A stretch of DNA of 51,625 nt from an uncultured Oscillospiraceae bacterium (GTDB taxonomy: Bacteria > Bacillota > Clostridia > Oscillospirales > Oscillospiraceae). Under the pieces are notes generated by a model. That model was not told where the DNA came from and did no database searches. It saw only the letters and a program-made list of their open reading frames with translations. The position numbers and the translations under genes were made by a program. Each line of letters opens with the position of its first letter. The first letter of the stretch is position 1. Below are positions 1-51,625 of the stretch, in pieces. The stretch covers positions 1 to 51,625 of the forward strand of contig CALXDC010000014.1 of NCBI GenBank assembly GCA_944386975.1, given 5' to 3'.

Positions 1-615
1 CTCACCTGCGACATCCACACCCGCCAGCGGTCCAAGCGCCTTTTGAAGGCTGCCGGGGCCCAGGTGGTGCTGGGTCTGGATGACATCCTCACCTCCAGCG
101 TGGACGGCAGCGGTTACAATGGGAAGTACGGTCTGCTGGGTTCCAACAAGTCCACGGAGGACAAGGTGAAGCTGTTCCCCCGGGACTGCCAGGGTCTGGT
201 GGAAGACATCCAGAAGCGGCTTTTGGATGCCACCGGCAAGCACGTGGAGGTGATGGTCTACGGCGACGGCGCCTTCAAGGATCCCGTGGGCAAGATCTGG
301 GAGCTGGCGGACCCCGTGGTCTCCCCGGCCTACACCGCCGGTCTGGAGGGCACCCCCAACGAGCTGAAGCTGAAGTATCTGGCGGATAACGACTTTGCCG
401 ACCTCAGCGGCGAGGCGCTGCGTGAGGCCATCAAGGGCGAGATCCAGAAGAAGGACGGCAGCAGCCTGGTGGGCAAGATGGCCGCCCAGGGCACCACTCC
501 CCGCCGCCTCACCGATCTCATTGGGTCCCTCTGCGACCTCACCAGCGGCAGCGGCGACAAGGGCACCCCCATCATCCACATCCAGGGTTATTTCGACAAC
601 TACACCAACGAGTAA
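1..615 (+). CDS. Coenzyme F420-0:L-glutamate ligase-like protein (5' truncated)
   Basis: The frame is open from base 1, so the start lies outside the window; about 204 C-terminal residues are present, ending at TAA 613-615. The text resembles the Clostridia branch of the CofE/FbiB gamma-glutamyl ligase family: a Gly/Ser-rich stretch (VDGSGYNGKYGLLGSNKS), the block VYGDGAFKDPVGKIWELADP and the tail TPRRLTDLIGSLCDLTSGSG. In archaea and actinobacteria this family adds glutamate to coenzyme F420. Most Firmicutes are not known to make F420, so the substrate here is uncertain (inference). The family call rests on remembered conservation, not on a search. A hairpin terminator follows directly. Confidence 0.8.
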   Translation, partial: LTCDIHTRQRSKRLLKAAGAQVVLGLDDILTSSVDGSGYNGKYGLLGSNKSTEDKVKLFPRDCQGLVEDIQKRLLDATGKHVEVMVYGDGAFKDPVGKIWELADPVVSPAYTAGLEGTPNELKLKYLADNDFADLSGEALREAIKGEIQKKDGSSLVGKMAAQGTTPRRLTDLIGSLCDLTSGSGDKGTPIIHIQGYFDNYTNE

Positions 616-637
616 GTTCGTGAAAAAGATACGACTC

Positions 638-677
638 GCTGCGGGATGCGCTCCCCGCAGCGGGCCGTTCTTTTTTG
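638..677 (+). terminator. Intrinsic terminator after the F420 ligase-like gene
   Basis: Perfect 8-bp stem GCTGCGGG (638-645) / CCCGCAGC (654-661), then GGGCCGTTC and a run of six T. It lies 23 bp after the stop codon. Confidence 0.7.
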
Positions 678-1475
678 ACCCTCCGGCCGGGTCCTGGCTC
701 TTTTTTGCCCCTCTGACGAGGGGCTCTGCCGTTTTTGTCGGCACCCGATGGTGTACTGAATGGTGTTCTGCCTCCGGCGGCCTACTTTTCTCACGGAAGA
801 AAAGTAGGCAAAAGTCCGCTTAAAACCTACGGTTTTAAGAATTCCCTTGCACCTATTGTTGGAAATCTGTTCCGTGGTTCTGGTAATTTTCTCTGCTGAC
901 GGGTGTAAGGGGGTGACAGATCCCCCGCCTTCCGCGCTTCAGCGCGCTCCCTTGGTAATTATTTAGGCTGGTCCGTCTACCGCTTTTCAAAATTTGGTGG
1001 CCAGAGAAGAGTTTGATCGGTAATTGTTCCGAGTGATGCCGCTTTCGGTCATCTTCTGCTTCTGCGCCGCGCTTCGGTGCGCTGATCTGTTGGGTAGACG
1101 ATAGTCGTTACGTCTACTACTTTTCCCGCAAATGAATGGTTGCGGCGTTGGCAAGTCTGCTGGTGTGGGCATGCAGAGACAGCAACAACCACCATGGCAG
1201 CGCGCGGTCGCGCGGAAGGAGGGGAACACTGTCACCCCCTTGCTGCGTCAGGGGCAGGCAATTCCGCCAGGGCATCAGGATTTCCAGTACAAGGAGGTAA
1301 GGGAGTCCTTAGAACCGTAGGTTCTAAGCTGATTTTTGCCTACTTTTGTTCAGCGACAAAAGTAGGCCGCTGGAGGCAGAACACCATTCGAAACACCGTC
1401 GGATGCCGACAAAAACGACAAAGCCTCTCCTCAGAGGGCAAAACAGCGCCAGTCCCGGCAACCGAGGGGACGAAA
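675..1475. repeat. Hairpin-rich element: two inverted imperfect arms around a ~240-bp core
   Basis: The stretch 616-1537 holds no convincing gene. The left arm (about 675-955) reappears in reverse complement as the right arm (about 1196-1475). Each arm holds at least three short hairpins. Hairpin 1: CTTAAAACC/GGTTTTAAG at 819-839 and CTTAGAACC/GGTTCTAAG at 1308-1328. Hairpin 2: GCCTACTTTTCT/AGAAAAGTAGGC at 780-809 and GCCTACTTTTGT/ACAAAAGTAGGC at 1338-1367. Hairpin 3: CGCGC/GCGCG at 933-946 and 1201-1214. Stems are kept or co-vary between arms while loops differ. Short open frames across the arms have no plausible start signals and look spurious. No transposase is present. Arm limits are approximate because similarity fades outward. 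Confidence 0.7.
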
Positions 1476-1498
1476 ATTCCTCCTCCCACGGGATGGAT

Positions 1499-1538
1499 AA
1501 AAAAACATCTGCAGAGCCGTGCTCCGCAGATGTTTTTT
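1499..1538 (-). terminator. Intrinsic terminator of the TSCPD gene
   Basis: Stem ACATCTGC (1505-1512) / GCAGATGT (1526-1533) flanked by A and T runs. Read on the minus strand it starts at the TSCPD stop codon and ends in a run of T. The A/T flanks would let it act in both directions. Confidence 0.75.
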
Positions 1539-1789
1539 CACGCCTTTTGCAGCGCCTCGGTGAGGGCGATGGACAGCTGATCCGGGCAGGAGGTGTCCTT
1601 GAACCCGCAGCGGATGCCCTTCATCCGCCGGATGGCCTCCTCCGCCGGCATACCCTGGATGAGCCGGGAGATCCCCTGGAGATTGCCGCTGCAGCCCCCG
1701 ATGATCTCCACATTCTGGATGATCCCATCCTCCAGCGTTACCCGCATCTCCTGAGAACAGACGCCCCGGGGACGAAACTTGTATGTCAT
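1538..1789 (-). CDS. TSCPD domain-containing protein
   Basis: 83 residues. The C-terminal half carries the defining TSCPD string (FKDTSCPDQLSIAL) and the N-terminal half the usual CSQEM and GGCSGNLQGI blocks, so this is a complete single-domain member of the family also found at the C-terminus of class II ribonucleotide reductases (TIGR03905-like). Conserved cysteines suggest metal or nucleotide-related binding, but the stand-alone form has no established role. Start ATG 1789 follows GGGAAAGGAG with suitable spacing. It stands alone between the repeat element and a divergent cortex hydrolase gene. Confidence 0.85.
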   Translation of the reverse strand: MTYKFRPRGVCSQEMRVTLEDGIIQNVEIIGGCSGNLQGISRLIQGMPAEEAIRRMKGIRCGFKDTSCPDQLSIALTEALQKA

Positions 1790-1915
1790 TGTATCATATA
1801 CTCCTTTCCCATGGAAACTTTCATTCGGGCATCAGCATACCACACCCACTCCCGGTTGTCCAGCACCAATTGCCCACAGCAGCATAGAATGAAGCGAGCA
1901 GGAGTGTGAGAAACT

Positions 1916-2356
1916 ATGGCTTATTCTGATCGGGAGCTTCTTGCGAGGCTCATTGAATGTGAAGCGGGCGGCGAGGGCGAGCGGGGCATGAAAGCGGTAG
2001 CCAGCGTGGTGATGAACCGGGTCAACGCCAAGGGCGGCGAGTACGCCCGGGTGGGCCAGGGCAGTATCCGCAACATCATCTTTCAGCCCTACCAGTTCGT
2101 CTGCGCCAGCGAAACGGAGAACGGCGCCTACAACCCCCAGAACATCTACAACATGCGCCCCCAGGCCATCCACTATGAGATCGCCGACTGGGCCATCGCC
2201 GGGGGGCGGCTGCCGGAGGTGGCCGACGCCCTGTGGTTCTACAACCCCTTCGGCCCCAACTGCCGCTCCCGCTTCCCCTCCGATGTGGGCTACTGGCACA
2301 TCCGCATCGGAGATCACTGCTTCTATAATCCCACCGACGCCTACTACCAAACCTGA
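1916..2356 (+). CDS. CwlJ/SleB-type cell wall hydrolase (spore cortex lytic family)
   Basis: 146 residues with no signal peptide; essentially a bare Hydrolase_2 (SleB) domain. Visible blocks are LLARLIECEAGGEGERGM, containing the catalytic Glu of the lytic family, VASVVMNRVN, and the C-terminal ALWFYNP and HCFY segments. SleB/CwlJ enzymes break down cortex peptidoglycan during germination. Lack of a signal peptide and a GerQ-like gene 26 bp downstream favour a CwlJ-like role, since in Bacillus CwlJ is placed in the coat with GerQ. The start ATG is preceded by a CAGGAG-type site. Activity and timing are inferred from the family. Confidence 0.87.
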   Translation: MAYSDRELLARLIECEAGGEGERGMKAVASVVMNRVNAKGGEYARVGQGSIRNIIFQPYQFVCASETENGAYNPQNIYNMRPQAIHYEIADWAIAGGRLPEVADALWFYNPFGPNCRSRFPSDVGYWHIRIGDHCFYNPTDAYYQT

Positions 2357-2382
2357 GCATTTTTTGGAAGGAGATCTGATCC

Positions 2383-2763
2383 ATGATGCAGGAATTCGGT
2401 GTACTCACCGCCCGGGAACGGTGCGGCGCGCTCCACCCTCCGGCGGCGGAAGCCTCTATCTCCCCCGCCGCCCTTGACATGACCAACCCTCTCTCCCCCG
2501 ACGCCACGGAAAACCCCATGACCAACGCTGAGGCCTATCAGGGCTCCATCAAGAGCCTTCTCAGCCGCAACCTCGGCAGCTTTGTGGTGGCCACCTTCCT
2601 GGTGGGCGCCCAGGAGTCCGTGGTGTGGCAGGGCATCCTCCACACCGTGGGCAACGACTACATCGTCCTCTATCAGCCCGACCGGGACCGGTATGTCTCG
2701 GGAGACATCTACTCTCTGAAATTCGTGGAATTTCACCCCGCCCCCGTCTGGGGCCAGCGGTAA
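2383..2763 (+). CDS. gerQ: GerQ-like spore coat protein
   Basis: 126 residues. The N-terminal ~45 are low-complexity and Pro/Ala-rich. The rest (about 55-120) fits the GerQ core: a segment ending in GSFVVATFLV, then WQGILHTVGNDYIVL and a final SGDIYSLKFVEFHP strand. GerQ in Bacillus anchors the cortex hydrolase CwlJ in the coat and is cross-linked there; the gene pair here has the same order, with a 26-bp gap. Start ATG 2383 follows AAGGAG; the next codon is also ATG. The match is by pattern rather than identity, so a general small coat protein is the alternative. Confidence 0.68.
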   Translation: MMQEFGVLTARERCGALHPPAAEASISPAALDMTNPLSPDATENPMTNAEAYQGSIKSLLSRNLGSFVVATFLVGAQESVVWQGILHTVGNDYIVLYQPDRDRYVSGDIYSLKFVEFHPAPVWGQR

Positions 2764-2766
2764 AGG

Positions 2767-2826
2767 AAGAGGGGATGGAGCACACTGCGTCAAGCGGTTC
2801 TCCATCCCCTCTTTTGGGTTTTTCTT
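2767..2826 (+). terminator. Intrinsic terminator after the hydrolase-GerQ pair
   Basis: Perfect 14-bp stem AAGAGGGGATGGAG (2767-2780) / CTCCATCCCCTCTT (2800-2813), followed by T-rich sequence. Confidence 0.85.
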
Positions 2827-2880
2827 TCTTTTTGATGCTGCAGTGGGATCTTCCTTCTCTTTTCTCTCGGCGGTTTCCGC

Positions 2881-3636
2881 TCAGCGCTTCACCTTCAGCT
2901 GCAGCCGGATCCGGTCGCTGATCATGGCGATGAATTCGGAATTGGTGGGCTTCCCCTTGGTGTTGGAGACGGTGTAGCCGAAAAAGCGCTGCAGCGTCTC
3001 CAGGTCCCCCCGATCCCAGGCCACCTCAATGGCGTGGCGGATGGCCCGCTCCACCCGTGACGGAGTGGTGCCGTACCGCTTGGCCACCTCCGGATAGAGC
3101 ACCTTCGTCACGGAGTTGATGACCTCCATATCCTCCACGGCGATCATAATGGCCTCGCGCACATACTGATATCCCTTGATGTGCGCCGGGACCCCTACCT
3201 CGTGGATGATAGAGGTCACCAGGCTTTCAAGCCCCGGGGCGTGGTCCTCCTGCTCCTCCTCCGTCAAAGACGCCACCGCCCGCATCCGCTCCAGCAGCGC
3301 CTCCTCCTCGCAGGGCTTCGCCATAAAGTAGGCGGCGCCCAGCATCCCCGCCATGGCCACAGTCTGTTGACTGCAGAAGGCAGACATGGCAATCACCTGG
3401 GGCGCCCGCTCCATCTCCTTGAGCTTGGTGAGCACGCCCAGGCCGTCCAGCCCCGGCATCACCAGCTCCAGCAGCAGCAGTTCCGCCCCGGTCTGCCGGA
3501 CCAGCTCCAGAGCGGTCTGCCCGTCCCCGGCCTGGCCCACCACCTGGAAATCTCCCGATTCCTCCACCGTCTCCGCCAGCTGCGTGCGGTACTCCTCGTT
3601 TCCGTCCGCGATGATGACTTTGATCCGATTCTCCAT
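2881..3636 (-). CDS. spo0A: Spo0A, master response regulator of sporulation, with an atypical receiver
   Basis: 251 residues from ATG 3636, which has a GGAAAG-type site; the frame is open further upstream but that part resembles nothing. Residues 1-120 are a receiver domain. The C-terminal part is the Spo0A DNA-binding domain, including [17 protein letters not shown] and the conserved [18 protein letters not shown], so identity is firm. The receiver is odd: the phospho-accepting aspartate of the LDIIMPHLDG motif is Glu57 (codon GAG), and the acidic pair is Asp11-Gly12 rather than Asp-Asp. Ser85 and Lys107 occupy the other conserved switch positions. Altered or phosphorylation-independent activation is an inference. 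spoIVB lies directly upstream on the same strand, the usual order. Confidence 0.96.
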
Positions 3637-3805
3637 TTTCCCACTTTCCTTTTCCCAAAATAACAAATTTGGCCCGTCTTCCCTCCTTAAAGGGGTATTT
3701 AGACGAATTCGTGAAGCTTCATGTGACCTTACCAATAAATTAGCATAATGGGACAGGATTTTCAAGTCGAATCCCGCAAGAAACATGGAAAATCATCCAC
3801 AAAAG

Positions 3806-3842
3806 TTCGACAAAAATCCCAAAATTTCCCATTTTTGTCGAA
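3806..3842. promoter_or_regulatory. Inverted pair of 0A-box-like sites upstream of spo0A
   Basis: TTCGACAAAAAT (3806-3817) and its exact reverse complement ATTTTTGTCGAA (3831-3842) are separated by 13 bp. Each contains the TTCGACA/TGTCGAA core of the Spo0A box. They sit 170-207 bp upstream of the spo0A start and downstream of spoIVB, consistent with autoregulation as known in Bacillus. The 12-bp arms could also form a hairpin. Confidence 0.65.
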
Positions 3843-3867
3843 TCCAGTCCTGCCGAAAGGTGTAGAA

Positions 3868-3902
3868 AAAGAGCGCTGCCGCTCTATTTTGCGGCAGCGC
3901 GT
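3868..3902 (-). terminator. Intrinsic terminator of spoIVB
   Basis: Perfect 10-bp stem GCGCTGCCGC (3873-3882) / GCGGCAGCGC (3891-3900); on the minus strand it is followed by TCTTTTTC. It separates spoIVB from spo0A transcription. Confidence 0.75.
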
Positions 3903-3913
3903 CAAAAAAGGTC

Positions 3914-4975
3914 TCAAGCCGTCAGGCCCGCGGCGCTGAGCATGTTTTCAATAAATATACCGTATCCGCTGGTTGGATCGTCCACCATCACATGGGTCAC
4001 GGCGCCGATGAGGCGTCCGTCCTGCAGAATGGGGCTGCCGCTCATCCCCTGAACGATCCCGCCGGTGGCCTCCAGCAGCCTGGGATCGGTCACCTGCACG
4101 ACGAAATTCTGCGTATCCCCAGAACCGGCACAGATCTTGGTGATTTCCACCTGGTAGCGCTCCACCCGGTCGCCGCTGACATTGGCCAGAATCTCCGCGC
4201 TGCCCTTCCGCACCTGATCCGCCCGGGCCACCTCCACCGCCTGACTTTCCTCCGCCAGAGGACATGTCTCCATGGTGCCGAACACGCCGCAGACGGTGTT
4301 GGCGTAGAGATTCCCCAAATCGCCGCTCATGTCAAAGTCCCCTCGCAGCTCTCCCGGCTGGCCGGACTGTCCCTTCTGCACCGCCTTTACCGTGGAGCCC
4401 ATGATGGAACCCACGTCCAGAGTCATCAGCTGACCGGTGTCCACATCGTTGATGCCGTGGCCAAGGGTGGCAAAGACGCCGCTGGCCGGGTCATAGAAGG
4501 TCATGGTACCGATGCCCGCCAGGCTATCCCGAACCCAGGCTCCCAGCCGCCAGGCGCCGTCGCTGCACTGGACCGCCGCAGCCTCCAGGGTGAGCGTCTT
4601 GCCGTTTCGTTTCACCGTCAGACAGGTCTCCGCTCCGCCGGCGGCGGCCATCAGGCTCTGAAAGTGCTCCGTACTCTCCACCTCCGCCCCGTCTGCCTCC
4701 AAGATGAAGTCGCCGACCTTCAGCCCGCAGTCCTTGGCGGGGGCGGCGGTGCCCTTTGCCGTCTCCAGCTCGGACAGGCCTACCACCAGCACGCCCTCAG
4801 AAAAGAGCTTGATTCCCACCGTATGGCCGATTGGAATCAGGGTTTTGGGCATACTACCCGTACCGGCGCCCGACGCGCCCTGTACTGTGCCGCCCATGCT
4901 GAAGCACAGCGCCAGCCCCAGCAGCGCCGCCGCCGCCCGGGCTCTCCATGGTCCGTTTCTCTTTTTTTCTTTCAT
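3914..4975 (-). CDS. spoIVB: SpoIVB serine peptidase (sporulation signalling protease, S55)
   Basis: 353 residues from ATG 4975; a longer open frame exists upstream but the Lys-rich N-terminus followed by a hydrophobic segment (about 13-30) fits a secreted protein starting here. A PDZ-like domain spans about 60-135 (GLKVGDFILEADGAEV). The S55 peptidase domain shows the His motif LGHGIND (His173), the Asp in VTDP (297) and the Ser motif GMSGSP (310-315), then the family tail VMVDDPTSGYGIFIENML. SpoIVB is made in the forespore, is secreted to the intermembrane space and triggers pro-sigma-K processing in Bacillus. All catalytic positions are present. recN, often upstream, is not found here. Confidence 0.95.
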   Translation of the reverse strand: MKEKKRNGPWRARAAAALLGLALCFSMGGTVQGASGAGTGSMPKTLIPIGHTVGIKLFSEGVLVVGLSELETAKGTAAPAKDCGLKVGDFILEADGAEVESTEHFQSLMAAAGGAETCLTVKRNGKTLTLEAAAVQCSDGAWRLGAWVRDSLAGIGTMTFYDPASGVFATLGHGINDVDTGQLMTLDVGSIMGSTVKAVQKGQSGQPGELRGDFDMSGDLGNLYANTVCGVFGTMETCPLAEESQAVEVARADQVRKGSAEILANVSGDRVERYQVEITKICAGSGDTQNFVVQVTDPRLLEATGGIVQGMSGSPILQDGRLIGAVTHVMVDDPTSGYGIFIENMLSAAGLTA

Positions 4976-5325
4976 CCATTGAATCCCCCCTCTCAAAACC
5001 TGCCGCGTTTTCTTTTTTTCGGCGGCAACCCTTACTGTCCCCTGTTTTTCGCCGGAGACGCCGCTGCAAAAAAAGGGGACTTTGGTAAGCCAGGCCGTTC
5101 CAGCCGCCTCCGGCGGCGGAAAACTGCCGCCTCTCCCGGCAGCAGCTGCCAGCGGAGGCAGGCTTTGGCAGCAGCTCAATTCGCAGATTGAAACGTCGGC
5201 GTTTCACTCTTCTGTTTCTTTTGGTTCATCTGTTCCGTTTCATGTTTCATCTCCCGCTGGTACGGCTGGAACCTCAATAATTTTGCGGAAAAGCCTCCGC
5301 CAACATCTCCTATTTTTATGTCTTT

Positions 5326-5355
5326 TTGTACAAAAGCTCCGGCGTTTTTTATAAA
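5326..5355 (+). promoter_or_regulatory. Possible sigma-A promoter upstream of a candidate RNA
   Basis: TTGTAC (5326-5331), 18-bp spacer, TATAAA (5350-5355) in an AT-rich stretch. It would start a transcript near 5362 that covers the hairpins listed next. Support is by consensus only. Confidence 0.35.
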
Positions 5356-5361
5356 AAAGTG

Positions 5362-5587
5362 AAAAATTCCGCTGCTCGGAAAAAATATAGCCACCGTTCC
5401 GCCAGCCTGGAACGGAATTTGCTACATGTTGAATTGAGGCGCGTCTGCATGCAGAGCGGAGACGCCCATTCCTTTTTCACAGGATCTGGCGGGGTTCGCT
5501 CCCCCGGCAGATCCCGCGACCTTCTCTCTTATTCCATGCACAGCGGCGGGGCGGACATCGGAATGATGTCCGCCCCGCCGCGTTTTA
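5362..5587 (+). ncRNA. Candidate structured non-coding RNA
   Basis: The gap 4976-5795 contains no convincing gene. Three hairpins occur in tandem: CCGTTCC/GGAACGG (5394-5415), GCGTCT/AGACGC (5441-5465), and a 12-bp stem with one mismatch, GGATCTG plus CGGGG paired with CCCCG plus CAGATCC (5482-5514). A 17-bp terminator follows at 5543. The terminator points to a plus-strand transcript with no open reading frame upstream of it. The predicted length of about 225 nt is in the range of 6S-type or regulatory RNAs, but no known family motif was recognised. Ends are inferred from the promoter-like site and the terminator. Confidence 0.35.
5543..5587 (+). terminator. Strong orphan terminator
   Basis: Perfect 17-bp stem: GCGGCGGGGCGGACATC (5543-5559), 5-nt loop, exact complement (5565-5581), then GTTTT. 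There is no T run on the minus strand, so it serves plus-strand transcription, yet no plus-strand gene precedes it. Confidence 0.75.
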
Positions 5588-5617
5588 CCGGAATTTCGGC
5601 TGCAGAGCCGCCCTTCC

Positions 5618-5680
5618 GGCCTCCCTTTACAAAATCGGGGAACGATCCGCTTTTTGACAGTTCCCCGGTTTTGTAAGGCC
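5618..5680. other. Long hairpin in the leader region of the ftsH operon
   Basis: A 17-bp stem with one G-T wobble joins 5627-5643 and 5660-5676, extended by GGCC/GGCC at 5618-5621 and 5677-5680 with a small bulge. It lies 116 bp before the first gene of the ftsH operon. It could be a regulatory leader structure or a small mobile palindrome; no T run follows. Confidence 0.45.
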
Positions 5681-5795
5681 AGAAATCCAAATCTGGAAGT
5701 GGCATATAGAATGTTTCCCTGATATAACTATCACAGAAGGTAGAAAAACCAGCGATAATGCCGCGGATTTGGCAAGAAAGAAGGGATTGTTCTGC

Positions 5796-6242
5796 ATGAA
5801 CGCGCAACAGCAGCTCTTTATGGGCAAGCTCCAGGAGATGGAGCGGCAGTACCGCAAAACAACGGACCGGATCGGCGTCTGCGGACAAGGGGATCCCGCC
5901 AAGGTCCGGCAGGAGCTGCAGAAGGCCAGGGAGGAATACCGCCGCAGCGGCCTGCAGCTGCGGCAGCGCATCGAAGAGAGCCGCTCCCCGGCGGTGGCGG
6001 AGCTGGCAAAGGCCCAGCTGGAGAGCAACCGAAAAATGGAACGCCTGCTGGAAAACGGACAGCTCACACGCTTTCTGCATTCGGAGGAAAACAGTGGTCT
6101 GGAGGACCGGGTGGAGGCGGCCGCCCTGTATGCCGAGTACGCCGTGGACTTTGCCGTCCAGGCAATGCAGTACGCGCTGATCGCGGCGCTGTCTGCCATT
6201 GACCTGCAAGAAAACACGGAGGAAGAAACGGAGGTTTTTTAA
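5796..6242 (+). CDS. Unrecognised helical protein preceding FtsH
   Basis: 148 residues, not recognised. It is almost entirely charged helix: long stretches rich in Gln, Glu, Arg and Leu (about 5-95) suggest coiled coil, followed by a more hydrophobic Ala-rich helix near 105-135. No signal peptide or enzyme motif is visible. ATG 5796 follows AAGAAGGG with about 10 nt spacing; a TTG 27 bp upstream is a weaker alternative. The stop codon abuts the ftsH start with no gap, so the two are very probably translationally coupled. A role as FtsH adaptor or partner is only a guess from position. Confidence 0.75.
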   Translation: MNAQQQLFMGKLQEMERQYRKTTDRIGVCGQGDPAKVRQELQKAREEYRRSGLQLRQRIEESRSPAVAELAKAQLESNRKMERLLENGQLTRFLHSEENSGLEDRVEAAALYAEYAVDFAVQAMQYALIAALSAIDLQENTEEETEVF

Positions 6243-8072
6243 ATGAAAGAAGTCAAATCGCCCAAAAAGCCCCTGATCTACTACTATAGCATCGTGCTGC
6301 TGATTATCCTTCTCTTCAACATCCTGGTCACCCCCATGCTGTCGCGCAGCCAGGTGGTGGAGGTGGACTACGGCACCTTCATGGATATGATCGAGGAGGA
6401 GGACGTGGGCGCGGTGCAGGTGGAGGACACCCGGATCCTCTTCACCGACAAGGAGGGGACCCATGTCTACCAGACCGGCCCCATGGAGGACCCTACCCTG
6501 ACGGAGCGGCTCCATAGCGCCGGGGCCAAATTCGAGCGGGTGGTAGAGGAGCCCGCCTCCCCCATCTGGAGCTTTCTGCTGACCTTCGTGCTGCCCATTC
6601 TCATCTTTGTGGGGCTGGGGCAATACATGAATAAAAAGCTGATGGAGCAGGCCGGCGGCAAAAACTCTCTGTCCTTCGGCATGGGCAAGAGCAGCGCCAA
6701 GGTGTATGTTCAGTCCACCAAGGGCATCCGGTTTTCCGACGTAGCCGGTGAGGACGAGGCCAAGGAGAGCCTCCAGGAGATTGTGGATTACCTCCACAGC
6801 CCTCAGAAATACACGGAGGCCGGAGCCTCCATGCCCAAGGGCATCCTGCTGGTGGGCCCTCCGGGCACCGGCAAAACCATGTTGGCCAAGGCGGTGGCCG
6901 GTGAGGCCGGCGTGCCCTTCTTCTCCATCTCCGGCTCGGAGTTTGTGGAAATGTTCGTGGGCATGGGGGCCTCCAAGGTCCGGGATCTCTTCAAGCAGGC
7001 CAAGGAGAAGGCCCCCTGCATCGTCTTCATCGACGAGATCGACGCCATCGGGCAAAAGCGCAACTCCGGTGGCGGCTACGGCGGCAACGATGAGCGGGAG
7101 CAGACCCTCAACCAACTGCTCACCGAGATGGACGGCTTTGAGGAGAACACCGGCGTCATCATCCTGGCAGCCACCAACCGGCCGGAGAGTCTCGACCCGG
7201 CCCTCACCCGGCCCGGCCGGTTTGACCGGCGGGTGCCGGTGGAGCTTCCGGACCTTGCGGGCCGGGAGGCCATTTTGAAGGTCCATGCCAAGAAGATCAA
7301 GACGGCGGAGGACGTGGACTTCCGCACCATCGCCCGCATGGCCGCCGGGGCCTCAGGAGCGGAGCTGGCCAACATCATCAACGAGGCGGCTCTCCGGGCG
7401 GTGCGCGGCGGCCGCATCATCGTCACCGAGGCCGATTTGGAGGAGAGCATTGAGGTGGTCATCGCCGGATATCAGAAGAAAAACGCCGTTCTCTCCGACC
7501 GAGAGAAGAAGGTGGTAGCCTACCACGAAATCGGCCACGCCCTGGTGGCGGCCCGGCAGACCAACTCCGCCCCAGTGCAGAAAATCACCATCATCCCCCG
7601 AACCTCCGGAGCCCTGGGCTACACCATGCAGGTGGAAACCGGGGACAAATACCTGATGACCCAGGAGGAGATCGAGAACAAGATCGCCACCTACACCGGC
7701 GGCCGGGCGGCGGAGGAGGTGGCCTTCGGCCAGATTACCACCGGAGCCTCCAATGACATCGAACAGGCCACCAAGCTGGCCCGGGCCATGATCACCCGCT
7801 ATGGCATGAGTGAGGACTTTGACATGGTGGCCATGGAGACGGTGCAGAACCAATATTTGGGAGGTGACGCCTCCCTGACCTGCTCCCCGGAAACCCAGAA
7901 GGAGATCGACCGGAAGGTGGTGGAGCTGGTAAAGGCCCAGCACGAGAAGGCGAAAAAGATTTTGGAGGACAACCGGGAGAAACTGGATGCGCTGGCCAAA
8001 TTCCTCTATGAAAAGGAAACCATCACCGGCGAGGAGTTTATGGAAATCCTGACAGGAGGGGAAGAGAAATGA
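6243..8072 (+). CDS. ftsH: FtsH ATP-dependent zinc metalloprotease
   Basis: 609 residues. Topology is the FtsH standard: a first membrane segment (about 15-32), a short outside domain, a second membrane segment (about 103-122), then the AAA+ and M41 peptidase domains in the cytoplasm. Walker A GPPGTGKT is at 205-212; Walker [10 protein letters not shown] and the second region of homology [20 protein letters not shown] are intact. The zinc site HEIGH is at 428-432. FtsH degrades misfolded membrane proteins and short-lived regulators. It starts immediately after the upstream gene and overlaps the next gene by 4 bp (ATGA). The C-terminus is short and lacks a long acidic tail. Confidence 0.97.
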
Positions 8073-8611
8073 GAAGGCGCTCTGGATTTGGCTGGCTGGA
8101 GCTGGCAATCGGCATCATTCTGATTGTACTGGGCGTCCTGGCCTTTGTGAAGCCGGACCTCGCATTAAACAGTCTGGTGTGCGCCTATGGCGTCGCCGCT
8201 GTGGTGATGGGCGTAGCGGATATGATTCTGTATATCCGGGTGGAGCGGTTCACCGGCTTCGGCCCCATTCTCTCCTTGATCTCCGGAATCCTGAGCATCA
8301 TGTCCGGCATTGTTCTGGTGGTGTATCCCCAGGCAGGGGTGCTGGTGCTGACCGTCCTGTTCCCCATCTGGTTCATCGCCCACTGCATCTCCCGGATGAC
8401 CCATCTCAACCACATTCGCTTTATCGCAGGCAGCGGCATTTTTTATTTCATTTTGACCGTCAATCTCATTGGATTGGTTCTGGGCGTTCTGATGCTCTTC
8501 AACCCCCTGTTCACCCTGACCACCATCCGCTGCTTCGCCGGCGCCTATCTGATCCTGCTGGGCATCGACAGTGTGGTGCTGGCGGCAAGCCGCCTGGGTA
8601 CCCGGTTTTGA
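8069..8611 (+). CDS. DUF308 / HdeD-like membrane protein
   Basis: 180 residues made of six predicted membrane helices in three hairpin pairs, the pattern of the DUF308 (HdeD-like) repeat family; recurrent elements are ILIVLGVLAF, GILSIMSGIVLVVYP and LGVLMLFNP. HdeD is tied to acid resistance in E. coli, but members in Firmicutes have no proven function. The start overlaps the ftsH stop by 4 bp, suggesting coupled translation and perhaps a role linked to membrane protein quality control (inference). Confidence 0.85.
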   Translation: MRRRSGFGWLELAIGIILIVLGVLAFVKPDLALNSLVCAYGVAAVVMGVADMILYIRVERFTGFGPILSLISGILSIMSGIVLVVYPQAGVLVLTVLFPIWFIAHCISRMTHLNHIRFIAGSGIFYFILTVNLIGLVLGVLMLFNPLFTLTTIRCFAGAYLILLGIDSVVLAASRLGTRF

Positions 8612-8627
8612 GAGAGGAGACGCACCA

Positions 8628-9458
8628 ATGGAACCGATTCTGCTTCTGACAACGTTGGATCAAAACTACCTGCCCCAGCTCCAAGTGCTGCTCACCTCCC
8701 TGTCCCTCAACAACCCGGGAGAAATCTTTTCCCTCCACCTGCTCCACAGCAGCATTCCGGAGAAGGCCCTCTCCGCCGTCCGGCGGCAATGTGAGGAATA
8801 CGGATACTCCTTTTCCCCTGTCCGGGTGGATGACGCGTTGTTTCAGGGCGCCCCTGTCACCCGGCAATACCCCAAGGAGATGTACTACCGGCTTCTGGCC
8901 TCCCACCTGCTGCCGGAATCGGTTCAACGGGTGCTCTACCTGGACCCGGACACCCTGGTCATCAACCCCCTCCGCCCCCTGTGGGAAACCGATCTGGCGG
9001 GAAATCTCTTCGCCGCTGCGGCGCACACGGGAAAGGCCGCCCTGGTAAGCGGCGTCAACCAGCTGCGGCTGGGCACGGAGCGGGACTATTACAACTCCGG
9101 CGTGCTGCTGATGGATCTGAACGCCGGGAGGCGCGCCATCGAACCCCAGGCAGTGTTCCGCTATGTGGCGCTGCACCGCAAGGAGCTGGTGCTGCCGGAT
9201 CAGGATGTTCTGAACGCCCTGTTCAGCGAACAGATCCTCCCCCTGAATGATCTGGTGTGGAATTACGACGCCCGCAACTACCGCAGCTATCTGCTGTGCA
9301 GCGGAGGCGTCTGCGACCTGCAGTGGGTCATGGCCCACACAGCCATTCTCCACTTCTGCGGGAAGGAAAAGCCGTGGAACCCCAACTATACCCGCCGTTT
9401 CGGCGTTTTGTACCAGCACTACCTGCAGATGACCAGGAGGGCGTGGGAGATCCGGTGA
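8628..9458 (+). CDS. Glycosyltransferase family 8
   Basis: 276 residues from ATG 8628 with GAGAGGAG ahead of it; a longer frame inside the upstream gene is rejected. The family 8 pattern is clear: N-terminal strand LLLTTLDQNYLPQLQVLLTS, metal-binding DxD in YLDPDTLV, YYNSGVLLMDL, and the C-terminal HFCGKEKPW with the family His. GT8 enzymes move galactose or glucose from UDP-sugars to cell-surface glycans. No signal peptide or membrane segment is seen, so it should act in the cytoplasm. It is the last gene of the ftsH operon (16-bp gap) and runs into a terminator. Confidence 0.92.
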   Translation: MEPILLLTTLDQNYLPQLQVLLTSLSLNNPGEIFSLHLLHSSIPEKALSAVRRQCEEYGYSFSPVRVDDALFQGAPVTRQYPKEMYYRLLASHLLPESVQRVLYLDPDTLVINPLRPLWETDLAGNLFAAAAHTGKAALVSGVNQLRLGTERDYYNSGVLLMDLNAGRRAIEPQAVFRYVALHRKELVLPDQDVLNALFSEQILPLNDLVWNYDARNYRSYLLCSGGVCDLQWVMAHTAILHFCGKEKPWNPNYTRRFGVLYQHYLQMTRRAWEIR

Positions 9459-9480
9459 CCCCGGATCTCCCACGCCCTCC
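9436..9480. terminator. Bidirectional terminator between convergent genes
   Basis: Perfect 20-bp stem: 9436-9455 pairs with 9461-9480 across a 5-nt loop. It overlaps the 3' end of the GT8 gene and reaches the last base before the CmpB-type gene on the other strand. T runs are weak on both sides, so strength relies on the stem. Confidence 0.75.
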
Positions 9481-9921
9481 TTATATCCGGTAATGGGGCG
9501 TATCGCCGCCCTCCACAGCGTAGCGCAGCCAATCGAAAACCGGGATAAACAGCAGGCACAGCACCCACCAGAGGAGGAAATAGGCCGGACAAATCTGCCC
9601 CCACAGGTGGAAGGGGAGATGGGAGTAGTCCCACACCCCCAGTTTCAGCCACACGTTGAGGATCAGCCCCGCCGCCAGCTCGGCGGCGGTGACGGCGGCG
9701 GCGCAGCCCAGCGCCTGCAGCCACAGAGGCGTGCGCCAGGGGAGCTCCGCGCCGCAGCGCTCCACCGGAACGCACAGGAAGATGGCCAGCACCAGCATGG
9801 TCCAGGAGATGGCCTCCGGCCTGCCGGAGGCGGTCTTATAGGCCACCTCCAGAAGAAAATACATGGTCCCGCCCCAGGTCCACAGGAGCATGGACAGAAC
9901 CGCTCTTCCCCATCGTCTCAT
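9481..9921 (-). CDS. CmpB-type putative ABC transporter permease
   Basis: 146 residues from ATG 9921, placed behind GAGAGGAGG; an ATG 21 bp upstream lies inside that ribosome site. Four membrane helices are visible. The signature of the family (PF06541, ABC_trans_CmpB) is in the second half: ILNVWLKLGVWDYSHLP, then GQICPAYFLLWW. The family is named as a putative permease but members usually occur without ATPase partners, as here, so transport is unproven. It is a single gene converging on the GT8 operon. Confidence 0.82.
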   Translation of the reverse strand: MRRWGRAVLSMLLWTWGGTMYFLLEVAYKTASGRPEAISWTMLVLAIFLCVPVERCGAELPWRTPLWLQALGCAAAVTAAELAAGLILNVWLKLGVWDYSHLPFHLWGQICPAYFLLWWVLCLLFIPVFDWLRYAVEGGDTPHYRI

Positions 9922-9988
9922 TCTCCGTCCTCCTCTCCCCATCCGAGATATTTCTGTTCTTCGTACATCCTATGTATTCCGCCCTTTT

Positions 9989-11440
9989 TTATCCCAGAAA
10001 CAGAATTTTCCCTGCAAAGGCGGCGGCGCTCTCCACCACCACGGTCCCGGCGGAGGCCTCGTAGCGGAGATCTGCCGTCAGAAGGCTCCAGGTGTTCCGT
10101 ACATACTTCCCGTTCACCAACTGCCAGATGACATAGACAAAGTCGCCGCTCTTCCGCCCGTGCGCCGCCTTCTGGATGGTGAGTGTGTATCCGGATGCTC
10201 CGGCCGTCCAGGAGGCGGCGGTGAACACCACCGCGCTGGCGGCAATCCCGGCAAGGGCCGACTGAAACGCCGCCTCTGTACCGGCGTATCCCCCGGCTGC
10301 CGCCGCGGCGTAGGCGCTCTGACCGTCGGCTCCCGCCGGGCCCTGGGGACCTTCCGCCCCCGCCGGCCCTTGCTCCCCCTGGGGCCCCTGGGCGCCGGTC
10401 TCCCCTCGCTCGCCCTGTTCTCCCTGGGGTCCTTGAGGCCCCTGGGGACCGCGCAAACTCTCCAGCTGCTCCGCGGTGAAATCAGCGTAGGTAAAGGGTT
10501 CCCCCTTCTCTCCTTGGGGCCCCTGGGGACCCTCCGGCCCCTGCTCCCCCTGCGGACCCTGAGAACCCTGAGGCCCCTGGGCGCCGGTTTCTCCCCGCTC
10601 CCCCTGGGGGCCTTGAGGGCCTTGAGGTCCTTGGGGACCGCGCAGGCCCTCCAGCTGCTCCTCGGTAAAATCGGCGTAGGTAAAGGGTTCTCCTTTCTCC
10701 CCTTGGGGGCCCGCCGGGCCCTGGAGCCCTTCCGCCCCCTGGGGCCCCCGCTCCCCCTGGGGACCCTGGGGACCGGCCTCCCCCGGCTCGCCCCGCTCTC
10801 CCTGGGGACCTTGGAGGCCCTGAGGCCCCCGCAGACTCTCCAGCTGCTCCTCGGTAAAGTCGGCGTAGGTGAAGGGCTCTCCCTTCTCCCCTTGGGGGCC
10901 TGGTTCGCCGGGATCTCCCTTCTCCCCCTTTTCACCCTGAGGGCCCATAGGTCCCTCAGGCCCGGCAGGCCCCGTAGGGAGCGGCAGCTTGCTCTCCTGA
11001 TAGGCTCCGGCCTCCAGGCTCCAGATCATCCAGACTCCTGTCTCTCCCGGGACCGGCGGGTGGGCATTCAGCTCCCGGAGGTTGGCCTCGGCCTGTCGGA
11101 ACTCCGAGGGCGCCCCAGGCCACTCCCCCTCTCCCGCCAGACTGCTGGGCACATAGGTATAGAGGACGTTGGTATGCCGCACCAGCTCGCCCCGGGTCCC
11201 CCGCAGCTGCAGGACGTAGTAGCCGGATCGGGACAGCATGTCCTCCGTCAGTGTCACGCCTATGCCTCCCTCCACCGGCTGAAGACTGATCACATCCTCC
11301 GCATCGCCCGCCTGCACCAGTAAATCCCAGGTCCAATCAGGGGGTGTCCCCGCCACCCTGATCTCCCTGGTGAGATTGTCGTACTGGTGCACCACGCAGT
11401 ACCCCTCCATGTGAATTTTCCAGTCCATAAACACGATCAT
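9989..11440 (-). CDS. Collagen-like repeat protein with phage tail-fibre-like ends
   Basis: 483 residues. Residues 1-155 are a globular beta-rich head ([15 protein letters not shown]) like the N-terminal domains of phage tail or baseplate proteins. About 157-385 is Gly-X-Y collagen-type repeat rich in GPQGPQGE. It is interrupted three times by the near-identical module [20 protein letters not shown], a linker common in phage fibres of gut Firmicutes. The C-terminal ~100 residues are a possible trimer-forming tip. No signal peptide or anchor is visible, and no phage gene is adjacent. A relic or domesticated fibre gene, or a spore or exosporium-type collagen-like filament, are both possible. 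ATG 11440 follows GAGGTGAT. Confidence 0.75.
10340..10960. repeat. Tandem DNA repeats encoding Gly-X-Y and three FTYADFT modules
   Basis: GC-rich repeats inside the collagen-like gene. The near-identical module encoding PFTYADFT occurs around 10450-10510, 10640-10700 and 10830-10890, separated by variable numbers of Gly-X-Y codons. Such repeats may change copy number by slippage or recombination. Confidence 0.8.
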
Positions 11441-11635
11441 GCACGCATCACCTCAACATAAAAATTTCCATTTCCCACCAGAATTCCCACGGCGAGGCGG
11501 TTTCTCCGCTCCGCCGCTTCACCATGGCGTGCCAGTTCGAGATGTTGCATCGTTTCGTGCAATTCCCCGCCGCTGCGGCGGTGTGTTTTCCAACTGCTGT
11601 CAAAAGTTTCCTCTTTCAGTAATACTTTAGATGTA

Positions 11636-11664
11636 TTTACAATCGCCATTTCCTTTGATAAAAT
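11636..11664 (+). promoter_or_regulatory. Probable sigma-A promoter of the partner-switching operon
   Basis: TTTACA (11636-11641), exactly 17 bp, TAAAAT (11659-11664), within AT-rich sequence that stands out from the GC-rich surroundings. The expected start near 11671 gives a leader of about 130 nt before the LuxR-type gene. The rest of the gap 11441-11802 shows no gene. Confidence 0.6.
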
Positions 11665-11734
11665 AAGTAAAAATTTGGGCCTTCTGGAAGGGCGGCCCCT
11701 GGTGACGCGAAATGATCTGAGACACAAGCGAACC

Positions 11735-11771
11735 ATCCCTGGCGTCGCAGGCGTGACGCCAGGGATTTTCC
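11735..11771 (+). terminator. Leader hairpin, possible attenuator
   Basis: Perfect 11-bp stem ATCCCTGGCGT (11735-11745) / ACGCCAGGGAT (11756-11766), followed by TTTCC. It lies between the promoter and the LuxR-type start. The short T run makes it a weak terminator or attenuator. Confidence 0.5.
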
Positions 11772-11802
11772 GTTCTCAGGAGAGGGTGTCAGGAGGGAAG
11801 GT

Positions 11803-14154
11803 ATGGAACAAGCGGTCATCCTCAAGCCGTCGTTGGTCGAGCAGTTTGAGGCAGCTATGGCCCGGGGGCGGGTGACGCTGTTCAGCGCTCCCTGCGGCTT
11901 CGGCAAGACCACCACCGCCCGGGGTCTCACCGAGGGCGGCAAGGTTTGCTTTCTCTCCGCCGACCAGCCCGGCTTCGCCCTGCCGTCCCGGAGGGACGGC
12001 TGGACCACCCTGGTGGTGGATGACCTCCAGTATCTCACCCAGGAGGAGGACCAGGACGCCCTGTGCAACCTGATCCGTGAAAATCCCCGGCGGCGCTTTC
12101 TGCTGCTGACCCGGGGAGAACTGCCCAGCTATCTGGCCCCCTTTCAGATTGCCGGAGTGCTGACGGTGCTGGGCCCCTGGGATCTGGCCTTTGACCGGGA
12201 GAGCACCGGGCGGCTGCTCCAGGCCTTTGGGGCGGAGGTGTCTGACCGGCAGCTCACCGCCATTCAGGAGGAGACCCGGGGCTGCCCTCTGGCAGCGGCC
12301 CTGTTGGGGCAGCGGCTGGCCCGGGGAGAGAGCTACAATTCCTCCACCTCCGACCAGGTCCGCCGGGACCTGTTCCTCTATTTTGAGGAGGCGGTGCTGC
12401 GGCGGCTGGACCTGCCGCTCCAGCGCCTTCTGCTGGAGCTGGCCCCCTTTGAGACTTTTACCCCAGAGCTGGGACGAATGGTCAGCGGCAGCAGCCGGGC
12501 GGGCGAGCTGCTGGGGCGGCTCCAGCGAGAGACCTCCGCTCTGCTCCAGGAGCGGCTGGACACCTACCGTTTCTGGCCCATTTTCCGCCGTTTCCTCCTC
12601 TGGGAGCTGGAACAGACCTATAGTGAGGACCAGCGCCGGGCTCTGTTTCATCGGGGCGGATTGTACTACGAGCTCAACGAGGACTACCGGAGGGCCCTGG
12701 CGTGCTACTCCCGGAGCGGCGCCATGGATAAGGTGTCGGAGCTGCTGACCAAAAATGCGGAGCTCCACCCGGGCATGGGGCACTACGACGAGATGGAGCC
12801 CTACTATCGTGCCCTTCCGGAGAAGGAGATTCTCTCCTCCCCGGCCCTGATGCAGGCCATGAGCATGCTGTGCGCCATCTGTATGGACTACGAGGGCTCT
12901 GAGAAGTGGTATCAGGCCCTGCGGGACTTTGCCGAGGGCCGGCGGCGGACCGATGCGGCGGCCCGGGAGGCCCGGGGGCGGCTGGCCTGGCTGGACCTGG
13001 CCCTGCCCCAGCGCACCGCGGAGAGCATGCCCGACACCTTTTCCAAGGTCTTTCAGCTCCTCACCCGGCGGGAGATCCGCCTGCCTCCCTTCTCTGTTAC
13101 CAGCGCCCTGCCCAGCCTTATGAACGGCGGCAAGGACTTCTCCCCCTGGAGCAAAAAAGACGACCTTCTCTACGCCACCCTCCGCCTTGCGGTGGAGACG
13201 GTACTGGGTCGGGACGGGGTATGTCTGGCCGACTGCGCCATTGCCGAGAGTAAATATGAAAAGGGAGAAAACGTGAAGGACCGGGTTCTCTCCCTCATGT
13301 CCAACCTGGAGCGGATCCGCCGCAGCGGCACCCCGGACATCGAGTTCGCCGTGGTAGGCCTTTTGGCCCGGACCCAGGTGGACGCGGGCCGGGCCGCCGA
13401 TGCCCGGCTGACTCTCACCACCCTGCGGGACCGCTTCACCGCTGCCGGGGAGACCCGGTTTCTCCCCAATCTGGACGCCATGCTCTGCCGGGTGGATCTG
13501 CGGCTGGGGGACGACGCTGCCGTGGACCGGTGGTACCGGGAGAAGGCTCCCCGGGACCCCCAGCGGCTCAGGGTGATGAAACGCTACCAATATCTGACCC
13601 AGGCCATGGCGGAGCTGGCTTTGGGGGAGGAGGAGGCCACCCTTCTGACCCTGGCTCCCCTGATTCCTTACTGCCAGGCCTGCCGCCGGTATCTGGACGG
13701 CATCCACCTGGGCATTCTTTCCGCCATCGCCCGATTTCGTCTGGGGGAGGACCAGTGGCGGCAGGACTGGACAAAGTCCCTGGAGACGGCGGAATCCTTC
13801 CGCTTCCTTCGCCCCATCTCCCAGTACGGCGCTGCGGCCCTGCCCCTGCTGGAGGCCTGTCCCCCCACCGGGGACGGGACCTTCGCCAAAGCCCTCTCCG
13901 CCGCTCTCCGGAATCAGGCGGCCTGCTACCCCGACTTCCTCCGCCCCCGGCGGGAGATGCGGGGTCCCCTGTCCCCGGCGGAGCTGCAGGTGCTGCGGCT
14001 CATCTGCGCCGACAAGAGCAATGCGGAGATCAGCAGCCTGCTGGGCATCAAGGTGGCCACGGTAAAGGTCCATGTGAGCCATATATTACAGAAGCTGAAC
14101 GTCCAGCGCCGCAGCGAGGCCAAATCCGCCGCCCAGCGCCTGCGCCTGGTGTGA
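11803..14154 (+). CDS. MalT-like LuxR-family transcriptional regulator (STAND ATPase)
   Basis: 783 residues. The N-terminus holds a nucleotide site: P-loop APCGFGKTT at 29-37 and Walker B-like LVVDDLQ. The middle (about 280-690) is helical and repeat-like (TPR/MalT type). The C-terminal ~70 residues are a LuxR/GerE helix-turn-helix (LSPAELQVLRLICADKSNAEI, then VKVHVSHILQKL). Such proteins switch on genes when a small inducer and ATP bind. It is the first gene of an eleven-gene run and is a candidate activator of it. Start ATG has AGGAGGG ahead. The inducer cannot be read from sequence. Confidence 0.9.
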   Translation: MEQAVILKPSLVEQFEAAMARGRVTLFSAPCGFGKTTTARGLTEGGKVCFLSADQPGFALPSRRDGWTTLVVDDLQYLTQEEDQDALCNLIRENPRRRFLLLTRGELPSYLAPFQIAGVLTVLGPWDLAFDRESTGRLLQAFGAEVSDRQLTAIQEETRGCPLAAALLGQRLARGESYNSSTSDQVRRDLFLYFEEAVLRRLDLPLQRLLLELAPFETFTPELGRMVSGSSRAGELLGRLQRETSALLQERLDTYRFWPIFRRFLLWELEQTYSEDQRRALFHRGGLYYELNEDYRRALACYSRSGAMDKVSELLTKNAELHPGMGHYDEMEPYYRALPEKEILSSPALMQAMSMLCAICMDYEGSEKWYQALRDFAEGRRRTDAAAREARGRLAWLDLALPQRTAESMPDTFSKVFQLLTRREIRLPPFSVTSALPSLMNGGKDFSPWSKKDDLLYATLRLAVETVLGRDGVCLADCAIAESKYEKGENVKDRVLSLMSNLERIRRSGTPDIEFAVVGLLARTQVDAGRAADARLTLTTLRDRFTAAGETRFLPNLDAMLCRVDLRLGDDAAVDRWYREKAPRDPQRLRVMKRYQYLTQAMAELALGEEEATLLTLAPLIPYCQACRRYLDGIHLGILSAIARFRLGEDQWRQDWTKSLETAESFRFLRPISQYGAAALPLLEACPPTGDGTFAKALSAALRNQAACYPDFLRPRREMRGPLSPAELQVLRLICADKSNAEISSLLGIKVATVKVHVSHILQKLNVQRRSEAKSAAQRLRLV

Positions 14155-14176
14155 CAAACCCGAAAGAGGAACGGAT

Positions 14177-14587
14177 ATGAAAGAACTGACCATCGAAGCC
14201 ACACTGGAAAATATCGACGCCGTCACCGATTTTGTCAACAGGGAGCTGAAGGTTCTCCGCTGCCCGGCGTGGATCCAATACCAGATCGACGCGGCCATCG
14301 ACGAGCTTTTCAGCAACATCGCCCGGTATGCCTACCACCCTGCCACCGGCCCCGCCACCGTCCAGGTGGAGGTCACCGGATCACCTATGGCGGTGGTAGT
14401 CACCTTTATGGACCACGGCGTCCCCTACGATCCGCTGACCCGGGAGGACCCGGCCTTAGGTCTCCCCCTGGAAGAGCGGGAGGAGGGGGGCCTCGGCATC
14501 TTCCTGGTAAAAAAGACCATGGATGATGTGTCCTACGAGTACCGGGACGGCCGGAACATCCTGCGGATCAAAAAGCAGATCGGATGA
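14177..14587 (+). CDS. RsbW-like anti-sigma / GHKL Ser-Thr kinase (stand-alone)
   Basis: 136 residues, a single HATPase_c_2 domain. The ATP-site boxes are intact: N-box DELFSNIARYAY (Glu and Asn in canonical spacing), G1 FMDHGVPYDPL and G2 GGLGIFLVKKTMD. RsbW/SpoIIAB proteins bind a sigma factor or a STAS antagonist and phosphorylate the STAS serine. Two STAS proteins are encoded just downstream and are the obvious substrates. No sigma factor gene is nearby, so the final target is unknown. It lies 22 bp after the LuxR-type gene. Confidence 0.92.
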   Translation: MKELTIEATLENIDAVTDFVNRELKVLRCPAWIQYQIDAAIDELFSNIARYAYHPATGPATVQVEVTGSPMAVVVTFMDHGVPYDPLTREDPALGLPLEEREEGGLGIFLVKKTMDDVSYEYRDGRNILRIKKQIG

Positions 14588-14600
14588 GGGAGGAGAGACC

Positions 14601-15185
14601 ATGGACCTTTTGACCAGGGCCATCCAGTTTGCCGCCGCGGCCCACGACGGGGAACGGCGGAAGGGGGACGGCAGTCCCGCGGTGCTCCACGCCATGGAGG
14701 CGGCGGCCATTGCCGCCACCCTCACCGACGATGAGGAGGTGCTGGCCGCCGCCGTGCTCCACGACACGGTGGAGGACGCCGGAGTGAAACCGGAGGAGCT
14801 CCTCTCCCGGTTCGGCCCCCGGGTGGCCGCTCTGGTGGCGGCGGAGACGGAGAACAAGCGGCGGGAGCTGCCCCCCGGCGACACCTGGCGGGTGCGCAAG
14901 GAGGAAACCATCGCCCGGCTGCGGACGGAGGAGGACCCGGGAGCCGCCATTCTCGTGCTGGGGGACAAGCTCTCCAACCTTCGCTCCCTCTCCCGGGCCT
15001 GCCGGCAGAAGGGGAAGGCGGTGTGGCTGGATTTCCATCAGCACGACCCTGCCCAGCACCGCTGGTACTACGCCGCCATCGCCGCCGTGCTGGCCCCCCG
15101 GCTGGGGGACACGCCGGCCTTTGCAGAATATCAGCAGCGGTTTGCGGAGGTTTTCGGAACCCCGGACCGCTGGGAAGAGGAATAA
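14601..15185 (+). CDS. HD-domain (p)ppGpp hydrolase-like protein
   Basis: 194 residues from ATG 14601 behind GGGAGGAGAG. It matches the hydrolase half of RelA/SpoT proteins: His30, the HD pair His54-Asp55 in VLHDTVEDAG, and Asp122 in LGDKLSNLRSL, the manganese-binding set. There is no synthetase, TGS or ACT domain, so it resembles a small alarmone hydrolase. Alarmone breakdown would tie the operon to amino-acid starvation, in line with the amino-acid ABC importer and CstA in the same operon (inference). Other nucleotide pyrophosphates are possible substrates. Confidence 0.85.
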   Translation: MDLLTRAIQFAAAAHDGERRKGDGSPAVLHAMEAAAIAATLTDDEEVLAAAVLHDTVEDAGVKPEELLSRFGPRVAALVAAETENKRRELPPGDTWRVRKEETIARLRTEEDPGAAILVLGDKLSNLRSLSRACRQKGKAVWLDFHQHDPAQHRWYYAAIAAVLAPRLGDTPAFAEYQQRFAEVFGTPDRWEEE

Positions 15186-15201
15186 GAAGGAGGACCCCAC
15201 T

Positions 15202-16371
15202 ATGGAAGCAATTTTGGAACACGGCGCCCTGACCGTGGCTCTCACCGGCCACATTGACTCCTCCAACGCCCCCGCTGCGGAGGCGGAGCTCATGGCCATC
15301 CGGGACCGGGAGCCCCACGAGGCCATGGTGCTGGATCTCAAGGACCTCACCTATATCTCCAGCGCCGGGCTGCGGATCGTGCTGCGCCTTCGAAAGCTGG
15401 AGCCGGAGCTGAAGCTGGTGAACGCCTCGGCGGAGGTGTACGAGATTCTGGACATGACCGGCTTTACGGAGATGATGCCGGTGGAGAAGGCCTACCGCAC
15501 CATCTCCATCGAGGGCTGCGAGGTCATTGGCCGGGGGGCCAACGGCACCGTCTACCGCATCGACCAGGACACGGTGGTGAAGGTCTACCGCAGCCAGGAC
15601 TGCCTGCCCGACGTGCAGCGGGAGCGGGAGCTGGCCCGGAAGGCCTTCGTCCTGGGCATCCCCACCGCCATCCCCTACGACGTGGTCCGGGTGGGAGACA
15701 GCTTTGGCTCTGTCTTCGAGCTGCTCAACTCCCGCTCCTTCTCCAAGCTCATTGCCGCAAACCCCCAGGACATGGACCACTATGTGGGCCTCTATGTGGA
15801 TCTGATGCAGAAGATCCACGCCACCCATGTGAAGGAGGGGGACCTCCCCAGCATCCGGAGCTTTGCCGACAGCTGCGTCCTCTATGCCAAAAAGGAGCTG
15901 CCGGAGGCCCTGGGGGCCAAGGTGGAGGCCATGGTAAACGCCATCCCCGACACGGACACCATGCTCCACGGGGATTTCCACACCAACAACATCGTCATGC
16001 AGAACGACGAAGTACTGATCCTCGACATGGACACCCTGTGCGTTGGCCATCCCATCTTCGAGCTGGGGTCCATGTACATGGCCTTCGTAGGCTTCGGAGA
16101 GCTGGATCCCACGGTGCCGGAGGCCTTTTTGAAGCTGCCTTATGCCGTCACCACCAGCATCTGGGAGAAAACGCTGCTGCGATACGCCAGCGGGGACGAG
16201 GCCCTGGCGGCGCGAACCGGGGACCGGGCCAGGATCATCTGCTACCTGCGGCTGCTGCGCCGCTCCCTGCGCCGTGGCGGCCGGGACAACCCGGAGAGCC
16301 GGGCCTGGATTGAGCTGTGCCTTACCCGGCTGACGGAGCTTCTCCCCCGGGTGGACGCCCTGTACGAGTGA
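15202..16371 (+). CDS. STAS domain fused to an APH-type phosphotransferase
   Basis: 389 residues from ATG 15202 (site AAGGAGGA). Residues 1-100 are a STAS anti-sigma antagonist domain with YISSAGLR; Ser54 aligns with SpoIIAA Ser58. Residues ~110-389 form an aminoglycoside-phosphotransferase/kinase fold: a Gly-rich loop (GRGANGTVYRI), a lysine in VVKVYR, the catalytic MLHGDFHTNNIV and metal-binding LILDMDT. It resembles TIGR02172-like proteins, with a STAS domain in front. The switch domain and an unrelated kinase share one chain, so the STAS phosphorylation state may control phosphorylation of a small molecule or protein (inference). Substrate unknown. Confidence 0.88.
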   Translation: MEAILEHGALTVALTGHIDSSNAPAAEAELMAIRDREPHEAMVLDLKDLTYISSAGLRIVLRLRKLEPELKLVNASAEVYEILDMTGFTEMMPVEKAYRTISIEGCEVIGRGANGTVYRIDQDTVVKVYRSQDCLPDVQRERELARKAFVLGIPTAIPYDVVRVGDSFGSVFELLNSRSFSKLIAANPQDMDHYVGLYVDLMQKIHATHVKEGDLPSIRSFADSCVLYAKKELPEALGAKVEAMVNAIPDTDTMLHGDFHTNNIVMQNDEVLILDMDTLCVGHPIFELGSMYMAFVGFGELDPTVPEAFLKLPYAVTTSIWEKTLLRYASGDEALAARTGDRARIICYLRLLRRSLRRGGRDNPESRAWIELCLTRLTELLPRVDALYE

Positions 16372-16418
16372 TCGTTTCCCCCTGTTTTCTGATTCTGATA
16401 TTGAAGGAGGTCTTTCCC

Positions 16419-16715
16419 ATGACCATTACCAAAGAGGCGGCGGGAACCGCCCTGACCCTGTCCCTTCAGGGACGACTGGACACCAACACAGCCCCCCAGC
16501 TGGAGGCTGCGCTGAAGGATGCCCTCAGCGGCGTCACCGCCCTGACCCTGGACTTCGAAGGGCTGGAGTATATCTCCTCCGCCGGGCTCCGGGTACTGCT
16601 GTCCGCCCAGAAGGTGATGAAGAAGCAGGGGACCATGGTAATCCGCCATGTGAACCCGACCATCATGGAGGTCTTTGAAGTCACCGGCTTCAGCGATTTT
16701 CTCACCATCGAGTAA
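16419..16715 (+). CDS. STAS-domain anti-sigma factor antagonist (RsbV/SpoIIAA-like)
   Basis: 98 residues, one STAS domain. The phosphorylation loop is GLEYISSAGLRVLL with Ser54 at the SpoIIAA Ser58 position; the N-terminal LTLSLQGRLDTNTAPQL strand-helix is typical. It starts behind GAAGGAGG, 47 bp after the STAS-APH gene, the longest gap in the operon. Likely substrate of the RsbW-like kinase and of the SpoIIE-type phosphatase encoded nearby. Confidence 0.93.
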   Translation: MTITKEAAGTALTLSLQGRLDTNTAPQLEAALKDALSGVTALTLDFEGLEYISSAGLRVLLSAQKVMKKQGTMVIRHVNPTIMEVFEVTGFSDFLTIE

Positions 16716-16718
16716 CCC

Positions 16719-17507
16719 ATGAAGATCGCCTATCTCGGCATCGACCTGCTGCACTGCGCCCTGGATGCGGCGCTGGCAGAGGGCTGCGAAGTCCTCCGCC
16801 TCTTCTCCTGTGAGACGGACAACGTCACCGAGTTCAACACCGCCGTCCTCTCCTCAGCCCGGGACCGAGGCATCCCCGCCACCCTGGCTCCCATCACAAA
16901 GCGCGACCTTGCACAGCTGGCGGCCCAGGGCTGCCAGCTGCTGCTGTGCGGGGGTTACTACCACAAGGCGCCGGTGACGGACCGCTTCCCCATGGTGAAC
17001 ATCCACCCCGCCCCCCTGCCCCGATTCCGGGGCGCCTGGCCCATGCCCCACATGCTGCTGCAGGGCGAGGCGGAGGGGGGCGTGGTGCTGCACAAAATGG
17101 CCCGGGACTTCGACGCCGGGGACATCCTCCTGGATGCCTCCTTCCCCCTCTCCCCCGCCGACACCCTGGCGGACTACATGGCGAAGACGGAGGCGGCGGT
17201 ACCCGGTCTGGTGTCCCGCCTCATCCGGGAGCTGCCCCGGCTTTTGGCGGCCGCCCGGCCCCAGGTGGAGGGAACCTACTGGCCCTGCCCCACGGAGGCG
17301 GACTGGACCGTCACGCCGGAGATGCCGGTGGAGACGGCGGACCGGGTGCTGCGGGCCTTCTACGGCTATGAGTGCGTCTACCGATCCGGCAACCGCCGCT
17401 TCGAGCTCATCGGCGGCCGGGCCCTGCCGGGGGCGGAGAGCCCCTTCCCCGTCCGAGGCGGCGCCATTCTGGCCAAATCCGTAAGGGAGCTGGAACCTTA
17501 TGTCTGA
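16719..17507 (+). CDS. Methionyl-tRNA formyltransferase-like N-formyltransferase
   Basis: 262 residues. The Formyl_trans_N fold is recognisable: the active-site set is Asn94 and His96 in MVNIHPAPLPRFRG and Asp132 in DFDAGDIL, all conserved. The C-terminal ~65 residues resemble the Formyl_trans_C region. At 262 residues it is shorter than Fmt (about 310), and its setting away from def or fmt partners suggests a special substrate such as an amino sugar or amino acid, using 10-formyl-tetrahydrofolate. It begins 3 bp after the STAS stop without an obvious Shine-Dalgarno site and overlaps the next gene by 8 bp, so coupled translation is likely. Confidence 0.8.
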   Translation: MKIAYLGIDLLHCALDAALAEGCEVLRLFSCETDNVTEFNTAVLSSARDRGIPATLAPITKRDLAQLAAQGCQLLLCGGYYHKAPVTDRFPMVNIHPAPLPRFRGAWPMPHMLLQGEAEGGVVLHKMARDFDAGDILLDASFPLSPADTLADYMAKTEAAVPGLVSRLIRELPRLLAAARPQVEGTYWPCPTEADWTVTPEMPVETADRVLRAFYGYECVYRSGNRRFELIGGRALPGAESPFPVRGGAILAKSVRELEPYV

Positions 17508-18354
17508 GATCACCATTGCCCATCGGGACCGAATCGAGGAGATTCGCGCCCGTTATGGCCACGCCCTCTCCGCCCACGCCTTCCCCTCTCTCTACCTGTG
17601 GCGGGAGGCGATGGACCTGCGTCTTTTTCTGGAGGAGGACCTTTTCTCCGTCCGCTGCGCCGGATACGGGGAGAACGCCTGGTTCTTTCCCTGCGGCGGC
17701 GAGGGGGCCAAATCGGCCTTTCTGGAGCGGCGGATGGCGAAGCCGGACCTCATTCTTCTCTACCTCCGGGGAGAGGACGCCGCCTGGCTGGAGGACCGGT
17801 GCCCCGGCCGCTTCGCTCTCCGCCGCCGGTATGACGCCGACGAGTACCTCTACGATCGGGCGGTCCATGTGAACCTGGAGGGGGGGCGGTTCCACCACAT
17901 CCGCCGCCGCCTCCACAAGATCCGCCGGGACCTCTTCCCCCGCACCGCCCCCCTCGGCGACGACACGGCGGAGGACGTGCTGCGGGTGGCCGCCCTGTGG
18001 GCGGAGCAGAACCCCGGCGTGGGCCGGGACGACCGCACCCTGGTAGCGGAGGCCCTTATCCATCGGCGGGAGCTGGGACTCCAGGGGGTGGTGGTGTACC
18101 TCTCCGACCACCCCGCCGCCTTCATGATGGGCTTCCCCCTCACGGAGGACACCTTCGACGCCAATGTGGGCAAGTGCGCCGCCGGGGTCCAGGGCCTCAC
18201 CTACTACACCCTCCGGGAGCTCTTTGCCGCCCTTCCCCCTCATTTCCGCTGGTGCAACCTGGAGGAGGATCTGGGGCTGCCCGGTCTGCGGGACATGAAG
18301 GAGCACTTCCTGCCGGAGAGGAAACATGAGATCTGGGAGGCCCGATGCCTATGA
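17500..18354 (+). CDS. DUF2156 (GNAT-like, LPG-synthase C-terminal type) protein
   Basis: 284 residues. The arrangement fits DUF2156: two GNAT-like halves, with FHHIRRRLHKIRRD in the middle, then VVVYLSDHPAAFMMGFPL and a C-terminal CNLEEDLGLPGLRDMKEHFLP close to the family consensus. The best-known relative is the catalytic domain of phosphatidylglycerol lysyltransferase (MprF), which moves an amino acid from tRNA to lipid. No membrane flippase domain is present, so it would act on a soluble or membrane-surface acceptor. It overlaps both neighbours (8 and 4 bp), so it is made together with the formyltransferase and the MATE fusion. Confidence 0.82.
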   Translation: MSEITIAHRDRIEEIRARYGHALSAHAFPSLYLWREAMDLRLFLEEDLFSVRCAGYGENAWFFPCGGEGAKSAFLERRMAKPDLILLYLRGEDAAWLEDRCPGRFALRRRYDADEYLYDRAVHVNLEGGRFHHIRRRLHKIRRDLFPRTAPLGDDTAEDVLRVAALWAEQNPGVGRDDRTLVAEALIHRRELGLQGVVVYLSDHPAAFMMGFPLTEDTFDANVGKCAAGVQGLTYYTLRELFAALPPHFRWCNLEEDLGLPGLRDMKEHFLPERKHEIWEARCL

Positions 18355-20084
18355 GCCGTGACATTTTTACCGCCAAGATGTTTCGGCGGCTCTTCCTCCC
18401 CTCCCTCTGCGCCAGCTTCGGCCTGGCCCTGTCGGATATGGCCGACGCGTTGGTGGTGGGCCGCAGCATGGGGGCCACGGGCCTTGCCGCCATCGGCATG
18501 ACCCTGCCCCTCTTCATGGTCCTCAACCTCTTCATGCACGGCTTCGGCATCGGCGGCAGCGTCCGCTACGCCCAGCTCATGGGGGCGGGAAAGGAGGCGG
18601 AGGCCCTTCAGAGCTTCCGCCAGGTGCTGGCCGCCGGCATTCTCACCGCCCTTCTCCTGGCGGCGGCGGTGAACCTCTTCCCCGCCGCCGTACTGCGCCT
18701 TCTGGGCGCCGCCGGGGCGGAGGCGGAACTCTACGGCCAGACCATGGCCTACGTCCGCCTCATCGCCGCCGGGGCCCCTCTCTTCTTCCTCAACTACATT
18801 CTCAACTACTACCTCCGCAGCGCTGGGCAGGAGCGGCGGGCGGGGGCAGGCTTCCTGGCGGGCACCTTCACCGACGTGGGACTGAACCTCCTTCTGGTGC
18901 TGGTGCTGGACATGGGCACCACCGGGGCGGCTCTCGCCACCCTGGCGGGGTCGGCGGCGGCGGTGCTGGTGTACCTGCCGGGGCTTCTCTCCAAAAAGGA
19001 AGCCCTCCGCCTGGGGCTCTGCCGCCCGAGCTTCCGGGAGGCCTTCTCCTGTTTTGGCACCGGCTTCTCCTCCTCCGTCCAGTACGGCTATCAGCTGATC
19101 TTCTTCCTCCTGGCCTCCCACACCCTCATGGCCGCCGCCGGGGAGGTAGGGATGGCGGTATTCGACATGGTGCAAAACGCCTCCTACCTCATTTTGTATC
19201 TCTACGACGCCGCCGCCAAGGCTCTGCAGCCCCTGGCAAGCACCTTCCACGGGGAGAAGAACCAGCCGGCGGTCCGGCAGTCCCTCCGCCTGGCCCTTCT
19301 GTGGGGCCTTGGCTGGGGCCTCGCCGCCGCCCTGCTGGTGAGCCTCTTCCCCCAGATGGTCTGCGCCGCCTTCGGCCTTGGGACGGCGGAGGCCGCCCAA
19401 GTGGGGGCCGGAGCCCTGCGGCTCTACTGCCTCTCCAGCGCCTTTGCCGGGGTCAGCGTGCTGCTGGAGGCCTACTACCAGTCGGTGGAGCGGGAGCGGG
19501 AGGCCTTCGTCATCGCTACCCTCCGGGGCTGCGCGGTGCTGCTGCCCGCCGCCGCCCTGCTGGCCCTCCTCCGTCCGGCGGCTCTCTGGTGGGTCTTTCC
19601 CGTGACAGAAATTCTCTCCCTGGGCCTCTTCCTCCTCTGGCGCTTCCTCCGCCCGGCGGCGGAGGGGACCTTCCCCCAGGAGCGGATCCTCCACCGGCTC
19701 ATCCGCAGCCGCACCGAGGACCTGGGGGCCCTGGCCGCCCAGCTGGAGGAATTCTGCGAGAGCTGGGGGGCCTCCCCCCGGCAGCAGTATCTGGTGTGCA
19801 TGGCCGTGGAGGAGATCACCGTGGCCATCATCCAGAACGCCTTCGACCGCATGACCGACGGTTACATCCAAATCACCCTCATCGCCTGCCCCGACGGCGC
19901 CTTCGAGCTCCATCTCCGGGACAACGCCTCCTTCTTCAACCCCTTCTCCCTGGAAACGGAGCGGGCGAAGGAGGACGGCTCCTTCGACATGGACGCCATG
20001 GGGATGCTGGTGGTGAAAAAGCAGGCCAAATCCTTCTTCTACCGGCAGTATCAGGGCTTCAATACCCTGGTGGTCCGGATTTGA
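18351..20084 (+). CDS. MATE-family transporter fused to a degenerate GHKL kinase domain
   Basis: 577 residues from ATG 18351, which overlaps the previous stop as ATGA with GGGAGG 10 nt upstream; ATG 18345 is a close alternative. Residues 1-440 are a MATE multidrug/solute exporter with about 12 membrane helices (opening LFLPSLCASFGLALSDMADALVVG). Residues ~445-577 are an RsbW-like HATPase: AVEEITVAIIQNAF, LRDNASFFNPF and DAMGMLVVKKQ match the N, G1 and G2 boxes. The Asn four residues after the N-box Glu is Ala, so ATP hydrolysis or kinase activity is doubtful. The fusion suggests that STAS proteins dock on and gate the exporter (inference). Confidence 0.88.
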   Translation: MSRDIFTAKMFRRLFLPSLCASFGLALSDMADALVVGRSMGATGLAAIGMTLPLFMVLNLFMHGFGIGGSVRYAQLMGAGKEAEALQSFRQVLAAGILTALLLAAAVNLFPAAVLRLLGAAGAEAELYGQTMAYVRLIAAGAPLFFLNYILNYYLRSAGQERRAGAGFLAGTFTDVGLNLLLVLVLDMGTTGAALATLAGSAAAVLVYLPGLLSKKEALRLGLCRPSFREAFSCFGTGFSSSVQYGYQLIFFLLASHTLMAAAGEVGMAVFDMVQNASYLILYLYDAAAKALQPLASTFHGEKNQPAVRQSLRLALLWGLGWGLAAALLVSLFPQMVCAAFGLGTAEAAQVGAGALRLYCLSSAFAGVSVLLEAYYQSVEREREAFVIATLRGCAVLLPAAALLALLRPAALWWVFPVTEILSLGLFLLWRFLRPAAEGTFPQERILHRLIRSRTEDLGALAAQLEEFCESWGASPRQQYLVCMAVEEITVAIIQNAFDRMTDGYIQITLIACPDGAFELHLRDNASFFNPFSLETERAKEDGSFDMDAMGMLVVKKQAKSFFYRQYQGFNTLVVRI

Positions 20085-20093
20085 GGTGCAAAT

Positions 20094-22184
20094 ATGAAAT
20101 TCTCTCTTCGAACGAAAGTGGTGCTGGCGGTGCTGGTCATGGCCCTGGTGGTGGCCGGGGTCACCGGCCTTGTCAGCTACAATGTCTACTCCCGCTCCAT
20201 GGAGGAGCACTACGCCACCCTCACCACCAACACCGCCAGGTCCGCCGCCTCCATGGTGGACGCCGATGCGGTGGCGAACCTGGCGGAGCGGACGTTGGAG
20301 ATCTACCGGAGCTTCTGCCCCGATGAGACCACTCCCCCGGACTTTGCCGCCTTCACCCAGGCGGACTGGACGGCCTACTACGCCGCCTTTGACGAGATCG
20401 CCCAGGATCCCGCCTTTCAGGAGACCTTCGACACCCTCAGCGCCCTGAAGGAGGACAACGGGGTTTTGTGGATGTACGTGGCCTTCATGGACACCCAGAC
20501 CGGCCAGGGTATCTATATCATCGACGCCGACGCCACCGAGGACGCCTGCCCCCCCGGCACCTGCGGGGACATCGAGCCGGAAAACCTGGCTCTCATGGAG
20601 CAGGGTGTCTACGACTTCCCCCCCTACATCACCAACTACGAGGAGTTCGGCTGGCTGTCCTCCTCCGCCGCGGCCATCACCGATGGGGACGGCCATGTGG
20701 TAGCCCACGCCTTCGTGGACTTCTCCATGAACGAGGTGATGGCAGACCGGGAGGCCTTCCTGCTGCGGCTGGGAGCGGTGCTGGCGGCGGTAACGGTGGT
20801 GCTGATTCTCCTCCTCACCTTTCTCTTCAGCCGGGCGGTAGTGCGGCCCATCAACCTGTTGGCCGCCGCCACCGGCTCCTTCGTCTCCGACAAGCAGAAA
20901 AACGGCGGCGACTCCGCCATTTCTCTTCTCCAGATCAAAACCGGCGACGAGATCGAGAATCTCTCCGCCTCCATCCGCCAGATGGAGCAGGAGATCAACA
21001 CCTACATCGCCGACCTCACCCAGGTCACCGCCGAGCGGGAGCGCATCGGCGCGGAGCTGGACGTGGCCCGGAACATCCAGGCCTCCATGCTCCCCTGCAT
21101 CTTCCCCCCCTTCCCCCAGCGGGAGGAGTTCAGCATCTTCGCCGCCATGGAGCCCGCCAAAGAGGTGGGGGGCGACTTCTACGACTTCTTCCTGGTGGAC
21201 GACGACCACCTGGCCCTGGTGATGGCGGACGTGTCCGGCAAGGGGGTGCCGGCGGCTATGTTCATGGTCATCGCCAAGACCCTTCTGAAAAACTCCGCCC
21301 AGACGGGGCTCTCCCCCAAGGCGGTCTTGGAGAAGGTGAACAACCAGCTGTGCGAGAACAACGACGCGGAGATGTTCGTTACCGTGTGGCTGGGGATTCT
21401 GGAGATCTCCACCGGCAGAATGCTCTGCGCCAACGCGGGCCACGAGTACCCCGCCATTCGCCGCAGCGGCGGGCAGTTCGAGCTCTTCCGGGACAAGCAC
21501 GGCTTTGTCCTGGCGGGGATGGAGAACGCCAAGTACCGGGAGTACGAGCTGAATCTGGCCCCAGGGGACGCCCTCTTCGTCTACACCGACGGCGTGGCCG
21601 AGGCCACCGACGCGCAGAACCAGCTCTACGGCACCGACCGGATGCTCTCCGCCCTCAACCGCAGTCCGGAGGCGGACTGTGAGGGTCTTCTGCGGACCCT
21701 CCGTTCCGATATCGACGCCTTTGTGGGGGACGCCCCCCAGTTTGACGACATCACCATGCTGGCCCTGGAGATGGGGCGGCTGGAGGACCGGATGCACAAG
21801 ATCCGGGTGAAGCCGGAGGCGGAGAGCCTGGAGGCGGCCACCGCCTTCTTCCGGGAGGCCCTCCAGGACCAGAACGCCCCGGAGCGGGTGGTGTCCCAGG
21901 TCTGCGTGGCGGTGGATGAGATCTTCTCCAACATCGTCCGCTATAGCGGAGCCACCGCCGTCACCCTGGGCCGGGAAGCGGGGGAAGGGTTCCTCCGCCT
22001 CCGTTTCTCCGACAATGGACGGCCCTACGATCCCACCCAGGCCCCGGATCCCGACGTGACCCTCCCCCCGGAGGAGCGGGAGATCGGCGGTATGGGCATC
22101 TTCATGGTGAAGAAGATGATGGACCAGATCTCCTATCTCTACGCCGACGGCTTCAACGTGCTCACCCTGGAAAAGCGGTGGTGA
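20094..22184 (+). CDS. Membrane sensor-HAMP-SpoIIE/RsbU phosphatase-GHKL kinase fusion
   Basis: 696 residues. Membrane segment 1 (about 8-28), an outside sensor (30-220) with two cysteines close together (ACPPGTCGD), segment 2 (222-246), a HAMP region (247-300), a helix, a PP2C-type SpoIIE/RsbU phosphatase (about 325-560; metal Asp in [23 protein letters not shown]) and a C-terminal RsbW-like kinase (563-696). That kinase keeps [22 protein letters not shown] and [13 protein letters not shown]. One chain could therefore both dephosphorylate and phosphorylate STAS serines, setting the switch according to an outside signal. The ligand is unknown. It starts 9 bp after the MATE fusion. Confidence 0.93.
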
Positions 22185-22219
22185 GGCCGTCCCAGTCTGC
22201 AACCCAGGAGGATTTTCCC

Positions 22220-24868
22220 ATGCCCCATGTCCCTTCCGCCCCGCCCCGCGCCCTGACGCTGCTGGCCCTGGTGCTGGCGGTCCTCTCCCCCGCCGCCCTG
22301 GCCGCCGGGGAGACGGACTTTTCCCTCAACGACCCCGCCGTCACCATTGCCGTACCGGTGGGGGCCGTGCCGGAGACCGCCGCCAAGGCGGCCTACCCCG
22401 ACGCCCAGTTTATCTACATCAACAGCGCCTCCGACGGCTTTCTGGCCGTCCAGACCGGCAAGGCCGACGCCTTCGCCGTGGAGCGCACCACCTATGACAG
22501 CGCCGTGGCCTCCGGCCTGGAGGGCCTGACCCTCCACAGCGACGGAGCCGTAGGAGAGCCGGGACTGGTGGCGGTGGGCATCAGCCCACTGACGGAGATT
22601 CCCGACGCCAAGGGGAAGATCGACGCCTTTCTCAGTGAGATGGAGGAGGAGGGGGGCCTCTCGGAGATGGAGGACCGGTGGCTCACCGGCCACGACTACA
22701 CCATGCCGGACATCCCCCAGGCGGAGGCCCCGGACTTCTCCATGACCGTGGGCACCTCCGGCCTGGCGGAGCCCTACACCTTTTACCAGGACAACACCGT
22801 CACCGGCTTCGACGTGGAGCTGATGCGCCGCTTCGCCCTGTGGTGCAACGCCTCGGTGACCTTCGAGCTCTACGACTGGAACGGCCTCACCGCCTCCTGT
22901 GTGTCGGGAAAGACGGACTACATCGCCGCCGACCTCTTCGTCACCCCGGAGAAGCAGGAGGTTATCGGCTTCTCCCAGCCCTACACCCAGGTGGAGACCG
23001 TGATAGTGGTGGCCGCGGAGGGCGGCGGGGGCGGTTTCTGGTCCGGGCTCTCCGACAGCTTTGAGCGGACCTTCCTCCGAGAAAACCGGTGGCAGCTGAT
23101 CCTCAGCGGCCTGCTGGTCACCGTGGAAATCACCCTTCTGGCGGCCCTGGCGGGCACAGCCCTGGGCTTTGGACTCTACCTCCTGCTCGCCTGCCCCCTC
23201 CGGCTTGTGCGCCTCCTCCTCCGGGGCTTCTGCTCTCTCCTCCAGGGCCTTCCCAGCCTGGTGGTACTGATGATCCTCTACTTTCTGGTCTTCGCCTCGT
23301 CGGACATCCGCCCGGTGCTGGTGGGCGTCATCGCCTTCTCCCTTCTCTTCGCCGTCACCGTCTCCCAGCTGCTCACCAGCGGCGTCCGGGCGGTGGACGG
23401 CGGCCAGTGGGAGGCGGCGGCGGCCCTGGGCTTTGGACGGGCCGGAGCCTTTCTCCACGTGATCTTGCCCCAGGCTCTCCGCCACGCCATGCCCCTCTAC
23501 AAAGGGGAGCTCTCCGCCATGCTGAAGCTCACCTCCATCGTGGGCTATATCTCCATCGAGGATCTCACCAAGGCGGGGGACATTATCCGCAGCCGCACCT
23601 ATGAGGCCTTCTTCCCCCTGCTGGCCACCGCCGTCCTCTACTTCGCCCTCTCCGCCCTTCTGATCTGGGGGGTGGGGCGGCTGGAGCGGGCCATGGACCC
23701 CCGTCGGCGGCGGACGCCCCGGTTCGCGGCGGAGCCCTGCCCGGATGGGGAACTCCCCTCTTTTGCGCCCGGAGAGGCCGGAGAGGTCCTCATCCGGGCG
23801 GAGCATCTGCAAAAAGCCTACCCCGACGCCACCCCTCTGAAGGACGTAAACGCAGAAATTCGCCGGGGGGAGGTCATCACCATCATCGGGCCATCGGGCA
23901 CCGGCAAATCCACCTTTCTCCGCTGCCTCAACGGCCTGGAGACCCCCACCGGCGGCACGGTCACCGTGCTGGGCCGGTCCCTGGGGGCAAAGGGAACCGA
24001 CCTGAGAGCCCTGCGGCGGCGGGTGGGCATGGTGTTCCAGTCCTTCCACCTCTTCCCCCACCTGACGGTGATCGAAAACGTGATGCTGGCCCCGGTGCTG
24101 CTGCGGAAGGTGCCCCGGCAGGAGGCCTACCGGCAGGGCATGGCCCTGCTTCGGATGGTGGGTATGGGGGAACGGGGACTCCGCTTCCCCGACGAACTCT
24201 CCGGCGGCCAGCGGCAGCGGGTGGCCATCGCCCGGGCCCTGGCCATGGAGCCGGAGGCCATTCTCTTCGACGAGCCCACCAGCGCCCTGGACCCCGCCAT
24301 GGTGGGGGAGGTGCTGGCCGTCATGCGGCGGCTGGCCGCCCGTGGGCTCACCATGGTGATCGTCACCCATGAGATGAAGTTCGCCAGGGACGTGTCCACC
24401 CGGGTGTTCTACATGGACCGGGGCGAGGTCTACGAGGAGGGGCCGCCGGAGCAGATTTTCGACGACCCCCGCCGGCGGCGTACCCGCGCCTTCGTCCAGC
24501 GGCTGAAGGTGCTCCACTTCACCATCACCTCCCCCAGCTACGACTTTATCGCCATGACAGAGTCCCTCCGCCGCTTCGGAGAGCAGCACCAGCTGTCCCA
24601 GCGGCAGACCGACAGCCTCTGCCGGACCTTCGAGGAAATCTGCGCCGCCAACATCATCCCCCGCAGCCCGGTGGACTACCGTCTCCAGGTGTTCACCGAG
24701 TACGCCGGGGAGACGGACGCCCTTACCATGGACTTTGTCTGGGGCGGCCCGCCCTTCGACCCGCTGATGGAGGGGGACCCCCTCTCCCTCCGGCTGGTAC
24801 GGGGTTTTTCCAAGGCGTGCCGCTACACATATGCCGACGGCGAAAACCGCCTGAAGGTACTGCTTTAA
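22220..24868 (+). CDS. One-chain amino-acid ABC importer (permuted binding domain, permease, ATPase) with GHKL-like tail
   Basis: 882 residues from ATG 22220 (site CAGGAGGA). Signal peptide 1-29. Residues 38-157 match the second half of an SBP_bac_3 binding protein and 172-266 match the first half ([31 protein letters not shown]), so the order is swapped. The permease spans 290-490, with the EAA loop at about 398-420. The ATPase spans 524-760: Walker [10 protein letters not shown] (557-565), LSGGQRQR and [10 protein letters not shown]. The last ~120 residues resemble an RsbW fold ([18 protein letters not shown]) but lack the N-box Asn, the G1 Asp and the G2 glycines. Likely a polar amino acid importer controlled through STAS partners (inference). 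Confidence 0.9.
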
Positions 24869-24873
24869 ACAAG

Positions 24874-24898
24874 GCGCGGGAACGCCCGCGCAAGGAGG
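24874..24898 (+). promoter_or_regulatory. Hairpin abutting the cstA ribosome binding site
   Basis: GCGCGGG (24874-24880) / CCCGCGC (24885-24891) with loop AACG ends directly before AAGGAGG (24892-24898). It may protect or tune the cstA translation start relative to the upstream fusion gene. Confidence 0.45.
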
Positions 24899-24908
24899 TT
24901 CCTTTTTT

Positions 24909-26651
24909 ATGAACGGTCTTTTGATCCTGCTCATCGCCATCATCGTGCTGCTGGCGGCCTATCTGCTCTACGGCCGCTATCTGGCCAGAACCTGGGGTGT
25001 CGACCCCAACGCCAAGACCCCGGCCTACGAGCTGCAGGACGGGGTGGACTATGTCCCCGCCGATACCAACGTGGTATTCGGCCACCAGTTCGCCTCCATC
25101 GCCGGAGCCGCCGCCATCAACGGGCCCATTCAGGCGTCGGTGTTCGGCTGGGTGCCGGTGCTGTTGTGGATTCTGCTGGGCGGCGTGTTCTTCGGCGCGG
25201 TCCAGGACTTCGCCTCCATGTACGCCTCGGTGAAGAACAAGGGCCGTACCATCGGCTACATCATCGAGACCTACATCGGCAAAACGGGGAAGAAGCTGTT
25301 CCTTCTCTTCTGCTGGCTCTTCTCCATTCTGGTGGTAGCCGCCTTCGTGGACATCGTGGCCGGCACCTTCAACGGCTACCAGATTGCCGCCGGCGGCGCT
25401 GCGGTCCCCGTCCCCGCCAACGGCTCTGTGGCCACCACGTCCCTGATTTTCATTGTGGAGGCGGTGGCCCTTGGGTGCCTGCTCCGCTTCGGCAGGCTGA
25501 ATAAGTGGACCAACACCGCCATCGCCCTGGTGATGCTGGTGTGCGCCATCGCCCTGGGCCTCCGCTTTCCTCTGTACATCGGGCTGAACAGCTGGCACCT
25601 GCTGATCTTCCTCTACGTGCTCATCGCCTCGGTGGCCCCCATCTGGGCCCTGCTGCAGCCCCGGGACTATCTGAACAGCTACCTCCTCATCGCCATGATC
25701 GCGGCGGCGGTGATCGGCGTCCTGGCCGCCCGGCCCCCGGTGAACCTGCCCGCCTTCTCCGGCTTCGCCGTCGGGGGCCAGACCCTCTTTCCCTTCCTCT
25801 TCGTCACCATCGCCTGCGGCGCGGTGTCCGGCTTCCACTCCCTGGTGTCCTCGGGCACCGCCTCCAAGCAGATCAGAAATGAGCGGAGCATGCTGCCGGT
25901 GTCCTTCGGGGCCATGCTGATGGAGTCCATGCTGGCGGTGATCGCCCTCATCGCCGTGGCCTCCTTCGCCTCCTCCGCGGAGACCGCCGCCCTGGGCTAC
26001 ACCACCCCCACCCAGATCTTTGCCGGCGGCGTCACCAACTTTCTGACGGTGCTGGGCCTGCCCCGGGACGTGGTGTTCACCCTCATCAACCTGTCGGTGT
26101 CCGCCTTCGCCCTCACCTCCCTGGACTCTGTGGCCCGGGTGGGCCGTCTCTCCTTCCAGGAGCTCTTCCTGGACGAGTCTATCCGGGATGAGGACATCGG
26201 CCCCATCCGGCGGCTGCTCACCAACAAGTACTTCGCCACCATTCTCACCCTGGTGCTGGCCTACTTCCTCACCCAGGTGGGCTACGACTCCATCTGGCCC
26301 CTCTTCGGCGCCTCCAACCAGCTCCTCTCCGCCCTGGCCTTCCTGGCCTGCGCGGTGTTCCTCAAGCGCACCAAGCGCCGCAGCTTCATGCTGTGGGTGC
26401 CCCTGTTCACCATGGCGGCGGTGACCTTCTCCGCCCTGGCCATCACCATCGGAAAGCTGGCCCGGGGCATTGCCGACGGAACCTACCGGTGGGTCTCCGG
26501 CATGACGGTGACGGTGGATGGAGCCAGCGTGCTCACCGCCTGGGGGGCCGGGGTTCAGCTGGTGTTCGCCGTTTTGATCCTGGCCCTGGGCGTGGTGGTG
26601 GTGCTCCAGGGCGTCCGCAAGCTGCTGGAAAAAACTCCCGCCTCCCTGTAA
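24909..26651 (+). CDS. cstA: CstA carbon starvation protein (pyruvate/peptide transporter)
   Basis: 580 residues with many membrane helices. CstA hallmarks are TNVVFGHQFASIAGAAAINGP near residue 55, GGVFFGAVQDFASMYAS near 95 and the C-terminal GASNQLLSALAFL block. CstA/BtsT proteins import pyruvate, and CstA is also linked to peptide use during carbon starvation in enterobacteria. It is shorter than E. coli CstA (about 700), as usual for Firmicutes. AAGGAGG sits 9 nt before the start. It follows the ABC fusion by 40 bp and is the last gene before a terminator, so it belongs to the nutrient/partner-switching operon. Confidence 0.93.
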   Translation: MNGLLILLIAIIVLLAAYLLYGRYLARTWGVDPNAKTPAYELQDGVDYVPADTNVVFGHQFASIAGAAAINGPIQASVFGWVPVLLWILLGGVFFGAVQDFASMYASVKNKGRTIGYIIETYIGKTGKKLFLLFCWLFSILVVAAFVDIVAGTFNGYQIAAGGAAVPVPANGSVATTSLIFIVEAVALGCLLRFGRLNKWTNTAIALVMLVCAIALGLRFPLYIGLNSWHLLIFLYVLIASVAPIWALLQPRDYLNSYLLIAMIAAAVIGVLAARPPVNLPAFSGFAVGGQTLFPFLFVTIACGAVSGFHSLVSSGTASKQIRNERSMLPVSFGAMLMESMLAVIALIAVASFASSAETAALGYTTPTQIFAGGVTNFLTVLGLPRDVVFTLINLSVSAFALTSLDSVARVGRLSFQELFLDESIRDEDIGPIRRLLTNKYFATILTLVLAYFLTQVGYDSIWPLFGASNQLLSALAFLACAVFLKRTKRRSFMLWVPLFTMAAVTFSALAITIGKLARGIADGTYRWVSGMTVTVDGASVLTAWGAGVQLVFAVLILALGVVVVLQGVRKLLEKTPASL

Positions 26652-26656
26652 AAAAA

Positions 26657-26699
26657 CTGCGGAGCGCCGTCCTTAAGACAGCGCTCCGCAGCTTTTTCA
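26657..26699. terminator. Bidirectional terminator after cstA
   Basis: Perfect 11-bp stem CTGCGGAGCGC (26657-26667) / GCGCTCCGCAG (26681-26691), CTTTTTC on the plus side and a run of seven T on the minus side. It ends the long operon and the convergent HAD gene. Confidence 0.88.
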
Positions 26700-26732
26700 T
26701 CGATACTTCTTCTCCGGGAAGCCGCTCGCTCC

Positions 26733-27512
26733 TCACTCCCCCGGCGGAATATCCCCCACCCCATTCAGCACCAGCCGGGGTCGGTAGGGAAAGGCTTCGA
26801 TCTCCTCCCGGGAGGTGACGCCGGAGAGGACCAGGGCCGTGTCCAGGCCCGTCTCGATGCCGGCGATCATGTCCGTGTCCATCCGGTCTCCGATCATCAC
26901 CGCCTCGTCGGAGTGGACCCCCAGCATCCGAAGGCCCGTCCGCATCATCAGGGGGTTGGGCTTGCCCACAAAATAGGCGCTCTTCCCCGCAGCCAGCTCA
27001 ATGGGAGCCACAAAGGCCCGGCAGGCGGGGACGATGCCGTTTTCACTGGGGCCGGTCATATCCGGGTTGGTGCCGATGAGCCGGGCCCCCTGGCGCACCA
27101 GCTGCACCGCCTTGACGATGTTGTCGTAGTTGTAGGTCTGGGTCTCCCCCAGCACCACATAGTCGGGATTCACGTCGTTCATGGTAATCCCTGCGTCGTA
27201 GAGGGCGTTGAAGAGTCCCGGCGCGCCGATGACGTAGGCCGTGCAGCCCGGAGCCTGGGTACTGAGAAACCGGGCCGTGGCCAGAGCGCTGGTGTAGAAG
27301 TGGCTCTCGTCCACCTCCAGCCCCATCCGGGCCAGCTTCTGCTGCAGCTCCCGGGGGGAGCGCTCGCTGGAGTTGGTGAGGAACAAAAACTGCTTGCCCT
27401 CCCGGTATAGCCAGTCCACAAATTCCTTTACCCCCGGCAAAAGCCGGTTCCCGTGGTAGATCACGCCGTCCATATCGCAGATGAATCCCTTTTTCTCCCG
27501 CAGCGCTTCCAT
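26733..27512 (-). CDS. HAD-IIA family phosphatase (NagD/AraL-like)
   Basis: 259 residues from ATG 27512; an upstream extension is rejected because it lacks family sequence. HAD motif I is CDMDGVIYHG, motif II FLTNSSERSP, motif III is around the Lys of YFVGKPNP, motif IV MIGDRMDTDM. The C2 cap between motifs II and III is of the NagD type. These enzymes remove phosphate from sugar phosphates or nucleotides in the cytoplasm; the substrate cannot be fixed. Single gene, converging on cstA. Confidence 0.92.
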   Translation of the reverse strand: MEALREKKGFICDMDGVIYHGNRLLPGVKEFVDWLYREGKQFLFLTNSSERSPRELQQKLARMGLEVDESHFYTSALATARFLSTQAPGCTAYVIGAPGLFNALYDAGITMNDVNPDYVVLGETQTYNYDNIVKAVQLVRQGARLIGTNPDMTGPSENGIVPACRAFVAPIELAAGKSAYFVGKPNPLMMRTGLRMLGVHSDEAVMIGDRMDTDMIAGIETGLDTALVLSGVTSREEIEAFPYRPRLVLNGVGDIPPGE

Positions 27513-27649
27513 GCCATGCCACCTTTCTTCTGTGCGGCTCCGTCCCCGGAGCCCACGCATTTTTTCTTATCTTACCACGCCGCCCCGGCCCCTACAAGGA
27601 AATTTCCTGTAAACTTCGGCCCCTATTTGTAACATTTTTATGAACCCCC

Positions 27650-27678
27650 TTGCATTTTTCCCTCCGCTGCGTTAAGAT
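27650..27678 (+). promoter_or_regulatory. Sigma-A promoter of htpG
   Basis: TTGCAT (27650-27655), 17 bp, TAAGAT (27673-27678). The expected start point falls inside the adjacent CIRCE operator. Confidence 0.7.
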
Positions 27679-27681
27679 AGT

Positions 27682-27708
27682 TTAGCACTCAGAAGCATTG
27701 AGTGCTAA
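27682..27708 (+). promoter_or_regulatory. CIRCE operator (HrcA binding site)
   Basis: TTAGCACTC-N9-GAGTGCTAA, an exact match to the CIRCE consensus, 45 bp before the htpG start and immediately after the -10 box. HrcA repression relieved by heat is therefore expected. Confidence 0.95.
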
Positions 27709-27753
27709 CATCTTGTTTTCAAAAAAATTTACGATATAAAGGGAGGCCATTTT

Positions 27754-29682
27754 ATGGCGAAAAAGGAATTTCAGACGGAATCCAAGCGGATTTTGGATCT
27801 GATGATCAACTCCATCTACACCCACAAGGAGATCTTCCTCCGGGAGCTTCTGTCCAACGCCTCCGACGCGGTGGACAAGCTGGCCTACAAGGCCCTTACC
27901 GACGACGGCGTGGGGATGAACCGCAGCGACTTCAAGATTCACCTCTCCGTGGACAAGGACGCCCGGACCCTCACTGTCAGCGACAACGGCATCGGCATGA
28001 CGGAGGAGGAGCTGGAGAGCAATCTGGGCGTCATCGCCCGCAGCGGCTCCCTCCAGTTCAAGGAGGAGATGGCCAAGGCCCACGGAGAGGAGGGCGAGAA
28101 CGGCGACACCGACATCATCGGCCAGTTCGGCGTGGGCTTTTACTCCGCCTTCATGGTGGCCGACGAGATCACTGTCATCACCAAGCCCTACGGCGGCGAC
28201 ACCGCCTGGCGGTGGCAGTCCTCCGGCGCCGACGGCTACACCATCGAGCCCTGTGAGAAGGAGACCGTGGGCACCGACATCATCCTCCACATCAAGCCCG
28301 ACGGCGAAGAGGAGCAGTTCAGCCAGTATCTGGAGCAAAGCCGCATCCAGCGTCTGGTGAAGAAGTACAGCGATTACATCCGCTATCCCATCACCATGGA
28401 GGTGGAGAAGGAGCGGATGAAGGAGAAGCCCGCCGACGCCCCCGAGGACTACAAGCCGGAGTGGGAGACCTACACGGAGACGGATACCCTCAACTCCATG
28501 GTGCCCCTGTGGCAGCGCCCCAAGAAGGACGTGACCCAGGAGGAATACGACCGGTTTTATCAGGACAAGTTCGGCGACTACCAGCCTCCCCTGGCCACCA
28601 TCAAGGTGGACGCTGAGGGACTCGTCAGCTACAAGGCCCTGCTGTTCATCCCCGGTCACACCCCCTACGACTTCTACACCCGGGAATATGAGAAGGGGCT
28701 GCAGCTCTATTCCAGCGGCGTGCTGATCATGGACAAGTGCGGCGACCTCCTGCCGGAGCACTTCCGCTTTGTGAAGGGTGTGGTGGACACCCCGGATGTG
28801 AGCCTCAACATCTCCCGTGAGCTTCTGCAGCACACCCGCCAGCTGAAGGTGATCTCCACCAACCTGGAGAAGAAGATCAAGGCGGAGCTGCTGCGGCTGC
28901 AGAAGGAGGATGAGGAGAAGTACCGGCAGTTCTGGACCGCCTTCGGCCGCCAGATCAAGTACGGCGTGGTGGGCGAGTACGGCGCCCACAAGGACCTGCT
29001 TCTCGACCTGCTGCTGTTCCCCTCCTCCCACGACGACAAGCCCACCACCCTGGCAGCCTACAAGGAGCGGATGAAGGAGGACCAGACCTTCATCTACTAC
29101 GCCGTGGGCGAGGACGCCGGGAAGCTGAGCAAGCTGCCCCAGGCGGAGCGGATTCTGGACAAGGGCTATGAGATTCTCTACCTCACCGAGGATGTGGACG
29201 AGTTCTGCATGCAGACCATCCGTGAGTACGACGGCAAGACCCTCAAGAGCATCAACGACGAGGACGCCCTGCCCGAGACGGAGGAGGAGAAGAAGGCGGC
29301 CGAGGAGAAGGCCGAGGAGGCCAAGGACGTGCTGGCCTTCCTGAAGGAGACTCTGGGGGACCGGATTGCCGAGGCCCGAATCTCCAAGATCCTCAAGAGC
29401 CACCCCGTCTGCATGACCGCCGAGGGGCCCATGTCCCTGGAGATGGAGAAATACTTCAAGCGCAACGGCGGGGAGCTGATGGCCGGCATGTCCGCCCAGC
29501 GGGTGCTGGAGCTGAACGCCGACAGCGAGGCCTACGCCGCTTTGAAGCGGGCGGTGGACAGCGACAAGGAGCTGGCCAAGAAGTATGCGGAGCTGCTCTA
29601 CTGCCAGGCCCTGCTCATTGCGGACCTTCCTCTGGAGGACCCCTCCGCTTACACCGACCTGGTGTGCAGCCTCATGAAATAA
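27754..29682 (+). CDS. htpG: HtpG (Hsp90) molecular chaperone
   Basis: 642 residues, full length. The N-terminal GHKL ATPase shows ELLSNASDAVDKL, VSDNGIGMT and GQFGVGFYSAFMV; the middle and C-terminal dimer domains follow (VVDTPDVSLNISRELLQ). A highly charged Glu/Lys stretch near 508-525 is a linker. HtpG helps fold client proteins in the cytoplasm using ATP. The start follows AAAGGGAGG. A CIRCE site overlaps the promoter region, placing it under HrcA; in B. subtilis htpG is not HrcA-controlled, so the wiring differs. Confidence 0.98.
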   Translation: MAKKEFQTESKRILDLMINSIYTHKEIFLRELLSNASDAVDKLAYKALTDDGVGMNRSDFKIHLSVDKDARTLTVSDNGIGMTEEELESNLGVIARSGSLQFKEEMAKAHGEEGENGDTDIIGQFGVGFYSAFMVADEITVITKPYGGDTAWRWQSSGADGYTIEPCEKETVGTDIILHIKPDGEEEQFSQYLEQSRIQRLVKKYSDYIRYPITMEVEKERMKEKPADAPEDYKPEWETYTETDTLNSMVPLWQRPKKDVTQEEYDRFYQDKFGDYQPPLATIKVDAEGLVSYKALLFIPGHTPYDFYTREYEKGLQLYSSGVLIMDKCGDLLPEHFRFVKGVVDTPDVSLNISRELLQHTRQLKVISTNLEKKIKAELLRLQKEDEEKYRQFWTAFGRQIKYGVVGEYGAHKDLLLDLLLFPSSHDDKPTTLAAYKERMKEDQTFIYYAVGEDAGKLSKLPQAERILDKGYEILYLTEDVDEFCMQTIREYDGKTLKSINDEDALPETEEEKKAAEEKAEEAKDVLAFLKETLGDRIAEARISKILKSHPVCMTAEGPMSLEMEKYFKRNGGELMAGMSAQRVLELNADSEAYAALKRAVDSDKELAKKYAELLYCQALLIADLPLEDPSAYTDLVCSLMK

Positions 29683-29723
29683 AACCAGCCTCACCGGAAA
29701 ATCCTCCCCGGAGGGCTTTTCCA

Positions 29724-29776
29724 AAAAAGTACGCCGCCGCAAAGGAGTAATTCCTCCGCGGCGGCGTTATTTTTTC
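29724..29776. terminator. Bidirectional terminator between htpG and the antiporter
   Basis: Perfect 10-bp stem ACGCCGCCGC (29731-29740) / GCGGCGGCGT (29758-29767), with TATTTTTTC on the plus side and a T run on the minus side. A smaller hairpin (29696-29722) precedes it. Confidence 0.82.
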
Positions 29777-29777
29777 C

Positions 29778-31106
29778 CTATCGCTCCTTGCCGCCGCCCC
29801 GGTAGGGCAGCAGCACCTTGTTGATGATGGGGCTGCGACCGGAGCCTCCGGTCCGGCTGTCCCGCACCGACGGGTCCACCCTTTTCGGCTTTGGCGGTTC
29901 TTCCTCCCGGCGGCGGATCACCCCGGCCCTCCGCAGCGCTGCCCGAGCACAGGCGGGGCCGGTCAGCTCATAGATCACAGAGGCGGCCACCACCACGCTC
30001 ATGACCACCGCCCCCACCCGTTCGGGCAAAATTCGCTGGGCCACGCTGCCAAGGCCCACCGCCACCCCTGCCTGAGGCATCAGCGCCGCCCCCAGAGGGG
30101 CCCGGAGCCTGGTCCTGATCCCCGCTGCCGCGCAGCCCAGCCACGCACCGGCGCATTTGCCCGCGATCCGCAGCAGGAGATACCCCGCCGCCACGCCGGC
30201 AGCCCCCGCCAGCACTCTGAGATCCAGCCGGATCCCCTCCGCCACAAAAAACAGCAGCATCACCGGCGTGGCGAACACATACAGCTGCAGGTACAACTCC
30301 CGATCCCGGGACATCTCCACATAGACTGCCCCGAATACCATGCAGCTGAGAAGGGGCGACAGGTCCAGCACAGTGCACAGCCCGCTGAGCACCAACAGAA
30401 AGGCCGCCGCCAGGATGGCCCGGCTCTCTCCCCCGCTGGGGCGGGCCGGACGGCGGCTGAGCACAAGCGCCATCAGAATCGCCAGGAACACCAGCGCCAG
30501 ATGGCACACCACCGCCAGCGCCGCTCCAATGGAGGAGGTCTCCCCGATCTCCACCGCGTGGACCGCCGCCGCAATGACGGAGAAGAGGGCCAGGCTCACC
30601 ACGCCGTCCACCGCCGCCGCCTGGAGCAGCGTGCCCAGAAAGTCCTGATCCCCCTCATAGGGCCGCAGGATGGCCGCGGCTCCGGCGGGAGAGGCCGCCA
30701 TCGCCACCGCGCCCAGCAGCAAGGATGCCTCCGTCCCCAAATGGAAGCCCCAGGCCATTGCAGCCGCTACCAGCGCCCCCGCGGCAAAGGACTCCATCAG
30801 GGCGACGAGCACCACCGGGCCGCCGCGCTTTCGCAGCGTCTCCTTCCGGAAGAAACTGCCCACCCCAAAGGCCATGAAGGCCAGTGCGATGTCGCTGAGA
30901 ATATCCATATCCGGCAGCACCTGATCCGGCACCGCCCCCAGCGCCCAGGGCCCGATCAGTACCCCCGCCACCAGATAGCCGCTGGCGCCGGGCATCCCCA
31001 TCAGCCGGGCCAGGCGGGCCGCCAGAAAGCCGCTGAGCAGCATCACCCCCAGGCACAGCAGCACCTGGGCCTCTCCGCTGAGACCGGCATATAACGAAAC
31101 CAACAT
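29778..31106 (-). CDS. Cation:proton antiporter (CPA2 / Kef-type)
   Basis: 442 residues with about 12-13 membrane helices and a polar C-terminal tail of ~50 residues (Arg/Lys/Pro-rich). The opening LGVMLLSGFLAARLARLMGMPGASGYLVAGVLIGP and the later GVAVGLGSVAQ segment are typical of Na+/H+ and K+/H+ exchangers. There is no TrkA-N/RCK domain, unlike KefB/C. Role: ion and pH balance at the membrane. Start ATG 31106 lies behind AGGAGG. It is divergent from a LysR gene, which may control it. Confidence 0.88.
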   Translation of the reverse strand: MLVSLYAGLSGEAQVLLCLGVMLLSGFLAARLARLMGMPGASGYLVAGVLIGPWALGAVPDQVLPDMDILSDIALAFMAFGVGSFFRKETLRKRGGPVVLVALMESFAAGALVAAAMAWGFHLGTEASLLLGAVAMAASPAGAAAILRPYEGDQDFLGTLLQAAAVDGVVSLALFSVIAAAVHAVEIGETSSIGAALAVVCHLALVFLAILMALVLSRRPARPSGGESRAILAAAFLLVLSGLCTVLDLSPLLSCMVFGAVYVEMSRDRELYLQLYVFATPVMLLFFVAEGIRLDLRVLAGAAGVAAGYLLLRIAGKCAGAWLGCAAAGIRTRLRAPLGAALMPQAGVAVGLGSVAQRILPERVGAVVMSVVVAASVIYELTGPACARAALRRAGVIRRREEEPPKPKRVDPSVRDSRTGGSGRSPIINKVLLPYRGGGKER

Positions 31107-31154
31107 CTTCTCTTCCTCCTGCTTCCATGATTGCGCTTGCGCTTTGCACGGTGG

Positions 31155-31177
31155 TATGATAAACTGTGTCTATCATA
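31155..31177. promoter_or_regulatory. Dyad in the antiporter-LysR intergenic region
   Basis: TATGATA (31155-31161), 9 bp, TATCATA (31171-31177). The perfect inverted repeat lies between divergent genes, the usual place and spacing for a LysR-type operator (T-N11-A-like). Confidence 0.55.
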
Positions 31178-31246
31178 AATGCAAATCATCTTTATTTAGT
31201 ATTACATAAGTATTTTTTATCTATCAAGCAGAGAGGAGGAAGCGGC

Positions 31247-32155
31247 ATGTTGGATCCGAAGCTGGAAACTCTGCTGACGGTCTATGAAAAGGGCAGCTTC
31301 ACCCGGGCGGCGGAGGCCCTGTCTCTCACCCAGCCCGCCGTCAGCCACCATATCAACCAGCTGGAGAAGGACCTGCAGGTCAAAATTTTCTACCGCAGGA
31401 GCAAGGGGGCGCTGCAATTGACGCCGGACGGCGAGATTGTGGTCCGATACGCCACCCGGATTCAGGCGCTCTACCAGCGGATGCAGCAAAAAATCGAGGA
31501 CCGTTCCCGGCAGATGACAACCTTGCGGGTGGGAATCACCCACACCGCCGAAAGCAATCTGATTGCCGAGGTTCTGGCCAAATACGGCAATAGTAACAGT
31601 GGCGTCAGTATATCAATCATTACGGATACCATAAATAATCTCTATGATATGCTATCCAATTTTCAGCTGGATCTGGCCATTGTGGAGGGCCGGCTCCAGG
31701 AGCCGGGAATCAACGCCCTCCTGCTGGACACGGACTATCTGGTATGCGTCATCTCCAACAACAATCCTTTGTCCCACAAGGGGCTGGTGACGCTGGACGA
31801 CCTGAGGCGGGAGAAGATGATTCTGCGTCCCGCTACCTCCGCCACCCGGACCCTTTTCGAATCCCATCTGGTAAGTCTGAACCTCTCCATCACCGACTTC
31901 AATGTGGTGCTGGAGGTGGACAACATCGCCACCATCAAAGACTTGATCCGTAAGGATCTGGGGGTATCCATTCTGGCCCGCAGCGCCTGTATGGACGAGT
32001 GGCGGAAGGGGAAGCTGACGGTACTGCCCATCGAGAACCTGAGCATGATCCGGGAGACCAACCTTCTCTACCACCACGACTTTCCCCATCCCGACGCCCT
32101 TCAGGAGATCACACGAATCTACCGGGAAACCGCCAACCTCACCCGGATCAACTGA
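31247..32155 (+). CDS. LysR-family transcriptional regulator
   Basis: 302 residues from ATG 31247 behind GAGAGGAGGAAG. The N-terminal winged helix-turn-helix is standard: LETLLTVYEKGSFTRAAEAL, LTQPAVSHHINQLEKDL. Residues ~90-300 are the LysR effector-binding domain. It is divergent from the antiporter gene, with a dyad between them, so it probably regulates that gene and itself. The effector is not readable from sequence. Confidence 0.94.
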   Translation: MLDPKLETLLTVYEKGSFTRAAEALSLTQPAVSHHINQLEKDLQVKIFYRRSKGALQLTPDGEIVVRYATRIQALYQRMQQKIEDRSRQMTTLRVGITHTAESNLIAEVLAKYGNSNSGVSISIITDTINNLYDMLSNFQLDLAIVEGRLQEPGINALLLDTDYLVCVISNNNPLSHKGLVTLDDLRREKMILRPATSATRTLFESHLVSLNLSITDFNVVLEVDNIATIKDLIRKDLGVSILARSACMDEWRKGKLTVLPIENLSMIRETNLLYHHDFPHPDALQEITRIYRETANLTRIN

Positions 32156-32173
32156 GATGCCCCTCAACCAAAA

Positions 32174-32212
32174 GCGCGGCCGGAGACGATGTGCTCCAGC
32201 CGCGCCGCTTTA
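32174..32212. terminator. Terminator between LysR and DUF5655 genes
   Basis: GCGCGGC-cGGAG (32174-32185) pairs with CTCC-aGCCGCGC (32194-32205), one mismatch, then CGCTTTATTTG. It lies between convergent genes. Confidence 0.65.
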
Positions 32213-32608
32213 TTTGCACCGGGCAAAATCCCGGGCCTCCCGGAGCCAGCCCAGCAGCTGTCCGTCAACTTCCTCCTCCCGGGATACCACCACGTGGTGG
32301 GTCCACCGGTTGGGATAGGGCTCCACCGCCACGGCAATCCGTGGATCCTCCAGGCGGCAGGACAGCCCGAAGGTCACCAGCAGACAGTGCTCAGGCCAGG
32401 TCTTCTTCCGGCGCACCGGAATGGATGCGGCAGCAAAGAGATGGCGGTCATAGAAGCTGATCTGGCTTTTTTGCACCTTCACCGTACTCTCCGGCAGTTC
32501 CCGGTCCATTTCATCGTATAGCCGCTGATATAGCGCCAGTTCCAGAGGTTTTCCGCTGAAATAGGCCAGCATATCTCCCTCGTAATACGCTGCGTGTTCC
32601 ACAAGCAT
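32210..32608 (-). CDS. DUF5655-like protein
   Basis: 132 residues from ATG 32608, with GGAGGAG and a 9-nt spacer. The pattern YFSGKPLELALYQRLYDEM, VQKSQISFYDRHLFAAAS and the C-terminal WTHHVVV fits the DUF5655 family, small soluble proteins with a GIY-like or nucleotide-binding guess but no shown function. It sits alone between a LysR gene and the DASS transporter operon. Confidence 0.7.
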   Translation of the reverse strand: MLVEHAAYYEGDMLAYFSGKPLELALYQRLYDEMDRELPESTVKVQKSQISFYDRHLFAAASIPVRRKKTWPEHCLLVTFGLSCRLEDPRIAVAVEPYPNRWTHHVVVSREEEVDGQLLGWLREARDFARCK

Positions 32609-32707
32609 CCCTCCCGTCTCCTCCCGCACCCCAGGAGGAGGATGATGTATTCAGATTATAACACAGCGGGAGTTCGGTGAAAAGTCCGGAACCGCGAATC
32701 CGGACGC

Positions 32708-32742
32708 AAGAAGGCCCGCCGCAAAAGCGGCGGGCCTTCTTG
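32708..32742 (-). terminator. Terminator of the DASS transporter operon
   Basis: Perfect 15-bp stem AAGAAGGCCCGCCGC / GCGGCGGGCCTTCTT around a 4-nt loop, 34 bp after the DASS stop codon. The T run is interrupted. Confidence 0.75.
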
Positions 32743-32775
32743 TAAATTTTCTTCCCGAACTGTGCCGCCTGCGTC

Positions 32776-34215
32776 TTAAGGCAGGACTGCGTTGCCGAGA
32801 GGGTAGAGCAACGCCATGCAGACCAGGAAGGTCAGGAGAATCATCAACAGATTCCACTTCAGCGTGTTCTGTACCGTGATGTGCTGCGGCCCGAAGAAGA
32901 GGGGCGCCGTCACCGCCGCAGAGGGCACCAGGGAGGCAAAGTTGGCCACCAGGCAGATGATCACGGAAACGCCCACCAGGCTGACGCCGGCGCCGGTGAT
33001 CACCGGAATGACCAGGCCGAAGAAGAGCAGCATGGACACCACGTTGGACACGAAGTTCGTCATGATCAGGCACAGCAGCACGCCGATTCCCACCATCACT
33101 GCCGGAGACAGGGCCGACGTCATAGGCGCCAGCACATTACTGAGAGCCAGAGAGATTCCGGTGTCGGCGGAGCTGACGGCGCTGCCCAGCACCACCACGG
33201 CGCCAATGAAAATCAGCAGGGTCATGGGGGCGGCTGTGGCAATTTCAGAGAATTTGCTGATGGGCTTTCCCTCCACCCGGATCACGCACAGCAGGCACAC
33301 CGCGATGATGGCGGGCACCGTGTTGCCCCAGGCCTTCAGCGCAGCCGTCATCCCTGCGGGGAGCAGAGAGGAGAAAACCTCCGGCACGATCCATGCCAGC
33401 ACTACCAGAATAAAGATCACCACCGAGATGACGCCCCTACGGTCCAGAGGGATCTTCCGCTTCCGGGCGGCGTCCAAATCGTAGTTCTTATACTTGGACG
33501 CCTCAGGCTTCCAGATGACGCAGATGACCAGCAGCAGCAGCAAATACATCACCAGTGCGAAGGGCAGGCCCAGGGTCATCCACTGGGTGTAGGAAATGGT
33601 GATGCCGGAGGCCGCCGCCGTCCCGATCATGATCAGCGGAACCGCGTGGCAGATGGGCGTGGCGGCGTTGGTGATATTGCTGATCCAGAAGATACCGATA
33701 ATCAGCGCGGTATAGAAGGGATCTCCCTTCTTATATCCAATCTCGTCGCAGATCTCCACCGCCAGAGTGATGAAGATGATGCCGAGGGTGGCGCACTCCA
33801 GCACCAGCCCCAGCAGCGTGGCCGCCAGGAAAAACATGGCCATGAAGGCGTAGGGTCTGTCCCGCACCAGATCTCTCGTCAAAAACCAGTAGGCAATCTT
33901 TTTGATCACACCGGTGTCCGAGAGCACCTTGTTCAGTGCCATGCAGGTCACCACCACGATGATGGTGGAACTTCCCATAGAGGCCGCATAGGTGTCCGTG
34001 GCGGACAGCACGCCGGTCATAATAATGGCCGCCAGCGCCAACAGGCTGACCCAGTCGGTGCCAACGGTCAGCCACAGGTACAAAATCGGCAGCAGAACCG
34101 CCAAAACATTCACCCCGACCTCCGTCAGCCCGTTGGCTGCGGGGACCAGAAATTTCACGCAGAGCAGTAAAACCAGGGCAATGAGAATATGCTTGTATTG
34201 CTTCCAGAAGTTCAT
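32776..34215 (-). CDS. DASS/SLC13-family sodium:anion symporter
   Basis: 479 residues with about 12 membrane helices. Two Ser-Asn-Thr type motifs, WISNITNAATP in the first half and MTNFVSNVVSM in the second, are the inverted substrate/Na+ sites of the DASS fold; PSAAVTAPLFFG near the C-terminus also fits. Substrates in the family are dicarboxylates, citrate, sulfate or tartrate. It is the last gene of a five-gene operon, 22 bp after the His-rich gene, and probably imports or exchanges the organic acid handled by the neighbouring enzyme (inference). Confidence 0.88.
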   Translation of the reverse strand: MNFWKQYKHILIALVLLLCVKFLVPAANGLTEVGVNVLAVLLPILYLWLTVGTDWVSLLALAAIIMTGVLSATDTYAASMGSSTIIVVVTCMALNKVLSDTGVIKKIAYWFLTRDLVRDRPYAFMAMFFLAATLLGLVLECATLGIIFITLAVEICDEIGYKKGDPFYTALIIGIFWISNITNAATPICHAVPLIMIGTAAASGITISYTQWMTLGLPFALVMYLLLLLVICVIWKPEASKYKNYDLDAARKRKIPLDRRGVISVVIFILVVLAWIVPEVFSSLLPAGMTAALKAWGNTVPAIIAVCLLCVIRVEGKPISKFSEIATAAPMTLLIFIGAVVVLGSAVSSADTGISLALSNVLAPMTSALSPAVMVGIGVLLCLIMTNFVSNVVSMLLFFGLVIPVITGAGVSLVGVSVIICLVANFASLVPSAAVTAPLFFGPQHITVQNTLKWNLLMILLTFLVCMALLYPLGNAVLP

Positions 34216-34237
34216 AACCGTCCCTCCGTATCTGCCG

Positions 34238-34765
34238 CTATAGGATAAGGTCTGAAAACGTATCCTGAAGGATCTCTTTCAGCTGTTGGCAAGTGAGTCC
34301 GAACACAATGAACACACAGTCACCGCCGCAGATGCCGTCCGGGTCCAGCCACTGCCTGTCGGCTTCCTCCTCCCCGGTGATGGAAATCCGGCATTTCCGG
34401 CTGTCCTCCTCCACAATGGCCTTGATGTGTCCGATGAAACCGCCGTCCGCCAGAACCCGGTCCGCCGCCGCCCGCATCCGGCACTCCGCCTCCGCCACGG
34501 CATCCTCCCATTGTAAGGCAATCCGACAGCGTACCGTTCCCACCACCGCCGGCGGGTGAGCCATCACCGAGATGGCCTCCTGATGGTGGTCATGCTCATG
34601 CTCATGATCATGATGATGCTCGTGATCATGATGTTCATGGTCGTGATGTTCGTGGTCGTGATGATGCCCGTGCTCATGGTCATGGTGGCAGGCGCAATGG
34701 GGATCCCGGCACAGGGCTTCCTGTCCGTCCGCTCTCTCCTCCGGCCGCTTCTCACGCTCCTCCAT
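34238..34765 (-). CDS. Very His-rich metal-binding protein
   Basis: 175 residues from ATG 34765 with GGGAGGAG upstream. Residues 19-61 are a metal sponge: Cys19, Cys24, Cys26, then 23 His within residues 23-61, mostly as HDHEHH repeats. The rest (about 70-175) is a small alpha/beta domain (GTVRCRIALQWEDAV, CRISITGEEEAD) that I do not recognise. It overlaps the COG0523 GTPase gene by 14 bp. His-rich segments next to COG0523/HypB/UreE proteins store or deliver Zn, Ni or Co. The likely role is metal chaperone for the operon's methyltransferase (inference). Confidence 0.82.
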   Translation of the reverse strand: MEEREKRPEERADGQEALCRDPHCACHHDHEHGHHHDHEHHDHEHHDHEHHHDHEHEHDHHQEAISVMAHPPAVVGTVRCRIALQWEDAVAEAECRMRAAADRVLADGGFIGHIKAIVEEDSRKCRISITGEEEADRQWLDPDGICGGDCVFIVFGLTCQQLKEILQDTFSDLIL

Positions 34766-35384
34766 GGACGTCTCCTCCCTTCCCAAAGATCTGACGCCAC
34801 ACTGTATCGGGAATTCCCTGCAGCGCCGACACGTGGAAAATTGCAGCGTCGGCGTTGTAGGTGTGGATAGAGGCGTCCACCTCGTTCAAGATCTCCTCTG
34901 TCACCAAATCCGACTTGTTCACCAGCACGGCCCCGGCGCCCTCCATCTGCTCCTGGGAAAACTCCGCCAGCTGCTCCACCCGCTGCATTCTCTTCCAGCG
35001 CTTGGCGTCCGCCAGGCAGACAATGGAGCACTCCAGCTCCGGCATGGACTCACTGAGGGCTTTCTTCACATTGTTGGGGTAGGCCATTCCGGTGGTCTCC
35101 AGGATGATCCACTCCGGTGCATATCGCGTCATAAGGGCGTGGAGATTCACCACCAGCTCACCGGCCATGGTGCAGCAGACGCAGCCGGAGAACATGGGTT
35201 CCACGCTCCATCCCGTGCTGGCCAGAGTTCGGTCGTCAATGCTGACGCTTCCGATTTCATTCTCCAGAATGACCACCTTGGCGCGGGCCTCCGGGTCCTC
35301 TCCCACCAGATACTTGGCCAGCTGCAGAATGACGCTGGTCTTGCCCGACCCCAAAAATCCGCCAATAATCAGCAGTTTTGTCAT
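34752..35384 (-). CDS. COG0523 (CobW/ZNG-type) metal-chaperone GTPase
   Basis: 210 residues. P-loop GGFLGSGKTS (8-17), the ENEIG switch block, the metal-binding CxCC motif at 68-71 (SGCVCCTMAGEL), Walker B-like IILETTGMA and the guanine motif NKSD. The CobW C-terminal domain is absent, so it is a minimal G-domain, with the His-rich protein encoded next possibly replacing it. COG0523 proteins load Zn, Co or Fe into client enzymes using GTP. The client is probably the URO-D-family protein encoded 75 bp upstream, which has a metal site (inference). Confidence 0.92.
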   Translation of the reverse strand: MTKLLIIGGFLGSGKTSVILQLAKYLVGEDPEARAKVVILENEIGSVSIDDRTLASTGWSVEPMFSGCVCCTMAGELVVNLHALMTRYAPEWIILETTGMAYPNNVKKALSESMPELECSIVCLADAKRWKRMQRVEQLAEFSQEQMEGAGAVLVNKSDLVTEEILNEVDASIHTYNADAAIFHVSALQGIPDTVWRQIFGKGGDVHGGA

Positions 35385-35459
35385 GCAATCCCCCTCTCTC
35401 TGCCGTCTCCGCCGGCCGTGCCCAGGCGTAGGGCACGACCGGCGGTCATGTCCCGGATG

Positions 35460-36536
35460 CTACCGGTTGTAATAGCCTCTGGTGTACCAATAGATCTCCT
35501 CGCCCATCCAGCCGTTGACCCGGGCGATATCCTCGTCACCGGGAACGCCCAGGGCGCCTGCCCGGCCCATATAGCCGCCGTCCGGCGCGTAAGTATCCAC
35601 GCACTTGCGCACCACAGCCCGGATCTCCTCCTCGTCCACGTTGGGCCAGTTGACCGGAGGCGCCCAGTCCCAGCACCCCGCCAGGACAAGATTCCGGCCA
35701 TACTTCTTCTTGGCCGCCAGCAGGTCGTTTCCGGTCTGGGCCGGGTCTGTCACCCGTACGCCGAAACTCACCAGATCGTCGAAGAACACCTCGCACTTGC
35801 CGCAGTTGTGGAACTGCACCGGGATTCCCTTCTCCGTGAAGGGCTTGGACAGGCGCTTATAAATGGGCAGAAGGAACTTCCGATACATCTCCAGGGAGAT
35901 GAAGGGCCGCTGGGCACTGGCGGTATCGTCCAGCAGATAGACGCAGTCCATGGTATAGTGCTCGGAGGCCGCCACGCAGATGGGATAGTAGAGGTCCGCC
36001 ATGTAATTGAGGATCTCCTCACAGATCTCCGGCTCCTCCACCAGCGCGATGAAGGTGTTCTCAAATCCCATAAAGGCTACCAGCTGCTGGAAGGGCATCA
36101 GACCGATGATGCCCATGGCCGCCGACTGCCGGTGGTCAATCCCGGAGGCCTCCCAGTCCTTCTTCGCCAGCATATCCCAGTCCAGGTTCTCCGGCATGGC
36201 GGGCGCCTTGATCACATCATGCCAGTGCTCAATGTCGTCCAGATCCAACAGGAAGTTGTTGGGCTCGGGGATACAACCGAAACCGGCGGACTCACTGGCC
36301 ACATATTTCACACCCCAGATATCATACCGCCCATTGGGAGCAGGGGTAAGGTGAGTCTCGTCAAACAGGGAGGGTCCCACAATGCGGATGGTGGCCTCGC
36401 CGTTGTAGCCGGTAAAGCCCATGTTGTGCAGAGGGACGCTCTCCGGGATCTCGCCCTTCAGCACCCGCAGGAAATTGTCCTTGGGGGTCAGCTTCAGGCT
36501 CTCCAGAATTCTGCGGCGTTCACTTTCAGAATACAT
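35460..36536 (-). CDS. URO-D superfamily methyltransferase-like protein
   Basis: 358 residues with the uroporphyrinogen decarboxylase (URO-D) barrel pattern: VPLHNMGFTGYNG at the start, YLLDDTASAQRPFIS in the middle. The metal-binding His-x-Cys is in QFHNCGKCE and a later Cys in LAGCWDW, as in MtaA/MtbA cobamide methyltransferases, so a zinc methyltransferase is more likely than heme synthesis. No corrinoid protein gene is nearby. Its neighbours are a GPH transporter and metal-loading proteins. Substrate unknown; methylated compounds such as methoxy-aromatics or betaines are guesses from the family. Confidence 0.85.
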   Translation of the reverse strand: MYSESERRRILESLKLTPKDNFLRVLKGEIPESVPLHNMGFTGYNGEATIRIVGPSLFDETHLTPAPNGRYDIWGVKYVASESAGFGCIPEPNNFLLDLDDIEHWHDVIKAPAMPENLDWDMLAKKDWEASGIDHRQSAAMGIIGLMPFQQLVAFMGFENTFIALVEEPEICEEILNYMADLYYPICVAASEHYTMDCVYLLDDTASAQRPFISLEMYRKFLLPIYKRLSKPFTEKGIPVQFHNCGKCEVFFDDLVSFGVRVTDPAQTGNDLLAAKKKYGRNLVLAGCWDWAPPVNWPNVDEEEIRAVVRKCVDTYAPDGGYMGRAGALGVPGDEDIARVNGWMGEEIYWYTRGYYNR

Positions 36537-36578
36537 ATCCGTGCTCCTTTCTTTCAGTCCAATTGATGAAGCGGTGTG

Positions 36579-37985
36579 TTACTGCGCCTTTCTCTCCGCG
36601 ATCTCCTTGGCATAACCATCCACCTTCTCCTGGGTCAAACGATAGAAGAAGGTCACCAGCAGCAGGGCGACGATAAACAGGCCCAGAGGGATCAGGGCGT
36701 AGGCGTTGGTCAGGGCGCGGCGGATGGTGTCAGTGATCGGCTGCTCCGCCACATAGCCGGAGGCGTTCAGCACCGCGGGAACCAGGATGCCCACCACCGT
36801 CAGGGAGATTTTGACCGGCACGCCGGTCAGGCCCATAATGGTGCCGGTGCAGTTGATGCCGGTCTTCCACTCAGAGTACACCGCGCAGTTGGAATAGAAG
36901 GTAATGATACCGGGCGTAGCCAGGGCCAGGGCAAACTGCACCACCACCATGGCCGCCGTGAAGAGCACCGCGTCTCCGGCGGTGGCAAAGTACCAGGCGC
37001 CGAAGACCGCCACAGCGCAGACGATGAGGCCTGCCTGGACAATCCGCTTGATGGGGAAGCGGCGGGCGATAACGTTGGCCAGCAGAGAGGCCACCACGCC
37101 GGCAAAGTTGGTAATCGTCAGATAGAAGGCGCTCAAATCCGGCCGCCCCAGGCTCATCTCGAAGAGATATACCGCCATGTAGGAGAAAACAAACAGAGAC
37201 AGCTGGGTGCAGGAGTTGAGAATCAGCACCCACAGAAGCTGAATATTGGAGGAGATGACCTGGAGAATCTGACGGAAGGTGATACGGTTTGCCTTCCGGC
37301 TCTCCTCCGTCTTCTTCCGGGCGGTGGCCTCCAGCTCGGCTCTGGTGGGCTCGTAGCCCTTGGTCATGGCAAAGTGGAGCCAGTAGCCCGGGATGGTCAG
37401 AGCGCCCATCAGCGTGGCCGCACCGGCGTAGCCGATCACAGGGTGGGAGAACAGGCCGATCAAAAACACGGCGATGTAGGAGACCACAATGCCGCAGGCC
37501 TTGTTCCAGGCGTTGCGCATGCCGGACAGGTGGGAGCGCTCCTGCTCTGTGGAGGCGCACACGCCGATGAGGGAGACGTTGGCGCACCAGGCAAAGTTGA
37601 AAAATACGATGTAAATACCAAAGCAGATACAGGTGGCCACCACCGCCACGGTGGCGCTGAACCCGAAGGTATAGAGGGTCGGCGCAAACCACTGGAAGGC
37701 GTGGGAAATGACAATCAGCGGCGCCATGACCAGGATCATGGTGCGGTACCGGCCGTATTTGCCCGGGCGCATGGCGTCAATAAAAGCGCCCCAGCAGAAG
37801 GCCATCACAAAGTCGAACACATTGATGATCGTGTTCATGACGCCCACCGCCCCCAGAGGCAGGGCAATCACCGTGGTGAGGAAATACGTCCAGTAGTAAG
37901 TTTTGAAGCTGACGGAAAGGGAATACATAAAGTCGCCGATACCAAACCAGGTCTTCAATGTTCTGCTTAAAGGCTTCTTGTTCAC
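36579..37985 (-). CDS. GPH-type MFS symporter
   Basis: 468 residues beginning with GTG 37985 (GGAGGAG 6 nt before). Twelve membrane helices. The GPH (glycoside-pentoside-hexuronide) pattern is clear: FGIGDFMYSLSVSFKTYY at the start and a polar loop DAMRPGKYGRYRTMIL between helices 2 and 3. These use Na+ or H+ to import glycosides and uronates, though in this clade GPH proteins next to URO-D methyltransferases may carry other methylated substrates (inference). First gene of the five-gene operon, divergent from the PucR regulator. Confidence 0.9.
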   Translation of the reverse strand: MNKKPLSRTLKTWFGIGDFMYSLSVSFKTYYWTYFLTTVIALPLGAVGVMNTIINVFDFVMAFCWGAFIDAMRPGKYGRYRTMILVMAPLIVISHAFQWFAPTLYTFGFSATVAVVATCICFGIYIVFFNFAWCANVSLIGVCASTEQERSHLSGMRNAWNKACGIVVSYIAVFLIGLFSHPVIGYAGAATLMGALTIPGYWLHFAMTKGYEPTRAELEATARKKTEESRKANRITFRQILQVISSNIQLLWVLILNSCTQLSLFVFSYMAVYLFEMSLGRPDLSAFYLTITNFAGVVASLLANVIARRFPIKRIVQAGLIVCAVAVFGAWYFATAGDAVLFTAAMVVVQFALALATPGIITFYSNCAVYSEWKTGINCTGTIMGLTGVPVKISLTVVGILVPAVLNASGYVAEQPITDTIRRALTNAYALIPLGLFIVALLLVTFFYRLTQEKVDGYAKEIAERKAQ

Positions 37986-38067
37986 AGGCTCTCCTCCATT
38001 CTCTACAAGCGTTTTGCCTCTTCTGCTGCTCCTGCTGCGCTCCCATCTCCCCTCTCTCCGCCGCGCT

Positions 38068-38085
38068 AAAATTATGCATAATTTT
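38068..38085. promoter_or_regulatory. 18-bp perfect palindrome in the operon-PucR intergenic region
   Basis: AAAATTATGCATAATTTT lies 83 bp upstream of the GPH gene start. The whole intergenic stretch 37986-38454 is strongly AT-rich compared with the genes and holds no gene; it looks like a divergent promoter/operator region. Confidence 0.5.
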
Positions 38086-38298
38086 GGCAGTTGGTTTTCT
38101 TTTGGATTTCTTATCGCATTAAATTGACTGTTTTCTACATATATATTCTTTCTGTTTGCCTCTTGTATTTTACGAATATGCGTGGTAATATAGTACCGTA
38201 TTTTACTTCATTTTTTCTTTTTTTGACTGTATCGCCATAATAAAACATTTTGAGGCAAAAATCATCCGCAATTATTCCCTAAGTTTTTCTGAACTAAA

Positions 38299-38327
38299 TG
38301 TGAATTTTTCATTATGAATTTTTCACA
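38299..38327. promoter_or_regulatory. Repeated TGTGAATTTTTC element, candidate operator
   Basis: TGTGAATTTTTC (38299-38310) and GAATTTTTCACA (38316-38327) form a direct repeat of GAATTTTTCA with inverted outer ends TGTGAA/TTCACA. Further CACATTTT copies follow near 38350 and 38392, ahead of the PucR-type gene. Confidence 0.4.
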
Positions 38328-38454
38328 AGCCCGCAGGTCGGGGGATTAGCACATTTTCAATATAGTCCCCCTGGGGCAGCAGCGGATTGTCACATTTTGT
38401 GGTTCTGCCGCTGCCGCCATTGGAAGATTTTCACACACCCCAGGAGGTGCAGCC

Positions 38455-40014
38455 ATGCAATTGCCACTCTATTTGTTTTTGGATGAGTTGTCTCAAACCT
38501 GTACGCAGATCTCCGGCGCCTTTGACGACGATGGAGCGCTATGCGACGGTGTCCGTTTATTTTCCGGCGATGCGGTCTATGAGCCCAACTGTCTCTACGT
38601 AGTGCAGGAAGAGTTCATGGGAGACTACTTCCTGTTCAGCAAGGGCCACGGGTTTCTGCCCCCCGCCGTTCTCTTCTGCTCCGGTTCAGCAGATCAGTTT
38701 CAAATCAAAAACAGTGTACTCTGCTGCAGCGGGGAATCCTTCTTTGCCTTTTTCAACCGCTTGCAGTCCTTGTGCGACCGCTGCAGCCGGCTGGATCTGG
38801 CGCTGACCGAGTGCAACAGCCGTCAGGCGCCCTACCGTGAGTATCTGGATCTCTGCTTTCCCTTTATCCAGAATCCCATCATCCTCTACGACCACGACTA
38901 CATCATCATCGCCGACTCCCGGGGCCTCCATCCCCTGCCCGACGACACCGACTGGATCAATCTCACCTCCGCCGGCTACTGGACGCCCGAGGTCCGCACC
39001 ACGGCTCTTCTGGACATGGGAGAGAAGAAATACCCCCACAATCAGGCCTACTACTATGATTCCAACAGGTTTTTTCACAATTTTGCCCTGATGAATATGT
39101 GGGATGACAATACCTTTCTCTCCACCATCTGCGTCCACGAGATTTTCACTCCCATCACCAAGTCCCAGCTCTTTTTCATCAACCATCTGGGGCTGAAGCT
39201 GACGCCGCGATTCCGGCGGGAGGTGACACAGCAGCTTCAGGCCAAAGATCTCTTCGACCGCTTCCTTCAGTCCATGCTGCTGAAAAACACCTATAGCCAG
39301 GAGTTCATCGCCTCCCGGCTGCAGCTGGTGGACTGGGACCCGTCCAGCAAATACTTTGTCTTCGGCTTTGCCGACACCAGCGATGTACTGCAGAGCACCT
39401 ATTTCCCCATGCGGATGCAGAACATCTTCCACAATTGCCGCACGGTACCTGTGGAGGACCTGCAGGTAACGGTGGTGCGGGTACAGGACAGCATCCACAT
39501 GAAGGATTTCCCCGCCCTCATCGCCATCATCCGGGACTCGGTGGTCAAATGCGGCGTCAGCAGCATGCTCCACTCCTTCTCTGACATCACCATGGGCTAC
39601 CGGCAGGTACGGGCGGCCATCGAACTGGGCCGCCGCATCGCTCCCACCGCCTGGATTTACCAATATGAAAAATTTGCCATTGATTACATTGTAAAGTTTG
39701 CCATGGAGTACTCCCCCCTGTCCATGCTGTGCCACTCCGCCGTGCTGCAGCTGAGCCAGGAGGACGAAGCAAACGGCACCTGCTACCTGGACACCCTGGC
39801 CGCCTATCTCACCTGTGAGAAGAACATCGGGAAAATTGCCGAGGAGCTGTTTATCCACCGCAACACGCTGATGTACCGGTTGGAGAAAATCCGTGCGCTG
39901 ACCGGCATCGACTACGACGACACCGAGGAGATGGAGCACATTCTGCTCTCCATTCGCATCCTGCGGCTATACCGGAAGAATATTTTCACCCGTCAGAATC
40001 TGTCAGACTTGTAA
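38455..40014 (+). CDS. PucR/CdaR-type helix-turn-helix regulator
   Basis: 519 residues. The C-terminal ~70 residues are the PucR HTH domain: TLAAYLTCEKNIGKIAEEL, LFIHRNTLMYRLEKIRALTG. The middle (about 300-430) fits a GGDEF-like CdaR domain. The N-terminal part (1-280) is a sensor region unlike the usual purine-catabolism PucR domain and I do not recognise it. AGGAGGT precedes the start. Divergent from the GPH/URO-D/DASS operon, it is its probable regulator, sensing the imported substrate or a product. Confidence 0.9.
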   Translation: MQLPLYLFLDELSQTCTQISGAFDDDGALCDGVRLFSGDAVYEPNCLYVVQEEFMGDYFLFSKGHGFLPPAVLFCSGSADQFQIKNSVLCCSGESFFAFFNRLQSLCDRCSRLDLALTECNSRQAPYREYLDLCFPFIQNPIILYDHDYIIIADSRGLHPLPDDTDWINLTSAGYWTPEVRTTALLDMGEKKYPHNQAYYYDSNRFFHNFALMNMWDDNTFLSTICVHEIFTPITKSQLFFINHLGLKLTPRFRREVTQQLQAKDLFDRFLQSMLLKNTYSQEFIASRLQLVDWDPSSKYFVFGFADTSDVLQSTYFPMRMQNIFHNCRTVPVEDLQVTVVRVQDSIHMKDFPALIAIIRDSVVKCGVSSMLHSFSDITMGYRQVRAAIELGRRIAPTAWIYQYEKFAIDYIVKFAMEYSPLSMLCHSAVLQLSQEDEANGTCYLDTLAAYLTCEKNIGKIAEELFIHRNTLMYRLEKIRALTGIDYDDTEEMEHILLSIRILRLYRKNIFTRQNLSDL

Positions 40015-40027
40015 AGGAGGCGTTCCC

Positions 40028-40390
40028 ATGAAACCATCCACCTATGAAGACCGTCCCTCCGCCCCACAGGAGGAGCAGCCCCGCTGGCGCAGCATCAACG
40101 GTACCTTCCAGACTGCTCCCATCGTCCCGGAGGAGTTCCATCTCGGCGCTTTTCTCAAGGATCCCGGCGTCCGCATCAGCTTTGTGGTGGCGCTGCTGGG
40201 CATCGCGCTGGCTGGGGTGTCCGCCTTTCTGGCCAGCGGGACGGTGCGCAGTGCTCTTTGCATCCTGGGCGCGGTGATTTCTATGGGGGCCGTCAGCCAG
40301 ATTACCGGTTATATCAACAAGCGCACTGCCTACGAAATCCTCTCCAAAGGCGAAACTAGCGGCAAAACGGAGGAGAAGAAGACCAAGTAA
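40028..40390 (+). CDS. Small membrane protein downstream of the PucR regulator
   Basis: 120 residues, not recognised. Polar N-terminus (1-45), two membrane helices (about 51-69 and 76-93) and a Lys/Glu-rich C-terminal tail. ATG 40028 has an excellent AAAGGAGG site and follows the PucR stop by 13 bp, so the two are co-transcribed. A strong terminator follows. Function unknown. Confidence 0.78.
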   Translation: MKPSTYEDRPSAPQEEQPRWRSINGTFQTAPIVPEEFHLGAFLKDPGVRISFVVALLGIALAGVSAFLASGTVRSALCILGAVISMGAVSQITGYINKRTAYEILSKGETSGKTEEKKTK

Positions 40391-40403
40391 CCCCACGGCG
40401 CAA

Positions 40404-40444
40404 AAAATCGGCAGGATCCGGAAATTCCGGATCCTGCCGATTTT
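40404..40444. terminator. Strong terminator after the PucR operon
   Basis: Perfect 18-bp stem, AAAATCGGCAGGATCCGG (40404-40421) with its exact complement starting CCGGATCC and ending in TTTT at 40444. Confidence 0.9.
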
Positions 40445-40490
40445 CAGACCGCCAACAACACACCGTCCCGGTCCCTCTCCGGGAAAGCGG

Positions 40491-40517
40491 AAGCCGCCGG
40501 CCAATGGCCGGCGGCTT
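40491..40517 (-). terminator. Hairpin downstream of the SLH protein gene
   Basis: Perfect 12-bp stem AAGCCGCCGGCC / GGCCGGCGGCTT with a 3-nt loop, 37 bp past the SLH gene stop. No clear T run, so it is a probable but weak terminator or 3'-end stabiliser. Confidence 0.55.
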
Positions 40518-40553
40518 CTCGTCTCTCATAAAGGAGATCTTTCGCTCATGGGG

Positions 40554-43500
40554 TTACTTCTGGTTCTCCACGAACACAGACAGCCGGTGCAGCAGAGCAG
40601 CCAGCTGGGCCCGGGTGGTGGAGCCCTGCGGATCCATACGGTAACCGCCCACGCCCTTGAAGATGCCGAAGTCATACAATACCTGGAAGGCATCGTTCTC
40701 CGCCTCGGTCATCAGATCCGCGTCGGCGAAGGCCGTCAGATTCTCGGGCAGGGTGCAGTCGATCCCGGCGTGCCGGAGGTACTTCACCAGCATCTCGGCG
40801 AAATCGCCTCTTGCCACAGGGGCATTGACATCAAAGCTCTCGCCCTCCAGCAGCTGCATCTCCATGGCCCAGTTGGCAGCGGAGGTGTACCACTGACCGG
40901 CCTCGATCTGAGGATACTTCGCACCCTCGTAGGCCGTGAGATCCACGCCGTCCAGACGGGCCAGCACCGTCACCACCATGGCGGAGGTGATGGCCTTGTC
41001 GGGCGCATAGAGATCCTCGCTGACACCGATCATCAGCTTCTCCTGATAGGCCCAATCCACATCGGCATAGAACCAATCGTTGACGCTGACATCCCGGAAA
41101 ATGCCGTCGGTGTCCTGAGTATCATCTGTACCCGGCTTCACAGAGGGCTTGGGGGGATTGACGCTGGACATATTGCCGCCGCCACCGCCGCCGCTGCTGC
41201 CGCCGGGAACGGTGTAGTTCTGAGCGGCCTTCTTCACCGTGTTGGTATCGCTCTTATCCGTACGGAACTCGGCGGCGATGGTGTGGGTACCGGTACCGGC
41301 ATCCCGGAAGGTCTGGGCGCGGATGGTGATCTTGGTACTGCCTTCCTCCGCATCAAAGTCCTCTCCCCGCACCAGCTCCTGGCCGTCCAGGAAGAACTTG
41401 CAGAACTGGTTAAATGCACCGTTAGAGCGGAACACCTGGTCGGTGTAGCTCTCCAGCACCTCCGGCACGCTGTCCAGCAGCTGGTAGCCCTCGTCGGTGG
41501 CGTTCCACACGTTTTCGTTGGTGTTGTCCAGAATCTGCAGCGTGAACGTCTTGGTTTCACGGTTCCCGCTCTGGGTAAAGTAGGCCTCCACCGTGAAGGT
41601 AAAGGTGCCGTACTCCATGGGAACGCCGTAGATCTTGCCGTTTTCGTACAACGTAACGCCCTCGGGCATACTGTTGGTGCCGGAGAGGAGCGTAAACTGC
41701 ACCGCGTTGGAGGAACCCATAGCGCTGGTCTGGATCACGCTGGCGTAGGGCACGTACTTGACGCCGCCCACGAGAGTGTCGGTGACGATCCTCTCCACAC
41801 CGGCGGAGCCCTCCAGCTTGATGCGGATTTCCTGGTCGTCTTCGGTAGTCTCCGTTCCCATAGTCGCCTTGATGACCAGGGTGCCGCTGACCGTACCGGT
41901 CACGACGTTGCCGTTCTCGTCCCGCTTGGCCACCAGACGGATCCGGGCGATGTTCTCCATCCGATTCGTGGTGTCAAAGACATCCAGCGTCCCAACAGAG
42001 TCCGCCCGGACGGTCCAGTACTCGTCCAGCTGCACGTTCTCGGCGCCTTCCAGACTTACGGACAGTCCGCTGAGAGCCTTATCGCCGATATTGGAAATGA
42101 ACACATCATGGTAGTAGTCGTGGGCGCTGTCCAGATAGACCTGACGGACCGAGTTTCCGGTCTCCTCATCCTTATTCACATTGGCGGCGTTGACATAGAG
42201 CTTGGGCCCTTCCTCTTGGGTCACGAAGGTCACCCAGTAGTTTTTCAGGGCCTTTCCGTTAGCGGCCGCCGCGGAGTACTGCACCGCCTCGCCCCAAGGA
42301 GTCGTGACAGTGGTTTCCCCGTTCTTCTGCTCTGTACCGCTGCTGCCGTTATGTCCGGCATAGACCGTCACGCCCTCGCCTTGGAAGAATTCCGGGAGGA
42401 GCGTGACCGTGCCGTCCTCGTCAGCCGCAATCGCCTTATCTCCATCTGCATCCAGCAGGAACAAGGTCTGGCAGCCGTAGTTCACATCCGCCCCGGGATA
42501 GCCGTAGTAGTAGCCGTCCACATCACCCGGCATCACCCAGGTGTCGCAAGTGATCGTGTAGGTAGCCGTGCCTGCAGTCGCCGCATCCTCCGCACTGTAC
42601 TTCTTTACCACAGTGGCATCTTCGACACGGAAATATGTATCCTTTTCTTCATTGGGAGCCGGCTCACTCGCCACCTTTTCCTCTTCCACATAGGGTAGCG
42701 CCACGATCTTTCTCTGGTACATGACCGTGCCGTCGTCCCTCTTGAAGACGCTGAAAATCACTCCGTCACCGCTATAATTCGCGTCATATCCCAGACTGCT
42801 GAACAGTTCCGACGTGATATCCTCAGCGCCCGACGCCTGGGCCTCGGCCAGCGTGTTGAAGTTGCCTACACAGGAGTACACGTACGCTTCAGGATTCTCA
42901 ACGGAAGTATTATTTTGATAATACCACAGGCGGAAGTAGTAGGTACTATCTACCGGATTCCCGGAAGAAAGTCTATATTCCCGCACTCTGATCCCCAGCG
43001 TGTCATCTGTATAGGAACTGGAAGTTCTATATACAGAACTTCCTCGATTGTTCATGAGGCCAGACTCGGAAACATGGTCGCTCGGCACATAAAGGTAGAC
43101 ATACATGGGCCGGACCGCCACCACGCCGCTGCTGCGGGAAAAGACAGCAGTCAAGCTCACCGCACGCCAATTCGAATAATCCGCCTGGTAACCGCCGGCA
43201 TCGACCTTGGTGGAGTTCCCAGCCGCAACTGCAGCATCCAGCTCCGCCTGGGTGCGGTAATACCCGGTATAGACCTCCATGGATAAATCCTTCCAGGAAT
43301 CGCCCAGTCCCAGCTGCACCTTGGTCTCACTGCCGTCCCAGCCCGCATCTGTACGGACAGAGATCTCCGTCACTCCGATCGGCTGCCCGTTTTCATCGTA
43401 ACTGTAGTCCGGCATATAGTAGACATCGTTCACAGCAAGTGCTGCGGCAGACTCTTCCACGGGATATACCTTTGTCCCGTCAAACAGGCTGTCTTCCGCG

Positions 43501-44000
43501 GAAGCATCTATGGTCACATCATATCCCGTATTCTCAGCGGGATTCAGCTGATCCCCGTCGCCGACAATCAGCTGCAGATGGATATTATCCCAGCCGTTCC
43601 AGCCCTTTGTGAGATCCACCGTGGCGTCCTGCTCCAGGATCGTGGATACGCCGTCCTGAATCAGAACCACTTTGTCCCCTTCCTTCGGGGAGATACTTCC
43701 TGCCGTCAGGATCGTGGACAGCGGCATCTTCGCCAGCTCCTCGGGTAGATACCCATAAAGGTCGAAGCTAACTTGATAGTCTACCTCCATGGGCATCAGG
43801 TTGAAGTCACGGTCGACGACGGTGGTTGCGCGTGCCGCCGCCGAAGAATAGGCGGAGGTTTCCGCCGTGGAAGCGGACTGCTCCGTCAGGGACATGACTT
43901 CCTGTCCCCCCGTCTCCGCTGCCAACGCTGTGGCCGGCAGCAGAGTGACCAGCATCAATGCCGTCAGCAGCAATGCCAGTCCTCGCCGTAGTTTTTGCAT
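40554..44000 (-). CDS. Large secreted surface protein with three SLH domains
   Basis: 1148 residues. Signal peptide 1-28 (LALLLTALMLVTLLPATALA). The long middle is beta-rich, with an Ig-like putative domain around 790-860 (GVTLYENGKIYGVPMEYGTF). A Gly-rich linker (SSGGGGGG) and Pro-rich hinge lead to three S-layer homology domains at about 967-1148 (DVSVNDWFYADVDWAYQ and two more). SLH domains hold proteins to pyruvylated cell-wall polymer. No enzyme motif is visible; role is probably structural or adhesive. It starts 16 bp after the kinase gene and is the last gene of the pilus-associated operon. Confidence 0.9.
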   Translation of the reverse strand: MQKLRRGLALLLTALMLVTLLPATALAAETGGQEVMSLTEQSASTAETSAYSSAAARATTVVDRDFNLMPMEVDYQVSFDLYGYLPEELAKMPLSTILTAGSISPKEGDKVVLIQDGVSTILEQDATVDLTKGWNGWDNIHLQLIVGDGDQLNPAENTGYDVTIDASAEDSLFDGTKVYPVEESAAALAVNDVYYMPDYSYDENGQPIGVTEISVRTDAGWDGSETKVQLGLGDSWKDLSMEVYTGYYRTQAELDAAVAAGNSTKVDAGGYQADYSNWRAVSLTAVFSRSSGVVAVRPMYVYLYVPSDHVSESGLMNNRGSSVYRTSSSYTDDTLGIRVREYRLSSGNPVDSTYYFRLWYYQNNTSVENPEAYVYSCVGNFNTLAEAQASGAEDITSELFSSLGYDANYSGDGVIFSVFKRDDGTVMYQRKIVALPYVEEEKVASEPAPNEEKDTYFRVEDATVVKKYSAEDAATAGTATYTITCDTWVMPGDVDGYYYGYPGADVNYGCQTLFLLDADGDKAIAADEDGTVTLLPEFFQGEGVTVYAGHNGSSGTEQKNGETTVTTPWGEAVQYSAAAANGKALKNYWVTFVTQEEGPKLYVNAANVNKDEETGNSVRQVYLDSAHDYYHDVFISNIGDKALSGLSVSLEGAENVQLDEYWTVRADSVGTLDVFDTTNRMENIARIRLVAKRDENGNVVTGTVSGTLVIKATMGTETTEDDQEIRIKLEGSAGVERIVTDTLVGGVKYVPYASVIQTSAMGSSNAVQFTLLSGTNSMPEGVTLYENGKIYGVPMEYGTFTFTVEAYFTQSGNRETKTFTLQILDNTNENVWNATDEGYQLLDSVPEVLESYTDQVFRSNGAFNQFCKFFLDGQELVRGEDFDAEEGSTKITIRAQTFRDAGTGTHTIAAEFRTDKSDTNTVKKAAQNYTVPGGSSGGGGGGNMSSVNPPKPSVKPGTDDTQDTDGIFRDVSVNDWFYADVDWAYQEKLMIGVSEDLYAPDKAITSAMVVTVLARLDGVDLTAYEGAKYPQIEAGQWYTSAANWAMEMQLLEGESFDVNAPVARGDFAEMLVKYLRHAGIDCTLPENLTAFADADLMTEAENDAFQVLYDFGIFKGVGGYRMDPQGSTTRAQLAALLHRLSVFVENQK

Positions 44001-44015
44001 TTGGGTTCCCTCCTT

Positions 44016-46865
44016 TTAATGATCTACAAGAGCCAGCAGCTCCTGCATGGAATAAATGCGGCTCTGCCGCAGATTTCCCCGCATGTCGTCAAACACCAGC
44101 GTCCCGTCCGCCAAAACGTCGCACAGCTCCGGCAGATCCGCCAGCGTCTCGCAGTTTTCGTCCAGCAACAGGCCGTAGCGCTGCCCCTGGGCGGAGATGT
44201 ATTCCGTGATGATCTTGTCCCCCACCTGGGTGACATAGGTAAGATAGGCGTCAGGCTCCAGCGTGCACACCAGCTCCCCACTCTCCCGGTCGTAGACCTC
44301 CGGCGTGCCGTGGAGGGGCGAGGTAATCCGGTACGCGTCGGTGAAAAACTCCTCGTACAACGTCCCATCCGGCGCCTCCCCGGCCGTCTCGGAGAGCAGG
44401 CTGCCGTCTATGGCCGAGTAGCGGCGGATGGTCCCGTCGTTGTAAAAGACCTCCAGATAGCTGCCGCTCTCATCCCGGCGGTACTGCTGGTCGTACACCT
44501 GCTCCGCGTCGGGCAGGGCCGTCTCCGCCAGCAGCGTCCCGGCCGTGTCGTAAAGCCGGAAGCCGTCGTAACGGAACAGCATCACCGTGCTGCCGTCGGC
44601 GCTGACCCGGGCCTCGTCGTGGAGGTCGCCGGGGTCATAGGAGGCCAGCTGGGCCTCCGGGTGGTCCTCCAGCCGGAGAATCCGCAGGGAGGGGGTGTCC
44701 CGGTTGGCCACCAGAATAAAGTCCCCCGCCGCCTGCACAAAGTCCCAGGGACCGCCCTCCTCTACCTTCTCCAGCAGCCGCGCGCCGCTGTCAAACACGC
44801 AGTAGGCCCCGTCCGCCGTGGCGGTGAGGGTGTGGTCCGCCGTCCGGGCAAAGGCGGTGATGTCCGCGTCGGTGTAGGCCACCTCCGCCTGTTCCCCCGT
44901 CACCGGGTGAATCCTCACCAGGATGTTCTCCGTGCCCACATACACGCCGGTCTCGTCCGCCTGCACATGGAAGGGCAGCTGGGAGAGGAAACCGCCGGTC
45001 TGGGCCATGGCCTCCAGGTCGATGACCGCAAAAACCGACTCCTCCGAGCTGGTGGCGGAGAAGGCCAGATACTGGCCGTAGAAGCCCCCCTCAAAATGGG
45101 TGTAGTCGGAGGCCTCGTAGAGCTCCACCACGTTCTCGCTGTCCCGCAGGTCGAACACCTGGAGGGAGCCGTCGGAAAAGCTGGCGGCCAGCCAGTTCCC
45201 CGAGGCGTCCAGGGCCAGGAGATTGTCCTCCGGGTCGGCGAACACATCGTTAGGCAGCACACTCTGGTGCTTGTCCTGGAAGGAGACCGCCCGCAGGGCC
45301 TCCCCGGTCTTCACGTCGTAGACGGCGGCCACGTTCTCATCCTTATACACCGCCGCCGCAAGGGACCGGTCTCCCGAGAGGGTGATGGTAGTGGCCGCCT
45401 TGCCGCTCCACCGCTCCGCTCCCTCCGCCAGATCGTAGCACCGGATGGCCCCCTCTCCGGCGTACAACAGGGTGTTCTCATCCACAAACACCACGTCCGC
45501 CAGGGCGGACTGCTCCGCCGGGAGCTCCGCCAGGGTCTCGCCGGTGTCCGTATCGAACACCGTTACAAGGCCGCTGGTCAGCGCCGCCGCCCGGGTCCCC
45601 GAGGGGGAGAGCGCCGCCTTGATGGGCTCGCTGGGCAGCGCCAGCAGCCGGTGGGCCTTGAAGCCGTCGGTCAGGTCGTAGACCCCCAGGGCGTTGGTCA
45701 GGGCCCGCTGGGCCTGGGCCGTCTGGGGGGGATCGAAAATACTGCCCTCGGTGGGGATGGCCGCCAGGGCGTAGGAGAGGGCCCCGTCCACGTCCCCCTC
45801 CCGGAGGGCGTTGGCAGAGTACTCCGCCAGGGCATAGGCGTTTTGCAGCCGCTCCATCTGCTTGAGGCCCACAAAGGCGGTGAAGCCGCCGGCCAGAAAC
45901 ACCAGCGCCAGCAGCGCCGCCGTGACCCGGCAGCGCCGCCGGTGGCGCTTCATCCGCGGGTCCTCGTCGTGGAGGTGCTCGAAGGCCCGGAGCATTTCCG
46001 CCGCCGTCTGCCAGCGGCGGTTGGGGTCCGGATCCATGGCCTTGCGGATGATGGCCGCCACGGCGGGGCTCACCTCCTGGTCGGAGATGGGCAGCACCTC
46101 CCGGGCGTCCTGGGCAGGCCGCCTGCCGGTGAACAAATGGTACAGGGTGGCCCCCAGACTATAGATATCCGAGCGCACGTCCAGCAGCACGGTCCGCTTT
46201 CCGGAGCCGGTACTCCCCCGGGAGGAGACGGGCACGGAGGGCATCACCGTCTCCGGCCCCTCCGGCTCGGAGACCCGGGTGAGCACGTCGTCCTCGTCCC
46301 GCTCCGTGGCCCCCATCCCGGCGTAATCCATGCCGTAGTGCTCCGGCGAGGCGTAGCCCCGGCTGAAGCCCACCCGGACAGCCCCCTCCTCCCCCAGCGC
46401 CAAGGCAATGTTGAAGTCGATGAGGCGGATGTCGTTTTGTGGGGTGCGCATGATATTGGAGGGCTTGATATCGCTGTGGAGAATGCCGTGGGGCGGACGG
46501 CTGTGGAGGTAGCACAGGGCCTCCAGCAGCTGGCAGGCCCACTCCACCACCTGGGCCTGGGGGAATCGCTCCCCCCGCTTCAATGCCTTGTCCAGGCTCT
46601 CCCCCTCGATGTAGTCCATGACGGTGTAAACCGTCTCGCCCTCGGTGACGAAGTCATAGACCTGAGGGATATAGGTGTGGCTCAGGTTTTTCAGGGCGTC
46701 CACTTCCCGGCGGAGGACCTCCGGCTTGGCGGTGATGGTCCGCTTGTCCGCCTTCAGCACCACCCACTTGCCAAGACGGAGATGCCGCCCGAGATAGACG
46801 ACGCCGCCGCCCCCCGAGCCGATCTCCTGCAGGATTTCATAGGTTGATGCGATAATCTGCGACAT
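44016..46865 (-). CDS. Membrane Ser/Thr protein kinase with extracellular propeller-like domain
   Basis: 949 residues. Cytoplasmic Hanks-type kinase 1-295: Gly loop IGSGGGGVVYLG, Lys38, Glu54, catalytic HSD at 130-132 (Arg of HRD replaced by Ser), Lys134, Asn137 and metal-binding DFN at 150-152 (in place of DFG). A basic stretch and one membrane helix (about 316-337) follow, then ~600 outside residues of repeated beta strands that look like a WD40/PQQ-type propeller (repeats such as VFDTDTGETLAEL, VYDVKTGEALRAV). The key catalytic residues remain, so activity is plausible. The FHA protein encoded two genes upstream is a natural phospho-partner (inference). Confidence 0.92.
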   Translation of the reverse strand: MSQIIASTYEILQEIGSGGGGVVYLGRHLRLGKWVVLKADKRTITAKPEVLRREVDALKNLSHTYIPQVYDFVTEGETVYTVMDYIEGESLDKALKRGERFPQAQVVEWACQLLEALCYLHSRPPHGILHSDIKPSNIMRTPQNDIRLIDFNIALALGEEGAVRVGFSRGYASPEHYGMDYAGMGATERDEDDVLTRVSEPEGPETVMPSVPVSSRGSTGSGKRTVLLDVRSDIYSLGATLYHLFTGRRPAQDAREVLPISDQEVSPAVAAIIRKAMDPDPNRRWQTAAEMLRAFEHLHDEDPRMKRHRRRCRVTAALLALVFLAGGFTAFVGLKQMERLQNAYALAEYSANALREGDVDGALSYALAAIPTEGSIFDPPQTAQAQRALTNALGVYDLTDGFKAHRLLALPSEPIKAALSPSGTRAAALTSGLVTVFDTDTGETLAELPAEQSALADVVFVDENTLLYAGEGAIRCYDLAEGAERWSGKAATTITLSGDRSLAAAVYKDENVAAVYDVKTGEALRAVSFQDKHQSVLPNDVFADPEDNLLALDASGNWLAASFSDGSLQVFDLRDSENVVELYEASDYTHFEGGFYGQYLAFSATSSEESVFAVIDLEAMAQTGGFLSQLPFHVQADETGVYVGTENILVRIHPVTGEQAEVAYTDADITAFARTADHTLTATADGAYCVFDSGARLLEKVEEGGPWDFVQAAGDFILVANRDTPSLRILRLEDHPEAQLASYDPGDLHDEARVSADGSTVMLFRYDGFRLYDTAGTLLAETALPDAEQVYDQQYRRDESGSYLEVFYNDGTIRRYSAIDGSLLSETAGEAPDGTLYEEFFTDAYRITSPLHGTPEVYDRESGELVCTLEPDAYLTYVTQVGDKIITEYISAQGQRYGLLLDENCETLADLPELCDVLADGTLVFDDMRGNLRQSRIYSMQELLALVDH

Positions 46866-46882
46866 AACTTCTCCTTACCGGC

Positions 46883-47032
46883 TCAATGGCGGCGCTTGCC
46901 GAATTCCTTCTCCAGCCGGGCCCGCAGGCGCCTGCCGGAGATCCGGAAGCCAACGACAGCCACAACGCCCAGAAGGGCCGCCGCCGCCATCACACCGATT
47001 CCGCCATAGAACAAAAGCTCGCTTCCGCTCAT
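46883..47032 (-). CDS. 49-residue single-pass membrane protein
   Basis: A short gene in the gap between the FHA and kinase genes: ATG 47032-47030, stop TGA 46885-46883. One membrane helix (about 6-29, rich in Ala, Gly, Val) is followed by a basic tail with many Arg and Lys. GGAGGAG sits about 7 nt before the start, overlapping the end of the FHA gene, and spacing to both neighbours is very short (3 and 17 bp), so it is surely translated in the operon if expressed. Not recognised; it could be an assembly or anchoring subunit. Confidence 0.72.
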   Translation of the reverse strand: MSGSELLFYGGIGVMAAAALLGVVAVVGFRISGRRLRARLEKEFGKRRH

Positions 47033-47035
47033 GGC

Positions 47036-48439
47036 TTACTCCTCCCAGATGTAGTCCGCGCCGCCTGTTCCAAAGGAGACCCGGCTTCCCCGACGCAGGG
47101 GATGGGGTACGTTGGGGGTCAGCTTCTGGCCGTCTACAAAGGTACCGGCACTGGAGGTCAAGTCCACCACTGCGTAGCTGCCGTCTCCCCCGCGCTCTAT
47201 GGCGGCATGGCGGCGGCTCACCGCCTTGGTCTTTTTGTCAAATTCAAAATCGGACTGGCGGTGTCCCACCGACACGTCAAACCGCCCGATGGTGAAAGCC
47301 TGTCCGGGCTGGATGTCAATGAGAATCTCCCGGGGCAGCCCTGCCTCGCCCACCAGACGCAGGCAGACCTTTCCGCCCTCCTGGTCCATCAGCTGGGTGA
47401 TCTCGCAGTCCTCGGTGCCGGGGGCCCAGACCGGTGCGGCCTGAGGCATTCCGCCGTACTGGGGCGGAGGAGCCATCTGGGGGGGCATCTGATGGGGCAT
47501 GTCCAGGGGGCGCGTAGCGGAGAAGCCCTCAGCCGCCGCGCCCAGGAAAATTTCCTTCTGCTGGGGCTCCTTTTTTCCAAAGAGTCCCTTCTTCTCCGGC
47601 TTTTCCTTCTTGCCGCCGAACAGCGGCTTTTTCTCTTTTTTCTCCTTCTTTCCCTTTCCACCGTCTCCTCCGGGGTTCAGCTGGATGACGATATCGTCCA
47701 TTCCGCCGGCCTGTGGTACCGGAGGGGGAGGCGTCTGGCGGGGCGGCTGAACAGGCGGCTGCACCGGCTGTGCCTGGAAAGGCGGAGGGCTCTGAAAGAC
47801 CGGAGCCGCCGGCGCGGGAGTCGGAACCGGCTGGGGAGCAGGGGGCTGATACGCCGGCGGGGGCGAATTCCTGCGGACCTCCGCCGCCTCCTCCGCCACA
47901 GCCTCCCCAGGCTGCATCTGCCGCAGCATCTGCAGAAACGCCTTGGGCTGGAAATCCTGCATAATGGCCCGGAGCACCTTGTTCTCCATGGCCGGGTCGG
48001 ACACCGAGTTCTTTCGGGAGAGCTCCACCGCCATTTCCCGCAGCGCATCAAAAGTCACGCAGTCCTGCCGGGAGGGAACGTAGAGATAGCTCACCGCGCC
48101 GTCCCGGTCTGCGTAAAGATACTGAGGATCCAGCACAAAGGAGAAGGGCTTTAAAAACCAGTCGCCGCAGTCCAGCAGAGGCTGGAGAATCTGGCTCCAG
48201 AACCGCAGGTACTCCCGGGGCGTATGGACGCCGAAGCGGTACTGCAGCTTGCTGCGACTACCCAGCTCATAGGTACACTCCGCCATACCGTCCACGCTCC
48301 GGTACCGGAAGGGCACCAGGAAATCCGGCCGGTCTGCCTGAATGGTATACAGGGCCTTCCGGTCCACCTCCTCCTCTGGAAAGCGGACCACGAGCATGAG
48401 CCCGGACAGATCGTTTTTGGATTCAATGTCGTATATCAT
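47036..48439 (-). CDS. DUF6382 and FHA domain protein
   Basis: 467 residues. Residues 1-190 match the DUF6382 type (GLMLVVRFPEEEVD, DWFLKPFSFVLDPQYLYAD). The middle (about 195-330) is disordered: Pro/Gln-rich, then a Lys-rich block of KKEKK and LFGKKE repeats. The C-terminal ~100 residues are an FHA domain (FTIGRFDVSVGHRQSD, AVSRRHAAIE, SSAGTFVDGQKL) that binds phosphothreonine. The gene type is common beside Tad/Flp pilus genes in Clostridia. Binding of the adjacent kinase or its substrates is inferred. It overlaps the WG-repeat gene by 4 bp. Confidence 0.9.
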   Translation of the reverse strand: MIYDIESKNDLSGLMLVVRFPEEEVDRKALYTIQADRPDFLVPFRYRSVDGMAECTYELGSRSKLQYRFGVHTPREYLRFWSQILQPLLDCGDWFLKPFSFVLDPQYLYADRDGAVSYLYVPSRQDCVTFDALREMAVELSRKNSVSDPAMENKVLRAIMQDFQPKAFLQMLRQMQPGEAVAEEAAEVRRNSPPPAYQPPAPQPVPTPAPAAPVFQSPPPFQAQPVQPPVQPPRQTPPPPVPQAGGMDDIVIQLNPGGDGGKGKKEKKEKKPLFGGKKEKPEKKGLFGKKEPQQKEIFLGAAAEGFSATRPLDMPHQMPPQMAPPPQYGGMPQAAPVWAPGTEDCEITQLMDQEGGKVCLRLVGEAGLPREILIDIQPGQAFTIGRFDVSVGHRQSDFEFDKKTKAVSRRHAAIERGGDGSYAVVDLTSSAGTFVDGQKLTPNVPHPLRRGSRVSFGTGGADYIWEE

Positions 48440-49752
48440 ATCCCTGCGGCTCCTTTCTTGAACTCCAGAAGGGTGATAAACTGCCAGCCGTCGCCGGTTT
48501 TCACAGGGGCGCTGCCCTCATAGAAGCTGCCCGCCTCCAGGAAGGCCGGCTCGATCACCACCTCGCCCTGCAGGCTGACGTAGCCCCACAGGTCTCCCAC
48601 TTTGACTGCGGCAAGATGCTGGCCGAAGGACAACGCGTCGTCAAACTGGAAGTCGATGCGCACTGCGCCCTCGGTATCGATAAAGCCCCACTTGCCGCCC
48701 TGTTTCACGGCGGCCCAGCCGTCGGCGAAGGGGCGGGCGTCCTCGTAGCCCTCTCCCACCTGTTCGCCGTCCACGATCAGAAGCATCCGACCGTCCTTCT
48801 GGACGAACACCGCCTCCTGGGCGTAGCAGCGGCCCAACTGGTCCATGGCGATTCCGTCATACTCCGGCTGAATCAGCCAAGTTTCCCCGTCGGCCTGGAG
48901 AACGCCCCACTTGCCGTCCACCTTGGCCGCCGCGGCGCCGTTGGAAAACATGCCCAGCTCCTGAAGGGGAACCCCGCCGGTGTTGAAGTTTCCATCCGCC
49001 AGGGTCCACACGCCGTCAATGAGAAGGCCCAGACGGTTGTCGCCATAGTTGGTGAAATCCGAAGCATCCCCGTGGAACAGGGCCACCCGATTTCCGTCCT
49101 GATCCACGCCGATCAGCTCCCCGGCCTCCCAGGCCACCGCCTGTCCGCCGCTGAAGGTGCTGATCTTCTTGTACTCACAGGGCACCACCAGCTCCCCGCC
49201 TGCGTTGGCCAGCCCCCAGTAGCCGTCCAGCATCACCTGGATGGCCCCGTTGCAGGTGGCGGTGGCGTCCTGATAGGTGGAGCGGTTGAGCCGGTACTGG
49301 TACCGCGTATCCTCATAGAGAGCCGTCACCTCCGGGCTGCCGGTCTTCTCAATGCCGCTGCGCAGCACGGTAAAGGCGTCCGAATACTTGTTGATGCCGA
49401 GGTAATATTCCGCCGCCTCCAGGAACACCGCCGGGTCCGCATCCTTGCGGGCCATCTGCTTGTCCAGCAGGTTTGTATACTTCCTCGGATAGCCGCTCTG
49501 GTCCATCATGTGCAGATAGGCGTCCTTCAGAGCCTCCTCCGCCGCCAGGGTGTACTTGTCCTCATAGCCCGCCGCCTCCTCCAGCAGGGGGATGGCCCGG
49601 ACGTAGATCTCATCCGCGGTGTAGGCCGCGGCCTGCTCCAATAATTTCGCCTGCTTCTGGGCGTCGGATTCCGCCGTGACCGCCACCAACCAGGACAGAG
49701 CCAGCAGCAGTGCGCATCCAGCGCCCAGCAGAACGCGTTTTGTGCGTTTCAC
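48436..49752 (-). CDS. WG-repeat lipoprotein-like or membrane-anchored protein
   Basis: 438 residues. N-terminal basic residues and a hydrophobic segment (about 7-27, with a Cys at 13) suggest a signal anchor. Residues 30-150 are helical, TPR-like. Residues 160-435 are WG repeats (GYWGLANAGGELVVPCEYKKI, GKWGFIDTEGAVRIDFQFDD, LWGYVSLQGEVVIEPAF). WG repeats build a beta structure of unknown binding partners. It sits between the prepilin peptidase and FHA genes; the close spacing (13 bp and overlap) indicates a joint role at the cell surface. Confidence 0.86.
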   Translation of the reverse strand: MKRTKRVLLGAGCALLLALSWLVAVTAESDAQKQAKLLEQAAAYTADEIYVRAIPLLEEAAGYEDKYTLAAEEALKDAYLHMMDQSGYPRKYTNLLDKQMARKDADPAVFLEAAEYYLGINKYSDAFTVLRSGIEKTGSPEVTALYEDTRYQYRLNRSTYQDATATCNGAIQVMLDGYWGLANAGGELVVPCEYKKISTFSGGQAVAWEAGELIGVDQDGNRVALFHGDASDFTNYGDNRLGLLIDGVWTLADGNFNTGGVPLQELGMFSNGAAAAKVDGKWGVLQADGETWLIQPEYDGIAMDQLGRCYAQEAVFVQKDGRMLLIVDGEQVGEGYEDARPFADGWAAVKQGGKWGFIDTEGAVRIDFQFDDALSFGQHLAAVKVGDLWGYVSLQGEVVIEPAFLEAGSFYEGSAPVKTGDGWQFITLLEFKKGAAGI

Positions 49753-49765
49753 CAGAGGATACCTC

Positions 49766-50308
49766 CTATCGGATAAACAAGGTCAGCACCATGCCGACGT
49801 ACAGGAAAGGAACCAGGGGAATGGAATCTTTGACGGTAATCTTTTTCAGTGCGATCAGCGCCAGGGCCGTCAGGGCCGCCAGCACGGACCCGTACAACAT
49901 AGTGGGCAGTACGCCGCCGAAGCCCAGATATAGCCCCGACACGGCCATCAACTTCACATCGCCGCCCCCCAGCCCTTTGCGGCTGATGAGATATACGGCC
50001 AGGAAAATGAAGCCCGCCAGCAGAAAGCCCACCATACCGCTGAAGGCCAGAAACAACGTCTCCTCCGTCCGCAGCAGCAGCTGGGGCACAATAACCAGCA
50101 CCCAGGCGCCGGCCATCACCGCCACCAGGCGGTTGGGGACCCGCTTGTTTTTCAGATCGCCTGCCGCCGCCACATAGCCGAACACAAGCAGCAGCGCCCG
50201 AAGCAGCAGCTCCGCCCCGTCCAGCCTGCCCCGCTGCACCAGGACCAGCCCGCCGCAGAGGACCGGAATCCCGATGTAGGGCAGCCAGGTTTTCCACTCT
50301 CGCTTCAT
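49766..50308 (-). CDS. A24 prepilin peptidase (TadV/CpaA-like)
   Basis: 180 residues with about six membrane helices. The two aspartates of the aspartyl prepilin peptidase are visible: first in AAGDLKNKRVPN and second in the GxGD motif GLGGGDVKLMAVSGLYLG. There is no N-methylation domain, as in TadV/CpaA enzymes. It cleaves the leader of Flp-type pilins and TadE-like pseudopilins at the membrane. It overlaps the TadE-like gene by 4 bp and fits a Tad pilus locus continuing beyond the window. Confidence 0.92.
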   Translation of the reverse strand: MKREWKTWLPYIGIPVLCGGLVLVQRGRLDGAELLLRALLLVFGYVAAAGDLKNKRVPNRLVAVMAGAWVLVIVPQLLLRTEETLFLAFSGMVGFLLAGFIFLAVYLISRKGLGGGDVKLMAVSGLYLGFGGVLPTMLYGSVLAALTALALIALKKITVKDSIPLVPFLYVGMVLTLFIR

Positions 50309-51063
50309 GGCGTGTACCCCTCTCCCTTGCCGCCCAGCCAGGCCTTGGTCAGCACCTCCTGGGTGACGTGAAGCTTGGGCGTTCCCGTGGGCATCAGCAG
50401 CGCGCCGAAGGTGTAGTCCACGTCGTACTCCACCACGATCTTCACATCCCCGTCGGCGGTGAGCAGCTGGCTGTCGTTGGCGCCGCTGGAGCCCAGGGAG
50501 AAGAGGCTGAAGTCGTAAAAGTCCAGTCCGTCCAGCCCGTCGGACACGTAAAAGGTCTTCAGATACTCGTCGCCGGACATGCCGCCGTTGGCCAGATACC
50601 GGCCCACTAGGGGGCGGACCATCTGCTCAAAGACAGCGCTGCTTCCCTCCTGCAGCCCGTAGTTCAGCAGCAGCTGCAGGGACTGCTTGGGGTCGGCGGC
50701 GACCTGGTCGGCCCAGCCCTCCACCTGATTGAGAGCCGCCTCCCCGTGGGCGCCCACCTGGTCGGGGTCCAGCCCCTCCAGCCCGTTCAGCAGGCCGTTG
50801 AGGTTGTCTTTGAAGGTGTCCGCCTCCACCTGGACCTCCTCCGCCTTGCCGGCGGAGGCCACAATGGCGTCGGACATGCCGGTGACGTCCAGTACATAGC
50901 AGTACATGGACACTGTCTGGGCTGTCTGGGTGATGGCGTAGTGGATTCTGGCCTGGATCGCCACAATGTTGATCAGACTCAGAATGGAGGTGATGGCCAG
51001 CACAAACAGCAGAAAGCTGCCGATGGTCTCCACCACAATATAGCCCCGCTCGTCTCTCGCCAC
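50305..51063 (-). CDS. TadE-like pseudopilin
   Basis: 252 residues starting with GTG 51063. The N-terminus is pilin-like: RGYIVVETIGSFLLFVLAIT, with Glu in the prepilin +5-like position, and a single membrane helix (about 8-30). The rest is secreted, acidic and partly helical, longer than a minimal TadE. Such minor pilins help assemble Flp pili. It is 3 bp after the DUF5702 gene and overlaps the peptidase that would process it. Confidence 0.8.
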   Translation of the reverse strand: MARDERGYIVVETIGSFLLFVLAITSILSLINIVAIQARIHYAITQTAQTVSMYCYVLDVTGMSDAIVASAGKAEEVQVEADTFKDNLNGLLNGLEGLDPDQVGAHGEAALNQVEGWADQVAADPKQSLQLLLNYGLQEGSSAVFEQMVRPLVGRYLANGGMSGDEYLKTFYVSDGLDGLDFYDFSLFSLGSSGANDSQLLTADGDVKIVVEYDVDYTFGALLMPTGTPKLHVTQEVLTKAWLGGKGEGYTP

Positions 51064-51066
51064 GGC

Positions 51067-51625
51067 TCAGTACCCCCTATAGTCTGTCACGCTCACCGGC
51101 AGCGTCCCCGGCGGCACCACGCCGTTGACCCCCTGCTGGGCGAAGGGCATGGACAAGAACAGCATCTTCAGCTCCACGCTGGTGGTGATGCTGAAATCGG
51201 TGATGGCGTTGTCCATCCGGAACAGCTGGGCGCTGCTCATGGCCTGCTCCCGCTCCTCCCGGCTGCCCAGGCTGCCGAAATTCTCCCGCTTGTTGGTGAC
51301 GTTCAGCTCGATGAGCTTCGCCGTCCGCTGGGCCAGGGTATTGCCGTCCACCAGCAGCAGAAACAGCCGCAGATAGTCCTTGTATCCCAGGGTGACGCCC
51401 TCGTCGTCGCCGTCGTTTCCGCCGCCGGAAGAGAAGCTTCCCGAGGAGAGCTCCCCTACCGTGCCGGAGGCAATGTTGTCCAACTGGCCCGACAGGCTGA
51501 AGCGCCAGGTATTGTCGCTTTTCATCAGGGCCACGTTGTCCCCGTCCTTGAGGCGGCTGACGTCGATCACCGACTCGCCCAGGGCCATAATCAGCCGCAC
51601 CAGCTCCGCCGCCACAATGGCGAAG
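51067..51625 (-). CDS. DUF5702 protein (TadG-like), 5' truncated
   Basis: About 185 C-terminal residues; the frame runs off the right edge, so the start lies outside. The segment ALGESVIDVSRL, the Ser/Gly/Asp-rich loop (SSGSFSSGGGNDGDDEG), then LGYKDYLRLFLLLVDGNTLAQRT and the end MDNAITDFSITTSVELKMLF are as in DUF5702 proteins of Clostridia Tad loci. Function unknown; thought to be an extracytoplasmic pilus-associated protein. First visible gene of the eight-gene minus-strand operon. Confidence 0.82.
   Translation of the reverse strand, partial: FAIVAAELVRLIMALGESVIDVSRLKDGDNVALMKSDNTWRFSLSGQLDNIASGTVGELSSGSFSSGGGNDGDDEGVTLGYKDYLRLFLLLVDGNTLAQRTAKLIELNVTNKRENFGSLGSREEREQAMSSAQLFRMDNAITDFSITTSVELKMLFLSMPFAQQGVNGVVPPGTLPVSVTDYRGY

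Follow-up and report, generated by a model that had tools for sequence, protein, structure and literature searches.

What does a partner switch act on when its operon carries no sigma factor gene and some of its GHKL domains are joined to transporters? Partner switching is known chiefly for freeing sigma factors. The window considered here is a stretch of 51,625 nucleotides from an uncultured Oscillospiraceae bacterium, which has relatives living in the gut, and between positions 11803 and 26651 of its + strand lie eleven genes (Table 1) with gaps of at most 47 bp under revised starts, those at 14601, 15202, 16419 and 22220 being the first Met of the translated frames. Two gene pairs overlap, FMT/LPG and LPG/MATE. 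These coordinates bear out the earlier note on this DNA, which had described eleven same-strand genes with such gaps and overlaps, and the Pfam matches do the same for its stand-alone RsbW-like kinase, two STAS proteins and SpoIIE phosphatase. In our reading, to which the sequences lend about an even chance, the operon would be a sigma-independent partner-switching circuit with transporters under its control.

Table 1. Genes of the operon and its flanking signals, in positions of the window.
Feature	Position	Strand	Basis
Promoter-like site, TTTACA-17-TAAAAT, TG-extended, 10/12 consensus	11636..11664	+	consensus scan
14-pair leader hairpin, weak T-run after it	11735..11766	+	between promoter-like site and gene 1
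LuxR/MalT-like regulator, GerE HTH; TPR_MalT slightly below cut-off	11803..14154	+	Pfam
Stand-alone RsbW-like GHKL kinase, motifs intact	14177..14587	+	PF13581, 7.5e-22
HD_4 hydrolase, resembles RelA/SpoT hydrolase part	14601..15185	+	PF13328, 4.4e-22
STAS + APH-type kinase fusion	15202..16371	+	Pfam; resembles TIGR02172, below its cut-off
Stand-alone STAS protein, conserved Ser54	16419..16715	+	Pfam; Ser conservation
Formyltransferase-like protein (Formyl_trans_N, FMT)	16719..17507	+	PF00551, 3.8e-14
LPG_synthase_C transferase-like protein (LPG)	17500..18354	+	PF09924, 8e-24
MATE exporter, C-terminal GHKL at 19704-20078	18345..20084	+	Pfam, direct GHKL match
SpoIIE phosphatase, weak HAMP, C-terminal intact GHKL at 21813-22175	20094..22184	+	Pfam, direct GHKL match
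Amino-acid ABC importer in a single chain (SBP_3, permease, ATPase); degenerate GHKL-like domain at its C-terminus	22220..24868	+	Pfam; hhalign
CstA-family transporter	24909..26651	+	PF02554, 6.3e-141
Terminator hairpin with T-run	26657..26697	+	-29 kcal/mol, z -6.8

At the upstream end, where a promoter had been proposed at 11636, a promoter-like site does stand, but it scores level with one minus-strand site, and the consensus scan returned four such sites against 1.7 expected by chance. The leader hairpin, which goes unmentioned in the earlier note, is a possible attenuator, and on the question of a leader RNA the window gave no Rfam match at the gathering threshold. The terminator near 26657 is well supported, its folding energy upholding what the earlier note had claimed.

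Conservation of gene order in relatives had been set as a test of the operon, and genes 2-11 of the window recur in unchanged order in Ca. Pullichristensenella (L160), while four further loci (L153, L154, L156 and L212) keep the order of the window with the ABC gene missing. Since the order is conserved in relatives, a chance gene cluster is ruled out. By their record titles, related loci come from Flavonifractor, Oscillibacter, Butyrivibrio and Hungatella, among others, and the Butyrivibrio loci carry a reduced unit, FMT-LPG-MATE-GHKL-SpoIIE. Among 74 loci gathered with MATE-GHKL as the query, SpoIIE shares the directon of MATE-GHKL in 68; a STAS gene is found no farther than 8 kb away in only 37 (20 of the 40 whose flanks are complete) and a stand-alone GHKL gene in 26 (18 of those 40). 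In five genomes chosen for having no STAS gene beside the cluster, STAS was found elsewhere in all five and a short stand-alone GHKL in four. We also considered SpoIIE-fused and stand-alone GHKL domains as interchangeable kinases; the complementarity expected between them was absent (39 loci, Fisher p 0.50).

A new observation in favour of our reading is a split in kinase motifs among the GHKL domains themselves. The full set, taken as the N-box Glu and Asn, the D-box Asp and Gly and the GG lid motif, is complete in none of the 78 GHKL domains joined to transporters and in 87/87 SpoIIE-fused, stand-alone and APH-fused ones (both after 70% dereplication within class). The latter group was gathered with a canonical profile, and 6 of 75 SpoIIE tails (5 distinct), which fall outside that group, are degenerate. 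The MATE-borne domain of the window has neither the N-box Asn nor the GG lid motif. Against our reading, the tree of GHKL domains requires only two changes between transporter type and kinase type (five for the state of the Asn), so that the motif losses amount to few events. GHKL or GHKL-like domains occur on three unrelated transporter folds, namely MATE, the amino-acid ABC importer and SDF, a dicarboxylate symporter, and a 210-aa neighbour family is a weak further GHKL candidate (66% in profile comparison, with a profile that omitted L051 and L096, two of the ten members, which looked unrelated). The earlier note had counted three fused GHKL domains, naming the MATE and ABC proteins as carriers; Pfam matches those on MATE and SpoIIE directly, while on the ABC tail, spanning about 24512-24859, Pfam at E 0.01 gave no GHKL match, the tail being too degenerate. 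There hhalign against GHKL reached 97.9% (E 4e-13; three controls 0.1-0.4%) and the predicted order of strands and helices agrees with GHKL, which supports a GHKL fold for the tail. In the structure comparison of the ABC-importer model the ATPase took up the matches, so that the GHKL-like part was barely probed, and the Mla entries in it matched as ABC only. The physical fusion of GHKL domains to transporters, part of the earlier switch reading, stands; without the full kinase motif set, those domains resemble docking domains and not kinases acting on STAS.

The SpoIIE-GHKL protein is a membrane sensor, judged by its hydrophobic stretches, and its structure model comes close to RsbU-RsbW of Rv1364c and to SiaA-PP2C in a comparison that covered chiefly residues 329-564. 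Its sensor part has no Pfam match at E 0.01, and its strand order allows no more than a guess at a Cache-like fold. The second Ser of the YISSAG motif, which by analogy with SpoIIAA/RsbV we presume to be the phosphoacceptor, is retained in 145/145 STAS rows (not dereplicated). From intact motifs we infer that STAS phosphorylation at this Ser would be set by the stand-alone GHKL kinase together with SpoIIE-GHKL in the membrane. On the MATE and ABC transporters the GHKL domains, their kinase motifs lost, would now be receivers, most likely binding the unphosphorylated STAS protein, and such docking may open or close the transporter; the direction of signalling and the signal are likewise presumed. 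A linked metabolic module would comprise the APH kinase, the HD_4 hydrolase, the formyltransferase-like and LPG-like proteins and CstA. No evidence was found for surface sensing by the operon.

The operon anatomy and the motif split would also fit if the transporters were the sensors, with kinase-dead GHKL domains that bind or let go of STAS as the state of transport changes, and if the stand-alone kinase and its partners carried the output; some transporters have sensory roles. We consider this unlikely, since a dedicated membrane protein with a SpoIIE phosphatase is already present in the operon and the Butyrivibrio loci carry no obvious local output gene. Ordinary sigma control, with the stand-alone RsbW-like kinase holding a sigma factor encoded at a distance and the transporter GHKL domains serving only as extra STAS sinks, seems to us rather improbable. 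It draws on 24 Sigma70_r2 matches on the genome's other contigs and on ECF-like genes, present in 8 of 173 loci according to a wider search that used an ECF seed, including one 51 bp upstream of STAS in L158 and one inside the cluster's directon in L120; the search seeded with SigA alone found no sigma factor. However, the window contig (C14) has no Sigma70_r2 match, as expected from the claim that the operon lacks a sigma gene, the trio of STAS, GHKL and sigma genes on contig C24, read as SpoIIAA/AB/SigF, is separate, and the distance from SpoIIE exceeds 4 kb for all eight ECF-like genes. Because the LuxR/MalT-like regulator (107.6 bits against NCBIfam MalT, far below the cut-off of 537) is the first gene of the operon, transcriptional output through it or a distant regulator, with the transporter GHKL domains as structural dimerisation parts, keeps a slender chance, and a LuxR-like gene lies between MATE-GHKL and SpoIIE in L184, L185, L190 and L206; but such genes occur within 8 kb in only 6 of 74 loci, some perhaps missed because the profile had the window protein as its sole member and no relatives, and the recurrence of a GHKL-like domain on three transporter folds would be left unexplained.

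A circuit that gates transporters would differ from the systems known to us. SigB and SigF switching (RsbU/RsbV/RsbW and SpoIIE/SpoIIAA/SpoIIAB) shares with the operon a SpoIIE phosphatase, a Ser-bearing STAS protein and a GHKL kinase with intact motifs, but the operon lacks a cognate sigma gene (none on the window contig) and its transporters carry fused GHKL domains with lost motifs. In MlaFEB the STAS protein MlaB sits on the ABC ATPase MlaF; to our knowledge, however, MlaF has no GHKL domain and MlaB is not phosphorylated. CapK/CapS is said to pair a kinase with a transcriptional repressor, in a paper (PMC13373217) where the terms GHKL and STAS are reportedly frequent, and its output, by brief description only, is expression of immune operons, unlike the operon here. 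The likeness to RsbU-RsbW of Rv1364c from Mycobacterium tuberculosis concerns the SpoIIE-protein model only. SiaABCD of Pseudomonas aeruginosa has a membrane HAMP-PP2C phosphatase, as does the operon (with a weak HAMP match), but its output is a diguanylate cyclase, whereas here it would be the GHKL-tagged transporters and no GGDEF occurs among the Pfam matches of the eleven genes; SiaC is phosphorylated at Thr68, whereas the STAS domains here keep Ser. SiaC binds SiaD and activates it (PMC8457831), and we count this control of an enzyme by a STAS-like protein as a precedent. In Vibrio fischeri, SypE is serine kinase and serine phosphatase in one, and SypA is a STAS protein of unknown target (PMC8256260; PMC10120452); transporter fusions, as seen here, are not mentioned in the available parts of these papers. 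The available parts of PMC9540692 and PMC4822843 hold nothing on GHKL-transporter fusions, and in a mostly open-access literature, preprints outside its scope, no description of GHKL-fused transporters appeared among the papers listed.

More broadly, and with confidence a little short of even, we propose that the kinase-dead GHKL domain may be a general plug-in STAS receiver on unrelated transporters (MATE, amino-acid ABC and dicarboxylate symporter), and that transport in Clostridia may be under direct partner-switch control. If the receiver reading is true, the partner switch would act on transporters directly, inactive GHKL domains would gain a function, and groups like Flavonifractor, Oscillibacter, Butyrivibrio and Hungatella would offer a testable signalling system.

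Eleven forward-strand genes occupy positions 11803-26651 of the window, their domain content assigned with Pfam and NCBIfam, and a terminator hairpin (z -6.8) closes the unit. The hairpin preceding gene 1 is possibly an attenuator; no Rfam family matched in the window at the gathering threshold. Immediately upstream, on the opposite strand, a collagen-like triple-helix repeat protein is encoded (9989-11440, PF01391).

Features of the window operon, with a symporter from a relative's locus
Feature	Description	Position	Strand
Promoter-like site		11636	
Hairpin	14 pairs, between promoter-like site and gene 1	11735-11766	
Gene 1	LuxR/MalT-like regulator		+
Gene 2	RsbW-like GHKL		+
Gene 3	HD_4		+
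Gene 4	STAS-APH		+
Gene 5	STAS		+
Gene 6	Formyl_trans_N		+
Gene 7	LPG_synthase_C		+
Gene 8	MATE-GHKL		+
Gene 9	SpoIIE-GHKL, HAMP match weak		+
Gene 10	SBP_3-permease-ATPase with GHKL-like tail		+
Gene 11	CstA		+
Dicarboxylate symporter	N-terminal GHKL-like domain, two frames	L164:13084-14687	

Judged from sequence comparison, the GHKL domain occurs on three transporter folds, namely the MATE exporter, the amino-acid ABC importer and the dicarboxylate symporter (SDF), the last identified from Pfam. Against the canonical GHKL profile the MATE domain scored 99.4%, the ABC domain 97.9% and the SDF N-terminal part 96.4% in hhalign, and the STAS, HD_4 and LPG_synthase_C controls 0.1-0.4%. In predicted structures the ABC domain has the strand and helix order of the SpoIIE-borne GHKL domain with a shorter lid region. 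Symporters of this type were found in switch-bearing loci of relatives (L048, L051, two in L059, L096, L104 and L164).

The kinase motifs divide these domains by the protein that carries them. With identical rows removed per class, the N-box Asn is present in 66/66 SpoIIE-fused, 9/9 APH-fused and 50/55 stand-alone domains (the remainder being three gaps and two transporter-gene fragments), and in 8/94 MATE-fused (two gaps), 2/17 ABC-fused and 0/7 SDF-fused domains (one gap). For the full set (N-box Glu and Asn, D-box Asp and Gly, GG lid motif), removal of the two fragments and of rows with at most 90 aligned columns left 255 rows, and 166 after 70% dereplication within class. All motifs were kept in 87/87 SpoIIE-fused, stand-alone and APH-fused domains, a set gathered with the canonical profile, and in 0/78 transporter-fused domains; the single row classed as other also lacked them. 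Outside the canonical-profile set, 6/75 SpoIIE tails of at least 100 residues (five distinct) are degenerate (L058, L095, L108/L194, L181 and L189, the pair L108/L194 being the same locus), usually with a second SpoIIE adjacent. On the domain tree, transporter versus kinase type requires two changes and the Asn state five, few overall.

The SpoIIE-GHKL query matched 40/150 genomes of the family at E 1e-20, a threshold at which G086, from the same genus, had no match, and 75/345 genomes of the order at E 1e-80. The first locus set comprised 100 stretches (40 + 60), mostly top-ranked in the family and order lists, of which 99 were annotated, L082 being left out because it overlaps L058. A scan with the MATE-GHKL alignment yielded a second set of 74 loci with record titles, from genera including Flavonifractor, Oscillibacter, Butyrivibrio, Hungatella, Coprococcus and Anaerocolumna. 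The two sets overlap (for example L045/L214, L046/L220, L089/L159, L108/L194 and L120/L179), and therefore counts pooled over both are not independent; L090 and L124 overlap inside the first.

The order of window genes 2-11 is reproduced in L160 of Ca. Pullichristensenella (GHKL, HD_4, STAS-APH, STAS, Formyl_trans_N, LPG_synthase_C, MATE-GHKL, SpoIIE-GHKL, SBP-permease-ATPase-GHKL, CstA), and L153, L154, L156 and L212 share it minus the ABC gene, L212 with a LuxR-like gene upstream. The same-strand gene run around MATE-GHKL includes SpoIIE in 68/74 loci, canonical GHKL (free or SpoIIE-fused) in 44/74 and STAS in 35/74. Within 8 kb, SpoIIE is found in 70/74, Formyl_trans_N in 52/74, LPG_synthase_C in 45/74, STAS in 37/74, stand-alone GHKL in 26/74, CstA in 8/74 and HD_4 in 6/74; the unit comprises Formyl_trans_N, LPG_synthase_C, MATE-GHKL and SpoIIE in several Butyrivibrio loci. 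Ahead of the GHKL gene, L212 has a PreA-like dihydropyrimidine dehydrogenase gene (4261-5805, above the NCBIfam cut-off) and L160 an ORF in the same place with a similar start (4182-5693), unlike the window, where GHKL directly follows the LuxR-like gene. NHLP bacteriocin export genes adjoin the switch in L045 (10881-15708; two ABC subunits above the NCBIfam cut-off), and ABC pairs of comparable size repeatedly adjoin it elsewhere. The translation of L178:6077-6777 shows regular, CRISPR-array-like repeats.

None of the genome's 24 Sigma70_r2 matches lies on the window contig, C14. Elsewhere in this genome, contig C24 groups GHKL, STAS and sigma genes and contig C96 carries a further SpoIIE, which we read together as the sporulation set. 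Relatives' loci were searched with SigA, C24-region and ECF queries, and ECF-like genes were found in 8/173 loci (L120 and L179 being one contig), a count that may miss some since the ECF profile was built from one seed. All eight lie more than 4 kb from SpoIIE; one is inside the cluster's same-strand run (L120), and another is 51 bp upstream of a STAS gene (L158:7446-8000).

The second Ser of YISSAG, presumably the phosphoacceptor as in SpoIIAA and RsbV, is kept in 145/145 STAS rows without dereplication, of which 112 are single-domain, 29 fused to APH and 4 of other kinds; by our count it is Ser54 in both window domains. Five genomes without STAS near the cluster all have STAS matches elsewhere, and 4/5 also encode GHKL in a frame of 137-206 aa; one of these four, L213, has a stand-alone GHKL within the cluster too. 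Because the kinase and phosphatase parts are intact, the STAS Ser is conserved and the transporter-borne GHKL domains appear inactive, we infer that the phosphorylation state of STAS would decide whether it docks on the transporters and that this docking would gate them.
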